DNA from: Oceanisphaera avium
Lineage (GTDB): Bacteria; Pseudomonadota; Gammaproteobacteria; Enterobacterales; Aeromonadaceae
Reading direction: 5' to 3'
NCBI RefSeq assembly: GCF_002157875.1
Contig: NZ_CP021376.1
Location: forward strand, 1,364,001 to 1,428,000
Length of the DNA stretch: 64,000 bases
Shown: positions 1 through 64,000 of the stretch, one piece after another
How the letters are laid out: every line of letters starts with the position of its first letter
Numbering within the stretch: position 1 is the first letter of the stretch
Notes under the pieces: model-generated
The model's database searches: none
Told to the model about the DNA's origin: nothing
The model's input: only the letters and a program-made list of their open reading frames with translations
Translations under genes and position numbers: made by a program

Positions 1-1
1 G

Positions 2-79
2 TGGCTGCCAAGCCGTCTGAATTTAAGTCATGATGACACTCAATTACGACTCGCCATTAGCCAGTGGCAACTGAAATAG
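2..79 (+). CDS. lolB: Outer-membrane lipoprotein LolB, C-terminal end (partial)
   Basis: The frame starting at base 2 gives 25 residues and a stop; it begins WLPSRLNL and ends AISQWQLK. This resembles the last strand of LolB, which accepts lipoproteins from periplasmic LolA and inserts them into the outer membrane. The rest of the gene lies upstream of the window. The call leans on context: lolB-ispE-prs is the standard gammaproteobacterial order, and ispE follows on the same strand. So short a fragment would not be identifiable by itself. Confidence 0.7.
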   Translation, partial: WLPSRLNLSHDDTQLRLAISQWQLK

Positions 80-100
80 CGTGACTCACTACTATTCACT

Positions 101-123
101 AAGCCTTAATTGATAAGGTTTTT
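101..123 (+). terminator. Possible weak terminator after lolB
   Basis: An 8-bp stem with one G-T pair (AAGCCTTA / TAAGGTTT) and the 5-nt loop ATTGA is followed by a T-rich run. It sits 22 bases after the lolB stop. The stem is AT-rich, so termination may be partial, leaving read-through into ispE. Confidence 0.45.
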
Positions 124-250
124 CTCTTAGCGAAGGTCACTCTTATCTTTATTGCTCAGTGGCGCGGTGTTTTAGAGTTGAGGTTGTACTTACAACGCTC
201 AGCATAAATGTATTGCGCTATTCATACCTCTATGATTAAGAGAGTTACTC

Positions 251-1102
251 ATGCTAGTGCTTCCCGCGCCCGCTAAATTAAATTTATTTTTAACCATTAC
301 CGGTCAGCGTGCCGACGGTTATCACTTATTACAAACCTTGTTTCAGTTTGTCGACTTTGGCGATACCTTAAGCTTTAGCTTGGCACCCCAAGGACAGCTG
401 AGCTTAATCGATGGCCCTGCCGATATTGAGCCTGAGCAAAATTTAATTATAAAAGCCGCTCGTTTATTACAAGCTCACACTCACACTCAACAAGGCGCGC
501 AGATTAAGCTAACTAAGCGCTTACCCATGGGCGGTGGCTTAGGCGGTGGCTCCAGTGATGCCGCCACTACCTTATTGGCTCTAAATCACCTTTGGCAGCT
601 AGGGTTAACGCGCGCTGCATTAGCCGAGCTTGGCTTGCGCTTAGGCGCAGATGTGCCGGTATTTGTGCACGGCTTTGCCGCCTTTGCCGAGGGCGTGGGC
701 GAGCAGCTCACTGCGGTGGCTCCTGCTGAGCCTTGGTATTTAATCCTTTGGCCAGACATTTCCATCTCCACGGCCGGTATTTTTAACGAGCCTGAGCTTA
801 TTCGCAATAGTCCAAAACTTGCCCTAGCAGACTGGTTAAGTGGCAGTCATCCACAGGGGAAGTGGCGCAATGATTGCGAGCCATTGGTTAAAAAACGCCA
901 CCCCGAGGTTGCCAAGCTCCTTGGCTGGTTGGTAGAATATGCGCCGCCAAGAATGACGGGCACAGGTGCTTGTATCTTCGCCAGTTTTGACACTCAACAG
1001 GCGGCAGAGCAAGTATTAGCCAAGGCGCCTTCAGGCGTGTCAGGTTTTGTGGCGAAAGGCTGTAATCAGTCGCCATTAATTCGCGCCCTAGCGTTGCGTT
1101 AA
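251..1102 (+). CDS. ispE: 4-diphosphocytidyl-2-C-methyl-D-erythritol kinase
   Basis: IspE phosphorylates CDP-methylerythritol with ATP in the cytoplasmic MEP pathway to isoprenoid precursors. The 283-aa length equals that of E. coli IspE. The GHMP-kinase signature is visible: the N-terminal [10 protein letters not shown] substrate strand, the glycine-rich ATP loop [14 protein letters not shown] near residues 92-105, and the C-terminal MTGTGACIF loop near residue 235. The ATG at 251 has an AAGAGAG ribosome site 7-8 bases upstream. It lies between lolB and prs as in most gammaproteobacteria. No unusual features. Confidence 0.97.
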
Positions 1103-1110
1103 TTCGTTAC

Positions 1111-1174
1111 GTTAGCGCAAATTAGCTTAACACTTAGGTAATCTCTAAGAGCTAAAGGTAATTTGCGCGTTAAC
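1111..1174. repeat. Long imperfect hairpin between ispE and prs
   Basis: GTTAGCGCAAATTA at 1111-1124 pairs imperfectly with TAATTTGCGCGTTAAC at 1159-1174, and a nested TTAGCT/AGCTAA arm continues the stem inward. No U-tract follows, so it is not a typical intrinsic terminator. The rest of the 1103-1442 gap (340 bases) holds the prs leader; I see no gene there. The hairpin could be an mRNA-processing or end-protecting structure for ispE, or part of prs control. Confidence 0.45.
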
Positions 1175-1442
1175 TATGGCCACAACAGCAATGCCAGAAA
1201 CTGGGGATGGGCCCACTTTCGCTCTTGTTTCCAAGGGTTAATTGACTGTTAGGTGTGATCGACAGGTTGATAAGGCTTACGCCATCTCGCCGTTTGCGTC
1301 ATCTGACTCAACATCCTGTAAGATGCACTTTTATACTCCAGATTTACAAAACGGGCTGGATAGCGAAATTTTATTTCGTGATAACGGGTTCACGGCCCCG
1401 TCCAGTCTCGCCACCCATGAAACAATCCCGAGGTTTTCAACC

Positions 1443-2390
1443 GTGCCCGACATGAAGCTGTTTGCTGGTAATGCTACGCCGGAACTCGCCCAACGTATCG
1501 CTGATCGTTTGTTTATTAAACTGAGTGCTGCCGATGTTGGCCGTTTTAGTGACGGTGAGATCAGTGTGCAAATCAACGAAAATGTACGGGGCGGCGATGT
1601 GTTTATCATCCAGTCGACCTGTGCGCCAACCAACGATAATTTAATGGAACTGATCGTGATGGTAGATGCGCTTCGCCGCGCCTCTGCTGGGCGAATTACT
1701 GCCGTTATCCCCTACTTTGGTTATGCTCGCCAAGACAGACGCGTGCGCTCTTCTCGTGTGCCTATTACCGCTAAGGTAGTCGCCGACTTTTTATCGAGTG
1801 TGGGCGTGGATCGCGTGCTTACCGTTGACTTGCACGCCGAGCAAATTCAAGGCTTCTTTGATGTGCCAGTAGACAATGTATTTGGCACACCTGTGCTACT
1901 AGAAGATATGTTGGCTAAAAACCTGCAAGATGCCGTAGTTGTATCACCAGACATTGGTGGCGTAGTACGCGCTCGCGCCGTGGCTAAGTTACTAGATGAA
2001 ACTGAAATTGCCATTATCGATAAGCGCCGCCCTCGAGCCAACGTTTCTCAGGTTATGAATCTTATTGGTGATGTTGAAGGTCGCGATTGTGTGATTGTCG
2101 ATGACATGATTGATACCGGCGGCACCTTGTGCAAAGCTGCAGAAGCACTGAAAGAGCGTGGCGCTAAGCGCGTATTCGCCTATGCCACTCATGCCGTGTT
2201 CTCTGGTAATGCTTATCAAAACATCAAAGACTCAGTGATTGATGAAGTGATCATTACCGACTCTGTGCCGCTAAGCGAAGAAATTAAATCCCTAGACAAA
2301 GTGAAGCAGTTATCACTGTCACCTATGCTGGCAGAAGCCATTCGTCGCATTAGCAACGAAGAGTCTATCTCAGCGATGTTTGAGCATTAA
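1443..2390 (+). CDS. prs: Ribose-phosphate pyrophosphokinase (PRPP synthetase)
   Basis: Prs makes PRPP from ribose 5-phosphate and ATP, feeding purine, pyrimidine, NAD, histidine and tryptophan synthesis. From GTG 1443 the protein is 315 aa and nearly collinear with E. coli Prs: opening [14 protein letters not shown], the [12 protein letters not shown] segment, the [11 protein letters not shown] region, the PRPP-binding loop [12 protein letters not shown] and the ending [15 protein letters not shown]. The frame is open further upstream to 1242, but the GTG matches the family start, has GAGG 7 bases before it, and E. coli prs also uses GTG. The long leader is consistent with transcriptional control of prs. 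Confidence 0.97.
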
Positions 2391-2429
2391 GTTGCAAAAC
2401 ATAGCGCCGAGCGCCTAGCGAAATAAAAC

Positions 2430-2460
2430 CCCGAACCCGCAAAGGTTCGGGTTTTTTTTT
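2430..2460 (+). terminator. Intrinsic terminator of prs
   Basis: A perfect 8-bp stem CCCGAACC/GGTTCGGG with loop CGCAAA is followed by nine T residues, 40 bases after the prs stop. It is a strong rho-independent terminator. Confidence 0.92.
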
Positions 2461-2462
2461 AT

Positions 2463-2557
2463 GCCGTCAGGTGCCGCACATCCGGACATCGCCCTGCTCT
2501 TAGGTTTAAAGGAAAAAAGAAAAGTGCGAGATACCGGGGCGAGCCCGTTATGACGGC
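2463..2557. repeat. Dispersed repeat unit A with GCCGTCA/TGACGGC ends
   Basis: This 95-bp noncoding unit begins GCCGTCA and ends TGACGGC (inverted ends). Near its 3' end is the core GATACCGGGGCGAGCCCG, a degenerate palindrome. The same layout recurs at 2621-2710 and in the tandem array at 31704-32032. It has the size and structure of a REP/MITE-like element with no coding capacity. Confidence 0.6.
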
Positions 2558-2620
2558 CAACAACCAAAACCGGCGTGTTGCCGTGCCCCGTATGACGCCG
2601 TGGGGCTGGGGCTTTTTTAT

Positions 2621-2710
2621 GCCGTCATCCTGATGAAAACCAGGATCTGGCTTTTAGCCTTAGGTCTTAACGATAAAAACGAGATACCGGGGCAAGCCCG
2701 GTATGACGGC
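2621..2710. repeat. Dispersed repeat unit B with GCCGTCA/TGACGGC ends
   Basis: This 90-bp unit starts GCCGTCATCCTGATG and ends GGTATGACGGC. It contains two small palindromes: a TCCTG...CAGGA arm near the left end and the perfect ACCGGG-GCAAG-CCCGGT hairpin near the right end. Its right part aligns with the 107-bp tandem units near 31.7 kb. Behind it, a 26-bp motif beginning ACGGCYAGTGAC appears twice, at 2706 and 2747. The whole 2461-2770 stretch therefore looks like repeat debris; I see no gene in it. Confidence 0.65.
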
Positions 2711-2800
2711 TAGTGACTAAACCAGCGGGTTGGCGAGCCCGGCATAACGGCCAGTGACTAAACCGGCGGGTTAAAAATTCTGGAATTTTTAAGAGGCCAA

Positions 2801-3529
2801 TTAACTATAAAACCTGAAAAAATAGTAACCGCTTAAGCCAATGCCAAAGGCGACGATGCCCCAAGCTAAGAGCTTAGGATTGACCCAAGTTAATACTTGC
2901 GCTCCTAATTTACCGCCAAGCAAATAGCCCAGTGCCAGTACTAGCCCACCCTGCCAATACACTAAGCCTGAGAGCGAATACACCACAATCGTAGCGCCAC
3001 TGGCTAACAGAGATAAATAAAGCTTAATAGCATGTTGCTCTAAATTAGAGCCCATGCGTAACTGCCCCGTAATGGACATATAAAGTACGCCCAAGCCGCC
3101 ACCAAAAAAGCCGCCATAGAAACTGCCACTTAGTAGCAAAGGCCAAGCTAATGGGCGCAGCACTAATGGGCCTTCAAATCCGGTTTTACTTAGTAGTTGG
3201 CGGGCATATAACAGGCTAACGGTAAGCAACAGCCAAGGTACCCAATAATTAAATTGGCTGGCATCAAATTGCACTAGCACTAAGGCCCCTAAGCTCCCCC
3301 CCACTATGCCAATAACACTGAGCGCCACCATAGGTGCGCCCCTTAATTGGCGGCGCAATCCCCAAAAGGCACTGATATAACCTGGCCAAGAGGCCACGTT
3401 GGCCGTGGCTACAGCCGTAGTACTGGGCACGCCAAGTGCTAGTAAAGCTGGTAGCGTAAAAAATAAACCGCCACCGGCTAAGGCATTCGTAACGCCAGCT
3501 AACAATGCCCAGCCTAGTAATTCAAACAT
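2801..3529 (-). CDS. TSUP (TauE/SafE) family membrane exporter
   Basis: A 242-aa polytopic inner-membrane protein with about seven or eight hydrophobic segments. It has the TSUP hallmarks: an N-terminal GLFFTLPALLALGVPSTTAVATA segment near residues 20-43 and a second glycine-rich repeat, FYGGFFGGGLGVLYM, near residue 137. Family members move sulfite, sulfonates or other small organic anions; the substrate cannot be read from sequence and no metabolic neighbour points to one. It is divergent from pth. A short AT-rich inverted repeat at 2771-2792 (AAAAATTC/GAATTTTT) lies just past its stop and may aid termination. Confidence 0.85.
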   Translation of the reverse strand: MFELLGWALLAGVTNALAGGGLFFTLPALLALGVPSTTAVATANVASWPGYISAFWGLRRQLRGAPMVALSVIGIVGGSLGALVLVQFDASQFNYWVPWLLLTVSLLYARQLLSKTGFEGPLVLRPLAWPLLLSGSFYGGFFGGGLGVLYMSITGQLRMGSNLEQHAIKLYLSLLASGATIVVYSLSGLVYWQGGLVLALGYLLGGKLGAQVLTWVNPKLLAWGIVAFGIGLSGYYFFRFYS

Positions 3530-3670
3530 GCATATTCCTTCGTTAAAAATCTTGGCACTCTCTCTTTACTGCCATTTTCGCGCTATTATGGCGCTTTCTT
3601 ACCACTAAGGTGGCCATTATTGGCGCTCTTAATTAGAATGTGGCGTAATTTTTCACGGCCAAGTTAGCAT

Positions 3671-4267
3671 ATGACCCCTATCAAACTCATTGTTGGGCTC
3701 GGTAATCCGGGGCCAGAATACGCACAAACTCGCCATAACGCTGGCGTTTGGTATGTGGCCGAATTGGCACGCATGCACGGTATCACGCTTAAAGAAGAAG
3801 CCAAGTTTTTTGGTTGGACAGCGCGCGCGCGCATTGAAGGCCAAGATGTACGGCTATTAGTACCGGCCACCTTTATGAATTTATCAGGGAAAGCCGTCGG
3901 CGCCATGGCCAATTTTTATCAAATTGAGCCCGAGGCGATCTTAATCGCCCATGATGAATTAGATCTCAACCCTGGGACCGTGCGTTTTAAAAAAGGCGGC
4001 GGCCACGGTGGTCATAATGGCCTGCGCGACTCGATAAGCAGCCTTGGCAATAATAAAGATTTTTATCGACTGCGCATCGGCATTGGCCATCCAGGGCATA
4101 AATCTCAAGTGGCGGGGTTTGTTCTTACTAAAGCACCGGCGCCTGAGCACAGCTTATTAGAAGCCGCCGTCGATGAAGCGGCCCGTTGTACCGATATTTT
4201 ATTTAAAGATGGCATTAATAAGGCGATGAATCGCCTGCATGCCTTTAATGCAGACACCACTCCATAA
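3671..4267 (+). CDS. pth: Peptidyl-tRNA hydrolase
   Basis: Pth recycles tRNA by cleaving the ester of prematurely released peptidyl-tRNA. The 198-aa protein has the family architecture: [17 protein letters not shown] at residues 9-25 with catalytic His22, the [10 protein letters not shown] segment, HDELDLNPG near residue 95, and [14 protein letters not shown], which contacts the tRNA. Length and motifs match E. coli Pth (194 aa). It is followed 59 bases later by ychF, the usual partner, and the pair is probably co-transcribed and ended by the terminator at 5438. Confidence 0.97.
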
Positions 4268-4326
4268 CTTTTTGCTTAGCAATCTTAAAGTCATTACTTT
4301 TAGTTATCACAGTCAGGACACACATC

Positions 4327-5418
4327 ATGGGTTTTAAATGCGGTATCGTAGGTTTACCTAACGTCGGTAAATCCACTCTGTTTAACGCGCTTACCAAAGC
4401 TGGCATTGAAGCGGCCAACTTTCCTTTTTGTACCATAGAGCCTAATACCGGCGTCGTTCCGGTGCCAGATAATCGCCTAAATGCGCTGGCAGAGATCGTA
4501 AAACCGCAACGTATTTTAACCACCTCCATGGAGTTTGTAGATATCGCTGGCTTAGTGGCAGGGGCGTCTAAAGGAGAAGGCTTAGGCAATAAGTTTTTAG
4601 CCAATATTCGAGAAACCGATGCCATTGGTCATGTCGTGCGCTGCTTTGAAAACGACAATATTATTCATGTCGCCGGTAAAGTGTCACCTAAAGACGACAT
4701 TGAAGTCATTAATATTGAGTTGTCATTAGCGGATCTTGATACCTGTGAGCGGGCCATTCAGCGCAACAGTAAAAAAGCCAAAGGCGGTGATAAAGACGCT
4801 AAGTTTGAAGTGAGCGTTTTAGAAAAATTGTTACCCGCATTAGAAAATGGCCAAGTACTGCGCAGTGTTGAGCTCAGTAAAGAAGAGAAAGAAGCCATCG
4901 ATTATTTAAACTTCTTAACCATTAAGCCCACCATGTACATTGCTAACGTTAATGATGATGGCTTTGAAAACAATCCTTACTTGGATCAAGTACGCGAAAT
5001 TGCCGCCGCCGAAAACGCCATTGTAGTCCCCGTATGTGCCGAGATGGAGTCGGAAATTGCCGAGCTAGATGCCGATGAAGCAGCGGAATTTATGACCGAC
5101 TTAGGCATTGAAGAGCCTGGCCTTAACCGCGTGATCCGAGCCGGTTACGAGCTACTGAACTTACAAACCTACTTTACTGCCGGTGTAAAAGAAGTTCGTG
5201 CTTGGACGATCCCCGTGGGTGCCACCGCGCCCCAAGCGGCCGGTAAAATTCATACCGACTTTGAAAAAGGCTTTATTCGCGCCCAAACTATCGCCTTTGA
5301 CGACTTTATTGCCTTTAAGGGTGAGCAAGGCGCCAAAGAAGCCGGCAAACAACGTGCCGAAGGTAAAGAATATGTGGTGAAAGACGGCGACGTATTGAAC
5401 TTCTTATTTAACGTTTAA
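4327..5418 (+). CDS. ychF: Redox-regulated ATPase/GTPase YchF (OLA1 family)
   Basis: YchF is a universally conserved TRAFAC-class P-loop NTPase of the Obg superfamily that prefers ATP and associates with ribosomes and stress responses. The 363-aa length is typical. GLPNVGKS (residues 9-16) is the P-loop, [20 protein letters not shown] the switch II region, and the C-terminal 80 residues ([13 protein letters not shown]...) the TGS domain. The start is ATG 4327 with AGGA about ten bases upstream. It lies downstream of pth, as in E. coli. Confidence 0.97.
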
Positions 5419-5437
5419 AGCAACGCCTAGCTAAAAT

Positions 5438-5471
5438 AAAGCACCGCTCCCATAAGGTTCGGTGCTTTTTT
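5438..5471 (+). terminator. Intrinsic terminator of pth-ychF
   Basis: A 9-bp stem AAAGCACCG/CGGTGCTTT with a 13-nt loop runs into six T residues, about 20 bases after the ychF stop. Confidence 0.85.
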
Positions 5472-5847
5472 ATTTCGTTTACATCATGAGTTATTACAAA
5501 AATACTTAGGCCTTTGATTGGTAACGACACTCGCCCTTTTTACCTAGGATAAGCACAAAATAAACAGCGCGTTATGGGTGAGAGCTAACATCTAGCCTAA
5601 ATGAGAAGCGCCTTTACTATAAATAAGCGGTTAGGCCCTTATCGCATCTTACTATTTGCGTGCGCTGCCTGTTCGTGCGTGGCAAAAAAATCGTTAATCT
5701 TTACTCTTCTTTCTGCTGCACACTTTTAGCTCACCGCTCATCTTGCTAAGCGCCAAGCGCTCGGTGCTAATTTTGCTCATTAGTCAGGCGAAGCGTTTAC
5801 TTTATCGACAAACGAGCCCCATAAGGTCTTTTAAGTCTAAAAAGCGG
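5472..5847. other. Intergenic stretch before the tRNA operon, no gene seen
   Basis: About 375 bases between the ychF terminator and the tRNA promoter. Stop codons are frequent and the only open frame, reaching into the first tRNA, has no coding character or ribosome site. I see no RNA gene or repeat here; it may hold activator sites for the tRNA promoter. Confidence 0.5.
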
Positions 5848-5876
5848 TTGACGCTTATCACTTGGGTACGCATAAT
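5848..5876 (+). promoter_or_regulatory. Sigma-70 promoter of the tRNA cluster
   Basis: TTGACG (-35, 5848-5853), a 17-bp spacer and CATAAT (-10, 5871-5876) are followed by the GC-rich discriminator GCGCCCCG. That discriminator type is characteristic of stable-RNA promoters under stringent (ppGpp/DksA) control. The first tRNA begins at 5940, about 57 bases past the predicted start. Confidence 0.75.
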
Positions 5877-5939
5877 GCGCCCCGTTCCCAACAAGATGTG
5901 TCTAGGCAAACGCTTGCATATTAAATTAGGAACAGCAGT

Positions 5940-6016
5940 GGCTATGTAGCTCAGTTGGTTAGAGCACATCACTCATAATGATGGGGTCGCAGGTTCGAAT
6001 CCCGCCATAGCCACCA
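5940..6016 (+). tRNA. tRNA-Met (CAT), elongator type
   Basis: A 77-nt cloverleaf with encoded CCA. The acceptor stem GGCTATG/CATAGCC, anticodon loop CTCATAA, variable loop and T-loop GTTCGAATC match E. coli metT/metU almost base for base. The paired first acceptor position marks it as elongator, not initiator, tRNA. First gene of the six-tRNA operon. Confidence 0.96.
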
Positions 6017-6020
6017 TAGT

Positions 6021-6095
6021 TGGGGTATCGCCAAGCGGTAAGGCAGCGGGTTTTGATCTCGCCATTCCCAGGTTCGAATCCTGGTACCCCAGCCA
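6021..6095 (+). tRNA. tRNA-Gln (TTG), copy 1
   Basis: A 75-nt cloverleaf with encoded CCA. Acceptor TGGGGTA/TACCCCA, anticodon loop TTTTGAT with TTG anticodon, stem GCGGG/CTCGC. It closely resembles E. coli glnU/glnW and is only 4 bases after the first tRNA-Met. Confidence 0.96.
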
Positions 6096-6176
6096 CTTTC
6101 TTACAGAGTTCGCTTTGTAAAAAGATAAAAATTTGTAAATGGCTGATTTTATGCTATAAATATCAACCATCTTTGT

Positions 6177-6251
6177 TGGGGTATCGCCAAGCGGTAAGGC
6201 AGCGGGTTTTGATCTCGCCATTCCCAGGTTCGAATCCTGGTACCCCAGCCA
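6177..6251 (+). tRNA. tRNA-Gln (TTG), copy 2
   Basis: Identical over all 75 bases to the copy at 6021, with encoded CCA. An 81-base AT-rich spacer separates the two. Confidence 0.96.
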
Positions 6252-6364
6252 TCTTTGTTACAAGAATTTATTGTAAAAAGATAAATATTTGCAATGTAAA
6301 TCGATTAAAAATAGCCTTGATTTTCAAAAGAAAAATAGGCATATTAGCCTCGGTTTACAGAAGT

Positions 6365-6441
6365 GGCTATGTAGCTCAGTTGGTTAGAGCACATCACTCA
6401 TAATGATGGGGTCGCAGGTTCGAATCCCGCCATAGCCACCA
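6365..6441 (+). tRNA. tRNA-Met (CAT), elongator type, copy 2
   Basis: Identical over all 77 bases to the tRNA-Met at 5940, including the encoded CCA. It is 7 bases from the following tRNA-Leu. Confidence 0.96.
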
Positions 6442-6448
6442 CTTTTTA

Positions 6449-6533
6449 GCGGGAGTGGCGAAATTGGTAGACGCACTAGATTTAGGTTCTAGCGCCGAGA
6501 GGCGTGCGAGTTCAAGTCTCGCCTTCCGCACCA
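6449..6533 (+). tRNA. tRNA-Leu (TAG)
   Basis: An 85-nt class II tRNA with acceptor GCGGGAG/CTTCCGC (one G-T pair), anticodon loop TTTAGGT (TAG), a long variable arm GCGCCGAGAGGCGT and encoded CCA. It matches E. coli leuW, which lies in the corresponding metT-leuW-gln cluster. Confidence 0.96.
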
Positions 6534-6636
6534 TATTTAAGATGTTATTAAGTGCAATAAACTTAATGAGTCTGGGGAAATAACACTGAGTTAGCTTAAC
6601 GCTGGTTAAGCAGTAACTGAGTGAGTAATAAAAAAT

Positions 6637-6711
6637 TGGGGTATCGCCAAGCGGTAAGGCAGCGGGTTTTGATCTCGCCATTCCCAGGTTCGAATCCTGG
6701 TACCCCAGCCA
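6637..6711 (+). tRNA. tRNA-Gln (TTG), copy 3
   Basis: Third 75-nt copy, identical to those at 6021 and 6177, with encoded CCA. Last gene of the cluster; the terminator at 6721 follows at once. No CTG-anticodon tRNA-Gln occurs here, unlike the E. coli cluster (glnV, glnX). Confidence 0.96.
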
Positions 6712-6720
6712 TATTAAGTA

Positions 6721-6748
6721 AAAAAGCCGACTCTTGAGTCGGCTTTTT
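6721..6748 (+). terminator. Intrinsic terminator of the tRNA operon
   Basis: AAAAAGCCGACTC and GAGTCGGCTTTTT form a perfect stem closed by a tiny loop, with A-tract and T-tract on either side. It begins 10 bases after the last tRNA. Confidence 0.93.
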
Positions 6749-6844
6749 GCTGTCTAGCGTTGGGCTTACGGAAGTAACAGCTCAATGCCTCAAGGCGTGA
6801 TCTAGTAGCTATGGCTAAACCCGAATTTTGCTAGCCTCGCCATT

Positions 6845-6880
6845 AAGTAATAAGCCGACCGTGAGGGTGGCTTATTACTC
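6845..6880. terminator. Inverted repeat downstream of ubiF
   Basis: AAGTAATAAGCC (6845-6856) and GGCTTATTACT (6869-6879) form an 11-bp stem in the gap where the tRNA operon and ubiF converge. Neither side has a clear T-tract, so it may be a weak or rho-assisted end for the minus-strand ubiF transcript. Confidence 0.4.
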
Positions 6881-6913
6881 ATAGCGTGTAGCGTTTAACC
6901 TAAGGCGCGGCCC

Positions 6914-8083
6914 TTAAAGCCCCATGGCATATTTCATTACCCGATTTTTTAAAGGGCCGCTGCGCTGTGCCGCCGCCAATCCTAGGTTCCGAAATAATTT
7001 AAGGGGTAAAATATCGTTACTAAAGGTGTGATAACACACATCCATCGCCGTTTGCATTAACAGGTTATCGGGGCGACGAGCGCGCTGGTAGCGTGCTAAG
7101 CGCTCGGGGGCGCCAATATCTAATTGCGCCTCTACGCCTTGGCTCACCAGCTTTACGAGCGCGGCTACATCCTTAAAGCCTAAGTTAACGCCCTGCCCCG
7201 CTAAGGGATTAATGGTATGAGCGGCATCTCCTAATAACACCACCCGCCTGCTGACATAATGATTCGCATGGCGACGGCGCAGCGGGAAACTGCCTTTATT
7301 TAGTACGCTAAAATTTCCCATACGCTTTGGAAAATGGGCTGCTATTTGCTCTGCCAATCGATTGTTATCAAGTTGCGCCAGCGCTGCAATACGCTCTTTA
7401 TCGTCATACCACACTAAGCAGCCTTGCTGAGCCCCCAAGGGTAAAAAAGCGCGCGGCCCGGTCGGCGTAAATTGTTGCCACGTCATATCAGACTCAAGCT
7501 GGTCAGCTTCAATCGTGATTAACATGCAAGACTGGCCATAATCCCACGCGCTAATACCTATCTCTGCTAGCTGGCGAGTCATAGACTCGGCCCCATCGCA
7601 GGCGAGCACTAAGCGCGCTTGTAACTGCGGGCCATGCGTTAAGGTTAAGGTGGTGGCACTTTGTTCTTGGCGAAGCGCTTGTAGGCCATTGGGGCAGTCG
7701 AGTACCACATTAGAATACGATTTAAGCGCAGCCCACAGTCCTAGCTGAATAATGCGATTTTCCACCATATAACCTAAATGGTCACAGCCTAAGGAGTCGG
7801 CCTTAAACTCACTATGAAAGCCTGGCCATTCATACGCTGCTAAGCGCTGATAAGGCCAAGCACGCATCGCTTGAATAGCTTGCCAAGCGTGAGCTTTTTC
7901 TAATAACGCCACCGAAGTCGCACTTAAAGAAGAGACGCGTAAATCAAAAGGCTGTTCGGCGCTAAACTCGGCTGCTGGTTTAGCTTCTATTAAGCGAATT
8001 GCCAACCCAGTGGGCGCTAATAACGCCGCGGCTAAGGCCCCCACCATACCGCCACCTATAATGGCAATATCACATTGTTCCAT
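6914..8083 (-). CDS. ubiF: 2-octaprenyl-3-methyl-6-methoxy-1,4-benzoquinol hydroxylase
   Basis: UbiF is an FAD-dependent aromatic hydroxylase of aerobic ubiquinone synthesis. The 389-aa protein starts CDIAIIGGGMVG (residues 4-15, ADP-binding fold) and has the second FAD motif GDAAHTINPLAGQGVNLG near residue 285. Similarity to E. coli UbiF runs along the whole length, including SCMLI, TWQQFTP-GPRAFLPL and the final KYAMGL-like tail. The tRNA-cluster/ubiF/miaB arrangement is the same as in E. coli, which favours UbiF over its paralogues UbiH and UbiI. Confidence 0.93.
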   Translation of the reverse strand: MEQCDIAIIGGGMVGALAAALLAPTGLAIRLIEAKPAAEFSAEQPFDLRVSSLSATSVALLEKAHAWQAIQAMRAWPYQRLAAYEWPGFHSEFKADSLGCDHLGYMVENRIIQLGLWAALKSYSNVVLDCPNGLQALRQEQSATTLTLTHGPQLQARLVLACDGAESMTRQLAEIGISAWDYGQSCMLITIEADQLESDMTWQQFTPTGPRAFLPLGAQQGCLVWYDDKERIAALAQLDNNRLAEQIAAHFPKRMGNFSVLNKGSFPLRRRHANHYVSRRVVLLGDAAHTINPLAGQGVNLGFKDVAALVKLVSQGVEAQLDIGAPERLARYQRARRPDNLLMQTAMDVCYHTFSNDILPLKLFRNLGLAAAQRSGPLKNRVMKYAMGL

Positions 8084-8290
8084 GGCTTACCTCATGAATG
8101 TTTTGTCCATGTTAGCGTAAAAGCGCTTCATTTTATGGCTCATTAAGCCTCAGCATCCCACGCTCGGCCTACGCTGTCTATTGGATATTATCTGGTCACT
8201 AGCGCGAGAAAGGAGTAGAATTTGGTGCCTGATCCCATGTCCCTTGCCGTATACCTTTACCGGCATATCGGCCGTAATTTCAAGAGTGCC

Positions 8291-9721
8291 ATGAGCAAAA
8301 AACTTCATATTAAAACCTGGGGCTGTCAGATGAACGAATATGATTCATCTAAGATGGCTGATTTACTCGACGCCACCCACGGCTATGAGCTCACCGACGA
8401 TCCTACCGAAGCGGATGTGTTGTTGCTTAATACCTGCTCTATCCGTGAAAAAGCCCAAGAAAAAGTCTTTCATCAACTCGGACGCTGGCGTCCTCTTAAA
8501 ATGATCAACCCAAAGCTGGTGATAGGGGTAGGCGGCTGTGTGGCGTCTCAAGAAGGGGAAGCCATCCGCGCCCGCGCCCACTATGTGGACCTCGTCTTTG
8601 GCCCACAAACACTGCATCGTTTACCGGCGATGATTAAAGCCGTGCTTGAGGGCAATGGTGCTCAAGTGGATGTGGCGTTTCCTGAAATTGAAAAATTCGA
8701 CAATTTGCCTGAGCCGCGCGCCGAAGGACCCACCGCCTATGTGTCGATTATGGAAGGCTGCTCAAAATATTGTTCTTTTTGCGTCGTACCCTATACCCGA
8801 GGCGAAGAAGTCAGTCGCCCTCTAGACGATGTGCTTTACGAAATTGCCCAGCTCGCCGACCAAGGGGTGCGAGAAGTTAATTTATTAGGCCAAAACGTGA
8901 ATGGGTATCGTGGTGACACTCACGATGGAGAAATTTGTACCTTTGCCGAGTTATTACGCTTAGTCGCCTCCATCGATGGCATTGATCGGGTGCGCTACAC
9001 CACCAGTCATCCTATTGAATTTACCGATGACATTATTGAAGTCTATAAAGATACGCCAGAATTGGTTAGCTTTTTGCACTTGCCTGTACAAAGTGGCTCA
9101 GACCGAATTTTGACGCTAATGAAGCGCCCGCATACCGCGCTTGAATATAAGTCTAAGATCCGTAAATTACGCGCCGCCCGCCCAGACGTGACCATTAGCT
9201 CTGACTTTATTATTGGTTTTCCTGGGGAAGATGAAGAAGATTTTGCACAAACCATGAAGCTTATCGAAGACGTAGGCTTTGATTTAAGCTATAGCTTTAT
9301 CTTTAGCGCCCGCCCCGGCACGCCGGCGGCAGATTTACCCGATGATGTGCCCATGGAAGAGAAAAAAGCGCGCTTAGCCCGCTTACAAACGCTAATTAAT
9401 AATCAAGCGCAACAAATCAGTCGCCAAATGATGGGCACCACTCAGCGTATTTTAGTGGAAGGCCCCTCTAAGATAAATCCAATGGAATTACGCGGGCGCA
9501 CTGAAAATAATAGAGTAGTAAACTTTGAAGGCCCCCATACCGCTATTGGTGGCTTTGCCGATGTAGAGATTATTGAAGCACGCCCTAATAGCTTACGCGG
9601 AAGATTTATCCGTGATGAAACTGAAATGGGTTTGCGCGTGCAAACCTCGCCAAAGAGTATTTTAAGTCGCCGCCCCGATGGCGTGGCCGATGACATAGGC
9701 GTGGCTACTTTTACACCTTAA
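8291..9721 (+). CDS. miaB: tRNA-2-methylthio-N6-dimethylallyladenosine synthase
   Basis: MiaB is a radical-SAM methylthiotransferase that makes ms2i6A at tRNA position 37. From ATG 8291 it is 476 aa (E. coli 474). It shows the UPF0004 N-terminal domain starting [16 protein letters not shown] with the auxiliary-cluster cysteines, the radical-SAM triad CSKYCSFC at residues 157-164, and a C-terminal TRAM domain. The frame is open to 8222, but the extra 23 residues are not conserved and the chosen ATG has a CAAGAG ribosome site. It is divergent from ubiF and heads the ybeZ-ybeY-ybeX-lnt series. Confidence 0.96.
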
Positions 9722-9794
9722 CATTAGGGTAAGGAATGAGGCGTGAGAGGTAAGGTACGCAGATGAAGTACCCACCCACAATGTCGTCACTAAT

Positions 9795-9824
9795 AGGCTG
9801 TATCTTGTGGTACAGCCTTTACGG
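9795..9824 (+). terminator. Possible terminator or attenuator between miaB and ybeZ
   Basis: A perfect 8-bp stem AGGCTGTA/TACAGCCT with loop TCTTGTGG is followed by a broken T-run (TTACGGTTTT). It lies 73 bases after miaB and 56 bases before ybeZ, so it could end part of the miaB transcript. An imperfect GCGTGAG...TTCACGC inverted repeat spans the same gap. Confidence 0.45.
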
Positions 9825-9880
9825 TTTTACCTCTTTACTATTTATCACTTACGCTTCACGCTTAAATAACAGGAGTTATT

Positions 9881-10894
9881 TTGACAACGACTGTAGAACT
9901 GGAATTGCAGCCTGCCGATGGCGCACGCCTAGCTAGCCTATGTGGCCCGCTAGATGACAATATTAAACAACTCGAGCGCCGCTTAGGCGTGGCCATCAAT
10001 TATCATAATCAGCATTTTAGCATTGCGGGTAAGCCCGCTCAGATAAACATAGCCTGCGAATTACTGAAAGACTTATATGTCCAAACCCAACCGCTTCGCG
10101 ATCAAGGCGTACCTGATATTACGCCAGATTTAGTGCACTTATTAATACAAGAAAGCCAAACTCTTGAGCAAGATATTCGCCCCGATGCCCATCATATCTA
10201 TGACAAAGCACTCACCATTAAAACTAAGCGCGGCTTAATTAAACCGCGCAGCCCTAACCAAGCTAATTATATTGCGCACATGTTAAGCCATGATATTACC
10301 TTTGGCATTGGTCCGGCGGGCACAGGTAAAACTTATTTGGCAGTGGCGGCGGCGGTAGATGCCCTAGAGCGCCAAGAAGTGCGCAGGATCTTATTAACTC
10401 GCCCCGCGGTAGAGGCCGGTGAAAAGCTGGGCTTTTTGCCAGGGGATCTTAGTCAAAAAGTAGATCCTTATTTGCGCCCACTTTATGATGCATTATTTGA
10501 AATGCTTGGCTTTGAGCAAGTAGAAAAACTCATTGAGCGCAATGTAATTGAAGTGGCGCCATTAGCCTATATGCGTGGGCGCACCCTAAATGATGCATTT
10601 ATTATTCTCGATGAAAGTCAAAATACTACGCTCGAGCAAATGAAGATGTTTTTAACGCGCATCGGCTTTAACTCGCGCGCCGTAGTAACCGGTGATATTA
10701 CTCAAGTCGACTTACCGCGCAATGCTAAATCTGGCCTGCGCCATGCAATGGAAGTATTAGACGGCGTTGAAGGCTTGTCATTTAACTTTTTTGAAGCCGA
10801 AGATGTGGTGCGCCATCCCGTCGTGGCTCGTATAGTTCGCGCCTATGAGCTATTTGATAATCAACAGCGAAGTCACGATGAGGGTCAGTCATGA
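9881..10894 (+). CDS. ybeZ: PhoH-like ATPase YbeZ
   Basis: A 337-aa cytoplasmic PhoH-family P-loop ATPase. The Walker A motif GPAGTGKT lies near residue 144 and the Walker B-like IILDESQN near residue 243. Family members are genetically and physically linked to the RNase YbeY and to rRNA maturation; the exact activity is not settled. Translation starts at TTG 9881, supported by AGGAG at 9871-9875, with no better ATG at the family start. Its last 4 bases overlap ybeY (ATGA), indicating translational coupling. Confidence 0.94.
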
Positions 10895-11355
10895 AACTGT
10901 GGTTAGACTTACAAATCGCGACCGCCCCCTCACCCACTCTGCCCCGAGAAGCAGATATTTTACAGTGGATGCAAGCGGCCCTAAAAGACGAGCGTGATGA
11001 AGCAGAAGTGACCTTGCGCATCGTGGACGAAGCCGAGAGCCAGCAACTCAATCTTGATTATCGCGCTAAAGATAAGCCCACCAATGTGCTATCTTTTCCG
11101 TTTGTAGCACCACCAGGGATTAATATCCCGTTACTGGGTGATTTAGTGGTGTGTCGCCAAGTGGTAGAGCAAGAAGCACAAGACCAAGCTAAGTCGCTTA
11201 ACGCCCACTGGGCGCACATAGTGGTACACGGCTGCTTGCATTTACTGGGCTTTGACCATATTAAAGATGATGAAGCCGAGATAATGGAAGCAAAAGAAAT
11301 TGCCATCTTGGCAAGCCTTGGCTATGCCAATCCCTATTTAGATGATGAAGGTTAA
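10891..11355 (+). CDS. ybeY: Endoribonuclease YbeY (rRNA maturation factor)
   Basis: YbeY is a single-strand-specific metallo-RNase needed for 16S rRNA 3' end maturation and 70S quality control. At 154 aa it matches E. coli (155). The zinc site [11 protein letters not shown] starts near residue 113, and the conserved [14 protein letters not shown] stretch lies near residues 57-70. It overlaps ybeZ by 4 bases and is followed 9 bases later by ybeX. Confidence 0.97.
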
Positions 11356-11364
11356 ATTAGGTCA

Positions 11365-12246
11365 ATGAGCGACGATAATTCGAACTCAGAACACGGTTCG
11401 TCCGCTAAGAAAAACTGGCTAGAAAAACTAGGCCAACTTTTTCAGGGCGAACCGAAGAATCGTGAAGAGTTAGTAGAAGTGATCATGGAAGCCAGTCAGC
11501 GTGAGCTGATCGATCAAGACACCAAAGACATGATTGAAGGCGTACTCGAGGTTAGCGAGTTAAGAGTACGCGATATTATGATCCCCCGCTCACAGATGGT
11601 CACGGTGGAAAAGTCCCAACCGGTGTCGTCATTTTTGCCCATGATTATTGAGTCTACGCACTCACGCTTTCCGGTGGTTAATGAAGATAAAGACCACATA
11701 GAAGGCATTTTGTTAGCAAAAGATCTGCTGCAATACGGTTTTTCGCTAAACGACGATACTTTCGCTATCGATAAAATATTACGCCCCGCTGTGGTGGTAC
11801 CAGAAAGTAAGCGCCTAGATAAGCTGCTAAAAGAATTTCGCCAAGAGCGTTATCACATGGCCATCGTCGTCGATGAGTTTGGCGGTGTATCAGGGCTGGT
11901 GACCATTGAAGATATTTTAGAATTGATTGTTGGCGACATTGAAGATGAATTTGATGCCGAGGAAAGTGAAGAAATCCGACAAATTACGTCGCGCGTCTAT
12001 TCAGTCGCCGCCCTCACCGATATCGAAGACTTTAACGAGTTTTTTAATACCGACTTTAGTGATGAAGAGGCAGACACAGTAGGTGGGCTTGTGATGCACG
12101 CCTTTGGCCACTTACCTGCTAAAGGAGAACAACTGGAAATTAATGGCTTTATCTTCAAGGTGGCCCACGCGGATCGTCGACGTTTGCTGCAATTACAGGT
12201 TAAGCTGCCCGCTACCCAGGACTCAGCTACTTCGGATACTTTATAA
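11365..12246 (+). CDS. ybeX: CorC/YbeX family CBS-domain protein
   Basis: A soluble 293-aa protein with paired CBS domains (about residues 66-185, containing [10 protein letters not shown] and [21 protein letters not shown]) and a C-terminal CorC/HlyC domain (about residues 205-285). It was first described as CorC, linked to magnesium and cobalt efflux; later work on YbeX links it to ribosome homeostasis together with ybeZY. It lacks the membrane domain of the larger CorB proteins. The position between ybeY and lnt is as in E. coli. Confidence 0.93.
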
Positions 12247-12248
12247 CC

Positions 12249-13799
12249 GTGCGCCATTTTTTACCCAGCCTCATTGCCCTATTAAGTGGGGTAATAGGGG
12301 TATTTGCTTTTAGTCCTTTTGATTACTGGCCATTGGCACTGGTGTCTTTGTTTGGCTTGTATGCCAGTACCCAAAACTTAGCACCCAAATTAGCCGCTAA
12401 GCGCGCCTTTATCTGGGCCTTTGGTTTTTACCTATATGGCTTGTGGTGGATCCATAACAGCATGACGCTGTTTGGCGGGATCCCCTTATGGGTGGCTTTT
12501 TTATTGGTGGCTTTATTAGCCGCTTATTTAAGCTTATATACCGCCGCTGCCATTTGGTTGGCACAGCGCTTAGTGCCCGCACGCGCCTGGCGCGCATTGT
12601 TAGTATTACCCGCCCTTTTAATTGCCGCCGATTGGTTACGCGGCTGGGTACTCACCGGTTTTCCGTGGTTATGGTTTGGTTACAGTCAAGTCGATGGTCC
12701 CTTAGCCGCACTGGCACCGCTGGCGGGCGTACAAGGCATTAGTTGGCTGCTTATCTTCTCTGCAGCCAGCGTGTGGTTATTACTGCAACGCCACTTTCGC
12801 TGGTGGCCAAGTGTCGCCACCTTAGTGTTATGGGGTTTAGCCGTTGGCGCCAGCTCACTTTCTTGGGTAACGCCTACCCAAGAAAGTCGCTTTGCGCTGG
12901 TACAGGGCAATATCGAACAATCGCTAAAATGGATCCCAGGACATTTAGAGCAAAGCTTACAGCGCTATATTAACCTCACGTTACCGCTGCGCGATGCAGA
13001 TGTGGTGATCTGGCCAGAATCAGCGCTGCCCAGTAGTGAACAAGAATTAGCGCCTTGGCTACAACAAGTGGATCGCCTAATGCGTGAACGTGGCCAAAGT
13101 TTGATTACCGGTTTAGTGTCACAACCCGACTCTGGTGAAACTTATAACTCGGTCATCACTTTGGGTAAAAACGCCATTCCTTATCAATTAGAGCACAGCA
13201 ATCGCTACTATAAACAGCACCTAGTGCCCATTGGTGAGTTTGTGCCCTTTGGCGATTTATTACGACCATTAGCACCATTTTTTAACTTACCAATGTCTTC
13301 TTTTGCTAAAGGGCAAGCCGGCCAGCCTGACTTAAGCGTGGCAGGGCAGCAATTAAGTGTGGCTATTTGTTATGAAGTGGCCTTTCCGGGCTTAGTGCGC
13401 GCCAACACCAAACCCGACACCGATTACTTGCTTACCGTGTCTAACGATACCTGGTTTGGGCAATCAATTGGCCCTTGGCAGCATCAACAAATTGCGCGCA
13501 TGCGCGCTCTAGAATTAGGCCGCCCGCTGATCCGGGCTACCAATAATGGCGTCACTTTAGTTACCGATGAAAAAGGCCAAATTCAGGCTCAATACCCGCA
13601 ATTTACCATGGGCGTATTACAGGCTAAAGTGATGGGCACCACAGGGCTTACTCCCTATGCCAGCTTTGGAAGTGCGCCCTTAATGGCGTGGTTATTAATT
13701 AGCGCCTTAGTGGGAATTACTCAAGGTCGGCGCCAATACTACGGACATCAGCAGCGTCTTGCCGCTCAAGAAAACCTACGCACCAGAGCCAGAAGTTAA
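12249..13799 (+). CDS. lnt: Apolipoprotein N-acyltransferase
   Basis: Lnt adds the third acyl chain to the N-terminal cysteine of outer-membrane lipoproteins at the periplasmic face of the inner membrane. The 516-aa protein has six or more N-terminal transmembrane helices, a nitrilase-like domain from about residue 220, and the triad elements: Glu in WPESALPS, Lys in YYKQHLVPIGEFVPFG and Cys374 in CYEVAFPG. Start is GTG at 12249, 2 bases after the ybeX stop. Last gene of the miaB-ybeZYX-lnt series, ended by the terminator at 13816. Confidence 0.96.
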   Translation: MRHFLPSLIALLSGVIGVFAFSPFDYWPLALVSLFGLYASTQNLAPKLAAKRAFIWAFGFYLYGLWWIHNSMTLFGGIPLWVAFLLVALLAAYLSLYTAAAIWLAQRLVPARAWRALLVLPALLIAADWLRGWVLTGFPWLWFGYSQVDGPLAALAPLAGVQGISWLLIFSAASVWLLLQRHFRWWPSVATLVLWGLAVGASSLSWVTPTQESRFALVQGNIEQSLKWIPGHLEQSLQRYINLTLPLRDADVVIWPESALPSSEQELAPWLQQVDRLMRERGQSLITGLVSQPDSGETYNSVITLGKNAIPYQLEHSNRYYKQHLVPIGEFVPFGDLLRPLAPFFNLPMSSFAKGQAGQPDLSVAGQQLSVAICYEVAFPGLVRANTKPDTDYLLTVSNDTWFGQSIGPWQHQQIARMRALELGRPLIRATNNGVTLVTDEKGQIQAQYPQFTMGVLQAKVMGTTGLTPYASFGSAPLMAWLLISALVGITQGRRQYYGHQQRLAAQENLRTRARS

Positions 13800-13815
13800 C
13801 GCTGAACGCGGCACG

Positions 13816-13850
13816 AAAAAACACCGAGTCTTATCGACTCGGTGTTTTTT
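13816..13850. terminator. Bidirectional intrinsic terminator between lnt and ybeL
   Basis: A perfect 15-bp stem (AAAAAACACCGAGTC with GACTCGGTGTTTTTT) around loop TTATC lies between convergent lnt and ybeL. The A- and T-tracts allow it to work on both strands. Confidence 0.93.
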
Positions 13851-13892
13851 GCTTTAATGGGTAGCGTACGGCGTATCACGTACGGCTGTCTG

Positions 13893-14378
13893 TCAGAGCG
13901 CTAACGGTCGGCGAATAAAGCAGTCGTGATTGCACTCTAAACACGTGGTGAGTACTTCAGGGTGCGTCACTTCATGAGAGTGCGCACACAAGGTGCAATC
14001 AAAGCGCCCAGGACCCACTACCTCGCCGGCATGATACTCACCGTGATTAGTCAGCTCGGTAGCCAGCTCCTGCCACTCTAATTGGCTTTGGTCGGTAATA
14101 TCGGACAACCAGCCCCATACGGTTTCTTTAATGCGTTGATAATAAAGGCTATCTCTAAAGTCTTCCCCACTGACTTCTAACTCAACCAAATCACGCTTAA
14201 CGTATTCGGAGATCAAGGCAATTTCGTCTTTAGTTAAATCACTGGCCGCTTCCATATAGGCGCGGGTCTTATCTACTAATTCTTTAATGCTGGCATCTTC
14301 ATTTTCTTGCCAGCGCTTTCTTAGCTCAGCAACAAACTGGTCATAGCCTTTTTTCTTTTTATGATCTTGATTATCCAT
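13893..14378 (-). CDS. ybeL: Zinc-ribbon-containing protein YbeL (DUF1451)
   Basis: A 161-aa soluble protein with a charged helical N-terminal region and a C-terminal zinc ribbon: CTLC near residue 127 and CLEC near residue 147, close to the end. It resembles E. coli YbeL, which also sits beside leuS, here divergently. Function is unknown in the family. Start ATG 14378 has GGGAG about ten bases upstream. Confidence 0.85.
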
Positions 14379-14500
14379 CTGCTTTCTCCCTTAAGATGAT
14401 AAGCACTAAGGGCGGCTATTGTTGCCTTTCCCCCCTAGGGTATTCTATGTCGATATTTCGCCGTGGTTTATCACCCATTTCTCAGATCCGGATGTCCCTA

Positions 14501-17095
14501 ATGCAAGAGCAATACATTCCCCAAAACATTGAGCCCAAAGTACAAGAGCTATGGGCAGAACAGCAGACCTTTAAGGCTACAGAACAAGCAGATAAAGAGA
14601 AATTCTATTGCCTCTCTATGTTTCCTTATCCTTCTGGCCGACTGCACATGGGGCATGTACGTAACTACACCATAGGTGACGTTATCTCGCGTTATCAACG
14701 CCTGCAAGGTAAAAATGTTATGCAACCCATAGGTTGGGATGCTTTTGGCTTGCCAGCAGAGAACGCCGCTATTAATAATAAGACGGCACCCGCACCTTGG
14801 ACCTATGAAAATATCGACTACATGAAAAACCAGTTGAAGCGCTTAGGCTTTGGTTATGATTGGAGCCGAGAGTTTGCTACCTGTGACCCAGAATACTATC
14901 GCTGGGAGCAGTGGTTTTTTACTAAGCTTTATGAGCAAGGTTTAGTGTATAAGAAAACCTCATCGGTCAACTGGTGTCCTAATGACGAAACCGTATTAGC
15001 CAATGAGCAAGTTAATGACGGCTGCTGCTGGCGCTGTGACTCGCCGGTGGAGCGCAAAGAAATTCCACAGTGGTTTATTAAAATTACCGACTATGCCGAT
15101 GAATTACTCAGCGAGCTAGATAATTTAGATGAATGGCCCGAGCAAGTTAAGGCCATGCAGCGTAACTGGATTGGCCGCAGTGAAGGCGTCACCTTACGCT
15201 TTGCCGTAGCCGACCAAGCGCCCGTGCAAGCTCAATCATTTGAAGTGTATACCACTCGCCCCGACACTCTGTTTGGCGTTACTTATGTAGGCATTGCCGC
15301 AGGTCACCCGCTCGCCGAGCAAGCCACAGCCAATAACCCAGCGCTCGCGGCCTTTATTGAAGAGTGCAAGCACAACAGTAAAGTGGCTGAAGCAGATGTA
15401 GCGACCATGGACAAAAAAGGCATGGCCACAGGGTTATATGCCATCCATCCGCTAACGGGTAAGCAAGTCCCTATTTGGGTAGCCAACTTTGTGTTAATGG
15501 ATTATGGCTCAGGTGCCGTAATGTCAGTACCGGCTCATGATGAACGCGATTATGAATTTGCCAAACAATATGGCTTAGACATTATCCCGGTTATTAAGCC
15601 TGAGGACGGTAGCGAGCTCGACATCACCAAAGAAGCCTATACCGAGCATGGCATCCTGTTTAACTCAGGCTCCTTTGATGGCTTAGACTTTGCAGCGGCC
15701 TTTGATGCTATCGCCGATACCTTAATCGAGAAAAATCTCGGTCAACGTACCGTTAACTATCGCCTGCGCGATTGGGGCGTGAGCCGACAGCGTTATTGGG
15801 GGGCGCCTATCCCTATGCTGAACTTAGAAGATGGCTCAGTGGTCGGAGTGCCTGAAGCAGACTTACCGGTGGTGTTGCCAGAAGATGTGGTGATGGATGG
15901 CATTCAAAGCCCCATTAAAGCGGATCCGGAGTGGGCAAAAACCACTTATAATGGCCAGCCGGCACTGCGCGAAACCGATACCTTTGACACTTTTATGGAG
16001 TCTTCTTGGTATTACGCGCGCTATTGTAGCCCGCACAGCGATAACGCCATGCTCGACTCTGAAAAAGCCAACTATTGGCTGCCAGTGGATCAATATATTG
16101 GCGGCATAGAGCATGCGTGTATGCACTTATTATATTCACGCTTTTTCCATAAATTACTGCGCGATACCGGCTTAGTAAATTCCGACGAGCCCTTTAAGCG
16201 CCTACTTTGCCAAGGCATGGTATTAGCCGATGCGTTTTACCATACCGATGACAAAGGCGCGCGCACTTGGGTAAGTCCTTTAGAGGTAAGCGTTGAGCGC
16301 GATGAAAAAGGGCGCATTAAAAAAGCCCAAGACTCCGAAGGCCACGATTTAGTGCACACCGGCATGACTAAAATGTCTAAGTCAAAAAATAACGGCATAG
16401 ACCCGCAAGTTATGATTGATAAATACGGCGCCGATACCGTGCGTTTGTTTATGATGTTTGCCGCGCCCGCTGACATGACGCTGGAATGGTCAGATGCCGG
16501 TGTGGAAGGCGCTCAGCGCTTTATTAAACGCCTGTGGCGTTTAGTCTATGAGCACCAAGCTCAAGGCTCAGTGGCACAACTGGATGTGGCCAGCTTAAAC
16601 AGCGAGCAAAAAGCGCTACGCCGTGAAGTACACAAAACCATCGCTAAAGTGAGCGATGACATTGGCCGTCGTCAGACCTTTAATACCGCTATTGCCGCCA
16701 TCATGGAGTTGATGAATAAGCTGACTAAAGCCGATGGCAGTGATGCGCAAAACCGCGCCTTGTTGCAAGAAGCGCTCGCGGCCATCACAGTGATGCTGCA
16801 TCCTATTATTCCTCATACCTGTTTTGAATTGTGGCAAGCGCTAGGTCAGCAAGATATTGATCACGCTCCTTGGCCACAAGTAGACCAAAGCGCCCTAGTG
16901 GAAGATGAAAAGCTAGTGGTAGTGCAGGTGAACGGCAAGGTGCGCGGTAAAATTACCGTCGCCGCCGATGCCGACCAAGACACGGTGAGTGGCCTAGCGC
17001 AAGCGGATGAAAACGTCGCTCGTCATTTGGAAGATAAAACCATTCGTAAAGTGATTTACGTCCCTGGCAAGCTGCTAAATATAGTGGCGAACTGA
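14501..17095 (+). CDS. leuS: Leucyl-tRNA synthetase
   Basis: LeuS charges tRNA-Leu. From ATG 14501 it is 864 aa (E. coli 860). The class I signatures are the HIGH-type HMGH at residues 49-52 and KMSKS starting at K624; an editing CP1 domain lies between (about 225-420, including a TTRPDT motif), and an anticodon-binding region plus leucine-specific C-terminal domain follow. The frame is open upstream to 14396, and an alternative ATG 3 codons earlier (14492) is possible; family alignment favours MQEQYIPQ. No leader peptide or T-box is visible. It heads the long leuS-to-lipA gene series. Confidence 0.97.
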
Positions 17096-17105
17096 TCTTG
17101 TTGTA

Positions 17106-17147
17106 AGGCGTGAGATGTGCAAAGTGAGGGGGTGACATCTCACGCCT
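17106..17147. repeat. 13-bp inverted repeat between leuS and lptE
   Basis: AGGCGTGAGATGT and ACATCTCACGCCT are perfectly complementary around a 16-base loop. No T-tract follows, so it is more likely an RNA-processing structure or repeat element than a terminator. Similar GTGAG/CTCAC arms occur in the miaB-ybeZ and holA-nadD gaps. Confidence 0.6.
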
Positions 17148-17177
17148 AACTCCTCACATCAGTTAAAGGAATATTTT

Positions 17178-17663
17178 ATGCTTTATCGCATTAAAGCCAG
17201 CGTGCTGGTGCTACTGACCTTATTGTTGGTCGGCTGTGGCTTTCAATTGCGCGGTGGTGACAACCTCGCGCCTGAGTTACATAAGCTGGCCTTAGTGGGC
17301 GATAATAAAAGTCAATTTTATCGCTTAGTGTCGGCGCGCTTAAAAAGAGCCGGAGCTGAGCTGGTGCCAGTTAGTGCAGGGGTGCCTATTTTAAGCATCC
17401 AAGGACTTGGACAAGGAAATACCGTGGCCTCGGTTAACGATCGTGCCAATGCCTTAGAGTACGCCACTCGCTTTGGTACGCGCTTTACACTGGATATGCC
17501 CGATGAGACACGCCAAGTGTTTAACGTGACCTTTAACCGCAGCTTTCTTGATAAATCCGCACAAGCGCTGGCTTCTAGCCGAGAGCAGCAACAACTGCGC
17601 GAACAAATGGAGCAAGAAGCCGCTGAGCAAATTATTCGCCAACTTAACCGCTTAAGCTTCTAA
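17178..17663 (+). CDS. lptE: LPS-assembly lipoprotein LptE
   Basis: LptE plugs the LptD barrel and inserts LPS into the outer leaflet. The 161-aa protein has a lipoprotein signal with lipobox LVGC (Cys20) followed by GFQLRGG, the conserved start of mature LptE. It follows leuS after 82 bases and its stop overlaps the holA start (TAATG), as in the leuS-lptE-holA-nadD order of E. coli. Confidence 0.95.
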   Translation: MLYRIKASVLVLLTLLLVGCGFQLRGGDNLAPELHKLALVGDNKSQFYRLVSARLKRAGAELVPVSAGVPILSIQGLGQGNTVASVNDRANALEYATRFGTRFTLDMPDETRQVFNVTFNRSFLDKSAQALASSREQQQLREQMEQEAAEQIIRQLNRLSF

Positions 17664-18682
17664 TGCGCTTATATCCTGAAAAACTGGCACATCATCTTCA
17701 AGCAGGGCTCGCGCCCTGCTATTTTATTTATGGCGATGAACCGCTTCTTAAGTTAGAAGCGCTGGATATGCTGCGCCAATGCGCGCGTAACAATGGCTTT
17801 GATGATCATCTTCGCTTTGACGCACCCAACCTAGAGTGGGACGACATATTTAGCGCCAGCCAATCATTAAGTTTATTTAGCCAGCGACAAATTATCGAAC
17901 TAGCACTTCCCGAAAAGCTGGATAAAAACAGCGCCCAACGACTGGGCGAGTTACTTAAGCAATGTCATCCCGACTTATTACTTCTCATCACCGGCCCTAA
18001 ACTAAATCAGCAACAACAAAAAAGCGCTTGGTTTAGTGCCATTAGCCAAGCAGGCCCTGTGATACTGGTGAATACCCCCGAGGGCAGCCATTGGCTACGC
18101 TGGCTACAGCAGCGCATCAAACAACATGGCTTACAAATAGATAATGATGGCGTGCAATGGCTAAGCTTAGCGTTTGAAGGGAATTTATTAGCACTAAATG
18201 GCGAGCTTGAAAAGCTCGCCTTACAGCAATTACCCTCGCCATTAAGTTTGGCGCTGTTACAAGAACAAGTGCAGCCCCATCATCAATTTAATCCCTTTCA
18301 ATTATTTGACCCGCTGTTAGAGGGCAAAGTTAAGCGCGCCACGCGAATTTTACTGCAACTGCGCGCCGAGGGGATTGAAGCGGGCATGCTATGTCATTTA
18401 TTTGCCCGTGAGCTCACCCCTTTAATACACATGCAGCTGGGCTTAACGGCAGGACAGTCCTTTTCTAAGTTGGCGGCCGAGCTGCATATTTGGTCTAGCC
18501 GCCAAGGCTTAGTACAAAGCGCACTGCAGCGCCTGCCGTTGGCTAAGCTACAACAATTACAAGCTATGTTAGGGGCGGCCGATGTGGCGGTAGCCAATTT
18601 TGAGGAAGACGAAGCGTGGCGCTGGTTATATAGCCTCTGCGTGGGATTTTTAGATGGCAAGAAGATGGGAATTAATCCATAA
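17663..18682 (+). CDS. holA: DNA polymerase III delta subunit
   Basis: HolA opens the beta sliding clamp within the clamp-loader complex. The 339-aa protein matches the family's usual length (343 in E. coli) and shows the conserved opening YPEKLAHHL, CYFIYGDEPLL near residue 19, and an all-alpha C-terminal collar domain. The ATG shares a base with the lptE stop, implying coupled translation. A 107-base gap with GTGAG/CTCAC-type inverted motifs precedes nadD. Confidence 0.95.
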   Translation: MRLYPEKLAHHLQAGLAPCYFIYGDEPLLKLEALDMLRQCARNNGFDDHLRFDAPNLEWDDIFSASQSLSLFSQRQIIELALPEKLDKNSAQRLGELLKQCHPDLLLLITGPKLNQQQQKSAWFSAISQAGPVILVNTPEGSHWLRWLQQRIKQHGLQIDNDGVQWLSLAFEGNLLALNGELEKLALQQLPSPLSLALLQEQVQPHHQFNPFQLFDPLLEGKVKRATRILLQLRAEGIEAGMLCHLFARELTPLIHMQLGLTAGQSFSKLAAELHIWSSRQGLVQSALQRLPLAKLQQLQAMLGAADVAVANFEEDEAWRWLYSLCVGFLDGKKMGINP

Positions 18683-18789
18683 GCGGTGAGGGCCAATAGT
18701 GAGGAGTAAAAGATGAATACAATCAGCACAGGCGCGAATGGGTGGGTTGACCTTAACGCCTTACGCTTCATTGCTCACCCGAGAACATC

Positions 18790-19437
18790 ATGAAGAACGC
18801 TATTGGTTTGTTGGGTGGCACCTTTGACCCTATTCATGTCGGGCATTTGCGCCCCGCTATTGCCATGTTAGAGCAGTTGGGCTTAAGCGAAGTACGCCTG
18901 ATTCCAAATTATATTCCGCCGCATAAGGCCACGCCCGACAGCGATGCTAACCATCGGCTTAATATGGCGAAATTAGCGGCCGCAGCGACGCCCGGATTAG
19001 TGGTAGATGCGCGCGAGCTTAACCGCAACCGCCCCTCTTATACGCTTGATACGCTAAAAGAGCTAAGAGGCGAGCACCCTACTCGCGCTCTGTGTTTTAT
19101 TATGGGTATGGACTCATTATGTAGCCTAGATAAATGGCATGGCTGGCAAGAGCTGCTCAATTATGCGCACTTAGTGGTGGGGCACAGGCCAGGCTGGCAG
19201 CCGCAATTTAATACCACTTTGCATGACTTTATCCAGCGCCATCTTACCGATGATGCCAGCCTATTAAGTAGCAAAACCCAAGGCCATATTTATCTTTTTA
19301 ATAATCCGCAACTGGATATTTCTTCGTCACAAATTCGTCATTGCTTGCAAGCTGGGAACAATCCGCAATATTTGTTGCCAGAAGGCGTGCTCAACTACAT
19401 TCGAGACAAGGGACTCTATCAATTGCACGTGTTATAA
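18790..19437 (+). CDS. nadD: Nicotinate-nucleotide adenylyltransferase
   Basis: NadD joins nicotinate mononucleotide and ATP to form deamido-NAD. The 215-aa protein carries the nucleotidyltransferase motif GGTFDPIHVGHL at residues 9-20 and the second ATP-binding motif SSSQIR near residue 178. It lies between holA and rsfS as in related bacteria. Confidence 0.96.
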   Translation: MKNAIGLLGGTFDPIHVGHLRPAIAMLEQLGLSEVRLIPNYIPPHKATPDSDANHRLNMAKLAAAATPGLVVDARELNRNRPSYTLDTLKELRGEHPTRALCFIMGMDSLCSLDKWHGWQELLNYAHLVVGHRPGWQPQFNTTLHDFIQRHLTDDASLLSSKTQGHIYLFNNPQLDISSSQIRHCLQAGNNPQYLLPEGVLNYIRDKGLYQLHVL

Positions 19438-19471
19438 TCCGCCGTCATTTTTTTATTGAGGAGCGCGCCCC

Positions 19472-19813
19472 TTGCAAGGTCAAGAATTGTACGATTTTAT
19501 TGTTGATAAGCTCGACGATAGTAAAGCCCAAGACATCCAAGTACTGGATGTGGTTGGCAAGTCCACCATTACCGATTGCATGATCGTATGCTCAGGCACC
19601 TCTAGCCGCCACGTTAATGCCATTGCCGAGCGTTTAGTCATGGACGCCAAGCAAGCTAACTTAAATTATTTAAGTATGCAGGGTAAAGACTTAGGTGAAT
19701 GGGTATTAGTCGACTTAGGTGATGTGATTGTTCATGTCATGCAAGATGAAACCCGTGATTTATACCAACTTGAAAAACTTTGGGGTGGCCCAACCGCTGG
19801 AGCGTCAGCCTAA
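19472..19813 (+). CDS. rsfS: Ribosomal silencing factor RsfS
   Basis: RsfS binds uL14 on the 50S subunit and blocks subunit joining in stationary phase or starvation. The 113-aa protein starts at TTG 19472, supported by GAGG upstream and by alignment with E. coli (MQG...DFVIDKIDDLK). Conserved blocks are [19 protein letters not shown] and [15 protein letters not shown]. Its stop overlaps the rlmH start (TAATG). Confidence 0.96.
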
Positions 19814-20283
19814 TGAAACTACAACTGGTGGCAGTGGGCACCAAAATGCCTGCTTGGGTCACCAGCGGTTTTAAAGAATACCAACGCCGTTTCCCGCGGG
19901 ATTTGCCCTTAGAGCTTATCGAAATTAGTGCCGGTAAACGGGGTAAAAACGCCGATATTGAGCGTATTTTACAACGTGAAGGGGAACTCATGCTGGCGGC
20001 AGTGGCGAAGTCGGCACGTATTGTGACGTTGGATATTCCTGGTCGCCCTTGGTCTACGCCGCAACTGGCCACTGAATTGGAGCGCTGGCAAATGGATGGC
20101 CGAGATGTGGCTATCTTAATTGGTGGGCCAGAGGGCTTAGCGCCGGCATGTAAAGCCGCCGCTGAGCAGTCTTGGTCGCTCTCCAATTTAACACTGCCGC
20201 ATCCTTTAGTGCGTGTTGTTACAGCTGAAAGTCTGTATCGCGCCTGGAGCCTCAACACTAATCACCCCTACCACAGAGAATAA
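19813..20283 (+). CDS. rlmH: 23S rRNA pseudouridine(1915)-N3-methyltransferase RlmH
   Basis: RlmH is a small SPOUT methyltransferase acting on helix 69 of 23S rRNA in the assembled 70S ribosome. From ATG 19813 it is 156 aa (E. coli 155) and near-collinear: [29 protein letters not shown] (SAM-binding knot) and the ending NHPYHRE. Translationally coupled to rsfS; mrdA follows 2 bases later. Confidence 0.97.
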
Positions 20284-20285
20284 GC

Positions 20286-22178
20286 ATGGCCAAACCGCGA
20301 GTAAAGATGCGCGATCATGGCGCTGAGTCTTCTTTGTTTTGGCGACGCGCTGTTATTGCTTTTATTAGCATTACGGTGTTGATGGGGGTGCTGGTCGCCA
20401 ACTTATATCATCTGCAAATTAATGAGCATCAAAGCTATCAAACGCGCTCCAACGATAACCGCATTAAAGTGGTGCCCGTGCCGCCAACACGCGGTTTAAT
20501 CTTTGACCGAAATGGTATCTTACTAGCCGAAAACCGCCCCATTTACAGCCTAGAAATTATCCCTGAGCTGGCTCCCGAGCTAGAGCAAAACGTTGATAAG
20601 TTAATTGACTTACTGGATCTCGACCCCAGCGTAAAAGCGCGCTTTTTTAATGAAGTAAAGCGCCAGCGTCGTTTTACGCCAGTGGTATTAGTAAATCGCC
20701 TCGATGAAGACCAAGTGGCGCGCTTTAGTATTAATCAGCATAAATTTCCCGGGGCGGCCATTGAAGCTTACTTAAAGCGCTTTTACCCCTATCGCGATAC
20801 CTTTACCCATGTCATTGGCTATGTGGCGCGCATTAATGATAAAGACGTCGCCCGTCTTAAAGCCGACAATAAACTGGCCAATTATGCCGCCTCCCAAGAC
20901 ATAGGTAAGCTTGGCATAGAGCGTTATTATGAAGATATGTTGCATGGCCAAACCGGCTATCAAGAAGTGGAAGTCAATAACCGCGGGCGCGTGATCCGCA
21001 CCCTAAAATATCAACCGCCCATCCCAGGCAATGATATTTATCTTAATGTGGATGTGGGCTTACAAGTTAAAGCACAAAAACTCATGGCTAATCGCCGTGG
21101 GGCGGCCGTGATCATGACCCCCAAAGATGGCAAAATTTTAGCGCTCATCTCAAGTCCAAGCTACGACCCTAACTTATTTGTCCATGGCATCAGTGGCCCC
21201 GAATATCGGGCGTTATTGAATAACCCCGACCGCCCGCTGATTAACCGCGCCAGTCAAGGTATCTATGCCCCTGCCTCTACGGTGAAACCTATGCTAGCAG
21301 TGATGGGCTTAAACGAGGGCATCTTTACCCCAGGGACGCGATATTTTGGTGGCCCCTATTTTCAAATTCCGAATACCAAGCATAAATTTCGCGACTGGCG
21401 CCGCTGGGGTCACGGCTGGATGGATGTCTATCGGGCCATTGAAATCTCTGCCGATACTTTTTTCTATGACTTGGCCTATAAAGCCGGCATCGACACCATG
21501 CACGATTATATGAGCCGCTTTGGCTTTGGTGAATATTCGGGCATCGATCTGCACGAAGAAGCAAACGGTACCATGCCCTCACGGGATTGGAAGCGCGCTC
21601 GCCATAAACAAGCGTGGTTTCAAGGCGATACGATTTCGGTGGGTATCGGTCAAGGTTATTGGGCAGCGACACCTTTACAACTGGCGCGCGCCGCTACCAT
21701 TTTAATTGATCATGGTGAAACCATACATCCACGCTTATTGCATGGCATTGGTACATCTGAGGGCATGATTTCTATGCCCATTAGTAAAGGCGAGCCCATT
21801 GAGCTGAAACATGACAGCTATTGGAATGTGGCGCTGGCTGGTATGCACAGAGTCATTAATGGCAAAGAAGGCACCGCACGGCGCGCCTTTGCCGACACGC
21901 CTTATACGGCCGCGGGTAAATCCGGCACGGCCCAAGTTTTCAGTTTGGCGGAAAACCAGCAATATGATCACGCCTCAACCAAAGAGCATCTGCGTGATAA
22001 CGCCCTCTTTATTGGCTACGCCCCTTATGAAGATCCCGAAGTGGTAGTGTCTGTGGTGTTAGAAAACGTCGGCGGGGGTAGCTCCCATGCCGCGCCCGTG
22101 GCGCGTTCCTTAATTGACTTATATATGATCCCTGAAATAGAGCCCCCCGTTGACGACGAGGAGTCGGCCGATGAATAA
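20286..22178 (+). CDS. mrdA: Penicillin-binding protein 2 (peptidoglycan transpeptidase)
   Basis: PBP2 crosslinks peptidoglycan in the elongasome with RodA. The 630-aa protein (E. coli 633) has one N-terminal transmembrane anchor (about residues 22-42), a pedestal domain with RGLIFDRNG near residue 75, and the transpeptidase motifs ASTVK (catalytic Ser331), SAD near residue 387 and KSGTAQ (Lys545). Its 3' end overlaps rodA by 8 bases. Confidence 0.97.
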
Positions 22179-23277
22179 CCCGCATAATCGCCGCCCGCTG
22201 TGGCAAATACTGCATTTAGACTGGCCGCTATTTCTAGGCTTGCTCAGCTTATTGGGCGCCAGTTTAATCGTTTTATACTCAGCAACCGGTGAGGACGTCG
22301 ATGCTCTTTTTCGCCAAAGCATGCGCATCGTACTCTCGCTGGTCATTATGCTGGGTTTAGCCCAATTACAGCCCAGTTTTTATGCTCGCTGGGCACCGCC
22401 CGTTTTTATTGTAGGGGTCAGCTTATTAGTGCTGGTGATGCTTATTGGTGATGTAGGCAAAGGAGCACAGCGCTGGTTAGAGTTTGGCAGCATTCGCTTT
22501 CAGCCCTCGGAGCTGATGAAACTGGTGATGCCCATGATGATCGCCACCTACATTAGTCGCTACCCCTTGCCGCCAAGCTTATTACGCTTAAGCCTGGCCT
22601 TGGGCATGGTGTTGGTGCCTACGCTATTAATTGCTAAACAACCCGACTTAGGCACCGCCCTGCTGGTGGTGGCCTCGGGCGTATTTGTTATTTTTTTAGC
22701 GGGCCTTTCATGGCGCCTAATACTGGCCGCGGCCATCGCACTGGGTGCGCTATTGCCCCCGCTGTGGTTTTTCTTTATGCATGATTATCAAAAACGACGA
22801 GTATTGACTCTGCTCAACCCTGAGTCTGATCCCCTCGGGGCTGGCTACCATATTATCCAGTCTAAGATTGCTATTGGCTCCGGCGGCTTATGGGGCAAGG
22901 GTTGGTTGCAAGGCACCCAGTCCCAATTAGAGTTTTTGCCAGAGCGTCACACCGACTTTATTTTTGCGGTATTAGCAGAAGAGTTCGGCTTAATTGGCGT
23001 TTGTGCACTGGTGCTGTTATACCTCTTCATTATTTGGCGAGGCTTGTATATTTCCATGCAAGCCCAAGGTGCGTTTCCTCGGCTGTTAGGCGGCGCACTT
23101 ACGCTGACTTTTTTTGTCTATGTGTTTGTTAATATCGGCATGGTCAGTGGTTTATTACCCGTAGTGGGCATTCCTTTGCCCTTAATTAGCTATGGCGGTA
23201 CTTCAATGGTGACGCTAATGGCCGGCTTTGGCATTTTAATGTCAGTGCACACTCATAAACGTTTATTAGCGAAATAA
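22171..23277 (+). CDS. rodA: Rod-shape glycosyltransferase RodA (SEDS family)
   Basis: RodA polymerises glycan strands for cell elongation together with PBP2. From ATG 22171 it is 368 aa (E. coli 370) with about ten transmembrane helices. SEDS hallmarks are [11 protein letters not shown] near residue 158, [20 protein letters not shown] near residue 255 (loop 4) and [11 protein letters not shown] near residue 341. The frame opens at TTG 22150, but GAGGAG at 22159-22164 points to the ATG. It overlaps mrdA, giving coupled expression. Confidence 0.97.
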
Positions 23278-23288
23278 AAGGACTCTTA

Positions 23289-24266
23289 ATGCGTATTGCT
23301 CTTCTTTCGGCGGCTCTTATCTTCGCACCTTTCGTTATGGCAAAAGAGGCTGTGCCCGAGCAAGCGGCTTGGGTAGAGGAGCTGGCCACTAAGTTTGACC
23401 TGCCGGTGAGCGAATTTGAGAACGCCCTCTCGCAAGCTACCTATCAGCAGGCCATTATAGATGCCATGACCCGCCCGGCTGAAGCCAAGCCTTGGCATGA
23501 CTATCGCCCCATCTTTTTAACTGACAAGCGCATTAACGAAGGCGTGGCTTTTTGGCAAGCTAATCAAGCGCTATTAGAAGAAGCCGTGGCTATCTCTAAA
23601 GTCCCCGCCGAAATTATTACCGCCATTATTGGTGTAGAAACCTTTTATGGTCAACATATGGGCAACTATAAAGTGCTCGATGCTCTTTACACCTTAGGCT
23701 TTCACTATCCGCCACGGGGCGAGTTTTTCCGCTCTGAGTTTGGCCATTACTTAACGCTGGCTAAAGAGCAAGGGTGGGAGCTTGACCAACAAAAAGGCTC
23801 CTATGCTGGGGCCATGGGCATGGGTCAATTTATTTCCTCAAGCTATCGCCACTATGCGATTGATGCCAACTCTGACGGCGTGCGCGATTTATTTACCGTT
23901 GACGACGCCATTGGCAGTGTCGCCAATTACTTTTATGAGCATGACTGGCAATTAGATGAAGGCGTGGCTTATCCGGCAACCGTAACAGACTCAGATCCTG
24001 AGAAACTAGCCGCACTGTTAACGCCCGAATTAGAGCTAAATCACACTTGGGCTGAGTTTGTCGCCACCGGCATTGTCATTGATGAAGAGCTAGAGGCCGA
24101 CACTCCCGTTAAATTGCTTAAACTTGATGGCGATAAGGGGCCAGAATATTGGGTGGTTAGACATAACTTTTATGTGATAACCCGCTATAATCGCAGTCCT
24201 TTATATGCCATGGCCGTCTATCAACTAAGCGAGCAGCTAAAACATGCCTATGAAAAAACCTTATAA
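23289..24266 (+). CDS. mltB: Lytic murein transglycosylase B
   Basis: MltB cleaves glycan strands to 1,6-anhydro products in the periplasm. The 325-aa protein has a cleavable-type signal (residues 1-18, AFVMA-like end) and not the lipobox seen in E. coli MltB, so it may be soluble or anchored differently. The catalytic Glu is E117 in IIGVETFYGQ, and YAGAMGMGQF follows near residue 175. It overlaps rlpA by 23 bases. Confidence 0.92.
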   Translation: MRIALLSAALIFAPFVMAKEAVPEQAAWVEELATKFDLPVSEFENALSQATYQQAIIDAMTRPAEAKPWHDYRPIFLTDKRINEGVAFWQANQALLEEAVAISKVPAEIITAIIGVETFYGQHMGNYKVLDALYTLGFHYPPRGEFFRSEFGHYLTLAKEQGWELDQQKGSYAGAMGMGQFISSSYRHYAIDANSDGVRDLFTVDDAIGSVANYFYEHDWQLDEGVAYPATVTDSDPEKLAALLTPELELNHTWAEFVATGIVIDEELEADTPVKLLKLDGDKGPEYWVVRHNFYVITRYNRSPLYAMAVYQLSEQLKHAYEKTL

Positions 24267-25263
24267 AGCGTGTCTGGCGTTAAGCGTCTTACTGCTTGGC
24301 GCCTGCAGCTCACAAACGCCCATTGAAAAAGCCGAGCAAAAAAAACATGGCGCCCCAGCTAAAGGGGAAGTGCGCGATGCCCGCTGGCATAAAGAAACTG
24401 CCGGTGGGCGTTATAGTTTGCGCCAAGACGTGCCGCCAGAGGATGCCCCAAAATTAGATCACGTAAAAAATGCCGTTCCACGCTATGAACCCTATACCCG
24501 CGGCGGTAATAAGAATTACAATGTCTGGGGCCAAGACTATGAGGTTTGGCAAGAGGTAGAAAGTTATCGCGATGAAGGCATGGCTTCATGGTATGGCGCT
24601 AAGTTTCATGGTTTTGAAACCTCAAATGGCGAAGTCTATGACATGTATGCCATGACCGCAGCGCATAAGAACTTACCGCTGCCCTCTTTTGTGCGGGTAA
24701 CCAATAAAGCCAATGGCAAGCAAGTCATAGTGCGGGTTAATGACCGGGGTCCTTTTCATGAAGGACGAGTGATTGATTTATCTTATGCCGCTGCTTATAA
24801 GCTGGGTATGCTAGCTACCGGTACTGCGCCGGTAAAAGTAGAGCTTATTAAAATAGCGCCCAATGGCAAAGAAGTACGCTTAGCCAAGCAAGGCGGCAAT
24901 ATTTTAAATGGCAAAGCCGTCAGCGGAAATCAGCTCTATGGCACTAATGCCAACAAGACTGCTAACAAAACTGCCAGTCAGCCGGTTGCTAGCACCAGTA
25001 GTGCGCTGCCTCGCCAACCCGTAGCACCTAAGGGCGCTAGCTCGGTGGCGGCTAAACATATTCAGCTACTGGCGACTCGCTCGCCCGACAAAGCCAAAGC
25101 GCTTGCCGCTAAACTGAGTAGAGAATATGGTTTTCCGGCGCGGGTTGAGCGCCAGTCAGAATGGTATCGTCTTCAGATGGGACCTATTCCGGGCAATCAG
25201 ACTCAAGCCACCTTAAGCCAGCTCATTGCTCAAGGTTATGCTCAGGCTTATTTTATAAATTAA
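24244..25263 (+). CDS. rlpA: Septal-ring lytic transglycosylase RlpA
   Basis: A 339-aa lipoprotein with lipobox LLGAC (Cys21), a double-psi beta-barrel domain (about residues 115-205: GMASWYGAKFHG, VNDRGPFHEGRVIDLS) and a C-terminal SPOR domain (about 265-338) that binds denuded glycans at the septum. Conservation of the His and Asp of the barrel suggests the enzyme is active. ATG 24244 or 24250 is the start. It lies between mltB and dacA as in E. coli. Confidence 0.94.
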   Translation: MPMKKPYKACLALSVLLLGACSSQTPIEKAEQKKHGAPAKGEVRDARWHKETAGGRYSLRQDVPPEDAPKLDHVKNAVPRYEPYTRGGNKNYNVWGQDYEVWQEVESYRDEGMASWYGAKFHGFETSNGEVYDMYAMTAAHKNLPLPSFVRVTNKANGKQVIVRVNDRGPFHEGRVIDLSYAAAYKLGMLATGTAPVKVELIKIAPNGKEVRLAKQGGNILNGKAVSGNQLYGTNANKTANKTASQPVASTSSALPRQPVAPKGASSVAAKHIQLLATRSPDKAKALAAKLSREYGFPARVERQSEWYRLQMGPIPGNQTQATLSQLIAQGYAQAYFIN

Positions 25264-25295
25264 GCCTTGTGCAGTGCTGATTATTTTAACTTAAT

Positions 25296-26528
25296 ATGAG
25301 TCAACTAAAGGCTCACACCAACAGGGTTTACACACACTTTATGCGCATGCTTACACCTATCGCAACATTATTATTGGCCGCCACGGTTTCTGTTTCTAGC
25401 TACGCCCAAATTTTGACCCTGCCTGGTGGGGCCTCAATGATCCCAGAGGCGCCCACAATTGCAGCTAAGTCTTATGTGCTAATGGACTATGCTAGCGGCC
25501 AGCTATTGGTTTCAGAAAATGCCGATGAAAAACTGCCCCCCGCCAGTTTAACTAAAATGATGACCTCTTATATTTTGGCGCAAGCGCTAAAAGAGGGAAA
25601 AGTTAACAACGAAGACATGGTCACTATTAGCGAAGCAGCTTGGGCGCAAAACTTCCCGGGCTCCTCGGTCATGTTTTTAGAAGTGGGCAAAGAAGTGAGC
25701 ATAGAGCAGCTTAATCGCGGCATTATTATTCAATCGGGTAACGATGCTACGGTCGCCGTGGCCGAGCATTTGGCAGGCAGTGTCAATTCCTTTGCCGATC
25801 TAATGAATGCCTGGTCGGCCCGCCTTGGCATGACCAACAGCCACTTTGTTACTCCTCATGGTCTGCACAGTGACGACATGTACACTACCGCGAAAGACAT
25901 GGCGTTACTGGGCCAAGCGTTAATTCGCGATGTGCCAGAAGAATATAAAATTTACTCTGAAAAATCCTTTGTCTATAACGGCATTACCCAGCACAACCGC
26001 AACTCTTTATTATGGGATAAGTCCTTACACGTCGATGGCATTAAAACCGGCCATGTGGATGCGGTGGGCTATAACCTAGTGTCTTCTGCTACTCAAGATG
26101 ACATGCGCTTAATTGCCGTGGTCATGGGGGCCAGCAGCGAGCGCTCCCGGGCAGCAGAAAGTAAAAAACTGCTCACCTATGGCTTTCGTTTTTTCCAAAC
26201 CGTGACCCCCTATGAAGCAGGCACTAAGTTAATGGATCAAGCCATTTTATTAGGTGATAAAAGTCACGTAGAATTAGGTGTTGATAAGGCAGTGGCGGTG
26301 ACCATTCCGCGCGGCCAAGCCAAAGACTTACAAGCTGACTTTACGCTTGATAAGTCGCTGCGCGCTCCGTTAGCTAAAGGCGAGCAAGTGGGTACCGTGC
26401 ATTTAAAGCTTAATGATAAAGATGTGGCTACTTTTGCGTTAGTGGCGCTAGAAGACGTAGAGCAAGGTGGCTTTTTTAGTCGCATGATCGATTACGTAAA
26501 ATTGTTTTTTAAAGACTTATTTAGTTAA
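25296..26528 (+). CDS. dacA: D-alanyl-D-alanine carboxypeptidase (PBP5/6 type)
   Basis: DacA trims the terminal D-Ala from pentapeptide stems. The protein is 410 aa from 25296 or 395 aa from ATG 25341, where a clean signal sequence begins (MRMLTPIATLLLA...YA); neither start has a strong ribosome site. Motifs are SxxK in ASLTKMMTS (Ser84 in the longer numbering), SGN in QSGNDATVA and KTG in GIKTGHVD. A C-terminal amphipathic helix (FFSRMIDYVKLFFKDLF) should anchor it to the membrane. Confidence 0.95.
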   Translation: MSQLKAHTNRVYTHFMRMLTPIATLLLAATVSVSSYAQILTLPGGASMIPEAPTIAAKSYVLMDYASGQLLVSENADEKLPPASLTKMMTSYILAQALKEGKVNNEDMVTISEAAWAQNFPGSSVMFLEVGKEVSIEQLNRGIIIQSGNDATVAVAEHLAGSVNSFADLMNAWSARLGMTNSHFVTPHGLHSDDMYTTAKDMALLGQALIRDVPEEYKIYSEKSFVYNGITQHNRNSLLWDKSLHVDGIKTGHVDAVGYNLVSSATQDDMRLIAVVMGASSERSRAAESKKLLTYGFRFFQTVTPYEAGTKLMDQAILLGDKSHVELGVDKAVAVTIPRGQAKDLQADFTLDKSLRAPLAKGEQVGTVHLKLNDKDVATFALVALEDVEQGGFFSRMIDYVKLFFKDLFS

Positions 26529-26562
26529 TTGAAATAAGTTGGCGTCATAAATGTGCCTTAAT

Positions 26563-26592
26563 AAGCCGAAAGCGCCGTCTTTCGGCTTTTTT
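26563..26592 (+). terminator. Intrinsic terminator of dacA
   Basis: A 10-bp stem AAGCCGAAAG/CTTTCGGCTT with loop CGCCGT is followed by a T-run, 35 bases past dacA. It separates the cell-wall genes from ybeD-lipBA. Confidence 0.9.
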
Positions 26593-26740
26593 ATGGTCAT
26601 AATTGCGTGATTTAGTCCAAAAAGTAGAGACCACATAAGTTGTCGGTTTAAGAAGCCAGTATTTTATGGTAAAAATGTGATCTGGGTTGTAAAAGTAACG
26701 TCTACTTTGTTCCCCTCCTATTGCCCCTGTGAAGGTTGTT

Positions 26741-27016
26741 ATGTCTAAGCAATTAAATACCAAATTTGATGAGTATCTGGACTTTCCTTGCCAGTTTCCC
26801 TTTAAAATATTAGGACTGGCCGACCCTAGCCTGCCCGATATGGTGGTCGCTGTGTTACAAGAATACGCGCCTGGCGATTATAGCCCTACTATTAAACCCA
26901 GCAGCAAAGGCACTTATCATGCGGTGTCGGTATCGGTTACCGTGACCAGCAAAGAACACATAGAAACCTTGTATAGCAAACTGGGCGAGCTAGAACTGGT
27001 TAAATACGTACTCTAG
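26741..27016 (+). CDS. ybeD: YbeD family protein (DUF493)
   Basis: A 91-aa protein resembling E. coli YbeD along its whole length, including [26 protein letters not shown] and [12 protein letters not shown]. The fold is like the regulatory ACT-type domain of allosteric enzymes; function is unproven, although synteny with dacA and lipB is very stable. ATG 26741 has GAAGG at 26731-26735; the upstream GTG at 26729 lacks a ribosome site. Confidence 0.93.
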
Positions 27017-27026
27017 GACACAAGTA

Positions 27027-27695
27027 ATGGCACTCGATCAACTCACGGTTCGCCACTGGGGTAACGCCTGTTATGAAGAGGTGTGGCATGCCATGCAAGA
27101 CTTCACTAATCAGCGCGGCCCAGAGACCCAAGATGAACTTTGGCTAGTAGAGCACCCTCCGGTGTTTACCCAAGGACAAGCAGGAAAGCCTGAGCACATT
27201 TTAAATTTAGGGGATATACCGCTCGTTAACAGTGATCGTGGTGGCCAAGTCACTTATCATGGGCCTGGGCAGTTGATTGTGTATTTGCTATTAGATGTGC
27301 GCCGTAAAAAACTAGGCGTGCGCCATTTAGTCACCAGTATGGAAGTGGCTATTGTTGAGCTGCTTAGCGAGTATAACATTCGCGCCTATGCCAAAGCCGA
27401 TGCGCCTGGGGTCTATATCTCAGATGAGCTTGGCATCGAACATAAAATTGCCTCACTAGGGCTGCGGGTCCGTCGTGGCTGCTCTTTTCATGGCTTAGCG
27501 CTTAACGTCAATATGGATTTAGCGCCGTTTTTGCGAATTAATCCTTGTGGCTATGCGGGCCTACCCATGATCATGACAGCCCCACTTGGCGGCCCGCAAA
27601 CGATTGACGAAGCTCAGTCGCAACTCATACCTAAGCTGGCCGAACAGCTGGGCTATCCACATCTGTATCACACAACAGAGAAGCTTATATTATGA
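27027..27695 (+). CDS. lipB: Octanoyl-[ACP]:protein N-octanoyltransferase
   Basis: LipB moves octanoyl groups from ACP to lipoyl domains, the first step of endogenous lipoylation. The 222-aa protein has [17 protein letters not shown] near residue 42, the [14 protein letters not shown] motif near residue 71, an [10 protein letters not shown](C)SFHG segment with the catalytic Lys region, and the active-site Cys in INPCGYAGL near residue 173. It overlaps lipA by 4 bases (ATGA). Confidence 0.97.
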
Positions 27696-28657
27696 ACAAA
27701 CCTGTGCGCGTCGAGCCTGGCGTAAAATTACGTGACGCTGATAAAATGGCGCTGATCCCGGTCAAGTACATGCCCGAGCCCGACGAAGAAGTGTTACGTA
27801 AGCCGGACTGGATGAAGATCAAGCTTCCTCCGAGCAGTCAGCGTATTCAGGAATTAAAAAGCATTATGCGCGAGAACAATTTGCACTCTGTGTGCGAAGA
27901 AGCCTCTTGCCCTAACTTGTCGGAGTGTTTCACTCACGGCACCGCCACCTTTATGATTTTGGGTGCTATTTGCACTCGTCGCTGCCCCTTCTGCGATGTG
28001 GCCCATGGTCGCCCGTTAGCCGTGGATCCTGAAGAGCCGGCAAAGTTAGCGAAAACCGTCAAAGAGCTAGGCCTTAAATATGTGGTGATCACCTCGGTAG
28101 ACCGTGATGACTTGCGTGATGGCGGCGCGCAACATTTTGTGGATTGTATTAAAGCCATCCGCGAGCAAAGCCCTAATACTAAAATTGAAATTTTAACGCC
28201 GGACTTTCGTGGTCGCATGGACACAGCACTGGAAATCTTTAAAGATACGCCGCCCGATGTCTTTAACCACAACTTGGAAACCGCACCGCGTTTATATCGC
28301 ATGGCGCGCCCGGGTGCCGATTATAAATGGTCATTAGAGTTATTACGTCGCTTTAAAGAAATGCATCCTCAGGTCACCACTAAGTCTGGCTTAATGATGG
28401 GGTTAGGCGAAACTAATGATGAAATTGTGGAAGTGCTAAAAGACTTACGCATTCATAACGTGACTATGCTAACGCTTGGCCAGTATTTACAGCCAAGCCG
28501 CCATCACCTGCCAGTAAAGCGCTACGTGCCGCCTGCTGAGTTTGCTGAGCTAAAAGACATTGCCGACAGCTTAGGCTTTGAACACGCCGCATCAGGCCCG
28601 CTGGTGCGCTCATCTTATCATGCCGACTTGCAAGCTCAGGGTATGGAAGTGAAGTAA
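27692..28657 (+). CDS. lipA: Lipoyl synthase
   Basis: LipA is a radical-SAM enzyme inserting two sulfurs into octanoyl-lipoyl domains. The 321-aa protein (E. coli 321) carries the auxiliary cluster cysteines [12 protein letters not shown] near residue 69 and the radical-SAM triad CTRRCPFC near residue 95, plus the C-terminal RSSYHAD motif with the conserved serine that ligates the auxiliary cluster. Coupled to lipB and followed by the terminator at 28711. Confidence 0.98.
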
Positions 28658-28710
28658 GGTCTTTTTGGGCAGTTTAACGCGGTACGCCTTACGTCTAAAC
28701 CCTAAGCAAT

Positions 28711-28737
28711 AAAAAGGAGCCGCGAGGCTCCTTTTTT
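28711..28737 (+). terminator. Intrinsic terminator of ybeD-lipBA
   Basis: A perfect stem AAAAAGGAGCC/GGCTCCTTTTT with tetraloop GCGA and a T-run, 54 bases after lipA. Confidence 0.93.
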
Positions 28738-28839
28738 AGCAACTTTTATGACTTTTACTTAGGCTGACGTACGTCAGGATCTGGTTGTAGCTTGGCGTTA
28801 TGCATTTGGTTCTTACCCCTCACGCTTCACGATAAATAA

Positions 28840-29895
28840 TCAGCCATGTCTGCGAGCAATGACAGCTTCGGCTAACTGCGCCAGCATAGTTTCAGTGTCG
28901 CTCCAGCCGATACAGGCATCAGTAATGCTCTGACCGTAAGTGAGTTCAGCACCTTCCACTAAATCTTGGCGACCGGCCACGAGATGGCTTTCTACCATCA
29001 CGCCCATAATGGCCTGTTGCCCGCCCGCGATTTGCGCGCTGACATCATCACTGACCACCATTTGGCGCTCATATTTTTTGCTGCTGTTAGCGTGGCTAAA
29101 GTCGACCATGATTTTTTGCGGCAAACCGGCTTTATCTAATTCATTACACACCTGAGCCACATGCTCGGCGCTGTAGTTTGGCTCTTTACCGCCACGTAAA
29201 ATAATATGGCAATCAGGATTACCGGTAGTTTCTACAATGGCCGAGTGGCCAAGCTTAGTCACCGATAAGAAGTGGTGCGCCGCACTGGCCGCACCAATAG
29301 CATCGGCGGCGACTTTAATGGTGCCATCGGTGCCGTTTTTAAAGCCAACCGGGCAAGATAAACCTGAAGCCAGCTCACGGTGCACTTGCGACTCTGTGGT
29401 GCGTGCGCCAATGGCACCCCAGCTCATCAGATCCGCCATATATTGCGGCGTGATCATATCTAAAAACTCGCTGGCAGTAGGCATGCCCATGTCGTTGAGA
29501 TCCAAAAGTAACTTACGGCCAATCCGCAGCCCATCGTTAATTTGGCAGCTGTTATCTAAGTGAGGATCGTTAATTAAGCCTTTCCAGCCCACAGTGGTGC
29601 GTGGTTTTTCAAAATACACGCGCATCACCACTTCTAAGGTATCGGCGTATTTTTCACGTAATACTTGCAGCTTTTTACCGTATTCCAATGCAGCTTCTAC
29701 ATTATGAATAGAGCATGGGCCTATCACCACCAGCAGACGATCGTCTTCGCCCACCAAAATGCGGTGAATAGCTTGGCGTGCTTCAAAGACGGTCGCCGAC
29801 GCTTTAGCCGTGGCTGGATATTTTTCCAGCACCGCAATCGGTGGTAACAGCTCTTTAATTTGATTTATACGAATATCGTCGGTTTGAAAATGCAT
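28840..29895 (-). CDS. aroG: 3-deoxy-7-phosphoheptulonate synthase, AroG type
   Basis: This enzyme condenses PEP and erythrose 4-phosphate in the first step of the shikimate pathway. From ATG 29895 it is 351 aa (E. coli AroG 350). Class I-alpha DAHP synthase blocks are VVIGPCSIHN, MRVYFEKPRTTVGWKGLINDP and GARTTESQVHREL. Similarity to E. coli AroG (Phe-sensitive) looks closer than to AroF or AroH, but inhibition type is an inference. The frame opens at TTG 29901; AGGG 7 bases before the ATG supports 29895. It stands alone. Confidence 0.93.
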   Translation of the reverse strand: MHFQTDDIRINQIKELLPPIAVLEKYPATAKASATVFEARQAIHRILVGEDDRLLVVIGPCSIHNVEAALEYGKKLQVLREKYADTLEVVMRVYFEKPRTTVGWKGLINDPHLDNSCQINDGLRIGRKLLLDLNDMGMPTASEFLDMITPQYMADLMSWGAIGARTTESQVHRELASGLSCPVGFKNGTDGTIKVAADAIGAASAAHHFLSVTKLGHSAIVETTGNPDCHIILRGGKEPNYSAEHVAQVCNELDKAGLPQKIMVDFSHANSSKKYERQMVVSDDVSAQIAGGQQAIMGVMVESHLVAGRQDLVEGAELTYGQSITDACIGWSDTETMLAQLAEAVIARRHG

Positions 29896-30235
29896 GAGCA
29901 ACCCTGCTTACAATTTTGAGAGCCTAACGCTCTGTTCTGTTAAATTTACTGGTTTTAATCTAGCCTGAGCGCTACTGACTGTAAACGCTATATAAGCACT
30001 AATGACCAATTGTCGGCTTTTAAATCAAAAATCTCATAAAAATGCCAAATATTAGCGTTAGTATTGCTAATTAACGGCTCAATCCTAATGTAGCTATACT
30101 AGCAAAAAGCCGCCTCTGAGTAACGCCCCACACCCATAAAGACCTAAGTTATTAGCGCCAACGCGCTTAGCTGAGCTGGACAAACGCCGCCTTGCGGTGG
30201 GACTATGCAAGCAGACTTTTAAGAAGAGATAAATC
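29896..30235. other. Intergenic region between aroG and a DUF2750 gene
   Basis: A 340-base divergent gap that must hold promoters for both genes. It contains a TGTAAA half-site at about 29970 (half of a TyrR box) and a small CCGCCTTGCGG hairpin near 30190. No gene or full operator was recognised. Confidence 0.4.
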
Positions 30236-30637
30236 ATGGCCTATACCTTAACTGCCGTTGAGCAAGCAAATATAGAAAAACAAACGGATGATGAGCGCTT
30301 TAATCACTTCGTTAATAAAGTGGTGGAACATGAACAGCTGTGGATATTAACCGATGAACATGGCTGCATGATGCTAACCTCGGATGACGAGGAAGACTGC
30401 ATTCCAGTATGGCCTCATGCAGATTATGCCAAAGCCTGGGCGGTAGATGATTGGGCCATGTGTCAGCCAGAAGCCATTAGCCTTAAAGTTTGGCAAGCGC
30501 GCTGGGTACCGGGCATGGAAGAGGATGAGTTATTAGTGGCGGTATTCCCCATTAGTGATGCCGCCGGCGTATTAATAGAGCCACGCGAGCTGCAGAGCGC
30601 TTTTGATCGTAAAAAGAAGATAGGACACCAAAACTGA
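30236..30637 (+). CDS. DUF2750 domain-containing protein
   Basis: A 133-aa soluble acidic protein. The stretch [23 protein letters not shown] followed by [14 protein letters not shown] is the recognisable DUF2750 core, a family of unknown function found in gammaproteobacteria. ATG 30236 is preceded by AAGAAGAG. Its stop overlaps the start of the next gene (TGATG), so the two are co-translated. Confidence 0.8.
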
Positions 30638-31074
30638 TGCATATTTGGGTTGATGCAGATGCCTGCCCTAAGGTGGTTCGCGATATTTTATTTCGCGCCG
30701 CCATCCGCACTCAAACGCCCCTCACTATGGTGGCTAATCATGCTTTACCGCTACCAAACTCGCCCTTAATTAAACAAGTGCAAGTGCCGAAAGGCTTTGA
30801 TGTGGCAGATGATGAAATTGTGTCGCGCATCGCCCCTGGCGAGCTATTAATTACCGCTGACATTCCTCTAGCGGCTGAAGCACTAGCAAAAGGTGCTGTG
30901 GTGTTAAGCCCACGGGGTGAAAGATTTAATACCGGCACCATTAAAGCCAAGCTGACTATGCGTGATTTTATGGACACGCTTCGCGCTAGTGGTATTCATA
31001 CCGGTGGGCCAGATACGCTCAGTGCCGCCGACCGCCAAACGTTTGCTAATCAGTTAGATCAGTTGTTGCGCTAA
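30637..31074 (+). CDS. yaiI: YaiI/YqxD family protein (UPF0178, DUF188)
   Basis: A 145-aa protein opening with [17 protein letters not shown], the signature of the DUF188/UPF0178 family, a PIN-like fold with conserved acidic residues (DADAC; TADIPLA near residue 69; SPRGERF near residue 89). A nuclease-type activity is inferred from the fold only. It is translationally coupled to the DUF2750 gene. Confidence 0.88.
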
Positions 31075-31141
31075 TTAGGGGATGGTGATTAGTAAGACCC
31101 AGCTCTCATACTTTGTCCTGTTTATAAACCGAGGAAAATAT

Positions 31142-31687
31142 ATGTGGAAGTCATTAGCCCTTGGCTTAAGTGTTTTATTACTGAGTGCTTGTGCCGCTGT
31201 AAGCCAGTACAGCATTTCTGAAAATGAAATGGAGAAATCACTCTACAGCTTATTAGAGCAAGAAATGCCGCGTCTCACTCAAGGCTTAGTTGAAACCCAA
31301 ATTGATAAATTAGATCTGCAAATTGGCCCCGATAATCGCGATATAGTGCGCTTAAATCTTACAGGTGAAACCGCCATTAACGCCTTTGTAGCGCGTTTTC
31401 CGGCGCAACTGGACTTAATTGTTGAAGGTCGGCCTGTCTATGATCGCAAACAAAATGCCATTTTCCTGCGCGATTTAAATCTAATTCAAAGCAAAGTCGA
31501 TGCCTATGGCTATAAAGGTGACGCTGCCCTCGCCTCATCTGGCATAATGCAAATGGTGCGCTCAGTATTAGAAAACCAGCCGGTTTATCGCCTCGACGAT
31601 AGCCGTTATAGCTGGCTAAAAAATGCTCCCGTAGGCTTAACCATAGCGCCGGGTCGCTTTATTCTTAGCCCTAAATTTAGCGACTAA
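31142..31687 (+). CDS. YceB-like lipoprotein (DUF1439)
   Basis: From ATG 31142 (GAGGAAAA just upstream) this is a 181-aa lipoprotein: MWKSLALGLSVLLLSAC with lipidated Cys17. The mature part aligns by eye with E. coli YceB/DUF1439 (SISENEMEKSLYSLLEQ; an APVGLTIAPGRF tail). These SMP/TULIP-like folds bind lipidic ligands, but the role is unknown. The frame is open to 31082, without signal-like character there. Immediately downstream lies the 107-bp tandem array. Confidence 0.8.
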   Translation: MWKSLALGLSVLLLSACAAVSQYSISENEMEKSLYSLLEQEMPRLTQGLVETQIDKLDLQIGPDNRDIVRLNLTGETAINAFVARFPAQLDLIVEGRPVYDRKQNAIFLRDLNLIQSKVDAYGYKGDAALASSGIMQMVRSVLENQPVYRLDDSRYSWLKNAPVGLTIAPGRFILSPKFSD

Positions 31688-31703
31688 TTTTTAAGGGAAA
31701 TAG

Positions 31704-32032
31704 AATTTAAGCATTCCTGTGCCGTCAAGCTAGCGAAAGTCAGCATCTCGTTTTCGTGTTTAGGCCTTAACCCTAATAACAAGATACCGGAGCACGTCCG
31801 GTATGACGGAAATTTAAGCATTCCTGTGCCGTCAAGCTAGCGAAAGTCAGCATCTCGTTTTCGTGTTTAGGCCTTAACCCTAATAACAAGATACCGGAGC
31901 ACGTCCGGTATGACGGAAATTTTAGCATTCCTGTGCCGTCAAGCTGGCGAAAGTCAGCATCTCGTTTTCGTGTTTAGACCTTAACCCTAATAACAAGATG
32001 CCGTAGCAAGTTCAGCATCACGGAAATTTAAG
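31704..32032. repeat. Tandem array of a 107-bp intergenic repeat, three copies
   Basis: Copies begin at 31704, 31811 and 31918, with an 8-base start of a fourth at 32025. The first two are identical over almost their whole length; the third has decayed in its right part. Each unit holds GCCGTCA near its left end, CTTAACCCTAATAACAAGATACCGG, the perfect hairpin ATACCGGA-GCACG-TCCGGTAT and a TGACGG end. It is related to units at 2463 and 2621. The surrounding gap 31688-32199 has no gene. Confidence 0.92.
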
Positions 32033-32199
32033 TCTGATATAGCCTAGTAATGGCTACGGCCCCTTCCTTAGCGTTATTTACTCTTCACCTCTATTTATTC
32101 TTCACCATTTAGGCTAATAGCTTAATGTCGGGCAGTTAACGTATAATAGCGCACGATTTCTAAAATGTTCCTAACCTTATAGGTAGGTGTGCTATTAGC

Positions 32200-32814
32200 A
32201 TGGCAGTTTTAATGGTGTTTATTCCCACCTTCTTCTTTGTCTCTATTACGCCAGGCATGTGTATGACGCTGGCTTTATCCCTTGGCATGACAGTAGGCGT
32301 GCGCCGTGCATTATGGATGATGCTAGGGGAGCTGGTGGGCGTGGGCTTGGTAGCCTGTTTGAGTGTACTTGGCGTGGCCGCCATTATGTTGCAATATCCG
32401 CTATTGTTTCAAAGCATTAAATATGGCGGCGGTCTGTATTTAGCTTGGCTTGGGATACAACTTTGGCGCTCTAAAGGTAAGTTAGCTTTAAGCGCTGTGG
32501 ATGCCGGCCCCCGCCAGCTCTCTATTTCTTCTTTAGTCAGCCAAGGCTTTATTACTGCTATCGCTAACCCTAAAGGGTGGGCATTTTTTATTGCGCTATT
32601 ACCGCCTTTTATTGACCCCAACGCCCCCTTGCTTAAGCAACTGATATTGTTGATTTCTACGATCTTGTTGCTTGAATTTAGCTGCTTGCTACTCTATGCC
32701 AGTGGCGGTAAAACCTTAAGCCGAGTGTTACAGCAAAAAAATAATGTGAAATTAATGAACCGCTTAGCCGGTACTTTAATGTTAGGGGTAGCATTTTGGT
32801 TAGCGCTAGGGTGA
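32200..32814 (+). CDS. LysE/RhtB family amino-acid exporter
   Basis: A 204-aa inner-membrane protein with about six hydrophobic segments. The N-terminal FFFVSITPGMCMTLALSLGMTVG and the middle GFITAIANPKGWAFFIALLPPFI are the two hallmarks of the LysE/RhtB family. Members export lysine, homoserine, threonine or leucine; the substrate cannot be assigned. The following small gene starts 11 bases after its stop, so they may share a transcript. Confidence 0.88.
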   Translation: MAVLMVFIPTFFFVSITPGMCMTLALSLGMTVGVRRALWMMLGELVGVGLVACLSVLGVAAIMLQYPLLFQSIKYGGGLYLAWLGIQLWRSKGKLALSAVDAGPRQLSISSLVSQGFITAIANPKGWAFFIALLPPFIDPNAPLLKQLILLISTILLLEFSCLLLYASGGKTLSRVLQQKNNVKLMNRLAGTLMLGVAFWLALG

Positions 32815-32825
32815 GAGGAGTGAAG

Positions 32826-33236
32826 TTGAGGTATAACATTATACGAAATGGCGGCGTGGCATTATTGCTCGCTGTGCTCGTTATCAGTTTATGTATGAGC
32901 CAGCGGATGGGCTTAAAACTGGCCTGTGCACTTGAGCCGGCGGGGTTCGCTCAAGTGAGCGCAGCTCAGACCATGCCTGCCCCCTTAGCTCTTAAAGAGA
33001 CTCAATTAGCTCAAAAAGAGTCAAACCCTGCGCCAGATCAGCACTCCTGCAGCTTAAGTGAGCAACTATTAAGTAAGGCGTTTCAGCATTTAGACCCATT
33101 ATTTATTGCGATTTTGATGCTGTTTGCGCTGTGGCTAATGGCCCCTGCCACTATTCACTATCAGCGACGTGGCCTCATTCCTTTATTATTTTCTGGTCGA
33201 CGGCGGCATTTAGTGCTGTGCGTGTTCCGAGAATGA
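32826..33236 (+). CDS. Small exported or membrane protein upstream of scsB, unrecognised
   Basis: I choose TTG 32826 because GAGGAG at 32815-32820 is 5 bases upstream; the frame is open back to 32796. The 136-aa product has a hydrophobic N-terminal segment (about residues 8-24), a low-complexity Ala/Gln/Pro stretch, DQHSCSLSEQ with a single Cys near residue 75, a second hydrophobic segment (LFIAILMLFALWLMAP) and a basic RRRHLVLCVFRE tail. Its place directly before scsB suggests an ScsA-like copper or thiol-stress role; that is inference from position. Confidence 0.6.
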   Translation: MRYNIIRNGGVALLLAVLVISLCMSQRMGLKLACALEPAGFAQVSAAQTMPAPLALKETQLAQKESNPAPDQHSCSLSEQLLSKAFQHLDPLFIAILMLFALWLMAPATIHYQRRGLIPLLFSGRRRHLVLCVFRE

Positions 33237-33288
33237 GTAAAAAGTGTCTTTCTTTTTTTACTCATGACTCATATCGGAGATAGTATTT

Positions 33289-34860
33289 GTGAACACACTG
33301 ACTCATTTTTTTACCAAGCTTACGCTTATCTGCCTCATACTAGTGGCTGTCAGCTCAAGCATGGCCTTTGCTGCAGACTTTACCCCTGCATCGTGGCAGC
33401 AAGCACCCGAACACCCCCCAGTAAAAGTGCGCCTTATTCAAGCTGGCCCTTATAACGCGGAGCAAAATTATTACCCCGCACTATTGCAAGTGCGCCTTGA
33501 AGAGGGCTGGAAAACCTATTGGCGCTCCCCAGGAGAAGGCGGCATAGCGCCGCGGCTTAATTGGGATGACTCTAGCAATATAGAAAATATTAATTGGCAG
33601 TGGCCGGTGCCAGAGCGCTTTAGTCTGCTCGGTATTGAAACCCAAGGTTACCAACACGATGTAGACTTTCCGCTACAGCTCACCCCCAGTGATGGCGAGC
33701 AAGCCAGCACTTTTAGCGCCAAGCTAACGCTGCCCAGTTGTACTACTGTGTGTGTGCTTACCGATTATCAATTGCAGTTACCGCTAGACCCTAATATGGC
33801 GGCCGATGACCAGCTTAGTCATGACTATCAACAAGCGGTGGCAAAAGTCCCTCGCCCCGCTACTTTAGTTAGCAGTGAGTCGCTTATTTGGGATAAAGAA
33901 GCTAAACAATTAGCCGTTACCTTGAGCAATGAGCGTGGCTGGCAAACACCCGCCATTTATGTGGATGAACAGGATGAGGCAATCTTTAGCCAACCTGAAT
34001 TTTCCATTAATAAGAACCAGCTTGAAGTGCGCTTTGAAGTGAGTAGCTGGGATGACGAGCTTAATTTAGATAAACAATCCTTAGTGATCACCGCCATTGA
34101 TAACGGACTAGCAGAAGAGCTAGAGGCCGAGGTCAGTGCTGGTACCTTAGCGCCCATGGCTAGCGCCATGCCCTCTTTAGCTTGGGTGTTACTCTATGCT
34201 GTTTTGGGCGGCTTAGTATTAAATATTATGCCCTGCGTGCTTCCGGTATTGGGCCTTAAACTTAATAGCTTGGTATTAGGTAATCGTACTCAGGTGCGCG
34301 CTCCTTTATTGTGGTCAGCGTTTGGCATTATGTTGTCGTTTTGGCTATTAGCCGGCTTTATGCTGATCCTCACTTGGTCTGGCGCGCAATTAGGTTGGGG
34401 CATTCAGTTTCAACAGCCTGCTTTTATCAGCTTTATGCTACTCATTACCGCGCTGTTCTCACTTAATCTATTTGGCCTATTTGAAGTGCGCTTACCCAGC
34501 CGCCTTAATACCTGGCTAGCTACGCGACCCGGGCACGGCAACGGCGGCCATGTTTTACAAGGCATGTTTGCCACCTTATTAGCCACCCCCTGTAGCGCGC
34601 CTTTTTTAGGCACGGCCGTCGCGGTGGCACTGGCGTCTTCACCGCTAGTGCTCATTGCCATCTTTACCGGTTTAGGCTTAGGAATGGCGCTGCCTTGGTT
34701 ATTACTGGCGTTATTTCCAAGCGTTATTCGTGCGCTGCCTAAACCAGGCTTGTGGATGGAAAAAGTAAAATGGCTATTTGGCTTAATGCTACTGGCTACT
34801 AGCTTGTGGTTATTATCCTTACTTAGCTACACCTTAGGCGTGGGGCTAACTTGGGGTTAG
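33289..34860 (+). CDS. scsB: ScsB-type thiol:disulfide interchange protein, N-terminal and membrane part (frameshifted)
   Basis: This frame encodes 523 aa: a signal peptide ending about residue 29, a periplasmic DsbD-alpha-like domain with SCTTVCVL near residue 147, and an eight-helix redox membrane domain with MPCVLPVLG (near residue 313) and TPCSAPFLG (near residue 433). ScsB moves electrons from thioredoxin across the membrane to periplasmic partners. It stops at 34858-34860 just where the last helices should continue; the missing part runs on in the -1 frame from 34851. One extra G in the GGGG run before the stop would restore a single ORF of about 690 codons. Start GTG 33289 has GGAG upstream. 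Confidence 0.8.
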   Translation: MNTLTHFFTKLTLICLILVAVSSSMAFAADFTPASWQQAPEHPPVKVRLIQAGPYNAEQNYYPALLQVRLEEGWKTYWRSPGEGGIAPRLNWDDSSNIENINWQWPVPERFSLLGIETQGYQHDVDFPLQLTPSDGEQASTFSAKLTLPSCTTVCVLTDYQLQLPLDPNMAADDQLSHDYQQAVAKVPRPATLVSSESLIWDKEAKQLAVTLSNERGWQTPAIYVDEQDEAIFSQPEFSINKNQLEVRFEVSSWDDELNLDKQSLVITAIDNGLAEELEAEVSAGTLAPMASAMPSLAWVLLYAVLGGLVLNIMPCVLPVLGLKLNSLVLGNRTQVRAPLLWSAFGIMLSFWLLAGFMLILTWSGAQLGWGIQFQQPAFISFMLLITALFSLNLFGLFEVRLPSRLNTWLATRPGHGNGGHVLQGMFATLLATPCSAPFLGTAVAVALASSPLVLIAIFTGLGLGMALPWLLLALFPSVIRALPKPGLWMEKVKWLFGLMLLATSLWLLSLLSYTLGVGLTWG

Positions 34861-35366
34861 CCAGCTTATTAGTGGCGCTGGCTATTTGGTCTTTGGTGCG
34901 CCAATACGGATTGCGCGGTTTAATTTTTGGTTTTGCCGGTTTGGTATTATTAGGCGCTGTGGGTGGCATAGCAGCTTTCTTTACCCAATCCCATTGGGTA
35001 AGCCCGGTAAAAGATGAGCTTAACTGGCAACCTCTGGATGCGGATCGCATTGCCCAAGAAGTCGCGGCGGGCAAGCGAGTGTTTGTGGATGTGACTGCCG
35101 ATTGGTGTATTACCTGTCAAGCCAACAAGGTAGGCGTGACCTTGCGCGATCCAGTTTACTCGGCACTACAAGATGACGATATAGTCTTGATGCGCGGCGA
35201 TTGGACTCGCCCCGACAGTGCTATTACCGATTATTTGCATGCCAATCACAGAGCCGGCATTCCCTTTAACCAAGTGTTTGGCCCAGGCTTACCCCAAGGC
35301 AAAGACCTAGAAGTCTTGCTCACCACCAACAAGGTGATCAGCGCCTTGGATGAGGCAAAACAATGA
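34851..35366 (+). CDS. scsB: ScsB C-terminal thioredoxin-like part (frameshifted)
   Basis: A 171-aa open frame overlapping the end of the previous one by 10 bases. It supplies the remaining transmembrane segments (LLVALAIWSLVRQYG; GLIFGFAGLVLLGAVGG) and the periplasmic thioredoxin domain with VFVDVTADWCITC near residue 84. Together the two frames make a normal full-length ScsB. Independent initiation at TTG 34851 is possible because GGGG precedes it, but no member of the family that I know is split this way. A 4-base ATGA overlap links it to the next gene. Confidence 0.75.
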   Translation: MGLASLLVALAIWSLVRQYGLRGLIFGFAGLVLLGAVGGIAAFFTQSHWVSPVKDELNWQPLDADRIAQEVAAGKRVFVDVTADWCITCQANKVGVTLRDPVYSALQDDDIVLMRGDWTRPDSAITDYLHANHRAGIPFNQVFGPGLPQGKDLEVLLTTNKVISALDEAKQ

Positions 35367-35866
35367 AGCGCTCACTCGCAGCGCGCATGGCTAAAGGGAT
35401 AGGTTATGTGCTGTTATTACTCGTTATAGTGACGGCGGTAGATGTGTGGCGCAGCCAAGACCTGCCCACCGACGTGGCCGCCCTTGGCCCCCTAACCACC
35501 CTTAAAGGTGATGACATTAACTTAAGCGCATTGAGTGAGCGCCAGCCTGTATTAGTTTACGTATGGGCCAGCTGGTGCGGCGTGTGTCGCATCGTCTCAC
35601 CCATGGTCGATATGGTGCAAACACCGGTAGTCAGCATAGCGCTGGCCTCGGGTCATGACCGCAAGGTAAACGGCTATGTACAGGAAAAAGATTATAAATT
35701 TTCCGTGGTCAACGATGCGGATAATACACTTAGCCAAGTGTTAGGGATTAAAGTCACGCCCACACTCATGATCGCTTATAAAGGGGAGCTACGCTACGCC
35801 ACCTCAGGCATCACCACCCTGCCCGGCATGTGGGGGAGAGTGTGGCTAGCGAAGTTAATGGGATAA
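35363..35866 (+). CDS. scsD: ScsD-like membrane-anchored protein disulfide oxidoreductase
   Basis: A 167-aa protein with one N-terminal transmembrane helix (about residues 12-27) and a TlpA/ResA-type thioredoxin fold carrying VYVWASWCGVC near residues 65-75, a cis-Pro in KVTPTLM and a typical end. In scs clusters it pairs with ScsB. The usual scsC (a DsbC/G-like oxidoreductase) is absent, so electrons from ScsB may go to ScsD directly. Overlap with scsB shows one operon, ended at 35899. Confidence 0.82.
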   Translation: MKRSLAARMAKGIGYVLLLLVIVTAVDVWRSQDLPTDVAALGPLTTLKGDDINLSALSERQPVLVYVWASWCGVCRIVSPMVDMVQTPVVSIALASGHDRKVNGYVQEKDYKFSVVNDADNTLSQVLGIKVTPTLMIAYKGELRYATSGITTLPGMWGRVWLAKLMG

Positions 35867-35898
35867 ATTCGTAGGCTATTAGCTAAACGATATAAACG

Positions 35899-35929
35899 AA
35901 AAGCCGCGCTTATAAAGCGCGGCTTTTTT
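35899..35929 (+). terminator. Intrinsic terminator of the scs operon
   Basis: A 12-bp stem AAAAGCCGCGCT/AGCGCGGCTTTT with loop TATAA and six T residues, 33 bases after scsD. Confidence 0.93.
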
Positions 35930-35949
35930 ATGCCAAGTAACAAGCACGT

Positions 35950-36175
35950 AGCGTTAAACGTAGGTTTGCAGTCACAGCCAGTAGGATTGTCTACGCCAAC
36001 TGGCTCAGCCGACCATCACAGAACAGGAACGAAAAGTGCTTCTACTGGTTCGACACTCCTGCCATCCATGACGGTCGGATGTTATGTGTTTGAGCGTCAT
36101 AGGGATGTACTTGAGCGAGTCAACGGAGGCTACCCAGCGGCCTCGGGGAGAATAAAATTAACGATAAGCCTTTAG
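35950..36175. other. Gene-free structured intergenic stretch
   Basis: No convincing gene lies between the scs terminator and the monooxygenase: the 81-codon open frame here begins inside the terminator and lacks a ribosome site. The stretch has a CATCC-ATGACGGTC-GGATG palindrome near 36061, is GC-richer than ordinary spacers here, and may be a further type of dispersed intergenic element. Confidence 0.45.
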
Positions 36176-36195
36176 TTAATAAACAACTTAAAAAA

Positions 36196-36222
36196 GATCC
36201 TGACTTTTGTCAGGATGACGGC
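36196..36222. repeat. Solo arm of the GCCGTCA-ended repeat family, inverted
   Basis: GATCCTGAC-TTTT-GTCAGGATGACGGC: read on the minus strand it begins GCCGTCATCCTGAC, like the left end of the unit at 2621. The arm is a 9-bp-stem hairpin. It looks like a fragment of the dispersed repeat family. Confidence 0.6.
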
Positions 36223-36330
36223 CTAAGATCATTAGCCAGTAAAATCTCTATTTCTCTCCCTACCTTATCTAAAAGCAATGAAAGTGCTGGTGACTGCCTT
36301 ATAATCAGCAGCGCATTGTCGGTATTTTTT

Positions 36331-36458
36331 ATGAGGGCAGTCCCATCACCGTATCTAATGAAGTAGCAGCCGCGCCTGAGAGTGCGTATTTATCAAGCTG
36401 GGCGCCTTGTGCTAAGTGCGGCGGGCGTGGGCGGATCAGTCAAAAGATCCGTAAAAAA
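36331..36458 (+). other. Upstream coding extension of the monooxygenase (zinc-knuckle module) without a clean start
   Basis: The monooxygenase frame is open back to 36294. From about 36369 it reads APESAYLSSWAPCAKCGGRG..., a CxxCGGxG zinc knuckle that pairs with CPNCEGTG at 36547-36570 in the called ORF. No ATG, GTG or TTG lies in this frame between 36294 and 36459. An ATG at 36331 is followed at once by matching residues (G-S-P-I-T-V) only if one base is added in the AGGG after it. So the real start is probably 36331 with a single-base frameshift, or a rare ATT/ATC start. Confidence 0.6.
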
Positions 36459-37817
36459 GTGCGGCTCAGTTACCAAGCGGCGGTGGTGCACTTTGAAAAA
36501 CATGGTGGGCCAATACCACTGCGCCCTAAAGCACACCTTTCTTCTTGCCCAAATTGTGAAGGCACTGGTTTGATCGCCGCCGCACAGCCGCCGCTACCAG
36601 ATAGTGACCACTATCCTAATGTGGCCATTATTGGTGGCGGCATAGGCGGTGTCGCATTAGCGGTGGCGTGCTTGCACCGCGGTATTCCATTTACGCTGTA
36701 TGAACGTGATGAGAATTTTTCGGCGCGCGCTCAAGGCTATGGCTTAACTTTGCAACAAGCCAGCAAGGCGATTGCCGGCTTAGGTATTACTGCACTAGCG
36801 GAAGGCTTGGTCTCTACTCGCCATGTGGTGCATAACACAGAGGGTAAAGTATTAGGCGAATGGGGTATGCGCAAGTGGCTACACTCTGATGCCAGCGCGG
36901 CGCCTAAACGAACTAATGTGCATATTGCGCGCCAAGCGCTGCGCTTAGCCTTACTTGAGCAGTTAACTCAGCATGCGAGTCATTGCATTAAATGGGGACA
37001 TCAGTTGGTGGACTTAACCCTCAGCGCAAGCGGGGCAGAGCTTGAATTTAACGTCCAAGGACGCACTGAAAAAGCCCACGCAGAGTTAGTGGTGGGCGCC
37101 GATGGCATTAGAAGTGCGGTACGCCACTTAACTCTTGACCAATCCAGTGACTCGCTGCGCTATTTAGACTGCATTGCCATTTTAGGCATCTGCCCCTTAA
37201 GTGCCCTGCACAATGTTGAGAGTGATTTATTAGACTCGGCAACGGTGTTTCAAACCGCTAACGGTACTGAGCGCATTTATATTATGCCCTTTAATGCGCA
37301 TTCTGTGATGTGGCAATTAAGCTTCCCGTTATCAGGAGAGGCCGCTAAAGCCTTAAGTGCTCAAGGTGCTGAAGCACTTAAATTAGAAGCTTGCCGACGT
37401 ACTCAGTGGCACTCACCCATCCCTGAGATTTTAGCCGCGACACCCACAGACTTAATTTCTGGATATCCGGTTTATGATCGCGAGCTACTGGCAGCAGATT
37501 CTTTAGCTCACGCTGGCGCCATTACTTTATTAGGGGATGCCGCGCATCCCATGAGTCCCTTTAAGGGCCAAGGTGCTAACCAAGCGCTACTGGATGCCCT
37601 CGCATTAGCGCGCACTATTGTTAGACAGTGTCGGCCACAATCAAATTGGCGCCAACAAGGAATTAGAGCGCGGGTACTCACTGAATTTGAAGCCGAGATG
37701 CTAGCGCGCAGTGCCGTTAAAGTGAGAGAGTCGGCAGAAGCGGCGGTCTTTTTACACTCAGATGTAGTGTTGCATGAAAGCGATGAGCCCAGAGGCCGCT
37801 GCTTAAAAGAAAGCTAA
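36459..37817 (+). CDS. FAD-dependent monooxygenase with N-terminal zinc-knuckle module
   Basis: Called from GTG 36459 as 452 aa, although coding clearly begins earlier. Residues 30-37 contain CPNCEGTG, the second half of a DnaJ-like zinc module; the FAD fold follows with VAIIGGGIGGVALAVACLHRGIPFTLYERD near residue 50, LVVGADGIRSAVR near residue 210 and GDAAHPMSPFKGQGANQAL near residue 360. This is the PHBH/salicylate-hydroxylase class of flavin hydroxylases; the substrate is unknown. It has no operon partner and no terminator. The fused zinc module suggests a specialised partner or substrate protein. Confidence 0.82.
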   Translation: MRLSYQAAVVHFEKHGGPIPLRPKAHLSSCPNCEGTGLIAAAQPPLPDSDHYPNVAIIGGGIGGVALAVACLHRGIPFTLYERDENFSARAQGYGLTLQQASKAIAGLGITALAEGLVSTRHVVHNTEGKVLGEWGMRKWLHSDASAAPKRTNVHIARQALRLALLEQLTQHASHCIKWGHQLVDLTLSASGAELEFNVQGRTEKAHAELVVGADGIRSAVRHLTLDQSSDSLRYLDCIAILGICPLSALHNVESDLLDSATVFQTANGTERIYIMPFNAHSVMWQLSFPLSGEAAKALSAQGAEALKLEACRRTQWHSPIPEILAATPTDLISGYPVYDRELLAADSLAHAGAITLLGDAAHPMSPFKGQGANQALLDALALARTIVRQCRPQSNWRQQGIRARVLTEFEAEMLARSAVKVRESAEAAVFLHSDVVLHESDEPRGRCLKES

Positions 37818-37926
37818 GCCATCAATATCACCCTTCATCACTGCCCCTCACTCCTTAACCAGACCGGCGCTAACAAGTGAGTTATTTTGACTATACTGAC
37901 GGAGCACTTTTTATTTAGGAGGCAGT

Positions 37927-38148
37927 ATGACGGATAAGTTTAAGGTGGGTGATCATGTTTCTTGGAACTCAGAAGCGGGCCATGTGAGTGGCGTGATTAG
38001 CAAAGTTCACACTCAAGATTTTCAATATAAAGGTCATACTCATAGAGCGTCTAAAGACGAACCGCAGTATGAAATTAAAAGTGATAAAACTGATCATATC
38101 GCCGCGCACAAAGGCAGCGCCTTAAAGAAAACGGCTAAAAAATCTTAA
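37927..38148 (+). CDS. DUF2945 (hypervirulence-associated TUDOR domain) protein
   Basis: A 73-aa basic protein beginning KFKVGDHVSWNSEAGHVSGVI, then YEIKSDKTDHIAAHKGSALKK: the compact SH3/TUDOR-like DUF2945 fold found widely in bacteria and fungi. Function is unknown. ATG 37927 follows AGGAGG, one of the best ribosome sites in the window, suggesting high expression. It stands alone with its own terminator. Confidence 0.88.
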   Translation: MTDKFKVGDHVSWNSEAGHVSGVISKVHTQDFQYKGHTHRASKDEPQYEIKSDKTDHIAAHKGSALKKTAKKS

Positions 38149-38165
38149 TCCCTCTTCATAAAGCT

Positions 38166-38209
38166 CGCCTAAAGATAAGCAGTTCGCTTGCTTATCTTTA
38201 GGCGTTTTT
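38166..38209 (+). terminator. Intrinsic terminator of the DUF2945 gene
   Basis: A 15-bp stem CGCCTAAAGATAAGC/GCTTATCTTTAGGCG around loop AGTTCGCTT, followed by five T residues. Confidence 0.92.
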
Positions 38210-38240
38210 ATCTCATCTTACTTTTATCCTTCCTAGACCT

Positions 38241-38261
38241 TTATACCCAAATGGGTATAAT
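38241..38261 (+). promoter_or_regulatory. Palindromic promoter element upstream of the TPP riboswitch
   Basis: TTATACCCA-AA-TGGGTATAA is a near-perfect 20-bp palindrome whose right arm runs into TATAAT (38256-38261), a consensus -10 box located 30 bases before the riboswitch. The -35 region (CTAGAC at 38233) is poor, which would fit an activator- or repressor-controlled promoter. Confidence 0.55.
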
Positions 38262-38290
38262 GCGGCTCGACTTATAACCTTAAGTCATAT

Positions 38291-38377
38291 CCTAAGGGGT
38301 GGCAGGAAGTTACTGCCTGAGATGCGCCCGACGCGAACCCTTTGCACCTGATCCGGCTAATACCGGCGTAGGAATAG
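38291..38377 (+). promoter_or_regulatory. TPP riboswitch (THI element)
   Basis: The conserved THI-box parts are present in order: AGGGGTG near 38295, CTGAGATG near 38337 region start (CTGCCTGAGATGCGCCC), ACCCTTTGCACCTGATCCGG at about 38337-38356, and TAATACCGGCGTAGGAA at 38358-38374. The last segment overlaps AGGAAG, the ribosome site of a 24-codon leader ORF, which suggests translational control: thiamine pyrophosphate binding would shut off expression downstream. Confidence 0.95.
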
Positions 38378-38386
38378 GAAGTTGCA

Positions 38387-38461
38387 ATGCTTAAGCCTGC
38401 CCTCACCTGCCTGCTCTCGACGTTACCCGGTTTTCGTATTTACCTTCATGCGGAGACTTAA
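38387..38461 (+). CDS. 24-codon leader ORF between TPP riboswitch and receptor gene
   Basis: ATG 38387, 4 bases after an AGGAAG that abuts the riboswitch, encodes a 24-aa peptide beginning MLKPALTCLLSTLPG and stops at 38461, one base before the receptor ATG at 38463. Translation of this ORF would carry ribosomes onto the receptor start, coupling riboswitch control to it. There is no evidence that the peptide itself has a function. Confidence 0.45.
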   Translation: MLKPALTCLLSTLPGFRIYLHAET

Positions 38462-38462
38462 T

Positions 38463-40523
38463 ATGCCCCATCCCCCTTTTTTACCCTCAGTAATATCTTC
38501 AGCTGTGGCTCTTGGCTTAGTATCTATTGCGCCCAGTCTTTTAGCCGATGAAATTTACACATTAGAGACCACCACAGTGGCCGCCAGCTCTGAGCAAGCG
38601 CTCTTGCAAGAAAGTGTGGCCAGTGTCAGCGTTATTGAGGAAGAGCGTTTATCTCAGCCTGGCACCACCCACCTTGAAGAGGTGGTTAGCCAAACGCCAA
38701 ATGTGAACTTAAGTGCCGGTGCTTCACGGGGCAAGTATTATCAAATTCGAGGCATAGGTGAGCGTAGTCAGTTTACCGACACCGTTAACCCCTCGGTTGC
38801 GGTAGTGATGGATGGCATCGATATGAGCGCCATGACCATGGGCGCAACGCTGCTTGATGCAAAGCAAGTGGAAGTATTGCGTGGCCCGCAAGGCAGCCTA
38901 CAAGGAGCTAGTGCTATTGGCGGACTAATTAATGTACGCGCCAATGAGCCTACGGATTATGTCACTGGCGACTTGGAGCTCACCGTTGCGCAGTACAATA
39001 CGCAAAATTTATCTGGCGCCATAGGTGGGCCTATCAGTGATAAAGTCAGCTATCGATTTGCCGCTCAGCGCAATTCCAGTGATGGCTTTATAAAAAATGA
39101 TTACTTAAACCGCGATGACACCAACAACATAGATGAAACCTTGTTGCGCACTAAGTTTCACATTGCCGCCAGCGATAATCTAGATCTAGACTTAAGCGCC
39201 TTTTACGCCAATATTGATAACGGCTACGATGCGTTTACGCTAGATCAAACTCGCCACACTATCTCCGATCAACCCGGTCATGACCGTCAAGAAACTCTCG
39301 CCCTCGTCGGCAAAAGCAGCTGGTATGGCAACCGTCACTTTATTCAAGAAACTGCGCTCAGCATCAGCAAAAGTAACCTTGAATATGGCTACGACGTAGA
39401 CTGGACTAACCCCGATTTTCAGCCAGTAGGCGCAAAAAACAGAACTGATAATTATAGCCGCGATGAGAAAAGTGCCACCTTGGATCTGCGCTTTATCTCT
39501 AGCGAAGAGTCGCGCTTGTTTAACGACAGCACTGGCTGGAGCGGCGGATTATATTATTTTTATCGCAATTCAGATCTCATTCGCGATTATACGGGTGAGC
39601 CGGTATTTACCAGTGAATATGAGACCGACCGCTATGCAGGCTACGGCGAGCTGTCCACAGACTTAACCGATAAACTTACTTGGATTAATGGCGTACGTCT
39701 TGAGCAAGACACCACGCTTTATAGTGATAATACCGGTGAATACAGTAAGCCTACCGAGTATTTATGGGGTGGACGCACGGCACTGGAATATCAAACCAGC
39801 GACAGCCAAATGCTTTATGGTTTAATTGCCCGCGGTTATAAAGTAGGCGGTTATAATGCCAATATTAAATTGCCAAATGAATTGCGAAAATATGACTCAG
39901 AAACACTGTGGAACTTTGAATTAGGTGCCAAGCACAGATTATTAGAGGACACCTTACACACTCAATTAGCGGTATTTGTGCAACAGCGTGATGATGCCCA
40001 AGTGAACGCCACCCGCACCGAACAAGGTGTGGCATTTGATTATACCGATAACGCTAATAAAGCTTATAGCTATGGTCTAGAAGCCCAAGCCCAGTGGCAA
40101 GCCACTCACGCCGTGCGCTTACATGCCAGCGTTGGTTTATTAAAAACTGAGCTAAAAGAACCCGGTGCCAGCTTTGATGGCCGCGGTGCGGCACACTCGC
40201 CAGAATATCAATTTGCTTTGGGCGCCAGTTTTGATCATGGTAAAGGCTGGTTCTCAGGTCTTGATATAGAGGGCAAAGACCGCTTCTATTTCTCTGATAG
40301 CTACGACTCCACCACCCAAGCCTATGCGCTGGTCAACGCCCGCTTTGGCTATCAGCAAGATAACTGGAGCGTGACGTTATGGGGCAAAAACCTCACCGAC
40401 CAAGACATTATCGTGCGTGGTTTTAACTTCCCTAATAACCCCTATACGCCTACGGTGGCCGAAGATTATGTGCAGTTTGGCGCGCCGCGTATGTTTGGCA
40501 TTACCACTAAATATTCATTCTAA
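38463..40523 (+). CDS. TonB-dependent outer-membrane receptor under a TPP riboswitch
   Basis: From ATG 38463 (GGAG at 38452-38455) the product is 686 aa: signal peptide ending near residue 28, a TonB-box-like LETTTVAAS, a plug domain (about 45-155) with PNVNLSAGASRGKYYQIRGIG and VEVLRGPQGSLQGASAIGGLINV, then a 22-strand type barrel ending in the outer-membrane signature KYSF. The riboswitch points to uptake of thiamine, its phosphates or a pyrimidine/thiazole precursor. No inner-membrane partner is adjacent. The frame is open to 38382, but that extension has no signal sequence. Confidence 0.9.
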   Translation: MPHPPFLPSVISSAVALGLVSIAPSLLADEIYTLETTTVAASSEQALLQESVASVSVIEEERLSQPGTTHLEEVVSQTPNVNLSAGASRGKYYQIRGIGERSQFTDTVNPSVAVVMDGIDMSAMTMGATLLDAKQVEVLRGPQGSLQGASAIGGLINVRANEPTDYVTGDLELTVAQYNTQNLSGAIGGPISDKVSYRFAAQRNSSDGFIKNDYLNRDDTNNIDETLLRTKFHIAASDNLDLDLSAFYANIDNGYDAFTLDQTRHTISDQPGHDRQETLALVGKSSWYGNRHFIQETALSISKSNLEYGYDVDWTNPDFQPVGAKNRTDNYSRDEKSATLDLRFISSEESRLFNDSTGWSGGLYYFYRNSDLIRDYTGEPVFTSEYETDRYAGYGELSTDLTDKLTWINGVRLEQDTTLYSDNTGEYSKPTEYLWGGRTALEYQTSDSQMLYGLIARGYKVGGYNANIKLPNELRKYDSETLWNFELGAKHRLLEDTLHTQLAVFVQQRDDAQVNATRTEQGVAFDYTDNANKAYSYGLEAQAQWQATHAVRLHASVGLLKTELKEPGASFDGRGAAHSPEYQFALGASFDHGKGWFSGLDIEGKDRFYFSDSYDSTTQAYALVNARFGYQQDNWSVTLWGKNLTDQDIIVRGFNFPNNPYTPTVAEDYVQFGAPRMFGITTKYSF

Positions 40524-40548
40524 GTTAGCAGTTTAAAAAACGCTTACG

Positions 40549-40576
40549 AAAAAGCCGCATGTTACGCGGCTTTTTT
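40549..40576 (+). terminator. Intrinsic terminator of the TonB receptor gene
   Basis: AAAAAGCCGC and GCGGCTTTTTT form a stem around an ATGTTAC loop, ending in T residues. It lies between the receptor and the convergent OsmC-family gene, and may serve both. Confidence 0.85.
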
Positions 40577-40597
40577 ATTGTGCTAATCAGCTTATCG

Positions 40598-41038
40598 CTA
40601 TTCACGTACCACACCAGCCAGCGTTAGGTTAACGCCTTGGCTTAAACTATCACCCACCGGGCACTTAGTGCCAATAAAAGCGATAAAGTCATCCACCGCC
40701 TGCTCAGGCGAGGATGACTTTATATGATAGGTGTAGCGAATATCGCTAAAGCCACAGCGCACCTCGGCTTTATTCATAAAGCCATCGGGATCTAAGTCCC
40801 CTTCAAGCTCTACCCAAAACTCATCCAGCTCAACGTTAAACATTGGGGCATAACTGCGTGCCACTATCGCTTGGCAGGCACCTAAAGCACCGAGCAGCGC
40901 CTCTACTGGGTTCATGGCCGTATCTGTACCGCCTAGTTCTGGCGGCTCATCTAGGCTAAATTCAAAACCGCGGGCTTTCACTTTGACTAGAGTGCCCGCT
41001 TGTAGATCGGCGCGGGCGCTAAATTGTTCAACCGCCAT
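40598..41038 (-). CDS. OsmC family protein
   Basis: A 146-aa protein from ATG 41038, which has AAAGGAA 6 bases upstream. It has the OsmC/Ohr fold: PPELGGTDTAMNPVEALLGALGACQAIVARSYA with the peroxidatic-type Cys near residue 50, and a second Cys in FIGTKCPVGDSL near residue 127. Members reduce organic hydroperoxides with lipoyl or dihydrolipoamide thiols; this one belongs to the YhfA/OsmC branch and not clearly to Ohr. Single gene. Confidence 0.86.
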   Translation of the reverse strand: MAVEQFSARADLQAGTLVKVKARGFEFSLDEPPELGGTDTAMNPVEALLGALGACQAIVARSYAPMFNVELDEFWVELEGDLDPDGFMNKAEVRCGFSDIRYTYHIKSSSPEQAVDDFIAFIGTKCPVGDSLSQGVNLTLAGVVRE

Positions 41039-41146
41039 GTCAGTTCCTTTCAATTATTAATAATCTGTGCGCCATACGTCTTACGCTAAAGGCCTTACGT
41101 TAACGACAAACACAGTCTGGTATAAACGGCTCGCGTACACATGCAT

Positions 41147-41575
41147 TTAAAACAGTACGCGCCGCCCTTTCATGCACTCCCGACACACGGGCTCGCCTTG
41201 CATAGAGCCCAAGACTTCAGGCGCACAGCGGCTGCCACAAAAGCTGCATTCATGAAATGATTTTAAGCGCAGCGCTATGGTCTCTTCTACTAGAGCCAGT
41301 AATTGCTCTAGGGTGCCGTCATGAGAGGAAATCACTCCTTGGGAGCGCGGCTTAGCAGTATGAATATCATGATGGCGCCATTGAATAGCCGGAAAAAACA
41401 CCTCTACCTGATCATGTTGAAATGCCACTATGACCAGCGTGGGCTCACCAATAAATAACGTTTGTGCGCCTTGTACGGGATAAGGCAGCTGACTTTTAAG
41501 ATGCTGACGCCAGGTTTCTAAATTTTCAGGCAACGGCATCGCCAGTAATAAGGCGTCCAACAATCGGGATGGCAT
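41147..41575 (-). CDS. Unrecognised protein with C-terminal C4 zinc finger
   Basis: From ATG 41575, preceded by AGAGAGG at good spacing, this is a 142-aa protein (the frame is open 15 codons further). The N-terminal two thirds is mixed alpha/beta (LFIGEPTLVIVAFQHDQVEVFFPAIQW); the C-terminus has CSFCGSRC near residue 109 and CREC near residue 132, arranged as a C4 zinc finger like that of ClpX. I do not recognise the family; a DNA- or protein-binding adaptor role would be a guess. Confidence 0.7.
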   Translation of the reverse strand: MPSRLLDALLLAMPLPENLETWRQHLKSQLPYPVQGAQTLFIGEPTLVIVAFQHDQVEVFFPAIQWRHHDIHTAKPRSQGVISSHDGTLEQLLALVEETIALRLKSFHECSFCGSRCAPEVLGSMQGEPVCRECMKGRRVLF

Positions 41576-41642
41576 ATAATCCTCTCTGTAGCCAAAATGG
41601 GCATTAGCCCACTCAGCCATTAAACATGTTAAGCGCAGATAA

Positions 41643-41663
41643 TTAACGCCCTAAAGGGCGTTA
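41643..41663 (-). terminator. Hairpin after proA
   Basis: TTAACGCCC-TAAA-GGGCGTTAA forms a perfect 9-bp stem, 4 bases past the proA stop on the minus strand. The downstream minus-strand sequence (TTATCTG) has no long U-tract, so termination may be partial. A matching hairpin ends the nqr operon near 51116. Confidence 0.55.
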
Positions 41664-41666
41664 ACA

Positions 41667-42923
41667 TTAGTCGCGAATTAAATAATCCGCTTGGCCAACC
41701 CACTTATAACTGGTCAGCTCTTCTAAGCCCATGGGTCCACGGGCGTGCAGTTTTTGGGTAGAGACCGCCACTTCTGCACCTAAGCCAAACTGAGCGCCAT
41801 CGGTAAAACGCGTGGAGGCATTAACATAGACAGCGGCCGAAGGCGTACCGTTAATAAAACGCTCGGCGCTTAGGATATCGTTAGTTAAAATAGCATCAGA
41901 GTGATTAGCGTTATGGGCTCGCAAATGCGCTAAGGCGGCCTCAACATCGCTTACCACTTTCACACCCAACGTTAAGCTTAACCACTCGGTATCAAAATCC
42001 CCCTCAGCGGCGGCGCGTACCTTGGCAGGTCCGGCTTTTAATAAAGCCAGAGCCGCACTATCCGCCACTAATTCCACGCCCTTTTCTGCCATGCGCACAC
42101 TCACGCCCGCTAACAGAGGCTCGGCTACTGCTTGATGCACTAATAAAGTATCAATGGTATTACACACACTGGGGCGCTGAGTTTTAGCGTTATCAATCAC
42201 CTCAATGGCACGCACCAAATCGGCACTGGCATCCACAAACATGTGGCCAATGCCAAAGCCACCAATAATGACCGGTATGGTGGCTTGTTCTTTACATAAT
42301 TTATGTAAATTAGCGCCGCCTCGAGGAATAATCATATCTACATATTGATCAAGCTGCAGTAAGCCGCTGACCCACTCCCGACCTGGCTCACTAATGTATT
42401 GCACCGCCGCTTGCGGCAATTGGCTACTTGCTAGCGCTTGCTGGATCACTTTAACTAATTCTTGGTTGGTATGAAAAGTCTCACGCCCGCCGCGTAAAAT
42501 ACTGGCGTTGCCAGTTTTTAAACATAAAGCGGCAATGTCGATAGTGACATTGGGGCGTGCTTCATAAATAACACCCACCACTCCCAGTGGCACACGGCGA
42601 CGGGATAAGCGCATGCCATTTTCTAATACGCGGCTATCAAGCTCAGCCCCCACCGGATCGGCTAACGACACCACATTACGCACATCTTGAGCAATGGCTT
42701 TTAAGCGCGCTGAGTTAAGCGTAAGTCGGTCTAGCATGGCCTCATCAAGGCCATTGTCTCGAGCTGTGGTTAAGTCACGCTCATTAGCCGCCAAAATAGC
42801 GCTGCTTGAGGCTTCCAGTGCATCGGCCATGGCTAATAAGGCGTTATTTTTAGTACGCGTTGAGCTTTGAGCCAACACATAGGCGGCATCACGGGCAGCT
42901 TGCCCCATTTGTTGCAAATTCAT
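41667..42923 (-). CDS. proA: Glutamate-5-semialdehyde dehydrogenase (gamma-glutamyl phosphate reductase)
   Basis: ProA reduces gamma-glutamyl phosphate to the semialdehyde in proline synthesis. The 418-aa protein matches the family (E. coli 417) with [18 protein letters not shown] near residue 110, [11 protein letters not shown] near residue 198 and the catalytic Cys in [13 protein letters not shown] near residue 255. It follows proB after 62 bases, so the two form one operon on the minus strand, as in E. coli. Confidence 0.97.
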
Positions 42924-42985
42924 GGTTACTCCTAGGCGGTCAACACGGATAGTGGAAAGTAAAAATATAAAAGCCTAAGACTGGC

Positions 42986-44089
42986 TTAAAGCAACACCAA
43001 GTCATCTCTATGAATGGCCACACTGCCGTGGCCATAACCAAGTAATGACTCAATTTGCTCAGAGTGTTGACCTTTAATGTGGTTAAGCTCTAGGGCATCG
43101 TAGCGGCAAATGCCCCGCGCCAGCTCTCGCCCTTCAGGGTTCACAATGCGCACCGCTTCGCCGCGGCGAAACTTACCTTCAATGCGCACTATGCCTTTTG
43201 GCAATAAGCTGGAGCCTTTTTCTAATACCGCCGTCACCGCTCCCGCATCAATATGAATTTCTCCGTGGGGCGGTGGGCCGGCTAAAATCCAGCGTTTGCG
43301 ACTTTCAAGAGGCGTGGCAAGAGCGGGAAACAAGGTACCAATACGCTCGCCTTTGGCTAAACGACCAATCACTTCTGGCACTTGACCGGTGGCAATCACC
43401 ACATTAATACCCGCCCGGCGCGCCACATCGGCCGCTTGTAATTTAGTGGCCATACCGCCGGTGCCCAAACCGCCAATACTGCCGCCTGCTAATTTTCGCA
43501 AAGTATCATCGATGGTTTGTACTTCTTCAATGAGTTGCGCTTTAGGGTCAAAGCGCGGATCAGCGGTAAATAAGCCTTTTTGATCGGTCAGTAGTACCAA
43601 AAGATCGGCGTTGGCTAAAATAGCGGCGCGAGCCGATAAGTTATCATTATCGCCGACTTTAATTTCATTGGTCGCCACCGCGTCGTTTTCATTGATAACG
43701 GGGATAATACGATTATCTAATAAGGCGCGTAGCGTATCGCGCGCATTTAAGTAGCGCTCTCTGTCTTCAAGATCGGCGCGGGTGAGCAAAATTTGCCCCA
43801 CATGCAGGCCGTACAAGTTAAATAATGACTGCCAAGTTTGAATAAGCTGGGTTTGGCCAACCGCTGCCAGCATTTGCTTGTTAGCCATGGTATTGGCGAG
43901 CTCAGGAAAACCTAAATGCTCGCGCCCAGCAGCAATGGCCGCCGAGGTCACCACAATAATATGATGCCCTGCGCGGTGTAAGCTGGCGCATTGGCGCACC
44001 AGTTCGACCATATGGGCTCTGTCTAAATAACGAGTGCCACCGGTGAGCACACTGGTGCCTAATTTTACAACTATGGTTTTGCCTTTCAT
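42986..44089 (-). CDS. proB: Glutamate 5-kinase
   Basis: ProB phosphorylates glutamate in the first, feedback-inhibited step of proline synthesis. The 367-aa protein has the amino-acid kinase domain ([12 protein letters not shown] at residues 7-18, [21 protein letters not shown] near 149-169, [12 protein letters not shown] near 213) and a C-terminal PUA domain (about 275-350). Length equals E. coli ProB. A GAGCC-containing ribosome region precedes ATG 44089. Confidence 0.97.
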
Positions 44090-44120
44090 GGAACGCCCAC
44101 CGGCTCCTTACTAACAGCAA

Positions 44121-44140
44121 TGCCGGCAACGCTGCCGGCA
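44121..44140. repeat. Small perfect hairpin upstream of proB
   Basis: TGCCGGCA-ACGC-TGCCGGCA is a direct and inverted repeat of a GCCGGC palindrome, about 30 bases before the proB start. It lies in the 5' untranslated region of proBA and could affect translation. Confidence 0.5.
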
Positions 44141-44172
44141 ACATAATAAACTAAGACGCATCCAGGCAAATC

Positions 44173-44208
44173 AAACTGACTTAAACAAAGGAGTTTAAGC
44201 CAGTTTTT
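44173..44208. terminator. Terminator of crl (bidirectional-looking)
   Basis: AAACTGACTTAAAC and GTTTAAGCCAGTTT pair with one mismatch around loop AAAGGA. It lies right after the crl stop on the minus strand, where TTTGATTT follows the stem; the plus strand has TTTTT. Confidence 0.65.
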
Positions 44209-44210
44209 GC

Positions 44211-44609
44211 TTAGGCTGGGCTTAACAAGTGATCGTTACCTAATTTTACGCAGGGGCGCACTGAGAGTGCTAAATTATCCATGCAAACACCGAGTTTATC
44301 GTAAAAATCTCGTAAAGTACGGGCCACTTCTGCTTGATGTTTTTTAGGTATGGCTTTGGGCTGCCAGTCGCCTTGGATATCAAAAAGCCCCAATTCATAA
44401 TTAAATTCAAAGTGTTGCCCATCTTGGCTATCCAGTGTTAACCACCAGCCCCAAAATTCTCGTACCTCGGGCTCGGCTTTGGCACTGACACACACGGCCA
44501 AGCAATCAAAAAAATACTGGCCTTCACGGGATTTAAGCACGCGAAAATAAGGACCAATAGCGGTTAGCTCGCGAACCAATTTATGATGAGAAACTTTTTC
44601 TATAGACAT
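44211..44609 (-). CDS. crl: Sigma factor-binding protein Crl
   Basis: Crl binds sigma-S and helps it assemble with core RNA polymerase in stationary phase. The 132-aa protein shows the conserved core YFFDCLAVCVSAKAEPEVREFWGWW (near residues 28-52) and FNYELGLFDIQGDW. Length matches E. coli Crl (133). The gpt-crl-proBA neighbourhood is shared with E. coli (where frsA and phoE also lie here). It implies that this organism has an RpoS response. Confidence 0.93.
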   Translation of the reverse strand: MSIEKVSHHKLVRELTAIGPYFRVLKSREGQYFFDCLAVCVSAKAEPEVREFWGWWLTLDSQDGQHFEFNYELGLFDIQGDWQPKAIPKKHQAEVARTLRDFYDKLGVCMDNLALSVRPCVKLGNDHLLSPA

Positions 44610-44827
44610 GTCACCTCCTTGTTAACTTATCCATATGTACCGTTTTTTATGCTATGGGTAAAGGTCATAACCGACAGTTACTAAAAAACGCGAGTAAATC
44701 TTAACATGCTGTGACCCAACACAGCTAGCAAGGCTCAGTGACTTTATCTCGTGCTTTCCCCTATTGGCTTTTTAATGGTGGAAAATGAGCCCTCCCGCTC
44801 ACTTCGCCTCCCCTAAAGAGCGGCCAC

Positions 44828-44855
44828 AAATAAGGCTCCCTCAGGAGCCTTATTT
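44828..44855 (-). terminator. Terminator of gpt
   Basis: A perfect 12-bp stem AAATAAGGCTCC/GGAGCCTTATTT with loop CTCA lies 45 bases past the gpt stop. On the minus strand it ends in a TTATTTGT run. Confidence 0.75.
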
Positions 44856-44900
44856 CAGTGGGCGCGGCGTCTCATTTACGCTCACCTAGATAATAAATAC

Positions 44901-45365
44901 TTAGTCTTGGTCACATAAAGGAGTCGCAAATACCACCCCCATATCCCAAGGTTGTTCAATCCAAGTATCTTGACTTACGCGCACTTCAAAATCATCCACT
45001 AGCGGCTCGCCTTTAGGCTTAGCAAATACGGTGATAAATTTTGCTTTAGGGTACATTTCACGAATAACGCGTGCGGTGTTGCCGGTGTCTACTAAATCGT
45101 CAACAATCAAAAAACCTTCACCGTCACCTTGTGCAGGCTTCAAGACTTGCAGATCAGCACGCTGCTGATTGTGATCATAGCTGGCAATACACAGCGTATC
45201 TACGTGGCGAATACCCAGTTCGCGCGCCAAAATAGCGGCGGGAACTAAGCCTCCACGAGAGACGGCAATAATGCCTTTCCACTGGCTGGCAGGAAGTTGG
45301 CGGGCGGCCAGTTTACGCGTTTCACGCTGAAATGAGTCCCAAGTAACGACGAATTTGTTGGACAT
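44901..45365 (-). CDS. gpt: Xanthine-guanine phosphoribosyltransferase
   Basis: Gpt salvages xanthine and guanine with PRPP. From ATG 45365 (AAAGG 7 bases upstream) it is 154 aa, close to E. coli (152): [44 protein letters not shown], the PRPP loop [14 protein letters not shown] near residue 84 and [15 protein letters not shown]. The frame is open a further 89 codons upstream, but that part has no similarity and no start with a ribosome site. Confidence 0.96.
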
Positions 45366-45752
45366 AAAAAAACCTTTGGCTGTGAGCTTCGAGATAAGGT
45401 GGTCACCGCTGCTGGATTGACGCTTCAAACTAACCGTTACCGGCCAGTTTTTGTCAGACAATGAGCAAACAATGGCCGCATTATAGAGATCCCACTCTTT
45501 CTTGACCAGAGCTACAGTTTTTATTAACCAAACTTTTCTATCTGGCTCTACCAAGCGCCAAATCTTTGCGCGCGAAGCTAAGCCCGCTACGACTAAAGTA
45601 CCAGCCGGATAGCTCACACATTCTACATCCACCTCTTACACCTACTTAAAGTGTGGATTATGCTGCAGCCTCTTTCTTACCCAGTAAAAAACCTGCCTCT
45701 AAGCACACGTGAATGAATGGAATATTCTTAACAACACAAAAGGAATACCGAC
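45366..45752. other. Divergent intergenic region gpt / chemoreceptor
   Basis: 387 bases carrying promoters for gpt (minus) and the chemoreceptor (plus). The open minus-strand frame contiguous with gpt looks non-coding. No riboswitch, tRNA or repeat was recognised. Confidence 0.4.
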
Positions 45753-47387
45753 ATGACTTGGTTGCGCTCACTGTCAATTGCTAAACGACTTTATTTAAAC
45801 TTACTGGTATTACTTAGCGGCTTAGTGCTGATTGTTGCTTTTATGCTGGGCTTATTTTATCAAAGCTTAATGAGCGAAAAACACACTCAAGCTCAGCGCC
45901 AAGTGGAGTCGGTGCTCAGCTTAGTTAATCATTATTACCAACAGCAACAAAGCGGCGAGCTCAGTGAAGCTCAAGCACAACACCAAGCATTAGCCAGTAT
46001 CGCTCAGCTGCGTTATGGCGATAATGATTACTTTTGGGTCAATGATGCTAAGCCCACAATGATATTGCACCCGCTCAACCAACAGCTTAATGGCCAAGAC
46101 CTTAGTACACTAACCGATCCTAGCGGCAAAGCACTGTTTATAGAAATGGCCACCCTAGTGAGTCGCCAAGGGCAAGGTTTTGTCGATTACTTATGGCCTA
46201 AGCCGGGCTTTGCTAATCCGGTGCCTAAGGTGTCTTATGTACAAGGCTTTTCGCCGTGGGGTTGGATAATAGGCACAGGTATTTATGTCGATGACGTTAA
46301 TACTCAGCTATGGGCTATGGCTAACCAGGTATTTTTAATCGCCGTTAGCTTAGCGCTGCTGGCCATTGCTATCGCTTATGTCTTAATTCGTAGCATTATT
46401 AGACCTATGTCCGACACTGTATTGGCACTGCATGACATTGCCCATGGCGAGGCAGATTTAACCCAGCGTTTAAATGAACAAGGCCGCGATGAAGTGACTT
46501 TGCTAAGTCAAAATTTTAATGCGTTTTGTAGTCGCTTAGCACAAACGGTGCGCAAACTCTCACCCATTAGCAGCGAAATGAACACCGCCGCCGCACATTT
46601 AGCCGATATTGCCCGCCATAACCGCGATGCTTCTGAGCAGCAAGTCCATGAAACAGAACAAGTAGCTACGGCCATGAATCAAATGACCGCCTCCAGCCAA
46701 GAAGTGGCACAAGCGGCAGAGCAAGCCGCCGCAGCCAGTCAAAGCTCGGCGCAAGCGGCGCGAGATGGCAGCGCTAAGGTGGAGCTAACCTGTCAAGAGT
46801 CGGCCAGCTTGGTGACTAAGCTGGCTCATAATCAACAAGGCATCGAAGCCCTCGCCGCACGGGCGCAACAAATTGGCAGCATACTAGAAGTGATCCGTGC
46901 CATTGCCGAGCAAACTAACTTGCTTGCACTTAATGCCGCTATTGAAGCCGCTCGCGCGGGAGAGCAAGGTCGAGGGTTTGCAGTAGTGGCTGATGAAGTT
47001 AGAAACTTGGCCACTCGTACTCAAAGTTCCACCGATGAAGTAGAAACTATTATTCAAGGGTTACAGAAAGAGGCCAATCACACGGTATTGCAAATGAGTG
47101 AGCTGATGCAAAGCGCTACTCAAACCCAAGAAACAGCAAACCAAGCCGGCAGCGCGTTACGCGCTATTAGTGAGGGCATGGCATTAATTAATGATATGAA
47201 TAGCCATATCGCCACCGCCGCCGAGCAGCAACGCCAAACCACCGCCGATATTAGCCGTAACTTAAATAGGCTCAGTGAGTTGGCCGATGCCGCGCGCCTT
47301 AAAACCCAAGAAACAGAGCAAGCCAGTACCACTTTATCGGGCTTAGGAGGGCGGTTAACCAGTGAGATGAATACCTTTGTAGTGTAA
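45753..47387 (+). CDS. Methyl-accepting chemotaxis protein with Cache sensor
   Basis: A 544-aa transmembrane chemoreceptor. TM1 spans about residues 12-33; the periplasmic sensor (about 36-185) is of the single Cache (sCache_2) type, with [11 protein letters not shown] and [19 protein letters not shown] motifs (here [17 protein letters not shown]); TM2 about 190-212; HAMP about 212-265; then the coiled-coil signalling domain with the hairpin tip [20 protein letters not shown] near residue 388. Such Cache domains often bind small carboxylates. It has no C-terminal CheR-tethering pentapeptide. Ligand unknown; monocistronic. Confidence 0.92.
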
Positions 47388-47452
47388 GGCGCTTAAGTTT
47401 TAGCACTTAATAGGCGCTCAACTTCTTCTCTCAGTCACAGCAAATGGAACCC

Positions 47453-47485
47453 GAGCAAATACTGAGACCCTATCAGTATTTGCTC
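47453..47485. terminator. Inverted repeat after the chemoreceptor
   Basis: GAGCAAATACTGA and TCAGTATTTGCTC form a perfect 13-bp stem with loop GACCCTA, between the chemoreceptor and pepD. No T-tract follows; it may stop transcription weakly or protect the 3' end. Confidence 0.5.
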
Positions 47486-47539
47486 CTTGCCAAGTACAGG
47501 CGTTAAGCTTGGGCTTTACAGTGATTAAGGTAAGCCGCT

Positions 47540-49015
47540 ATGTCTTGCGCTATTAATAGCCTTTCGCCACAGCCCTTGTGGCAGTTTTTCAATACTATCT
47601 GCAGTATTCCCCACCCCTCTGGTCACGAAGCGGCGCTGCGCCAATGGATAACCGACTGGGCTCGGGGACGATCCTTCACCGTGTTTCAAGATGCGACTGG
47701 CAACCTTATTATTCGCAAAGCCGCCAGCCTAGGTAGAGAGCAATGCCAAGGGGTCATTTTACAAGCGCATCTGGATATGGTGCCTCAAGCTAATGCCGAT
47801 ACTCCCCACGATTTCACTCGTGATGCTATTCAGCCTTATATTGATGGCGACTGGGTGCGTGCTCGTGGCACCACCTTAGGCGCAGATAATGGCATTGGCC
47901 TTGCGGCCTGTTTAGCAGTCTTAGCAGATGAACAACTCACCCATGGTCCACTGGAAGTGTTATTGACTGTGGATGAAGAAAGTGGAATGACGGGGGCATT
48001 TGGTTTAGAGCCAGGGGTACTCGAGGGCGATATTTTGCTTAATACCGACTCAGAGCAAGACGGCGATGTCTATATGGGCTGTGCTGGTGGCGTGGATGCC
48101 AATATCACCTTCCCTTATGTTGCTGAAGCTGTCCCTTGTGAGCATCAAGCGCTAAATTTAACTATTTCTGGCTTAAGAGGGGGCCATTCTGGTATTAACA
48201 TTCATCAAGGGCGCGCCAGTGCCAATAGGTTATTAGCTGAGCTGTTGGTCGCTATCGAGTCGTTCCCAGAGGTACGGCTCAGTGAAGTGAGTGGCGGGAC
48301 GCTACGAAATGCCATCGCTCGCGAAGCCTCAGCGCTACTGACCCTAGCGCCCAGTGCTCTGCCCTCATTACGCCAGTTAATTGAACATAAACAACAACAG
48401 ATCACAGCGCATTACCAGGGTGTGGATGATCATATTTGTTTACAGCTACAAGAGGCCCAGCTGCCTAAGCGCGTAATGAGCCAAGAGCTGCAACATCGTT
48501 TAAGCCACGCCTTGCTCGCCTGCCCTCATGGGGTGGTGGCCATGAGCCAAGAAATGACAGACGTAGTAGAAAGCTCCACCAACTTAGGGGTAATAGAAAC
48601 TCACGCCGAGCATATTTATATTCAGTGCTTAATTCGCTCTTTAAGCCAAGCTGGGCGCGAAGCCGTGGCCAGTCGCACCGCAGCCGTCTTTACCAGTGTG
48701 GGGGCAGCTTGTGAATTTAGTGGTGCTTATCCTAGCTGGCAGCCCGATCCTCACTCCGCCATTATGCAATTATTACTTGAGTCTCATCAGCGTTTATTTG
48801 GCAGCTTGCCCCAAGTGAAAGTGATCCATGCCGGTTTAGAATGCGGCTTATTTAAGGCCCACTATCCTCATTGGGACATGGTGTCTTTTGGCCCGACTAT
48901 TCAAGGCGCTCACTCGCCTGATGAACGAGTTAATATTGCAGCTGTTGCACGATTTTGGCAGCTACTCACCGAAGTATTACGCCATATTCCTAAAAAGCGC
49001 GCCCAGCACCTTTAA
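47540..49015 (+). CDS. pepD: Aminoacyl-histidine dipeptidase (peptidase D)
   Basis: PepD is a cytosolic M20-family zinc dipeptidase acting on carnosine-type and other dipeptides. The 491-aa protein (E. coli 485) shows the metal ligands: His in VILQAHLDMV near residue 79, Asp in LGADNGIGLAA near residue 116, the catalytic Glu in TVDEESGMTGAFGL near residue 145, and Asp in LNTDSEQDGDVYMGCAGG near residue 170. A lid domain lies at about 210-390. E. coli also has pepD close to gpt. Confidence 0.95.
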   Translation: MSCAINSLSPQPLWQFFNTICSIPHPSGHEAALRQWITDWARGRSFTVFQDATGNLIIRKAASLGREQCQGVILQAHLDMVPQANADTPHDFTRDAIQPYIDGDWVRARGTTLGADNGIGLAACLAVLADEQLTHGPLEVLLTVDEESGMTGAFGLEPGVLEGDILLNTDSEQDGDVYMGCAGGVDANITFPYVAEAVPCEHQALNLTISGLRGGHSGINIHQGRASANRLLAELLVAIESFPEVRLSEVSGGTLRNAIAREASALLTLAPSALPSLRQLIEHKQQQITAHYQGVDDHICLQLQEAQLPKRVMSQELQHRLSHALLACPHGVVAMSQEMTDVVESSTNLGVIETHAEHIYIQCLIRSLSQAGREAVASRTAAVFTSVGAACEFSGAYPSWQPDPHSAIMQLLLESHQRLFGSLPQVKVIHAGLECGLFKAHYPHWDMVSFGPTIQGAHSPDERVNIAAVARFWQLLTEVLRHIPKKRAQHL

Positions 49016-49159
49016 AAAACCATAGCACCTTACAAGGTCTGTCGGGCGCAGACTTAAGTAGGATCAACGCGGGTTTTAGCTTATCATTTGGCCAAGTTAG
49101 GCTGACTTATGCTGCATAAATTGGCCTACATCATTTTTAATTTAACGATTGAGGTTTGC

Positions 49160-49657
49160 ATGCGTCGCCTTTCACTAAAACACGCTCCTTTGTGCGTAGC
49201 ACTCTCCCTGTTTGCCCTGCCCGCCATGGCCGATAATATCTTTAGCGGCGTAATTAACTTTGGCCGTGAGATTTTAGATGAAACCCGCAAGATGGCGCCG
49301 GGTATTCAAAATGACCGCCGCCATGAAGAGCCCACTAAGGTACAAGCACCCCTAAACGATGGCAGAGATAACCCAGCCGTTGATTATACAGATGCTAATG
49401 TCGCCACGGCACAACCTGCTGTGGGTGCTTCTAGTAACGTTATTATTGCGCCCCCACAAAGTGGCCAACCTACCGGAGCCAATTTAAATTACACCTATGG
49501 ACAGGGGCAGCGCTCTACTACCTCGAAAGCTAATCGCTTAAAAGAACCCTCCTCAAGCACCCACAATCAAGGCGGTTGGGTACAAGAAACGCCAAACCAA
49601 GCAGAGACGCACAATAATGCTAATTTTGGCTGGCAAGAAGAAGATAATTTACAATAA
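49160..49657 (+). CDS. Unrecognised exported low-complexity protein
   Basis: ATG 49160 has GAGG 5 bases upstream; the frame is open to 49109 but the signal peptide begins here. The 165-aa product has a clean signal sequence (residues 1-21, ending LPAMA) then a short hydrophobic/charged block, FSGVINFGREILDETRKMAPG, and a long tail rich in Asn, Gln, Ser, Pro and Thr with no Cys. It looks periplasmic or surface-exposed and partly disordered. I do not recognise the family. Terminator at 49701. Confidence 0.7.
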   Translation: MRRLSLKHAPLCVALSLFALPAMADNIFSGVINFGREILDETRKMAPGIQNDRRHEEPTKVQAPLNDGRDNPAVDYTDANVATAQPAVGASSNVIIAPPQSGQPTGANLNYTYGQGQRSTTSKANRLKEPSSSTHNQGGWVQETPNQAETHNNANFGWQEEDNLQ

Positions 49658-49700
49658 CAGCGCGCTATATTAGCGCGTCTATCTGTGACTCACCTTTAAG

Positions 49701-49726
49701 AGCCGCTATCGATTAGCGGTTTTTTA
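49701..49726 (+). terminator. Intrinsic terminator of the exported-protein gene
   Basis: A short stem CCGCTA/TAGCGG with loop TCGAT and a run of six T residues, 43 bases past the stop. Confidence 0.75.
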
Positions 49727-49783
49727 TTAGCGAATAAGCTGTTAGGGTAAAAAGACATTTAAAAAGATCAACAAGGAGCGAAC

Positions 49784-49960
49784 ATGAACACTTCGTCAGT
49801 AGCCCTGTTTCTTGCCCTTAGCGCCAGTTATTTAGGTGTGGCCCACGCTGAGCCGACGGATAATAACGCTGCCGCCTCGTTTAAGGTTGCGCACCAGCCA
49901 GATGGCGATGACCCAGCGCCAGAAAAGCAACAAACAGCCCTAAAAAATAACACTCAATAA
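49784..49960 (+). CDS. Small (58-aa) exported protein, unrecognised
   Basis: ATG 49784 follows AAGGAG at ideal spacing. The 58-aa product starts with a typical signal peptide (about residues 1-22, ending GVAHA), leaving a 36-residue hydrophilic, Asp/Pro/Gln-rich mature peptide with no Cys. It has its own transcription unit behind a terminator and ends 25 bases before the convergent dinB. Family unknown; the strong ribosome site and signal support it as real. Confidence 0.6.
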   Translation: MNTSSVALFLALSASYLGVAHAEPTDNNAAASFKVAHQPDGDDPAPEKQQTALKNNTQ

Positions 49961-49984
49961 CTATTTTTAGCGCCTGATTACACT

Positions 49985-51034
49985 CTATTTCCAATCAAAA
50001 CTCAGTTGTTGGCGCTCGGTGTTAGGCGTGGCATTTAGCTCTACACTGACTCCCACTAAGCGCACTTTGCGCCCTTTTGCTCGCTGCCAGCCTTCTATAC
50101 ACAATAGCTGGGCAAACTCCAGTGCGAGTACTGGTGTGCGCCGAGATAAGGTGGTTTGGCTAAAGTCGCTAAATTTAAGCTTAATACACAGCCCTTTGAT
50201 GGCTCTATTATCCAAGCGCTTAACTAACTCAGGCCATAATTGTGCAAGCACGGTTAAGCCTTGCTCTGTGGTTTGGATATCATCAATTAGGGTGGTTTCC
50301 ACCCCTACCGACTTTCTCACCCGGTGCGCTTGTACGGGTCTTTCATCTAGGCCTTGAGCGCGCTGCCACAATAAAGCACCAAATTTACCAAAACGGCGTA
50401 TTAACTCGCTTTCGCCAAATGCGGCTAATTGATGACAATGAGTTAGCCCAAGGAGTTCGAGTTTTTGCGCCGTTTTAGCGCCCACACCGGGTATTTTAGT
50501 CAGCGGCAGTTGCTGAACAAAATCCGCTACTTTAGCCGGTGGCAACACAAACAAGCCATTGGGTTTATTTTCATCGGAGGCAATTTTGGCCAAGAATTTA
50601 TTGGGCGCCACGCCTGCCGAGGCAGTGAGGTTAAGCTCATGCGCTATGGTGGCACGAATATGTTCAGCGATGCGGGTCGCGCTTCCTTTAAACCACGGGC
50701 TGTCGCTCACATCTAGGAAGGCTTCATCTAAGGAAAGAGGTTCAACTAAGTCGGTGTAACGATGAAAGATTTCGCGAATTTGCAAAGAGACCGCTTTATA
50801 GCTTGGCATATTGCCAGGCACTAATAATAAATGCGGACAACGCTGCAACGCTTGGTGACTGGACATCGCCGAATGAATGCCAAATACGCGCGCCGGATAA
50901 TTACAGGTGGTGATCACGCCGCGTCGTTCGGGCCGCCCACCTACCGCCATGGGAATATCGCGCCACTCTGGTCGAGCACGCATTTCTACTGCCGCAAAGA
51001 AGCAGTCCATATCCACATGAATAATTTTGCGCAT
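49985..51034 (-). CDS. dinB: DNA polymerase IV
   Basis: A Y-family translesion polymerase of 349 aa (E. coli 351). Catalytic motifs are HVDMDCFFAAVE at residues 5-16 and SLDEAFLDVS near residues 100-109; the thumb with IPGVGAKTAQKLELLG near residue 178 and a little-finger domain follow. It ends in QQLSFDW-like residues resembling the beta-clamp-binding motif QL(S)LF. No LexA box was recognised in the short upstream gap. Confidence 0.95.
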   Translation of the reverse strand: MRKIIHVDMDCFFAAVEMRARPEWRDIPMAVGGRPERRGVITTCNYPARVFGIHSAMSSHQALQRCPHLLLVPGNMPSYKAVSLQIREIFHRYTDLVEPLSLDEAFLDVSDSPWFKGSATRIAEHIRATIAHELNLTASAGVAPNKFLAKIASDENKPNGLFVLPPAKVADFVQQLPLTKIPGVGAKTAQKLELLGLTHCHQLAAFGESELIRRFGKFGALLWQRAQGLDERPVQAHRVRKSVGVETTLIDDIQTTEQGLTVLAQLWPELVKRLDNRAIKGLCIKLKFSDFSQTTLSRRTPVLALEFAQLLCIEGWQRAKGRKVRLVGVSVELNATPNTERQQLSFDWK

Positions 51035-51115
51035 ACGTGAAAGGCAGCTGTACGCTATAGGTTAAGCGCCATACGAAAGACCCATTCGTACAGCGTACAG
51101 CGGTTAACGTACAGC

Positions 51116-51146
51116 ATTATTTAACGCCTGCAGGGCGTTAAATAAT
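51116..51146 (-). terminator. Hairpin at the end of the nqr operon
   Basis: ATTATTTAACGCC and GGCGTTAAATAAT form a perfect 13-bp stem with loop TGCAG. It overlaps the nqrM stop codon on the minus strand. No strong U-tract follows, but its TTAACGCC core is shared with the hairpin after proA. Confidence 0.6.
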
Positions 51147-51362
51147 TCTATTTTCTTCGAGCATTTGCCGCTTAGCTTCGGCTTTGGCCAGCTTTTTTTG
51201 CCGACTCTCACAAGGATCATCGCAGTCGCAGGCCTTTTCTATACCGACACTACCTAGGCCACCGCAAGAACCGGCAATGGTTTTACGCTGTATTATGTAA
51301 CCAATTGCCATGGCAAAAAACACCAAACCAAACGCGGCAAAGGTAATCAGAAAGTAAGTCAT
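51138..51362 (-). CDS. nqrM: Na+-NQR maturation factor NqrM
   Basis: NqrM helps insert the iron centre coordinated by NqrD and NqrE and is required for an active complex. The 74-aa protein has an N-terminal transmembrane helix (about residues 3-24) and the conserved cysteine cluster GSCGGLG and CDCDDPC near residues 32-51. It follows apbE with a 1-base gap at the end of the nqr operon, the usual place. Confidence 0.94.
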   Translation of the reverse strand: MTYFLITFAAFGLVFFAMAIGYIIQRKTIAGSCGGLGSVGIEKACDCDDPCESRQKKLAKAEAKRQMLEENRII

Positions 51363-51363
51363 A

Positions 51364-52422
51364 TCAACCTCTTAAATACTTTTTAAAAGCAGGGGTCATA
51401 TCTACTTTAAAGCCATCGTCCGTTTTGGTCAGCAGATATACAGCAAGCTCGTGTTGCTCGGCAAAGGCCAAAGCGGCGTCTGTGCCCATCACCGTTAATG
51501 CCGTAGCTAGCCCGTCAGCTATCATACAGGAGGCATGAATTACTGTCACGGACGCAAGATTATGAGTAATGGGGTGGCCGGTGTTTGGGTCTATGGTATG
51601 GGATAAGCGCTGCCCTTGCATCTCATAATAATTACGATAATCACCCGAAGTGGCGACACTGTTATTTCCAGGGACGATGATCTGTTGTACTAGCTCATCA
51701 GCGCGTTCGTCATCATGGTGGGGCTTTTCTACGGCGATAGTCCATGGCTTGTGATGACCATTATAGCCACTTAAGCGCACTTCTCCGCCAATTTCTACTA
51801 AGTGATCATGTAAGCCTTGCTCATCTAAATACTCGGCCACCACATCAACGCCAAAGCCTTTAGCAATAGAAGATAAGTCTAAATACAACTCAGGGATTTC
51901 TTTTTGTAAATACTGACCTTGGGCGTCTATTTCGACTCGTAAGTGCTCAAGACCCGTATGAGTCAGCGCCGCTTTTAGCTGTGTATCACTCGGCACTTGT
52001 ACTGGTCTTTCATCTGGGCCAAAGCCCCATAAATTAACCAAAGGGCCTATGGTCACATCTAGCGTGCGCTGGGTTTGTTTACCCAGCTGCAAGGCGGCAG
52101 TTACTACCGTTGCCGTATCAACCGATACAGCAAAAGGCGCTGTTGAAGTGGATTGGTTAAAGCGACTCAGCTCCGAATCTGGCAAGTAAGTAGACATCTG
52201 CTGATTAACGACTTCGAGTCGTTGATCAATTTGTGCTTGTAGCTGTTTAGCTTGCTCTTTATCTGCACCCACTACTTTTACGGAATAATAGGTCCCCATA
52301 GTGCTGCCAGTTAAATGTAGCTCGGCTTGGCCAGAAGCTGCAGGCGTGCCAGCCGGCTTACAGGCGACCAATAAAAAGGCCAGCCCCACTGGAGCCAGCC
52401 ATTTTGTTATATATGAACTCAT
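51364..52422 (-). CDS. apbE: FAD:protein FMN transferase
   Basis: ApbE attaches FMN covalently to Thr residues of NqrB and NqrC. The 352-aa lipoprotein has lipobox LLVAC (Cys21), then TGSTMGTYYSVKV, LDLSSIAKGFGVDVVAEYL near residue 180, GGEVRLSG, and SHTIDPNTGHPI near residue 270, typical ApbE motifs binding FAD and magnesium. It lies 75 bases after nqrF with a hairpin between. Confidence 0.95.
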   Translation of the reverse strand: MSSYITKWLAPVGLAFLLVACKPAGTPAASGQAELHLTGSTMGTYYSVKVVGADKEQAKQLQAQIDQRLEVVNQQMSTYLPDSELSRFNQSTSTAPFAVSVDTATVVTAALQLGKQTQRTLDVTIGPLVNLWGFGPDERPVQVPSDTQLKAALTHTGLEHLRVEIDAQGQYLQKEIPELYLDLSSIAKGFGVDVVAEYLDEQGLHDHLVEIGGEVRLSGYNGHHKPWTIAVEKPHHDDERADELVQQIIVPGNNSVATSGDYRNYYEMQGQRLSHTIDPNTGHPITHNLASVTVIHASCMIADGLATALTVMGTDAALAFAEQHELAVYLLTKTDDGFKVDMTPAFKKYLRG

Positions 52423-52447
52423 ATGAGTTTATGCACCTTTATGTTTA

Positions 52448-52471
52448 ACGACTCACGATAGCGTGAGTCGT
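52448..52471 (-). terminator. Intercistronic hairpin between nqrF and apbE
   Basis: ACGACTCACG and CGTGAGTCGT form a perfect 10-bp stem with loop ATAG. On the minus strand TTAAACAT follows. It probably acts as an attenuator or processing stop that lowers apbE-nqrM mRNA relative to nqrA-F. Confidence 0.55.
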
Positions 52472-52497
52472 AGATAACAAATTGTGTTTATAACGGG

Positions 52498-53721
52498 TTA
52501 ACCACCAAAGTCATCAAGCAGAATATTTTCTTCTTCTACACCCAAATCTTTGAGCATATTGATAACAGCGGCGTTCATCACCGGCGGTCCACACATGTAG
52601 TACTCACAATCTTCAGGCGCTTCGTGATCCCGCAGATAGTTTTCATACAAGACGTTGTGGATAAAGCCGGTGTAACCGGTCCACTCATCTTCAGGTGTGG
52701 AGTCACTCAAAGCCACATGCCAAGTAAAGTTGTCATGCTCAGCGGCCAAGCCATCAAAATCTTCTACATAGAACATTTCGCGACGTGAACGGGCACCATA
52801 CCAGAAACTGATCTTACGCTTAGAGTCCAAACGCTTAAGTTGATCAAAGATGTGCGAGCGCATCGGTGCCATACCTGCACCCCCGCCCACAAATACCATT
52901 TCGGCATCGGTGTCTTTGGCAAAGAACTCACCAAATGGGCCTGAGATAGTGGCTTTGTCGCCTGGCTTCAAAGACCAGATGTAGGAAGACATCTTGCCTG
53001 GAGGTGCGTCCCAGTTGCGCGGTGGCGGTGTGGCAATACGCACGTTCAGTAAGATCATGCCTTCTTCTTCCGGATAGTTAGCCATGGAGTAAGCGCGGAT
53101 GGTTTCCTCGTCTACTTTAGACTCTAACTCGAAGATTTTAAACTTATCCCAATCTTCGCGGAATTTTTCAGGCACATCAAAGTCTTTGTACTTAACATGG
53201 TGCGGTGGCGCTTCAATTTGAATATAACCACCGGCTCGGAAAGGAACACTTTCGCCATTTGGAATTTTCAGCTTCAATTCTTTAATGAAAGTGGCTTTAC
53301 TGTCGTTAGACAAGACTTCGCAATCCCACTTCTTGATGCCGAATACTTCTTCTGGCAGCTCAATTTTCATATTCTGTTTAACGTTCACTTGGCAAGACAA
53401 ACGCTCACCATGGCGTGCTTCGCCTTTAGAAATATGATCAAGCTCGGTTGGTAGAATTTCACCACCGCCATCTAAAATACGTACGCGACACTGACCACAG
53501 GTACCACCACCGCCACAGGCAGAGGAAACAAAGATACCGTTATTGGCCAAGGCACCGAGCAGTTTACCGCCGGCACTGGTGGTAATGGTCTTGTCAGGGT
53601 CATCGTTGATGCTAATGACCACGTCCCCTTCTTCAACCAGCTTGGACTTAGCAAACAGGATAATGCCTACTAGGACCAGCACGATCACGGTGAACATGAC
53701 CACGCCTAGAATGATTTCCAT
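52498..53721 (-). CDS. nqrF: Na+-translocating NADH:quinone reductase subunit F
   Basis: NqrF is the NADH-oxidising entry subunit. The 407-aa protein has one N-terminal membrane helix (about residues 3-24), a 2Fe-2S ferredoxin domain with [10 protein letters not shown] near residues 70-79 and a fourth Cys in LSCQVNV, then an FAD domain (RAYSMANYP near residue 210) and an NADH domain ([28 protein letters not shown]). The C-terminus LLDDFGG matches Vibrio NqrF. Confidence 0.98.
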
Positions 53722-53746
53722 CGTTTATTCCTTTTCTATCACCGGA

Positions 53747-54343
53747 TTACAGGGATATGCCAGAGAAAGACATGAAGCCAATTGCCATTAGGCCGGCAGA
53801 GATAAAGGTAATCCCCAAGCCACGTAAACCATCAGGCACATCTGAATACTTCATCTTCTCGCGGATACCGGCCAGCAACACAATTGCTAGCATCCAACCG
53901 ATGCCTGAGCCAAAGCCGTAAACGATAGACTCAGCGAAGTTATAATCGCGCTGTACCATGAAAGAAACACCACCAAAGATGGCGCAGTTTACAGCGATCA
54001 ACGGCAAGAAAATGCCCAAGGCGTTATACAGCGCAGGGAAGAACTTATCTAACAACATTTCCAAGATTTGTACCAACGCTGCAATGACGCCGATAAAGGT
54101 AATGAAGTTCAAAAAGCTCAAGTCCACGCCGTCAACCAAGGCACCGTCTTTCAGTACATAGTTGTAGACTAAGTTGTTAACTGGCACTGACAACGTCAGT
54201 ACTACGGTTACGGCCACACCCAGACCAAATGAGGTTTTTACCTTTTTTGATACTGCCAAAAAGGTACACATGCCGAGGAAGAAAGCCAATGCCATGTTTT
54301 CGATGAAAATGGCACGAACAAACAAACTAATAAAATGTTCCAT
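53747..54343 (-). CDS. nqrE: Na+-translocating NADH:quinone reductase subunit E
   Basis: A 198-aa subunit with six transmembrane helices and inverted topology relative to NqrD. Conserved elements include [13 protein letters not shown] and the Cys in [10 protein letters not shown] near residue 120 that helps ligate the intramembrane iron centre. It is 2 bases from nqrD and precedes nqrF. Confidence 0.97.
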
Positions 54344-54345
54344 GC

Positions 54346-54978
54346 TTACTCCTTCGCCTCAACCTGATCGGGGCGCATGGTACGCAGTACCCAGATAATG
54401 CCACCGATAATAAAGAACGCACTGGGCGGTAACAGCAATAAGCCGTTTGCCTGGTACCAACCGCCATTTTTAACTAACGGCAGAATTTCCATACCAAACC
54501 AGGTGCCTGAGCCAAAAATTTCTCGGATAGTGGCCACGATCAGCAAGATCAAACCATAACCCATGCCGTTACCAATACCGTCATAAAATGACATTAAAGG
54601 TGGGCTCTTCATGGCGTAAGCTTCGGCGCGACCCATTACGATACAGTTAGTAATAATCAAGCCAACAAACACCGACAGCTGCTTAGAGATGTCATAGGCA
54701 TAGGCTTTGAGGATCTGGTCCACCACTATTACTAAGGATGCGATAATCGCCATTTGCGCGATAATACGTACCGAGTTTGGAATTTGGTTGCGCACCAATG
54801 AGATAAACAGGTTCGAAAACGCCGTTACCGCAATTACCGCCAATGACATCACGAATGCGGTTTGCATCTGTGAAGTAACGGCCAGTGCCGAACAAATTCC
54901 CAATACCTGCAGGGTAATCGGGTTATTACCGATAATAGGTCCAAAGAGGACTTTTTTTACTTCTGCTTTATCAGCCAT
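54346..54978 (-). CDS. nqrD: Na+-translocating NADH:quinone reductase subunit D
   Basis: A 210-aa subunit with six transmembrane helices, homologous to NqrE and RnfE. The family Cys residues are visible in [10 protein letters not shown] near residue 29 and [16 protein letters not shown] near residue 112. It overlaps nqrC by 8 bases and carries part of the iron centre and the sodium path. Confidence 0.97.
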
Positions 54979-55756
54979 TGTTGCGCTCTCCTGTCTCTAG
55001 CTTGCCTTCTTGAACCTCAGTCAGGAAAGGTCCAAAGCCTTTCTCACCTAACCAAAACTCGAAGGTTTGCTGTACGCCCTTAGAGGTTAAGGTTGCACCA
55101 GAAAGGCCATCGACACTGGAAGCAGAGTCGGCAGGCGCTTCGCCTTTAACCACTTTAATCGCCGGATTGCCATTTTCGTCATACAGCTTCTTACCCACAA
55201 ACTTGGCACGCCAAGCTGGGTTTTCCACTTCACCGCCTAGACCTGGGGTTTCACCTTGGTCGTAGTAAGTGATGCCTTTAATGGTTTCACCATCGGGGGC
55301 CACGGCCACAAATGCATACATAGTGGACCACAGACCTTGACCGTGCATGGGCAGAATAATACTGTCCAAGTTACCGTCTTCATCTTTGGCCATGTATATT
55401 GGGACTAAGTTAGCACGACGGCGGATACCTGCAGGGTCTTCGCTTGGGCTTAACTTAATACTGGTGTCTTCTTCTTTGGCCGCTATGCGTTGGTCGTAAC
55501 CTTCAACGGGCTTATCTGAAAACTCCCCTTTTTCAATATCCCATAACCGAGCGTCTATGTATTTTTTATAGTTTTCGGCTACGTTAGCGCGGCCAAGGCC
55601 GGCTACTTGTACTATGTTGGTTTGTACGTCCAGTGCTTTGTTGAGTTCTTGGGTAGGCTTAAGCAATACCGCTGCGCCAGATACCACCACAGAACACACC
55701 AAACATAAGACGATAATGACAGCAAAAGTTCTGCCAACTGATTCTCTCTTAGCCAC
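54971..55756 (-). CDS. nqrC: Na+-translocating NADH:quinone reductase subunit C
   Basis: NqrC has one N-terminal membrane helix and a periplasmic FMN domain. The 261-aa protein carries the flavinylation motif SGATLTSKG near residue 222, whose Thr receives FMN from ApbE. It overlaps nqrB by 8 bases and nqrD by 8 bases, showing tight coupling. Confidence 0.97.
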
Positions 55757-56987
55757 GAGCCAGTCTCCGTTTGATGTTAGCTTGCACCACTAAGTGGTCA
55801 AACAAGGGAGCGAACAGGTTGGCAAACAAAATCGCCAGCATCATGCCTTCGGGGAAGGCGGGGTTCACTACACGGATCAAGATAACCATGATGCCAATTA
55901 AAGCGCCGTACCACCATTTACCTTTATTGGTAAAGGAAGCTGACACCGGATCGGTGGCCATAAACATCATACCAAACGCAAAACCGCCCACGACTAAGTG
56001 CCAGTACCACGGCATGCTAAACATGGCATTGGTGTCGGAGCCAATAAAGTTAAACAGTGTGGCCATGGCGATCATGCCTACCATTACCCCACCGACGATG
56101 CGCCAAGAAGCAATACCCATATAGATAATGAATAAGCCACCTAACAAAATCGCTAAGGTCGAGACTTCACCAATCGAGCCTTGCATATGGCCGATAAAAG
56201 CTTGGGTCCAAGTAATGGCTTGGTCGGTGTTAACGTCCATCAGGGCGTTAACGCCACCTTCAGACCACTGACCCAGTGCCGTAGCACCAGAGAAGCCATC
56301 CACTGCCGTCCACACAGTGTCACCTGAAATTTCTGCAGGATACGCAAAAAACAGGAAAGCACGACCGGCCAGGGCTGGGTTTAAGAAGTTTTTACCGGTG
56401 CCGCCAAAGATTTCTTTGGCCATGACCACACCAAAGGTGATCCCAAGTGCCGCTTGCCATAACGGCAAGGTGGCGGGCACGATCAAGGCAAACAATACCG
56501 ACGTTACGAAGAAACCTTCGTTCACTTCGTGCTTGCGCACGCTGGCAAAAATCACTTCCCAAAATCCACCCACAATAAATACCGTGGCATAGATAGGTAA
56601 GAAGTAAGTCGCACCCAAGAGCATTTTACTGCCCCAACCTGCGCCCTCACCCAGCGTTGCCCCTAAGGTTTGTGCCAAGCTGTAGCGCCAGTTGCCATCA
56701 ATCACGCCTGCCAAATCGGCTGGGCTATACATGTTTAACAAGGCGTTAATGGTTTGTCCGCCTGAGTTATACATGCCAAAGAACATGGCCGGGAAAGTGG
56801 CCAACCACACCATGATCATGATGCGTTTCAGATCAATACTGTCACGAACATGAGAGGCGTTACGCGTTACCATACCAGGGGTATAGAGCACGGTAGCAAC
56901 TGCTTCGTACAAGGCGTAAAATTTTTCGTATTTACCGCCTGGCTCGAAATGGTGCTCCATTTTTTCCAGAGTGTGTTTTAAGCTCAT
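55749..56987 (-). CDS. nqrB: Na+-translocating NADH:quinone reductase subunit B
   Basis: The main membrane subunit: 412 aa, about ten transmembrane helices, a covalent FMN at the Thr in SGATALGQW near residue 236, and sites for riboflavin, quinone and sodium. [23 protein letters not shown] near residue 190 is typical of the NqrB/RnfD family. It starts 3 bases after nqrA. Confidence 0.98.
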
Positions 56988-56990
56988 TTG

Positions 56991-58334
56991 TTAGCCCTCT
57001 AGCTCAATTGTGGTCAGACACTTGCGCAGCGCTTGGCCATAATCATATTTGCCCGGACACACATAGGTACAAAGCGCCAGATCTTCTTCATCTAACTCTA
57101 AGCAACCTAAGGTTATTGCACTGTCGGTATCGTTAGACAAAAGATCTCGCAGCAATAGGGTGGGTAAAATATCCAGCGGCATAATGCGCTCGTAGTTACC
57201 AATTGGCACCATTGCTCGCGGCGAACCGTTAGTGGTGGTAGTCAGGTCAAACAGTTTGCCTTTTGTCAGGTGGCTTAAATAAGCGCGCGTAACAGAGAAC
57301 TTATTGCTACCTGGCACTAACCAGCCAAACAGTTCTTTTTCACGACCTTCAGCCAATACCGACACTTGCAAGTGGTAACGACCCAAATAAGCATGAGGAC
57401 CTGACGCCGCCGTGCCATAAAGCACAGAGCCAGAGATCACGCGGTTTTCACCCGCTTGCAACTCGCCCGCCGTGAGCGCATCTAATGAAGCACCGATACG
57501 CGTACGAATTAAACGTGGCTTTTGTACCACAGGGCCAGCTAAGGCGATCACCCGATCGGTAAATAATTCACCGGTGGTGAATAATTTGCCAAAAGCGATC
57601 ACGTCTTGATAATTAATAGACCACACCACTTTGCCCGGCACGATAGGGTCAATAAAGTGGATATGGGTACCGGGTAAACCGGCTGGGTGTACGCCCTTGA
57701 ACCCATGCTCTTCAATATTGCTGGCTTGTGCTTGTGGTAAACTGCCCTCGCCCTTACAGACGTGAACTTTGCCTTCAGTTAAGCGACTTATTACTAAGAG
57801 ACCATCGGTAAAGGCTTGCGCGTTTTCCTTAATGATCAGCTCAGCATGAGCGCTTAATGGATTAGTATCCATGGCGGTAACGAAAATAGAGTGAGGGGTC
57901 GAATCTACAGCAGGCACTTTACTGAAGGGTCGAGTACGCAGTGCCGTCCACATGCCAGACTCAATGAGCTGTTCACGAACGGTGTTGGGTTCTAATGTGG
58001 CGATTTCTGCAGAAGCATATTTTGAAAAAGTAATCTGCTCTTCGTTGTCATCAACGGCAATCACGACAGATTGCAGTACTCGCTTGGCGCCACGGTTAAT
58101 TTCAACCACGGTTCCGGCGGCGGGAGCTGTGAATTTAACGCCAGGATTCTTCTTATCTTCGAAGATCACCTGACCTTTTTTAACATGATCCTCTACCTTA
58201 ACGTACATGGTAGGGCGCATGCCCACATACTCTTCACCGAGCGTAGCAACGCGCTTGATGGCAGGGCCATCGTAGATTACTTGCTCTGGTGCCCCGGCTA
58301 TCGGGAGGTCCAGTCCTTTTTTTATTGTAATCAT
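56991..58334 (-). CDS. nqrA: Na+-translocating NADH:quinone reductase subunit A
   Basis: A soluble 447-aa subunit on the cytoplasmic face that contributes to quinone handling. From ATG 58334 it begins [14 protein letters not shown] as in Vibrio; the frame is open to TTG 58346, but AAGTGAG upstream supports the ATG. Conserved blocks: [44 protein letters not shown] and [13 protein letters not shown] near residue 420. First gene of nqrABCDEF-apbE-nqrM. Confidence 0.98.
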
Positions 58335-58680
58335 ACTCACTTGCACTACTTGTTAGAGGAAGACAGGTACTTGCCATGTCAGACATGACAACATGCTGAT
58401 GAGTCGCTACCGGTCTGTCCACTATCATGTCATCAACAGCCTGACCACAGTCCGGTAACATCCAGCCCCAAATTAAGGGCGCATAATGTTACCACTTTTC
58501 ACACACTGGCTGCCATGGCAAATAGTAATATTTAATGCCACTTTATATAAAGCTTTCAGCTTTATATAAAACACGATGCAATAAGCGCAGGGTGTTCGCT
58601 GTTAATAAGGCTAATCGTCTTTGATTAAATAAGGGCAAACTCACTAAAGGTAGTGCTCGTCAATAAAAGGCGTGGTTGAG
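58335..58680. promoter_or_regulatory. nqr upstream region with paired CTTTATATAAAG palindromes
   Basis: This 346-base gap between bolA and nqrA must hold the nqr promoter. It contains CTTTATATAAAG at 58541-58552 and CTTTATATAAAA at 58560-58571, each a palindrome, 19 bases apart. These AT-rich boxes could be promoter elements or operator sites. I see no gene in the gap. Confidence 0.45.
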
Positions 58681-58998
58681 TTAGCTCGATACGCCTCCTT
58701 GTCCGCGACACGGCGGGCTGTCGGCAACACCTGCGCGGGCTTGCCATTCGCTGGGCGTTAAAGTGTGTAATGCTAGAGCATGAACTCCTTGATTGAGTTC
58801 ATCATTGAGTAATTGATTAAGCAGGCGATGGCGCGCTAATAAGCGTTTTCCGTCGAAGGCTTCACTGACCACCACTATTTTAAAATGGCTTTCTGAGCCA
58901 GGCAGAACTCGGTGCATATAGCTTTCATTAATCACTTCAAGATGCAAAGGCGTAAAAGCGGCCTGTACCTTTTGCTCAATCTGAGCTTGTATCGACAT
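58681..58998 (-). CDS. bolA: BolA family protein
   Basis: A 105-aa stress-morphogene/iron-sulfur-linked protein. The class II KH-like fold carries VINESYMHRVLPGSESHFKIVVVSEAFDGKRLLARHRLLNQLL (shown here only in parts: SYMHRV and HFKIVVVSEAF near residues 26-48), and a His in ALHTLTPSEW that is conserved among Fe-S ligands in glutaredoxin partners. bolA next to nqr is seen in vibrios. Expression might be tied to RpoS and Crl, as in E. coli. Confidence 0.93.
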   Translation of the reverse strand: MSIQAQIEQKVQAAFTPLHLEVINESYMHRVLPGSESHFKIVVVSEAFDGKRLLARHRLLNQLLNDELNQGVHALALHTLTPSEWQARAGVADSPPCRGQGGVSS

Positions 58999-59085
58999 GA
59001 TTAACTCTCCGATAATTTCTATAAATTAAGACCGCCAATGTCGGCACCTACTTTCATAGTCACAAGGAGCCTGCTCACCCTTTGC

Positions 59086-59697
59086 TTATTCATTTAGCCA
59101 GCGAAATGTTAAATTTATGCGCGGCTCATGACAGGCGGCCATTTTAGGCAAGGCGTGTTGCCAATGATGCTGCATTTCACCGGCCATCACCAATAAGCTG
59201 CCATGGCTGAGCACCAATTCCAGTTGCTCGCCACTGGTGTGGCGTAATTTAAAACGCCGACTTGCGCCTAGAGTAAGTGACGCAATCGTGGGATTAATCC
59301 CCAGTGCTGGTTCATTATCAGCATGCCAGCCCATACTGTCTTGGCCGTGGCGATATAAGTTTAATAACACGCCATTAAACGGCTGACCACACAATTTGCT
59401 CACTTGCTGCGCTATTTTTTTAACTAGCGGATGCCAAGGCTCAGCAGCACGGGTTTTCCCCGAGTAACGATAACTGCGCTCGCCCATCCAACAGGACAAT
59501 CTTGGCTCGTTTAACTCTTTACCAAACATCCGCAAACGATGTTGCTGCCATGGGATGTCATTTTGCAGCTGAGCCAACCATAAATCTGCAGGTTCAATGA
59601 AGGCGTGCGGGCACCATAATAGCCGCCCCTGTACTAATGGCAACCAAGCATCTTCAGGAATAGGGTGCCCAATCGCAGAGTTAGCGGGTGTTGGCAT
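59086..59697 (-). CDS. alkB: Alpha-ketoglutarate-dependent DNA dioxygenase AlkB family
   Basis: A 203-aa Fe(II)/2-oxoglutarate dioxygenase, likely repairing alkylated bases by oxidative demethylation. The iron ligands are His and Asp in MGWHADNEPALG near residue 123 and a distal His in MQHHWQHALPK near residue 176; RINLTFRWL near the end supplies the 2-oxoglutarate arginines. It resembles the ALKBH2-like bacterial branch more than E. coli AlkB. It is divergent from rlmG with only 55 bases between. Confidence 0.88.
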   Translation of the reverse strand: MPTPANSAIGHPIPEDAWLPLVQGRLLWCPHAFIEPADLWLAQLQNDIPWQQHRLRMFGKELNEPRLSCWMGERSYRYSGKTRAAEPWHPLVKKIAQQVSKLCGQPFNGVLLNLYRHGQDSMGWHADNEPALGINPTIASLTLGASRRFKLRHTSGEQLELVLSHGSLLVMAGEMQHHWQHALPKMAACHEPRINLTFRWLNE

Positions 59698-59752
59698 GCT
59701 GCTTTTCCTTTAGTAACTGTTAAAATGATTTTTTTCTTATGAGCTTATTGTT

Positions 59753-60898
59753 ATGAATCAGCACTTTTCTCTTCCTGGGGGCGGCGCGCTCACCTTACTT
59801 AGATTTCCACGTAAAGCACACGATAAGCTCCAAGCGTGGGACGCCGGCGATGAATATCTTATTAATGAATTGGCCAGCCACTCTTTAGCAGATAACACGC
59901 GAATTCTAATTTTAAACGATGGCTTTGGCGCGCTCACTCTAGCGCTACACCGTTATCAGCCTTGGAGTGTGTCAGACTCACGCGTGAGCGAGTTGGCGTG
60001 CTTAGCCAACGCCCATGACAATGGCTTGGCACAAAATTGGACGCCCCTTTCAAGCTTGGCTTCTTGGCCTGAAGATGAAGCGCCTCCCCAGATAGTATTA
60101 CTTAAATTACCTAAAAATAATGCCATGCTGGAATACCAACTGGCACAATTAAGCCAAATTGTTAGCCCTAGCACGCGAGTGATAGCGGCGGGCAAAGCCA
60201 AAGACATTCATAGCTCAACTTTGGCTTTATTTGAACGCCATCTTGGTCCCACCACCACAAGTTTGGCCCGCAAAAAAGCCCGCCTTATTTTTTGTACGCC
60301 AGACCCTGCCCTTAAAGCAAAACGTTTGCCGGTACCTGTCGCTTGGCCGTTAGAGAACAGCCACTTTACGCTTTTTAATCACCCAAATGTGTTTGCTAGA
60401 GCTAGTTTAGATATTGCGGCTCGCTTGTTTTTAGCACACCTACCCAAGGACCAAAGTGGACATATTATTGACTTAGGCTGCGGAAATGGCGTGTTAGGTT
60501 TAATGGCTTTAGTCAATAACCCCGACGCTGAGGTGACTTTTACTGATGAGTCTTATATGGCCATTGCCAGTGCTCGCTTAAATATCAGCCATAACTTACC
60601 AGATGCCCAAGCACGCGCCCACTTTTCGGTCAATAACTGTCTCGATGGCGTACCCGCTGATAGTGTTGATCTTATTTTGTGTAACCCGCCCTTTCATCAG
60701 CAACAAGCCATTACCGATCACATAGCATGGGAAATGTTTGTCGATGCCAAGCGGGTATTGCGCAGTGGCGGTGAATTATGGATAGTCGGTAATCGCCATC
60801 TTGATTATCACCATAAGTTAGCCCGTTTATTTGGCAACCATACGGTAGTGGCATCTAATCCTAAATTCGTTATTCTCAAAGCCAGTCAACCTCGTTAA
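59753..60898 (+). CDS. rlmG: 23S rRNA (guanine(1835)-N2)-methyltransferase RlmG
   Basis: RlmG methylates G1835 of 23S rRNA. The 381-aa protein has the two-domain RsmC/RlmG architecture: a degenerate N-terminal methyltransferase-like domain and an active C-terminal one with IIDLGCGNGVLGLMAL near residue 237 and the N2-guanine catalytic motif LILCNPPFH near residue 304. Length matches E. coli RlmG (378). It may be co-transcribed with yajG, 10 bases on. Confidence 0.93.
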   Translation: MNQHFSLPGGGALTLLRFPRKAHDKLQAWDAGDEYLINELASHSLADNTRILILNDGFGALTLALHRYQPWSVSDSRVSELACLANAHDNGLAQNWTPLSSLASWPEDEAPPQIVLLKLPKNNAMLEYQLAQLSQIVSPSTRVIAAGKAKDIHSSTLALFERHLGPTTTSLARKKARLIFCTPDPALKAKRLPVPVAWPLENSHFTLFNHPNVFARASLDIAARLFLAHLPKDQSGHIIDLGCGNGVLGLMALVNNPDAEVTFTDESYMAIASARLNISHNLPDAQARAHFSVNNCLDGVPADSVDLILCNPPFHQQQAITDHIAWEMFVDAKRVLRSGGELWIVGNRHLDYHHKLARLFGNHTVVASNPKFVILKASQPR

Positions 60899-60907
60899 GG
60901 ACGCATT

Positions 60908-61486
60908 ATGAAAACACTAAAATGGTTAATGGTGGGCGCGATCACACTGAGTCTTACCGCATGTGCAAGCTATTATCCGGTGGCAGTAGATGTAAAACCG
61001 ACCGTTGATGCCAGCGGTGGCGTTTATCGCGGCCAAGCCATTAGCTTAACTAGCCAAGATAATCGTAATAATGACTACATCATTCAAATTGAACAAAACA
61101 ATAAAGCGCCGGTCGTGGTGGGAGCCAGTAATAACTTAAAAATACAGATGGAGCAGGCACTAGCGCAAGGCTTTAGTGACCAAGGTGCTGTGATTGAGCA
61201 AGGCGCTAACACCCAAATACAGCTCGAGATTCAAGAGGTATTAGCGCGCGTGATCCGCGGACACATTAGCTATGACGTAGTACAAAAGCTGCGTATGCAA
61301 TTAGTCTTAAAACGCGATGGTCGCACCTTTACCAAACAATATCGCCGTAGTGCACAAGCCGAATTTCCTGGGCGCTTGCATCCTGAGCTAGATAAGGTGA
61401 GTGCAGCTATCGATGAGCAGCTTACCTTGATGGTAAAAGACATGTTGGCAGATCGCGATATCCAACAATTTATTGGGGCCCAATAA
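60908..61486 (+). CDS. yajG: YajG family lipoprotein
   Basis: A 192-aa lipoprotein with lipobox LTAC (Cys19), followed by a domain resembling E. coli YajG (DUF3160/YajG family; function unknown), with VKPTVDASGGVYRGQAI and YDVVQKLRMQLVLKRDG. The stop shares a base with the next start. As in E. coli, it lies upstream of ampG, here with a cyclophilin inserted between. Confidence 0.88.
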   Translation: MKTLKWLMVGAITLSLTACASYYPVAVDVKPTVDASGGVYRGQAISLTSQDNRNNDYIIQIEQNNKAPVVVGASNNLKIQMEQALAQGFSDQGAVIEQGANTQIQLEIQEVLARVIRGHISYDVVQKLRMQLVLKRDGRTFTKQYRRSAQAEFPGRLHPELDKVSAAIDEQLTLMVKDMLADRDIQQFIGAQ

Positions 61487-62112
61487 TGAAGTCTGTTTTT
61501 CTATTTGCTGCCAGCTTGCTGGCAGCCGCCTCAGCGTGGGCGGGGCCTAAAGTCGAGTTAGTGACTACCCTAGGCACCCTAGAAGTAGAACTGAATGAGC
61601 AAGCCGCGCCTGCTACCGTTGCTAATTTTTTACGGTATGTGGACGATGGCAGCTATGAAGGCAGTATTTTCCATCGCTTGATCCCAGGCTTTGTAGTGCA
61701 AGGGGGCGGCTTTGATAGCGCCTTTACGCCGCTGCCCACTTATAGCCCGGTAGTGAATGAGTCTAATAATGGTTTAAAAAATACTGCTGGCAGTATCGCT
61801 ATGGCGCGCACTCAAGATCCTAATAGCGCCACTCGCCAATTTTATATCAACTTTAGCGATAACAATTCCCTTAATGGCGGGCGCAACAGTGGTTACACAG
61901 TGTTTGGTCAGGTAACCGCTGGCCAAGAAGTGCTAGAGAAGATAGCTAACGTGCCCACTGGCATGAATTTAACCTTGCGCGCGCGAGATGTGCCCAAACA
62001 GAATATTATCTTAGAAAGGGTGCGCCGTTTAGAGCCAGAAGTAGCCACGCCCAACGACCCCACTCCCCAAGATAGCGATACTCCCGTTGAGCGAGACCCA
62101 CTTAAGCCATGA
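61486..62112 (+). CDS. Periplasmic cyclophilin-type peptidyl-prolyl isomerase
   Basis: A 208-aa protein with a signal peptide (residues 1-19, ending SAWA) and a bacterial cyclophilin domain: VELVTTLGTLEVELNEQ, FHRLIPGFVVQGGGF near residue 64, ATRQFYINFSDN near residue 117. It resembles PpiA/PpiB in general, with the active-site Arg and Phe visible. The last 30 residues are an acidic Pro/Asp/Thr tail not usual in the family. It overlaps ampG by 4 bases (ATGA). Confidence 0.9.
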   Translation: MKSVFLFAASLLAAASAWAGPKVELVTTLGTLEVELNEQAAPATVANFLRYVDDGSYEGSIFHRLIPGFVVQGGGFDSAFTPLPTYSPVVNESNNGLKNTAGSIAMARTQDPNSATRQFYINFSDNNSLNGGRNSGYTVFGQVTAGQEVLEKIANVPTGMNLTLRARDVPKQNIILERVRRLEPEVATPNDPTPQDSDTPVERDPLKP

Positions 62113-63494
62113 CCACGCTTAATAAGACCAAGCCCAGCTGGTCTCAACAACTGGCGTTATATCGTGAGCGCCGAGTGCTTGCTTTACTCGCACTCGGTTT
62201 TTCCTCAGGACTGCCGATATTATTGGTCTTTGGTACCTTGTCGTTTTGGTTACGTGAAGCAGGCGTGAGTCGCACTAGCATTGGCTTTTTCAGTTGGGTG
62301 GCACTGGCCTATGGCTTAAAAGTATTGTGGGCGCCACTAGTCGATAGGCTTCGTCTTCCTGTTTTAGCACGCTTAATGGGACGTAGGCGCAGCTGGATGC
62401 TGCTCTCGCAACTGACTATTATGGCGGCCTTAGGGGGCATGGCCTATTCAGACCCCCAAAGCCAGCTCACCTATTTAGCTATATTTGCGCTCGCCGTGGC
62501 CATTGCCTCTGCCACTCAAGATATTGTAATTGATGCTTATCGTATTGAGGCCGCGCCAGTTCGCTTACAAGGAGCACTGGCTGCGGCTTATATGATGGGC
62601 TATCGCCTTGGCATGATCATGGCGGGTGCTGGCGCGCTCGCTATTGCTGCGTGGGCGGGCTCTGACTTAGGTTATAACCCCCAAGGCTGGAAGAGTGCTT
62701 ATTTGGGCATGTCTAGCTTTATGCTCGTTGGCGTCATTACCTGCTTTTTATTACATGAGCCACAAGTAGACTTAAAACAGCAACAAAATCTACAAGCAAC
62801 TCATCGCCAGCAACTCATTGCCGCTGGCCATAGCGTCCCCATTGCTAGCGCTTTATCTTTTATGTATAGCGCGCTACTGGCGCCCTTTATTGATTTTTTT
62901 CAGCGCTTTGGCAAACAAGCGCTGGTTATTTTAGCGCTTATCGCCTGCTATCGAGTGTCAGATGTGGTGATGGGCGTGATGGCTAATCCGTTTTATGTGG
63001 ACATGGGCTTTAGTAAGTCACAAATTGCCACTGTGACTAAAGTGTATGGCGTCGTCATGACCTTAGTAGGGGCGGCTTTGGGCGGTATATTGGTAAGCCG
63101 ATTTGGTACACTGCGTATCTTAATGTTAGGCGCAGTATTAGCAGCGGCCACCAATTTAACTTTTGCTTTAATGAGTCAGTTTGGGCCCGATGTGACCTTG
63201 CTAACGGTGATTATTTCACTGGATAATCTTAGTGCAGGTATTGCGACGGCGGCCTTTATCACTTATTTATCTAGCCTAACTAATGTGGCTTTTTCTGCCA
63301 CTCAATATGCGCTATTTAGCTCGATTATGATGTTATTCCCTAAGTTTTTAGCCGGCTTTTCTGGGCTGGCCGTGGATGCGTATGGCTATGCAGTTTTCTT
63401 TATTGGCACTGCCGCCATCGGTCTACCGGTATTATGGCTGATCCATAAGGTCAGTAAAGCAGCGCTAACTGCCCAGCACCAAGCGAAGAAATAA
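62109..63494 (+). CDS. ampG: Muropeptide permease AmpG (MFS)
   Basis: AmpG imports GlcNAc-1,6-anhydroMurNAc peptides released by lytic transglycosylases for cell-wall recycling and AmpR signalling. The 461-aa major-facilitator protein has 12 or more hydrophobic segments and AmpG blocks: GFSSGLPILLVFGTLSFWLREAGVS near residue 31 (in parts), ALAYGLKVLWAPLVDR, ATQDIVIDAYRIE near residue 138. It works with the MltB and RlpA enzymes encoded earlier in this window. Confidence 0.95.
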   Translation: MTTLNKTKPSWSQQLALYRERRVLALLALGFSSGLPILLVFGTLSFWLREAGVSRTSIGFFSWVALAYGLKVLWAPLVDRLRLPVLARLMGRRRSWMLLSQLTIMAALGGMAYSDPQSQLTYLAIFALAVAIASATQDIVIDAYRIEAAPVRLQGALAAAYMMGYRLGMIMAGAGALAIAAWAGSDLGYNPQGWKSAYLGMSSFMLVGVITCFLLHEPQVDLKQQQNLQATHRQQLIAAGHSVPIASALSFMYSALLAPFIDFFQRFGKQALVILALIACYRVSDVVMGVMANPFYVDMGFSKSQIATVTKVYGVVMTLVGAALGGILVSRFGTLRILMLGAVLAAATNLTFALMSQFGPDVTLLTVIISLDNLSAGIATAAFITYLSSLTNVAFSATQYALFSSIMMLFPKFLAGFSGLAVDAYGYAVFFIGTAAIGLPVLWLIHKVSKAALTAQHQAKK

Positions 63495-63516
63495 ACTCCC
63501 AACCCTAGTATTTTTT

Positions 63517-63639
63517 TGCCACGCAGTACAAGCAACGAGTCAGAAAAATCAAGACAATCACGAGTTATTATTAAAGCTGACCACAGCAATTGTCTTAGTC
63601 TCTTACTCGTTTTAAATTTCTTTTAGGTATTGCGTGGCA
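63517..63639. repeat. Long imperfect inverted repeat between ampG and yajQ
   Basis: TGCCACGCAGTAC at 63517-63529 matches the reverse complement of GTATTGCGTGGCA at 63627-63639 (12 of 13). Inside, ACGAGT and AAGACAAT arms pair with ATTGTCTT and ACTCGT, giving a discontinuous 120-base hairpin. It lies in the gap between convergent ampG and yajQ. It could be a folded 3' structure or a small miniature-transposon-like element. Confidence 0.6.
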
Positions 63640-63722
63640 CAAAATCTTTAATCTTTAAGGCGCTCAGCTTTAACCTTCCCCCTTTGCGCCTCATTATTTT
63701 CCATATTAGCTCTGCTTCAACT

Positions 63723-64000
63723 TTAATCGCGAAAATTATTAAATTGCAGCGGTTGCTCTTGTTCACTCCCACGCAACAGCGCCATCACATCTTGTAGATC
63801 ATCGCGTTTTTTACCGGTAATGCGTACCTGATCGCCTTGAATGGCCGCTTGCACTTTTATTTTGCTATCTTTAATTTGCTTGACCAACTTCTTAGCGTAC
63901 AAGCTCTCTAAGCCTTGTTTAAAACTTATTTCTTGGGAGTAGCGCTTACCAGTGTGCACCACATCAGCCACATCCATACTGCGCACATCTAATTTACGTT
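63723..64000 (-). CDS. yajQ: YajQ family nucleotide-binding protein, C-terminal part (partial)
   Basis: The window holds the last 91 or so codons; the start lies beyond the right edge. The sequence ([37 protein letters not shown], final FNNFRD) matches the C-terminus of YajQ, which binds nucleotides including cyclic di-GMP in some species. In E. coli yajQ also lies near yajG-ampG. Confidence 0.94.

What the first reader, a model, noticed from the sequence alone, without database searches (positions are those of the whole stretch)
38241..40523. TPP riboswitch controls a lone TonB-dependent receptor: predicted thiamine-family outer-membrane transporter
Seen: a complete THI element 90-170 bases before a 686-aa TonB-dependent receptor, with no thi biosynthesis or ABC-transporter genes beside it. 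Known: TPP riboswitches control thiamine synthesis and uptake genes, and TonB receptors have been predicted as thiamine transporters in other bacteria on this basis. Inferred: the receptor takes up thiamine, its phosphates or a breakdown product, which would matter in a marine setting where B1 is scarce.
Basis: partly seen in the sequence, partly recalled or inferred. Interest (0 to 1): 0.7.

Follow-up and report, generated by a model that had tools for sequence, protein, structure and literature searches.

The report
Vitamin B1 receptor under riboswitch control
An outer-membrane receptor gene in an Oceanisphaera-type bacterium stands behind an RNA switch that senses vitamin B1, and its relatives in other bacteria mostly sit beside vitamin B1 import genes, so it most likely pulls vitamin B1 into the cell; receptors of this kind have been predicted before, but what they carry has rarely been tested.

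Summary
A full TPP riboswitch (38285-38391, 83.7 bits, cut-off 54.3) precedes a 686-aa TonB-dependent receptor (38463-40523) that stands alone. Of 37 homologues with a testable upstream, 36 have a TPP riboswitch there. In 26 of 28 testable relatives outside the genus a PnuT-type inner-membrane transporter gene follows, in 19 with a YkoF-like thiamine-binding protein and in 17 with a ThiK-like kinase in the stretch read. The genus copies are nested inside that set, so they look like the outer-membrane part of this operon without its partners. The genome has ThiB and a ThiK-like gene elsewhere; no PnuC/PnuT, no ThiM beyond a ThiD-domain hit, no thiH, and no ThiO over its cut-off, although thiC-thiDE-thiF-thiS-thiG is kept. 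The leader is predicted to hide the ribosome site in an 11-bp hairpin when the aptamer is folded. Such receptors (omr1, OMthi) are known; Bacteroides OMthi has mutant evidence. Verdict: new member of a known kind. Substrate not proven.

The parts
38166..38204 (+). terminator-like hairpin that closes the upstream unit
   Evidence: 17-pair stem followed by a T run (5 terminator-like sites found in the region against 2.9 in shuffles)
38234..38261 (+). sigma-70-type promoter-like site, TAGACC-16-TATAAT
   Evidence: 10 of 12 consensus matches (4 found in the region against 3.6 in shuffles, so the scan alone is weak); a TATAAT and a similar CGACTTATAAC stretch recur in most relatives' leaders
38285..38391 (+). 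TPP riboswitch aptamer (THI element, RF00059)
   Evidence: 83.7 bits, model 1-105
38348..38437 (+). candidate antisequestor: aptamer bases 38348-38379 pairing with linker bases 38405-38437 in place of the aptamer fold and the hairpin
   Evidence: same core pairing (CCGG with CCGG) in 8 of 8 genus leaders, but clearly beyond shuffled linkers only in two
38429..38458 (+). 11-bp hairpin that hides the ribosome site
   Evidence: SD pairing probability 0.99-1.0 on the linker alone in 6 of 8 genus leaders
38452..38456 (+). Shine-Dalgarno GGAGA
   Evidence: invariant in 8 of 8 genus leaders
38463..40523 (+). TonB-dependent outer-membrane receptor, 686 aa, predicted thiamine receptor (omr1/OMthi kind)
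   Evidence: Pfam PF07715 and PF00593, clade, model
40549..40575 (+). terminator-like inverted repeat AAAAAGCCGC...GCGGCTTTTT after the receptor gene
   Evidence: read from the sequence by eye; not listed by the scan

Best explanation
This is a single-gene unit for an outer-membrane, TonB-driven receptor that takes up thiamine, possibly also its phosphate esters. When cell TPP is high, TPP holds the aptamer folded; the linker then forms a hairpin over the ribosome site and translation stops. When TPP is low, part of the aptamer pairs with the linker, the ribosome site is free and the receptor is made. Thiamine brought into the periplasm would be taken by ThiB and the ThiBPQ importer, phosphorylated by a ThiK-like kinase and then by ThiL to TPP. 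In most relatives outside the genus the same receptor is followed by a PnuT-type gene, often with a YkoF-like protein and a ThiK-like kinase; in this genus the receptor stands without them. Shown by sequence: riboswitch, gene, clade, gene order in relatives, ThiB and a ThiK-like gene in this genome. Inferred: substrate, direction and level of control, use of ThiBPQ. Assumed without a test: ThiP, ThiQ, ThiL, TonB and ExbBD.
For: Aptamer well over threshold. TPP element just upstream in 8 of 8 genus genes, in 9 of 9 named relatives with at least 37% identity and in 19 of 20 testable genomes of a class sample. PnuT-type gene downstream in 8 of 8 testable named relatives and 18 of 20 testable sample genomes; YkoF-like protein in 3 of 8 and 16 of 20; ThiK-like kinase in 7 of 8 and 10 of 20 (profiles for representatives). 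The clade has 100/100 support and excludes seven K-12 receptors and the distant hits L034-L037, two of which carry cobalamin riboswitches instead. This genome has ThiB at 427.6 bits, cut-off 317.15, and a ThiK-like gene in the lpoB-thiK-nagZ order of E. coli K-12. SD hairpin in 6 of 8 leaders; in the other two a different hairpin takes the start codon. Bacteroides OMthi, a TPP-riboswitch TonB receptor, raises the thiamine need of a biosynthesis mutant when deleted (EC50 2.8 to 15.8 nM; PMC5613172, passages).
Against: No substrate or expression data. Nearest solved structure by sequence and by Foldseek is a siderophore receptor, and VIA-align gives near-tied Z for many TonB receptors, so fold says nothing about cargo. 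The ThiK-like gene scores 108.6 bits, below the model cut-off of 299.45, and the lpoB beside it is also below its cut-off. The genome's thiB has no TPP riboswitch, so receptor and presumed inner-membrane partner are not co-regulated by one. One clade member, L068, has neither TPP nor PnuT in the stretch read, and L055 has TPP but no PnuT there. In Bacteroides the TPP-riboswitch transport operons showed no significant change with thiamine, and deletion of OMthi alone had no effect. The hairpin stem is invariant among the six leaders, so covariation cannot test it; the whole-leader minimum fold lacks it in one of the six and, for the window, in the slightly longer stretch; the antisequestor is no better than shuffles in six of eight leaders.
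Confidence: 0.8

Rival explanations
1. The receptor takes up a thiamine precursor or breakdown product (HMP, FAMP, a thiazole) rather than thiamine itself.
For: TPP riboswitches also sit on precursor transporters such as ThiV (PMC11452348, passages), and this genome has a TPP-controlled sodium:solute symporter (that it is ThiV-like is my guess, no ThiV sequence was compared). YkoF is listed as B1/HMP-binding (PMC10881298, passages). thiH is missing, so a thiazole source would be useful.
Against: No ThiM-type thiazole kinase was found: of two PF02110 hits one (27.1 bits, cut-off 27) lies in the ThiD part of thiDE and the other is under the cut-off, in a 532-aa frame. thiC is kept, so HMP can presumably be made. 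The kinases beside the receptor in relatives resemble thiamine kinase (below the model cut-off), which acts on intact thiamine (E. coli annotation).
Confidence: 0.13
2. It is a siderophore or other metal-chelate receptor that happens to stand behind a TPP riboswitch.
For: TIGR01783 TonB-siderophor is the best NCBIfam match (144.5 bits) and FyuA the best solved structure.
Against: 144.5 bits is below the family cut-off of 223.5; 36 of 37 testable homologues have the TPP element and 26 of 28 testable wider relatives have PnuT; the clade is apart from FepA, CirA, FhuA, FhuE, FecA, BtuB and PqqU, though several of those are long branches.
Confidence: 0.04
3. The receptor gene is kept but drifting: its partners are gone in this genus and it has little function left (not exclusive of the others).
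For: Patchy: 7 of 23 genus genomes have it; two riboswitch leaders of this type stand without a receptor.
Against: All eight genus ORFs are open; the seven others are 65-83% identical to the window protein; leaders are conserved; one genome holds a tandem pair, each with its own riboswitch.
Confidence: 0.05

Closest known systems
OMthi (BT2390) of Bacteroides thetaiotaomicron
   Same: TonB-dependent outer-membrane receptor under a TPP riboswitch; in that species split from pnuT; mutant evidence for thiamine uptake (PMC5613172, passages)
   Different: Other phylum; no sequence comparison could be made here; works with PnuT and Tnr3, while this genome has no PnuC/PnuT hit but has ThiB
omr1 of marine bacterioplankton
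   Same: TonB-dependent putative B1 transporter, reported near TDP riboswitches in two SAR86 and two Flavobacteriales clusters (PMC10881298, passages); drawn as a transporter of unclear specificity in PMC12442306 (passages)
   Different: The reference sequence used in the field (Q26GT5 in PMC10470507, passages) was not at hand, so kinship by sequence is untested
TPP riboswitch RF00059
   Same: Full-length aptamer over the gathering score
   Different: Nothing unusual seen in the aptamer; the linker is a predicted SD-hiding hairpin
FyuA yersiniabactin receptor (PDB 4epa)
   Same: Nearest solved structure (Foldseek TM 0.80 by query, 21% identity)
   Different: Siderophore receptor; no thiamine link known to me

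Membership tests
TPP-riboswitch-linked thiamine TonB receptor (omr1/OMthi kind) | TPP riboswitch just upstream | tested here: met
   83.7 bits, 72-178 bases before the start
TPP-riboswitch-linked thiamine TonB receptor (omr1/OMthi kind) | TonB plug and beta-barrel, whole receptor | tested here: met
   PF07715, PF00593; model
TPP-riboswitch-linked thiamine TonB receptor (omr1/OMthi kind) | shares a clade with receptors encoded beside PnuT | tested here: met
   100/100 clade of 33 rows; sister at 98/95 to Marinobacterium L025, which has TPP-receptor-YkoF-PnuT
TPP-riboswitch-linked thiamine TonB receptor (omr1/OMthi kind) | pnuT next to it (common, not defining: split in B. thetaiotaomicron) | tested here: not met
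   nothing thiamine-related follows in the window; no PnuC/PnuT in the genome
TPP-riboswitch-linked thiamine TonB receptor (omr1/OMthi kind) | sequence kinship to BT2390 or Q26GT5 | not tested
TPP-riboswitch-linked thiamine TonB receptor (omr1/OMthi kind) | needed for thiamine uptake at low thiamine | not testable with these tools
   needs mutants or binding assays
TPP riboswitch RF00059 | score over curated gathering score across the whole model | tested here: met
TPP riboswitch RF00059 | binds TPP and controls expression | not testable with these tools
   needs probing or reporter
BtuB vitamin B12 receptor (TIGR01779) | score over curated cut-off | tested here: not met
   56.8 bits, cut-off 599.7; BtuB groups with the cobalamin-riboswitch receptors L036/L037 instead
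TonB-dependent siderophore receptor (TIGR01783) | score over curated cut-off | tested here: not met
   144.5 bits, cut-off 223.5
FyuA-type receptor | branches with FyuA | not tested
   FyuA was not fetched or put in the tree; 91 bits by phmmer, 212.2 bits by profile

The most novel reading that the evidence does not exclude
In this genus the receptor has been cut out of an ancestral TPP-receptor-(ykoF)-pnuT-kinase operon and rewired to ThiBPQ and a stand-alone ThiK, and it goes with loss of thiH: the strains that lost the thiazole step keep thiF, thiS and thiG but live on imported thiamine, or make thiazole with an unknown substitute for ThiH/ThiO.
Probability: 0.35. Interest if true: 0.5.

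Novelty: new member of a known kind. Interest (0 to 1): 0.42.

Why it matters
Omr1-type receptors are counted in marine B1 studies, yet they are drawn as transporters of unclear specificity (PMC12442306, passages). No mutant test of one from Proteobacteria showed in the listings and passages I saw (searches; open-licence papers only). The recurring order TPP-receptor-(YkoF)-PnuT-(kinase) in Gammaproteobacteria and, without YkoF, in PS1/OCS116 Alphaproteobacteria gives a firm list of family members. The partnerless genus copies, four of seven bearers being without thiH, offer a simple one-gene test of what such a receptor carries.

Tried and rejected
Leader peptide: the window has a 24-codon ORF (38388-38461) that starts in the 3' end of the aptamer match and stops one base before the receptor ATG; six of the seven other genus leaders have no ATG there (AACGC where the window reads AATGC; only G056 keeps it), so it was dropped.

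Alternative start: an in-frame ATG at 38448 would add five residues, but it lies in the hairpin arm, and L021/L022 have no such start.

ThiO as substitute for thiH: the best own hit to TIGR02352 is 119.8 bits, cut-off 250.8, and that protein is a D-amino acid dehydrogenase (653.1 bits, NF001933). 0 of 23 genus genomes pass the ThiO cut-off. Two further own hits (L041, L042) were not classified, so a substitute is not excluded.

Rho-type control: the linker is C-rich and G-poor in six of eight leaders, compatible with a rut site, but nothing tests it.

PnuT remnant in G056 (L087 934-1353): Pfam 21.6 bits, below its cut-off of 27.3, and no BLAST similarity to the L026 PnuT; not claimed.

Receptor against thiH loss: 4 of 5 thiH-less and 3 of 18 thiH-bearing genomes have the receptor, Fisher p 0.017; counting the G049 leader as a lost receptor gives 5 of 5, p 0.0017, but that choice was made after seeing the data, and the genomes are related, so neither p is a true probability. 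Three receptor-bearing genomes (G042, G055, G059) do have thiH.

Breadth: the named-genome scan used only two peptide patterns and the class search kept E <= 1e-60 in 369 genomes, so neither is a census.

Tree: rows dropped were L023 and L024 (identical to L019 and L020), L032, L061, L067 (cut by contig ends), L069 and L071 (same genes as L072 and L070), and L028 and L029 (missed by the script's start rule). The tool warned of long branches (FecA, FhuE, PqqU, L035, FhuA, L068) and of uneven composition, so the placing of those rows is unsure.

Papers looked into by passages and not used further: PMC9870897, PMC5955585, PMC6977713, PMC5955497, PMC12637900, PMC12236431.
Full report
OBSERVATION. 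The Rfam TPP model matches 38285-38391 (+) along its whole length at 83.7 bits against a gathering score of 54.3. The receptor runs from ATG 38463 to 40523, 686 aa, with TonB plug and barrel domains over their cut-offs. A terminator-like hairpin (38166-38204) and a promoter-like site (38234-38261) lie before it, and a terminator-like repeat after it (40549-40575, read by eye), so the gene looks like a unit of its own. I saw no thi gene among the ORFs listed for 30000-48000 (by eye).

WHERE IT COMES FROM. The genome is one 2.90-Mb contig. Two same-genus genomes were found under public names: one contig (L019, identical to L023) belongs to Candidatus Oceanisphaera merdipullorum and another (L020, identical to L024) to an unnamed Aeromonadales bacterium. 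I therefore call the genus Oceanisphaera-type.

THE TPP SET OF THIS GENOME. Five sites: the receptor; thiC-thiDE-thiF-thiS-thiG; a second thiD; a sodium:solute symporter; and a short-chain dehydrogenase followed by an NtaA/DmoA-type FMN monooxygenase. The 23 genus genomes hold 91 sites over the cut-off: thiC 23, thiD 19, symporter 18, dehydrogenase 18, receptor 8, thiB 3, and two with no recognised target (tallied from the listing; thiB).

CONSERVATION OF THE PAIR. In the family search (E <= 1e-60) the receptor is found in 7 of 75 genomes, all in the window's genus (7 of 23), with a tandem pair in one. All eight genes have the TPP element just upstream. A scan of named genomes gave 15 loci: two are the genus records above; nine (L025-L033, best segments 37-48% identical: Marinobacterium, Arenicella, a gammaproteobacterium, and Alphaproteobacteria of the PS1/OCS116 kind) all have TPP upstream; four distant ones (L034-L037, 25-27%) do not, and two of those carry cobalamin riboswitches. 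In a sample of 369 genomes of the class, 21 besides the own have the receptor; TPP is upstream in 19 of the 20 whose upstream is present; L067 is cut by its contig and L068, the weakest match at whole-gene length, has none. Together 36 of 37: 32 of the 33 rows of the tree clade, and L028, L029, L032 and L061, which were not in the tree. Some named and sample genomes may be the same species, which was not checked, and the PS1/OCS116 loci are close kin, so these are not 37 independent cases.

NEIGHBOURS. Outside the genus a PnuC/PnuT-type gene follows the receptor in 8 of 8 testable named loci and 18 of 20 testable sample genomes (not L055, L068; L032 and L061 are cut); a YkoF-like protein in 3 of 8 and 16 of 20; a ThiK-like kinase in 7 of 8 and 10 of 20, the sample loci ending about 1.5 kb behind the receptor (BLAST). 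Profiles support the names for representatives: PF04973 in three loci and TIGR01528 in two of them for PnuT; PF07615 for the L027 YkoF, while the L026 one has no Pfam hit; TIGR02721 below its cut-off for the L029 kinase. None of these genes was found in the genus loci, of which L020 ends 0.4 kb downstream. In the tree the eight genus copies form one group (100/100), sister to Marinobacterium L025 (98/95), inside the clade whose other members are mostly PnuT-linked. The simplest reading is that the genus inherited or acquired the operon and lost all but the receptor.

THE REST OF THE PATHWAY HERE. ThiB is present at 427.6 bits (cut-off 317.15) without a TPP element; three other genus genomes do have TPP on thiB. 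A ThiK-like gene lies between an lpoB-like gene and nagZ, as in E. coli K-12, but it and the lpoB-like gene score below their model cut-offs. No PnuC/PnuT and no ThiM (one hit at 27.1 bits, cut-off 27, is the ThiD domain of thiDE) were found. ThiP, ThiQ, ThiL, TonB and ExbBD were not searched. thiH is over its cut-off in 18 of 23 genus genomes and missing in five, the window's among them (two of the five, G048 and G056, are 93% and 91% complete); in all five thiC, thiDE, thiF, thiS and thiG are there and no thiH follows thiG, but in G051 thiDE lies in two frames in this assembly. ThiO is over its cut-off in none of 23. So this strain may need thiamine, or may use an unknown source of dehydroglycine; keeping thiF, thiS and thiG argues for the second.

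LEADERS WITHOUT A RECEPTOR. G049 (no receptor, no thiH) has a TPP site with no recognised gene behind it, and G056 has a second site before a 139-aa ORF. Both leaders align better to all eight receptor leaders than to all 15 other leaders tried, of 81 others. They look like remains of lost receptor genes.

HOW THE SWITCH MAY WORK. With the aptamer enforced, the linker forms an 11-bp hairpin (38429-38458) that covers the ribosome site 38452-38456. On the linker alone the same hairpin is predicted in six of eight genus leaders with pairing probability 0.99-1.0; it shows in the whole-leader minimum fold of five of these six; in the two most distant leaders a different hairpin takes the start codon. 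If the ribosome site is held open, the best fold pairs aptamer bases 38348-38379 with linker bases 38405-38437, at -45.3 kcal/mol against -38.6 for aptamer plus hairpin without ligand energy; the free minimum of that stretch, -52.5, is a third fold, so the numbers only show that two such states are possible. The core of the pairing is the same in all eight leaders but beats shuffled linkers clearly only in two (4 of 200 shuffles reach it in each; 30 to 44 of 200 in the other six). Translational repression by TPP is thus a prediction.

LITERATURE. Papers were seen as passages only. Thiamin TonB transporters predicted from PnuT neighbours, 'remains to be proven': PMC2771747. OMthi mutants in Bacteroides: PMC5613172. 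A TonB receptor-like protein in a TPP-controlled Variovorax operon: PMC10409787. omr1 near TDP riboswitches in SAR86 and Flavobacteriales: PMC10881298. omr1 transcription in the Baltic, also in Cellvibrionales, specificity unclear: PMC12442306. omr1 in a table of putative transporters: PMC10470507. ThiV: PMC11452348. The original prediction paper (Rodionov 2002) is known to me only from reference lists and recall. A search for Oceanisphaera with thiamin listed three papers, judged by title and start of abstract to be on other matters.

VERDICT. Observation confirmed, interpretation supported, kind known. The gain is a firmer family definition and the partnerless form in this genus.

Noticed in passing
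L007 11316-13568 (own genome C1:2251315-2253567): TPP riboswitch before a short-chain dehydrogenase (NF006393) and an NtaA/DmoA-type FMN monooxygenase; TPP-dehydrogenase in 18 of 23 genus genomes, the monooxygenase seen behind it in the four where I read on (own, G048, G049, G051). Its role in thiamine metabolism is unknown to me.
   Followed up: partly
L084 387-488 (G049): TPP riboswitch of receptor-leader type with no recognised gene behind it, apparently left after loss of the receptor.
   Followed up: yes
L087 706-1353 (G056): Second TPP leader of receptor type, followed by a 139-aa ORF with sub-threshold similarity to both PnuC and an unrelated oxygenase family.
   Followed up: partly
L008 6885-12126 and L081, L083, L086, L089: thiH missing after thiG in five genomes while thiC, thiDE, thiF, thiS and thiG stay; no ThiO over cut-off; in one of them (G051) thiDE lies in two frames.
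   Followed up: partly
L017 4759-9454 (G051): Tandem pair of receptor genes, each with its own TPP riboswitch.
   Followed up: partly
window 36459-37817: FAD-binding monooxygenase with a CxxCxG-type motif in its N-terminal part (judged by eye), also beside the receptor in L017, L018 and L019.
   Followed up: no
L139, L140, L141: thiB carries a TPP riboswitch in three genus genomes (G041, G044, G060) that lack the receptor, but not in the window's genome.
   Followed up: partly
window 5940-6711: Cluster of six tRNA genes, Met-Gln-Gln-Met-Leu-Gln.
   Followed up: no
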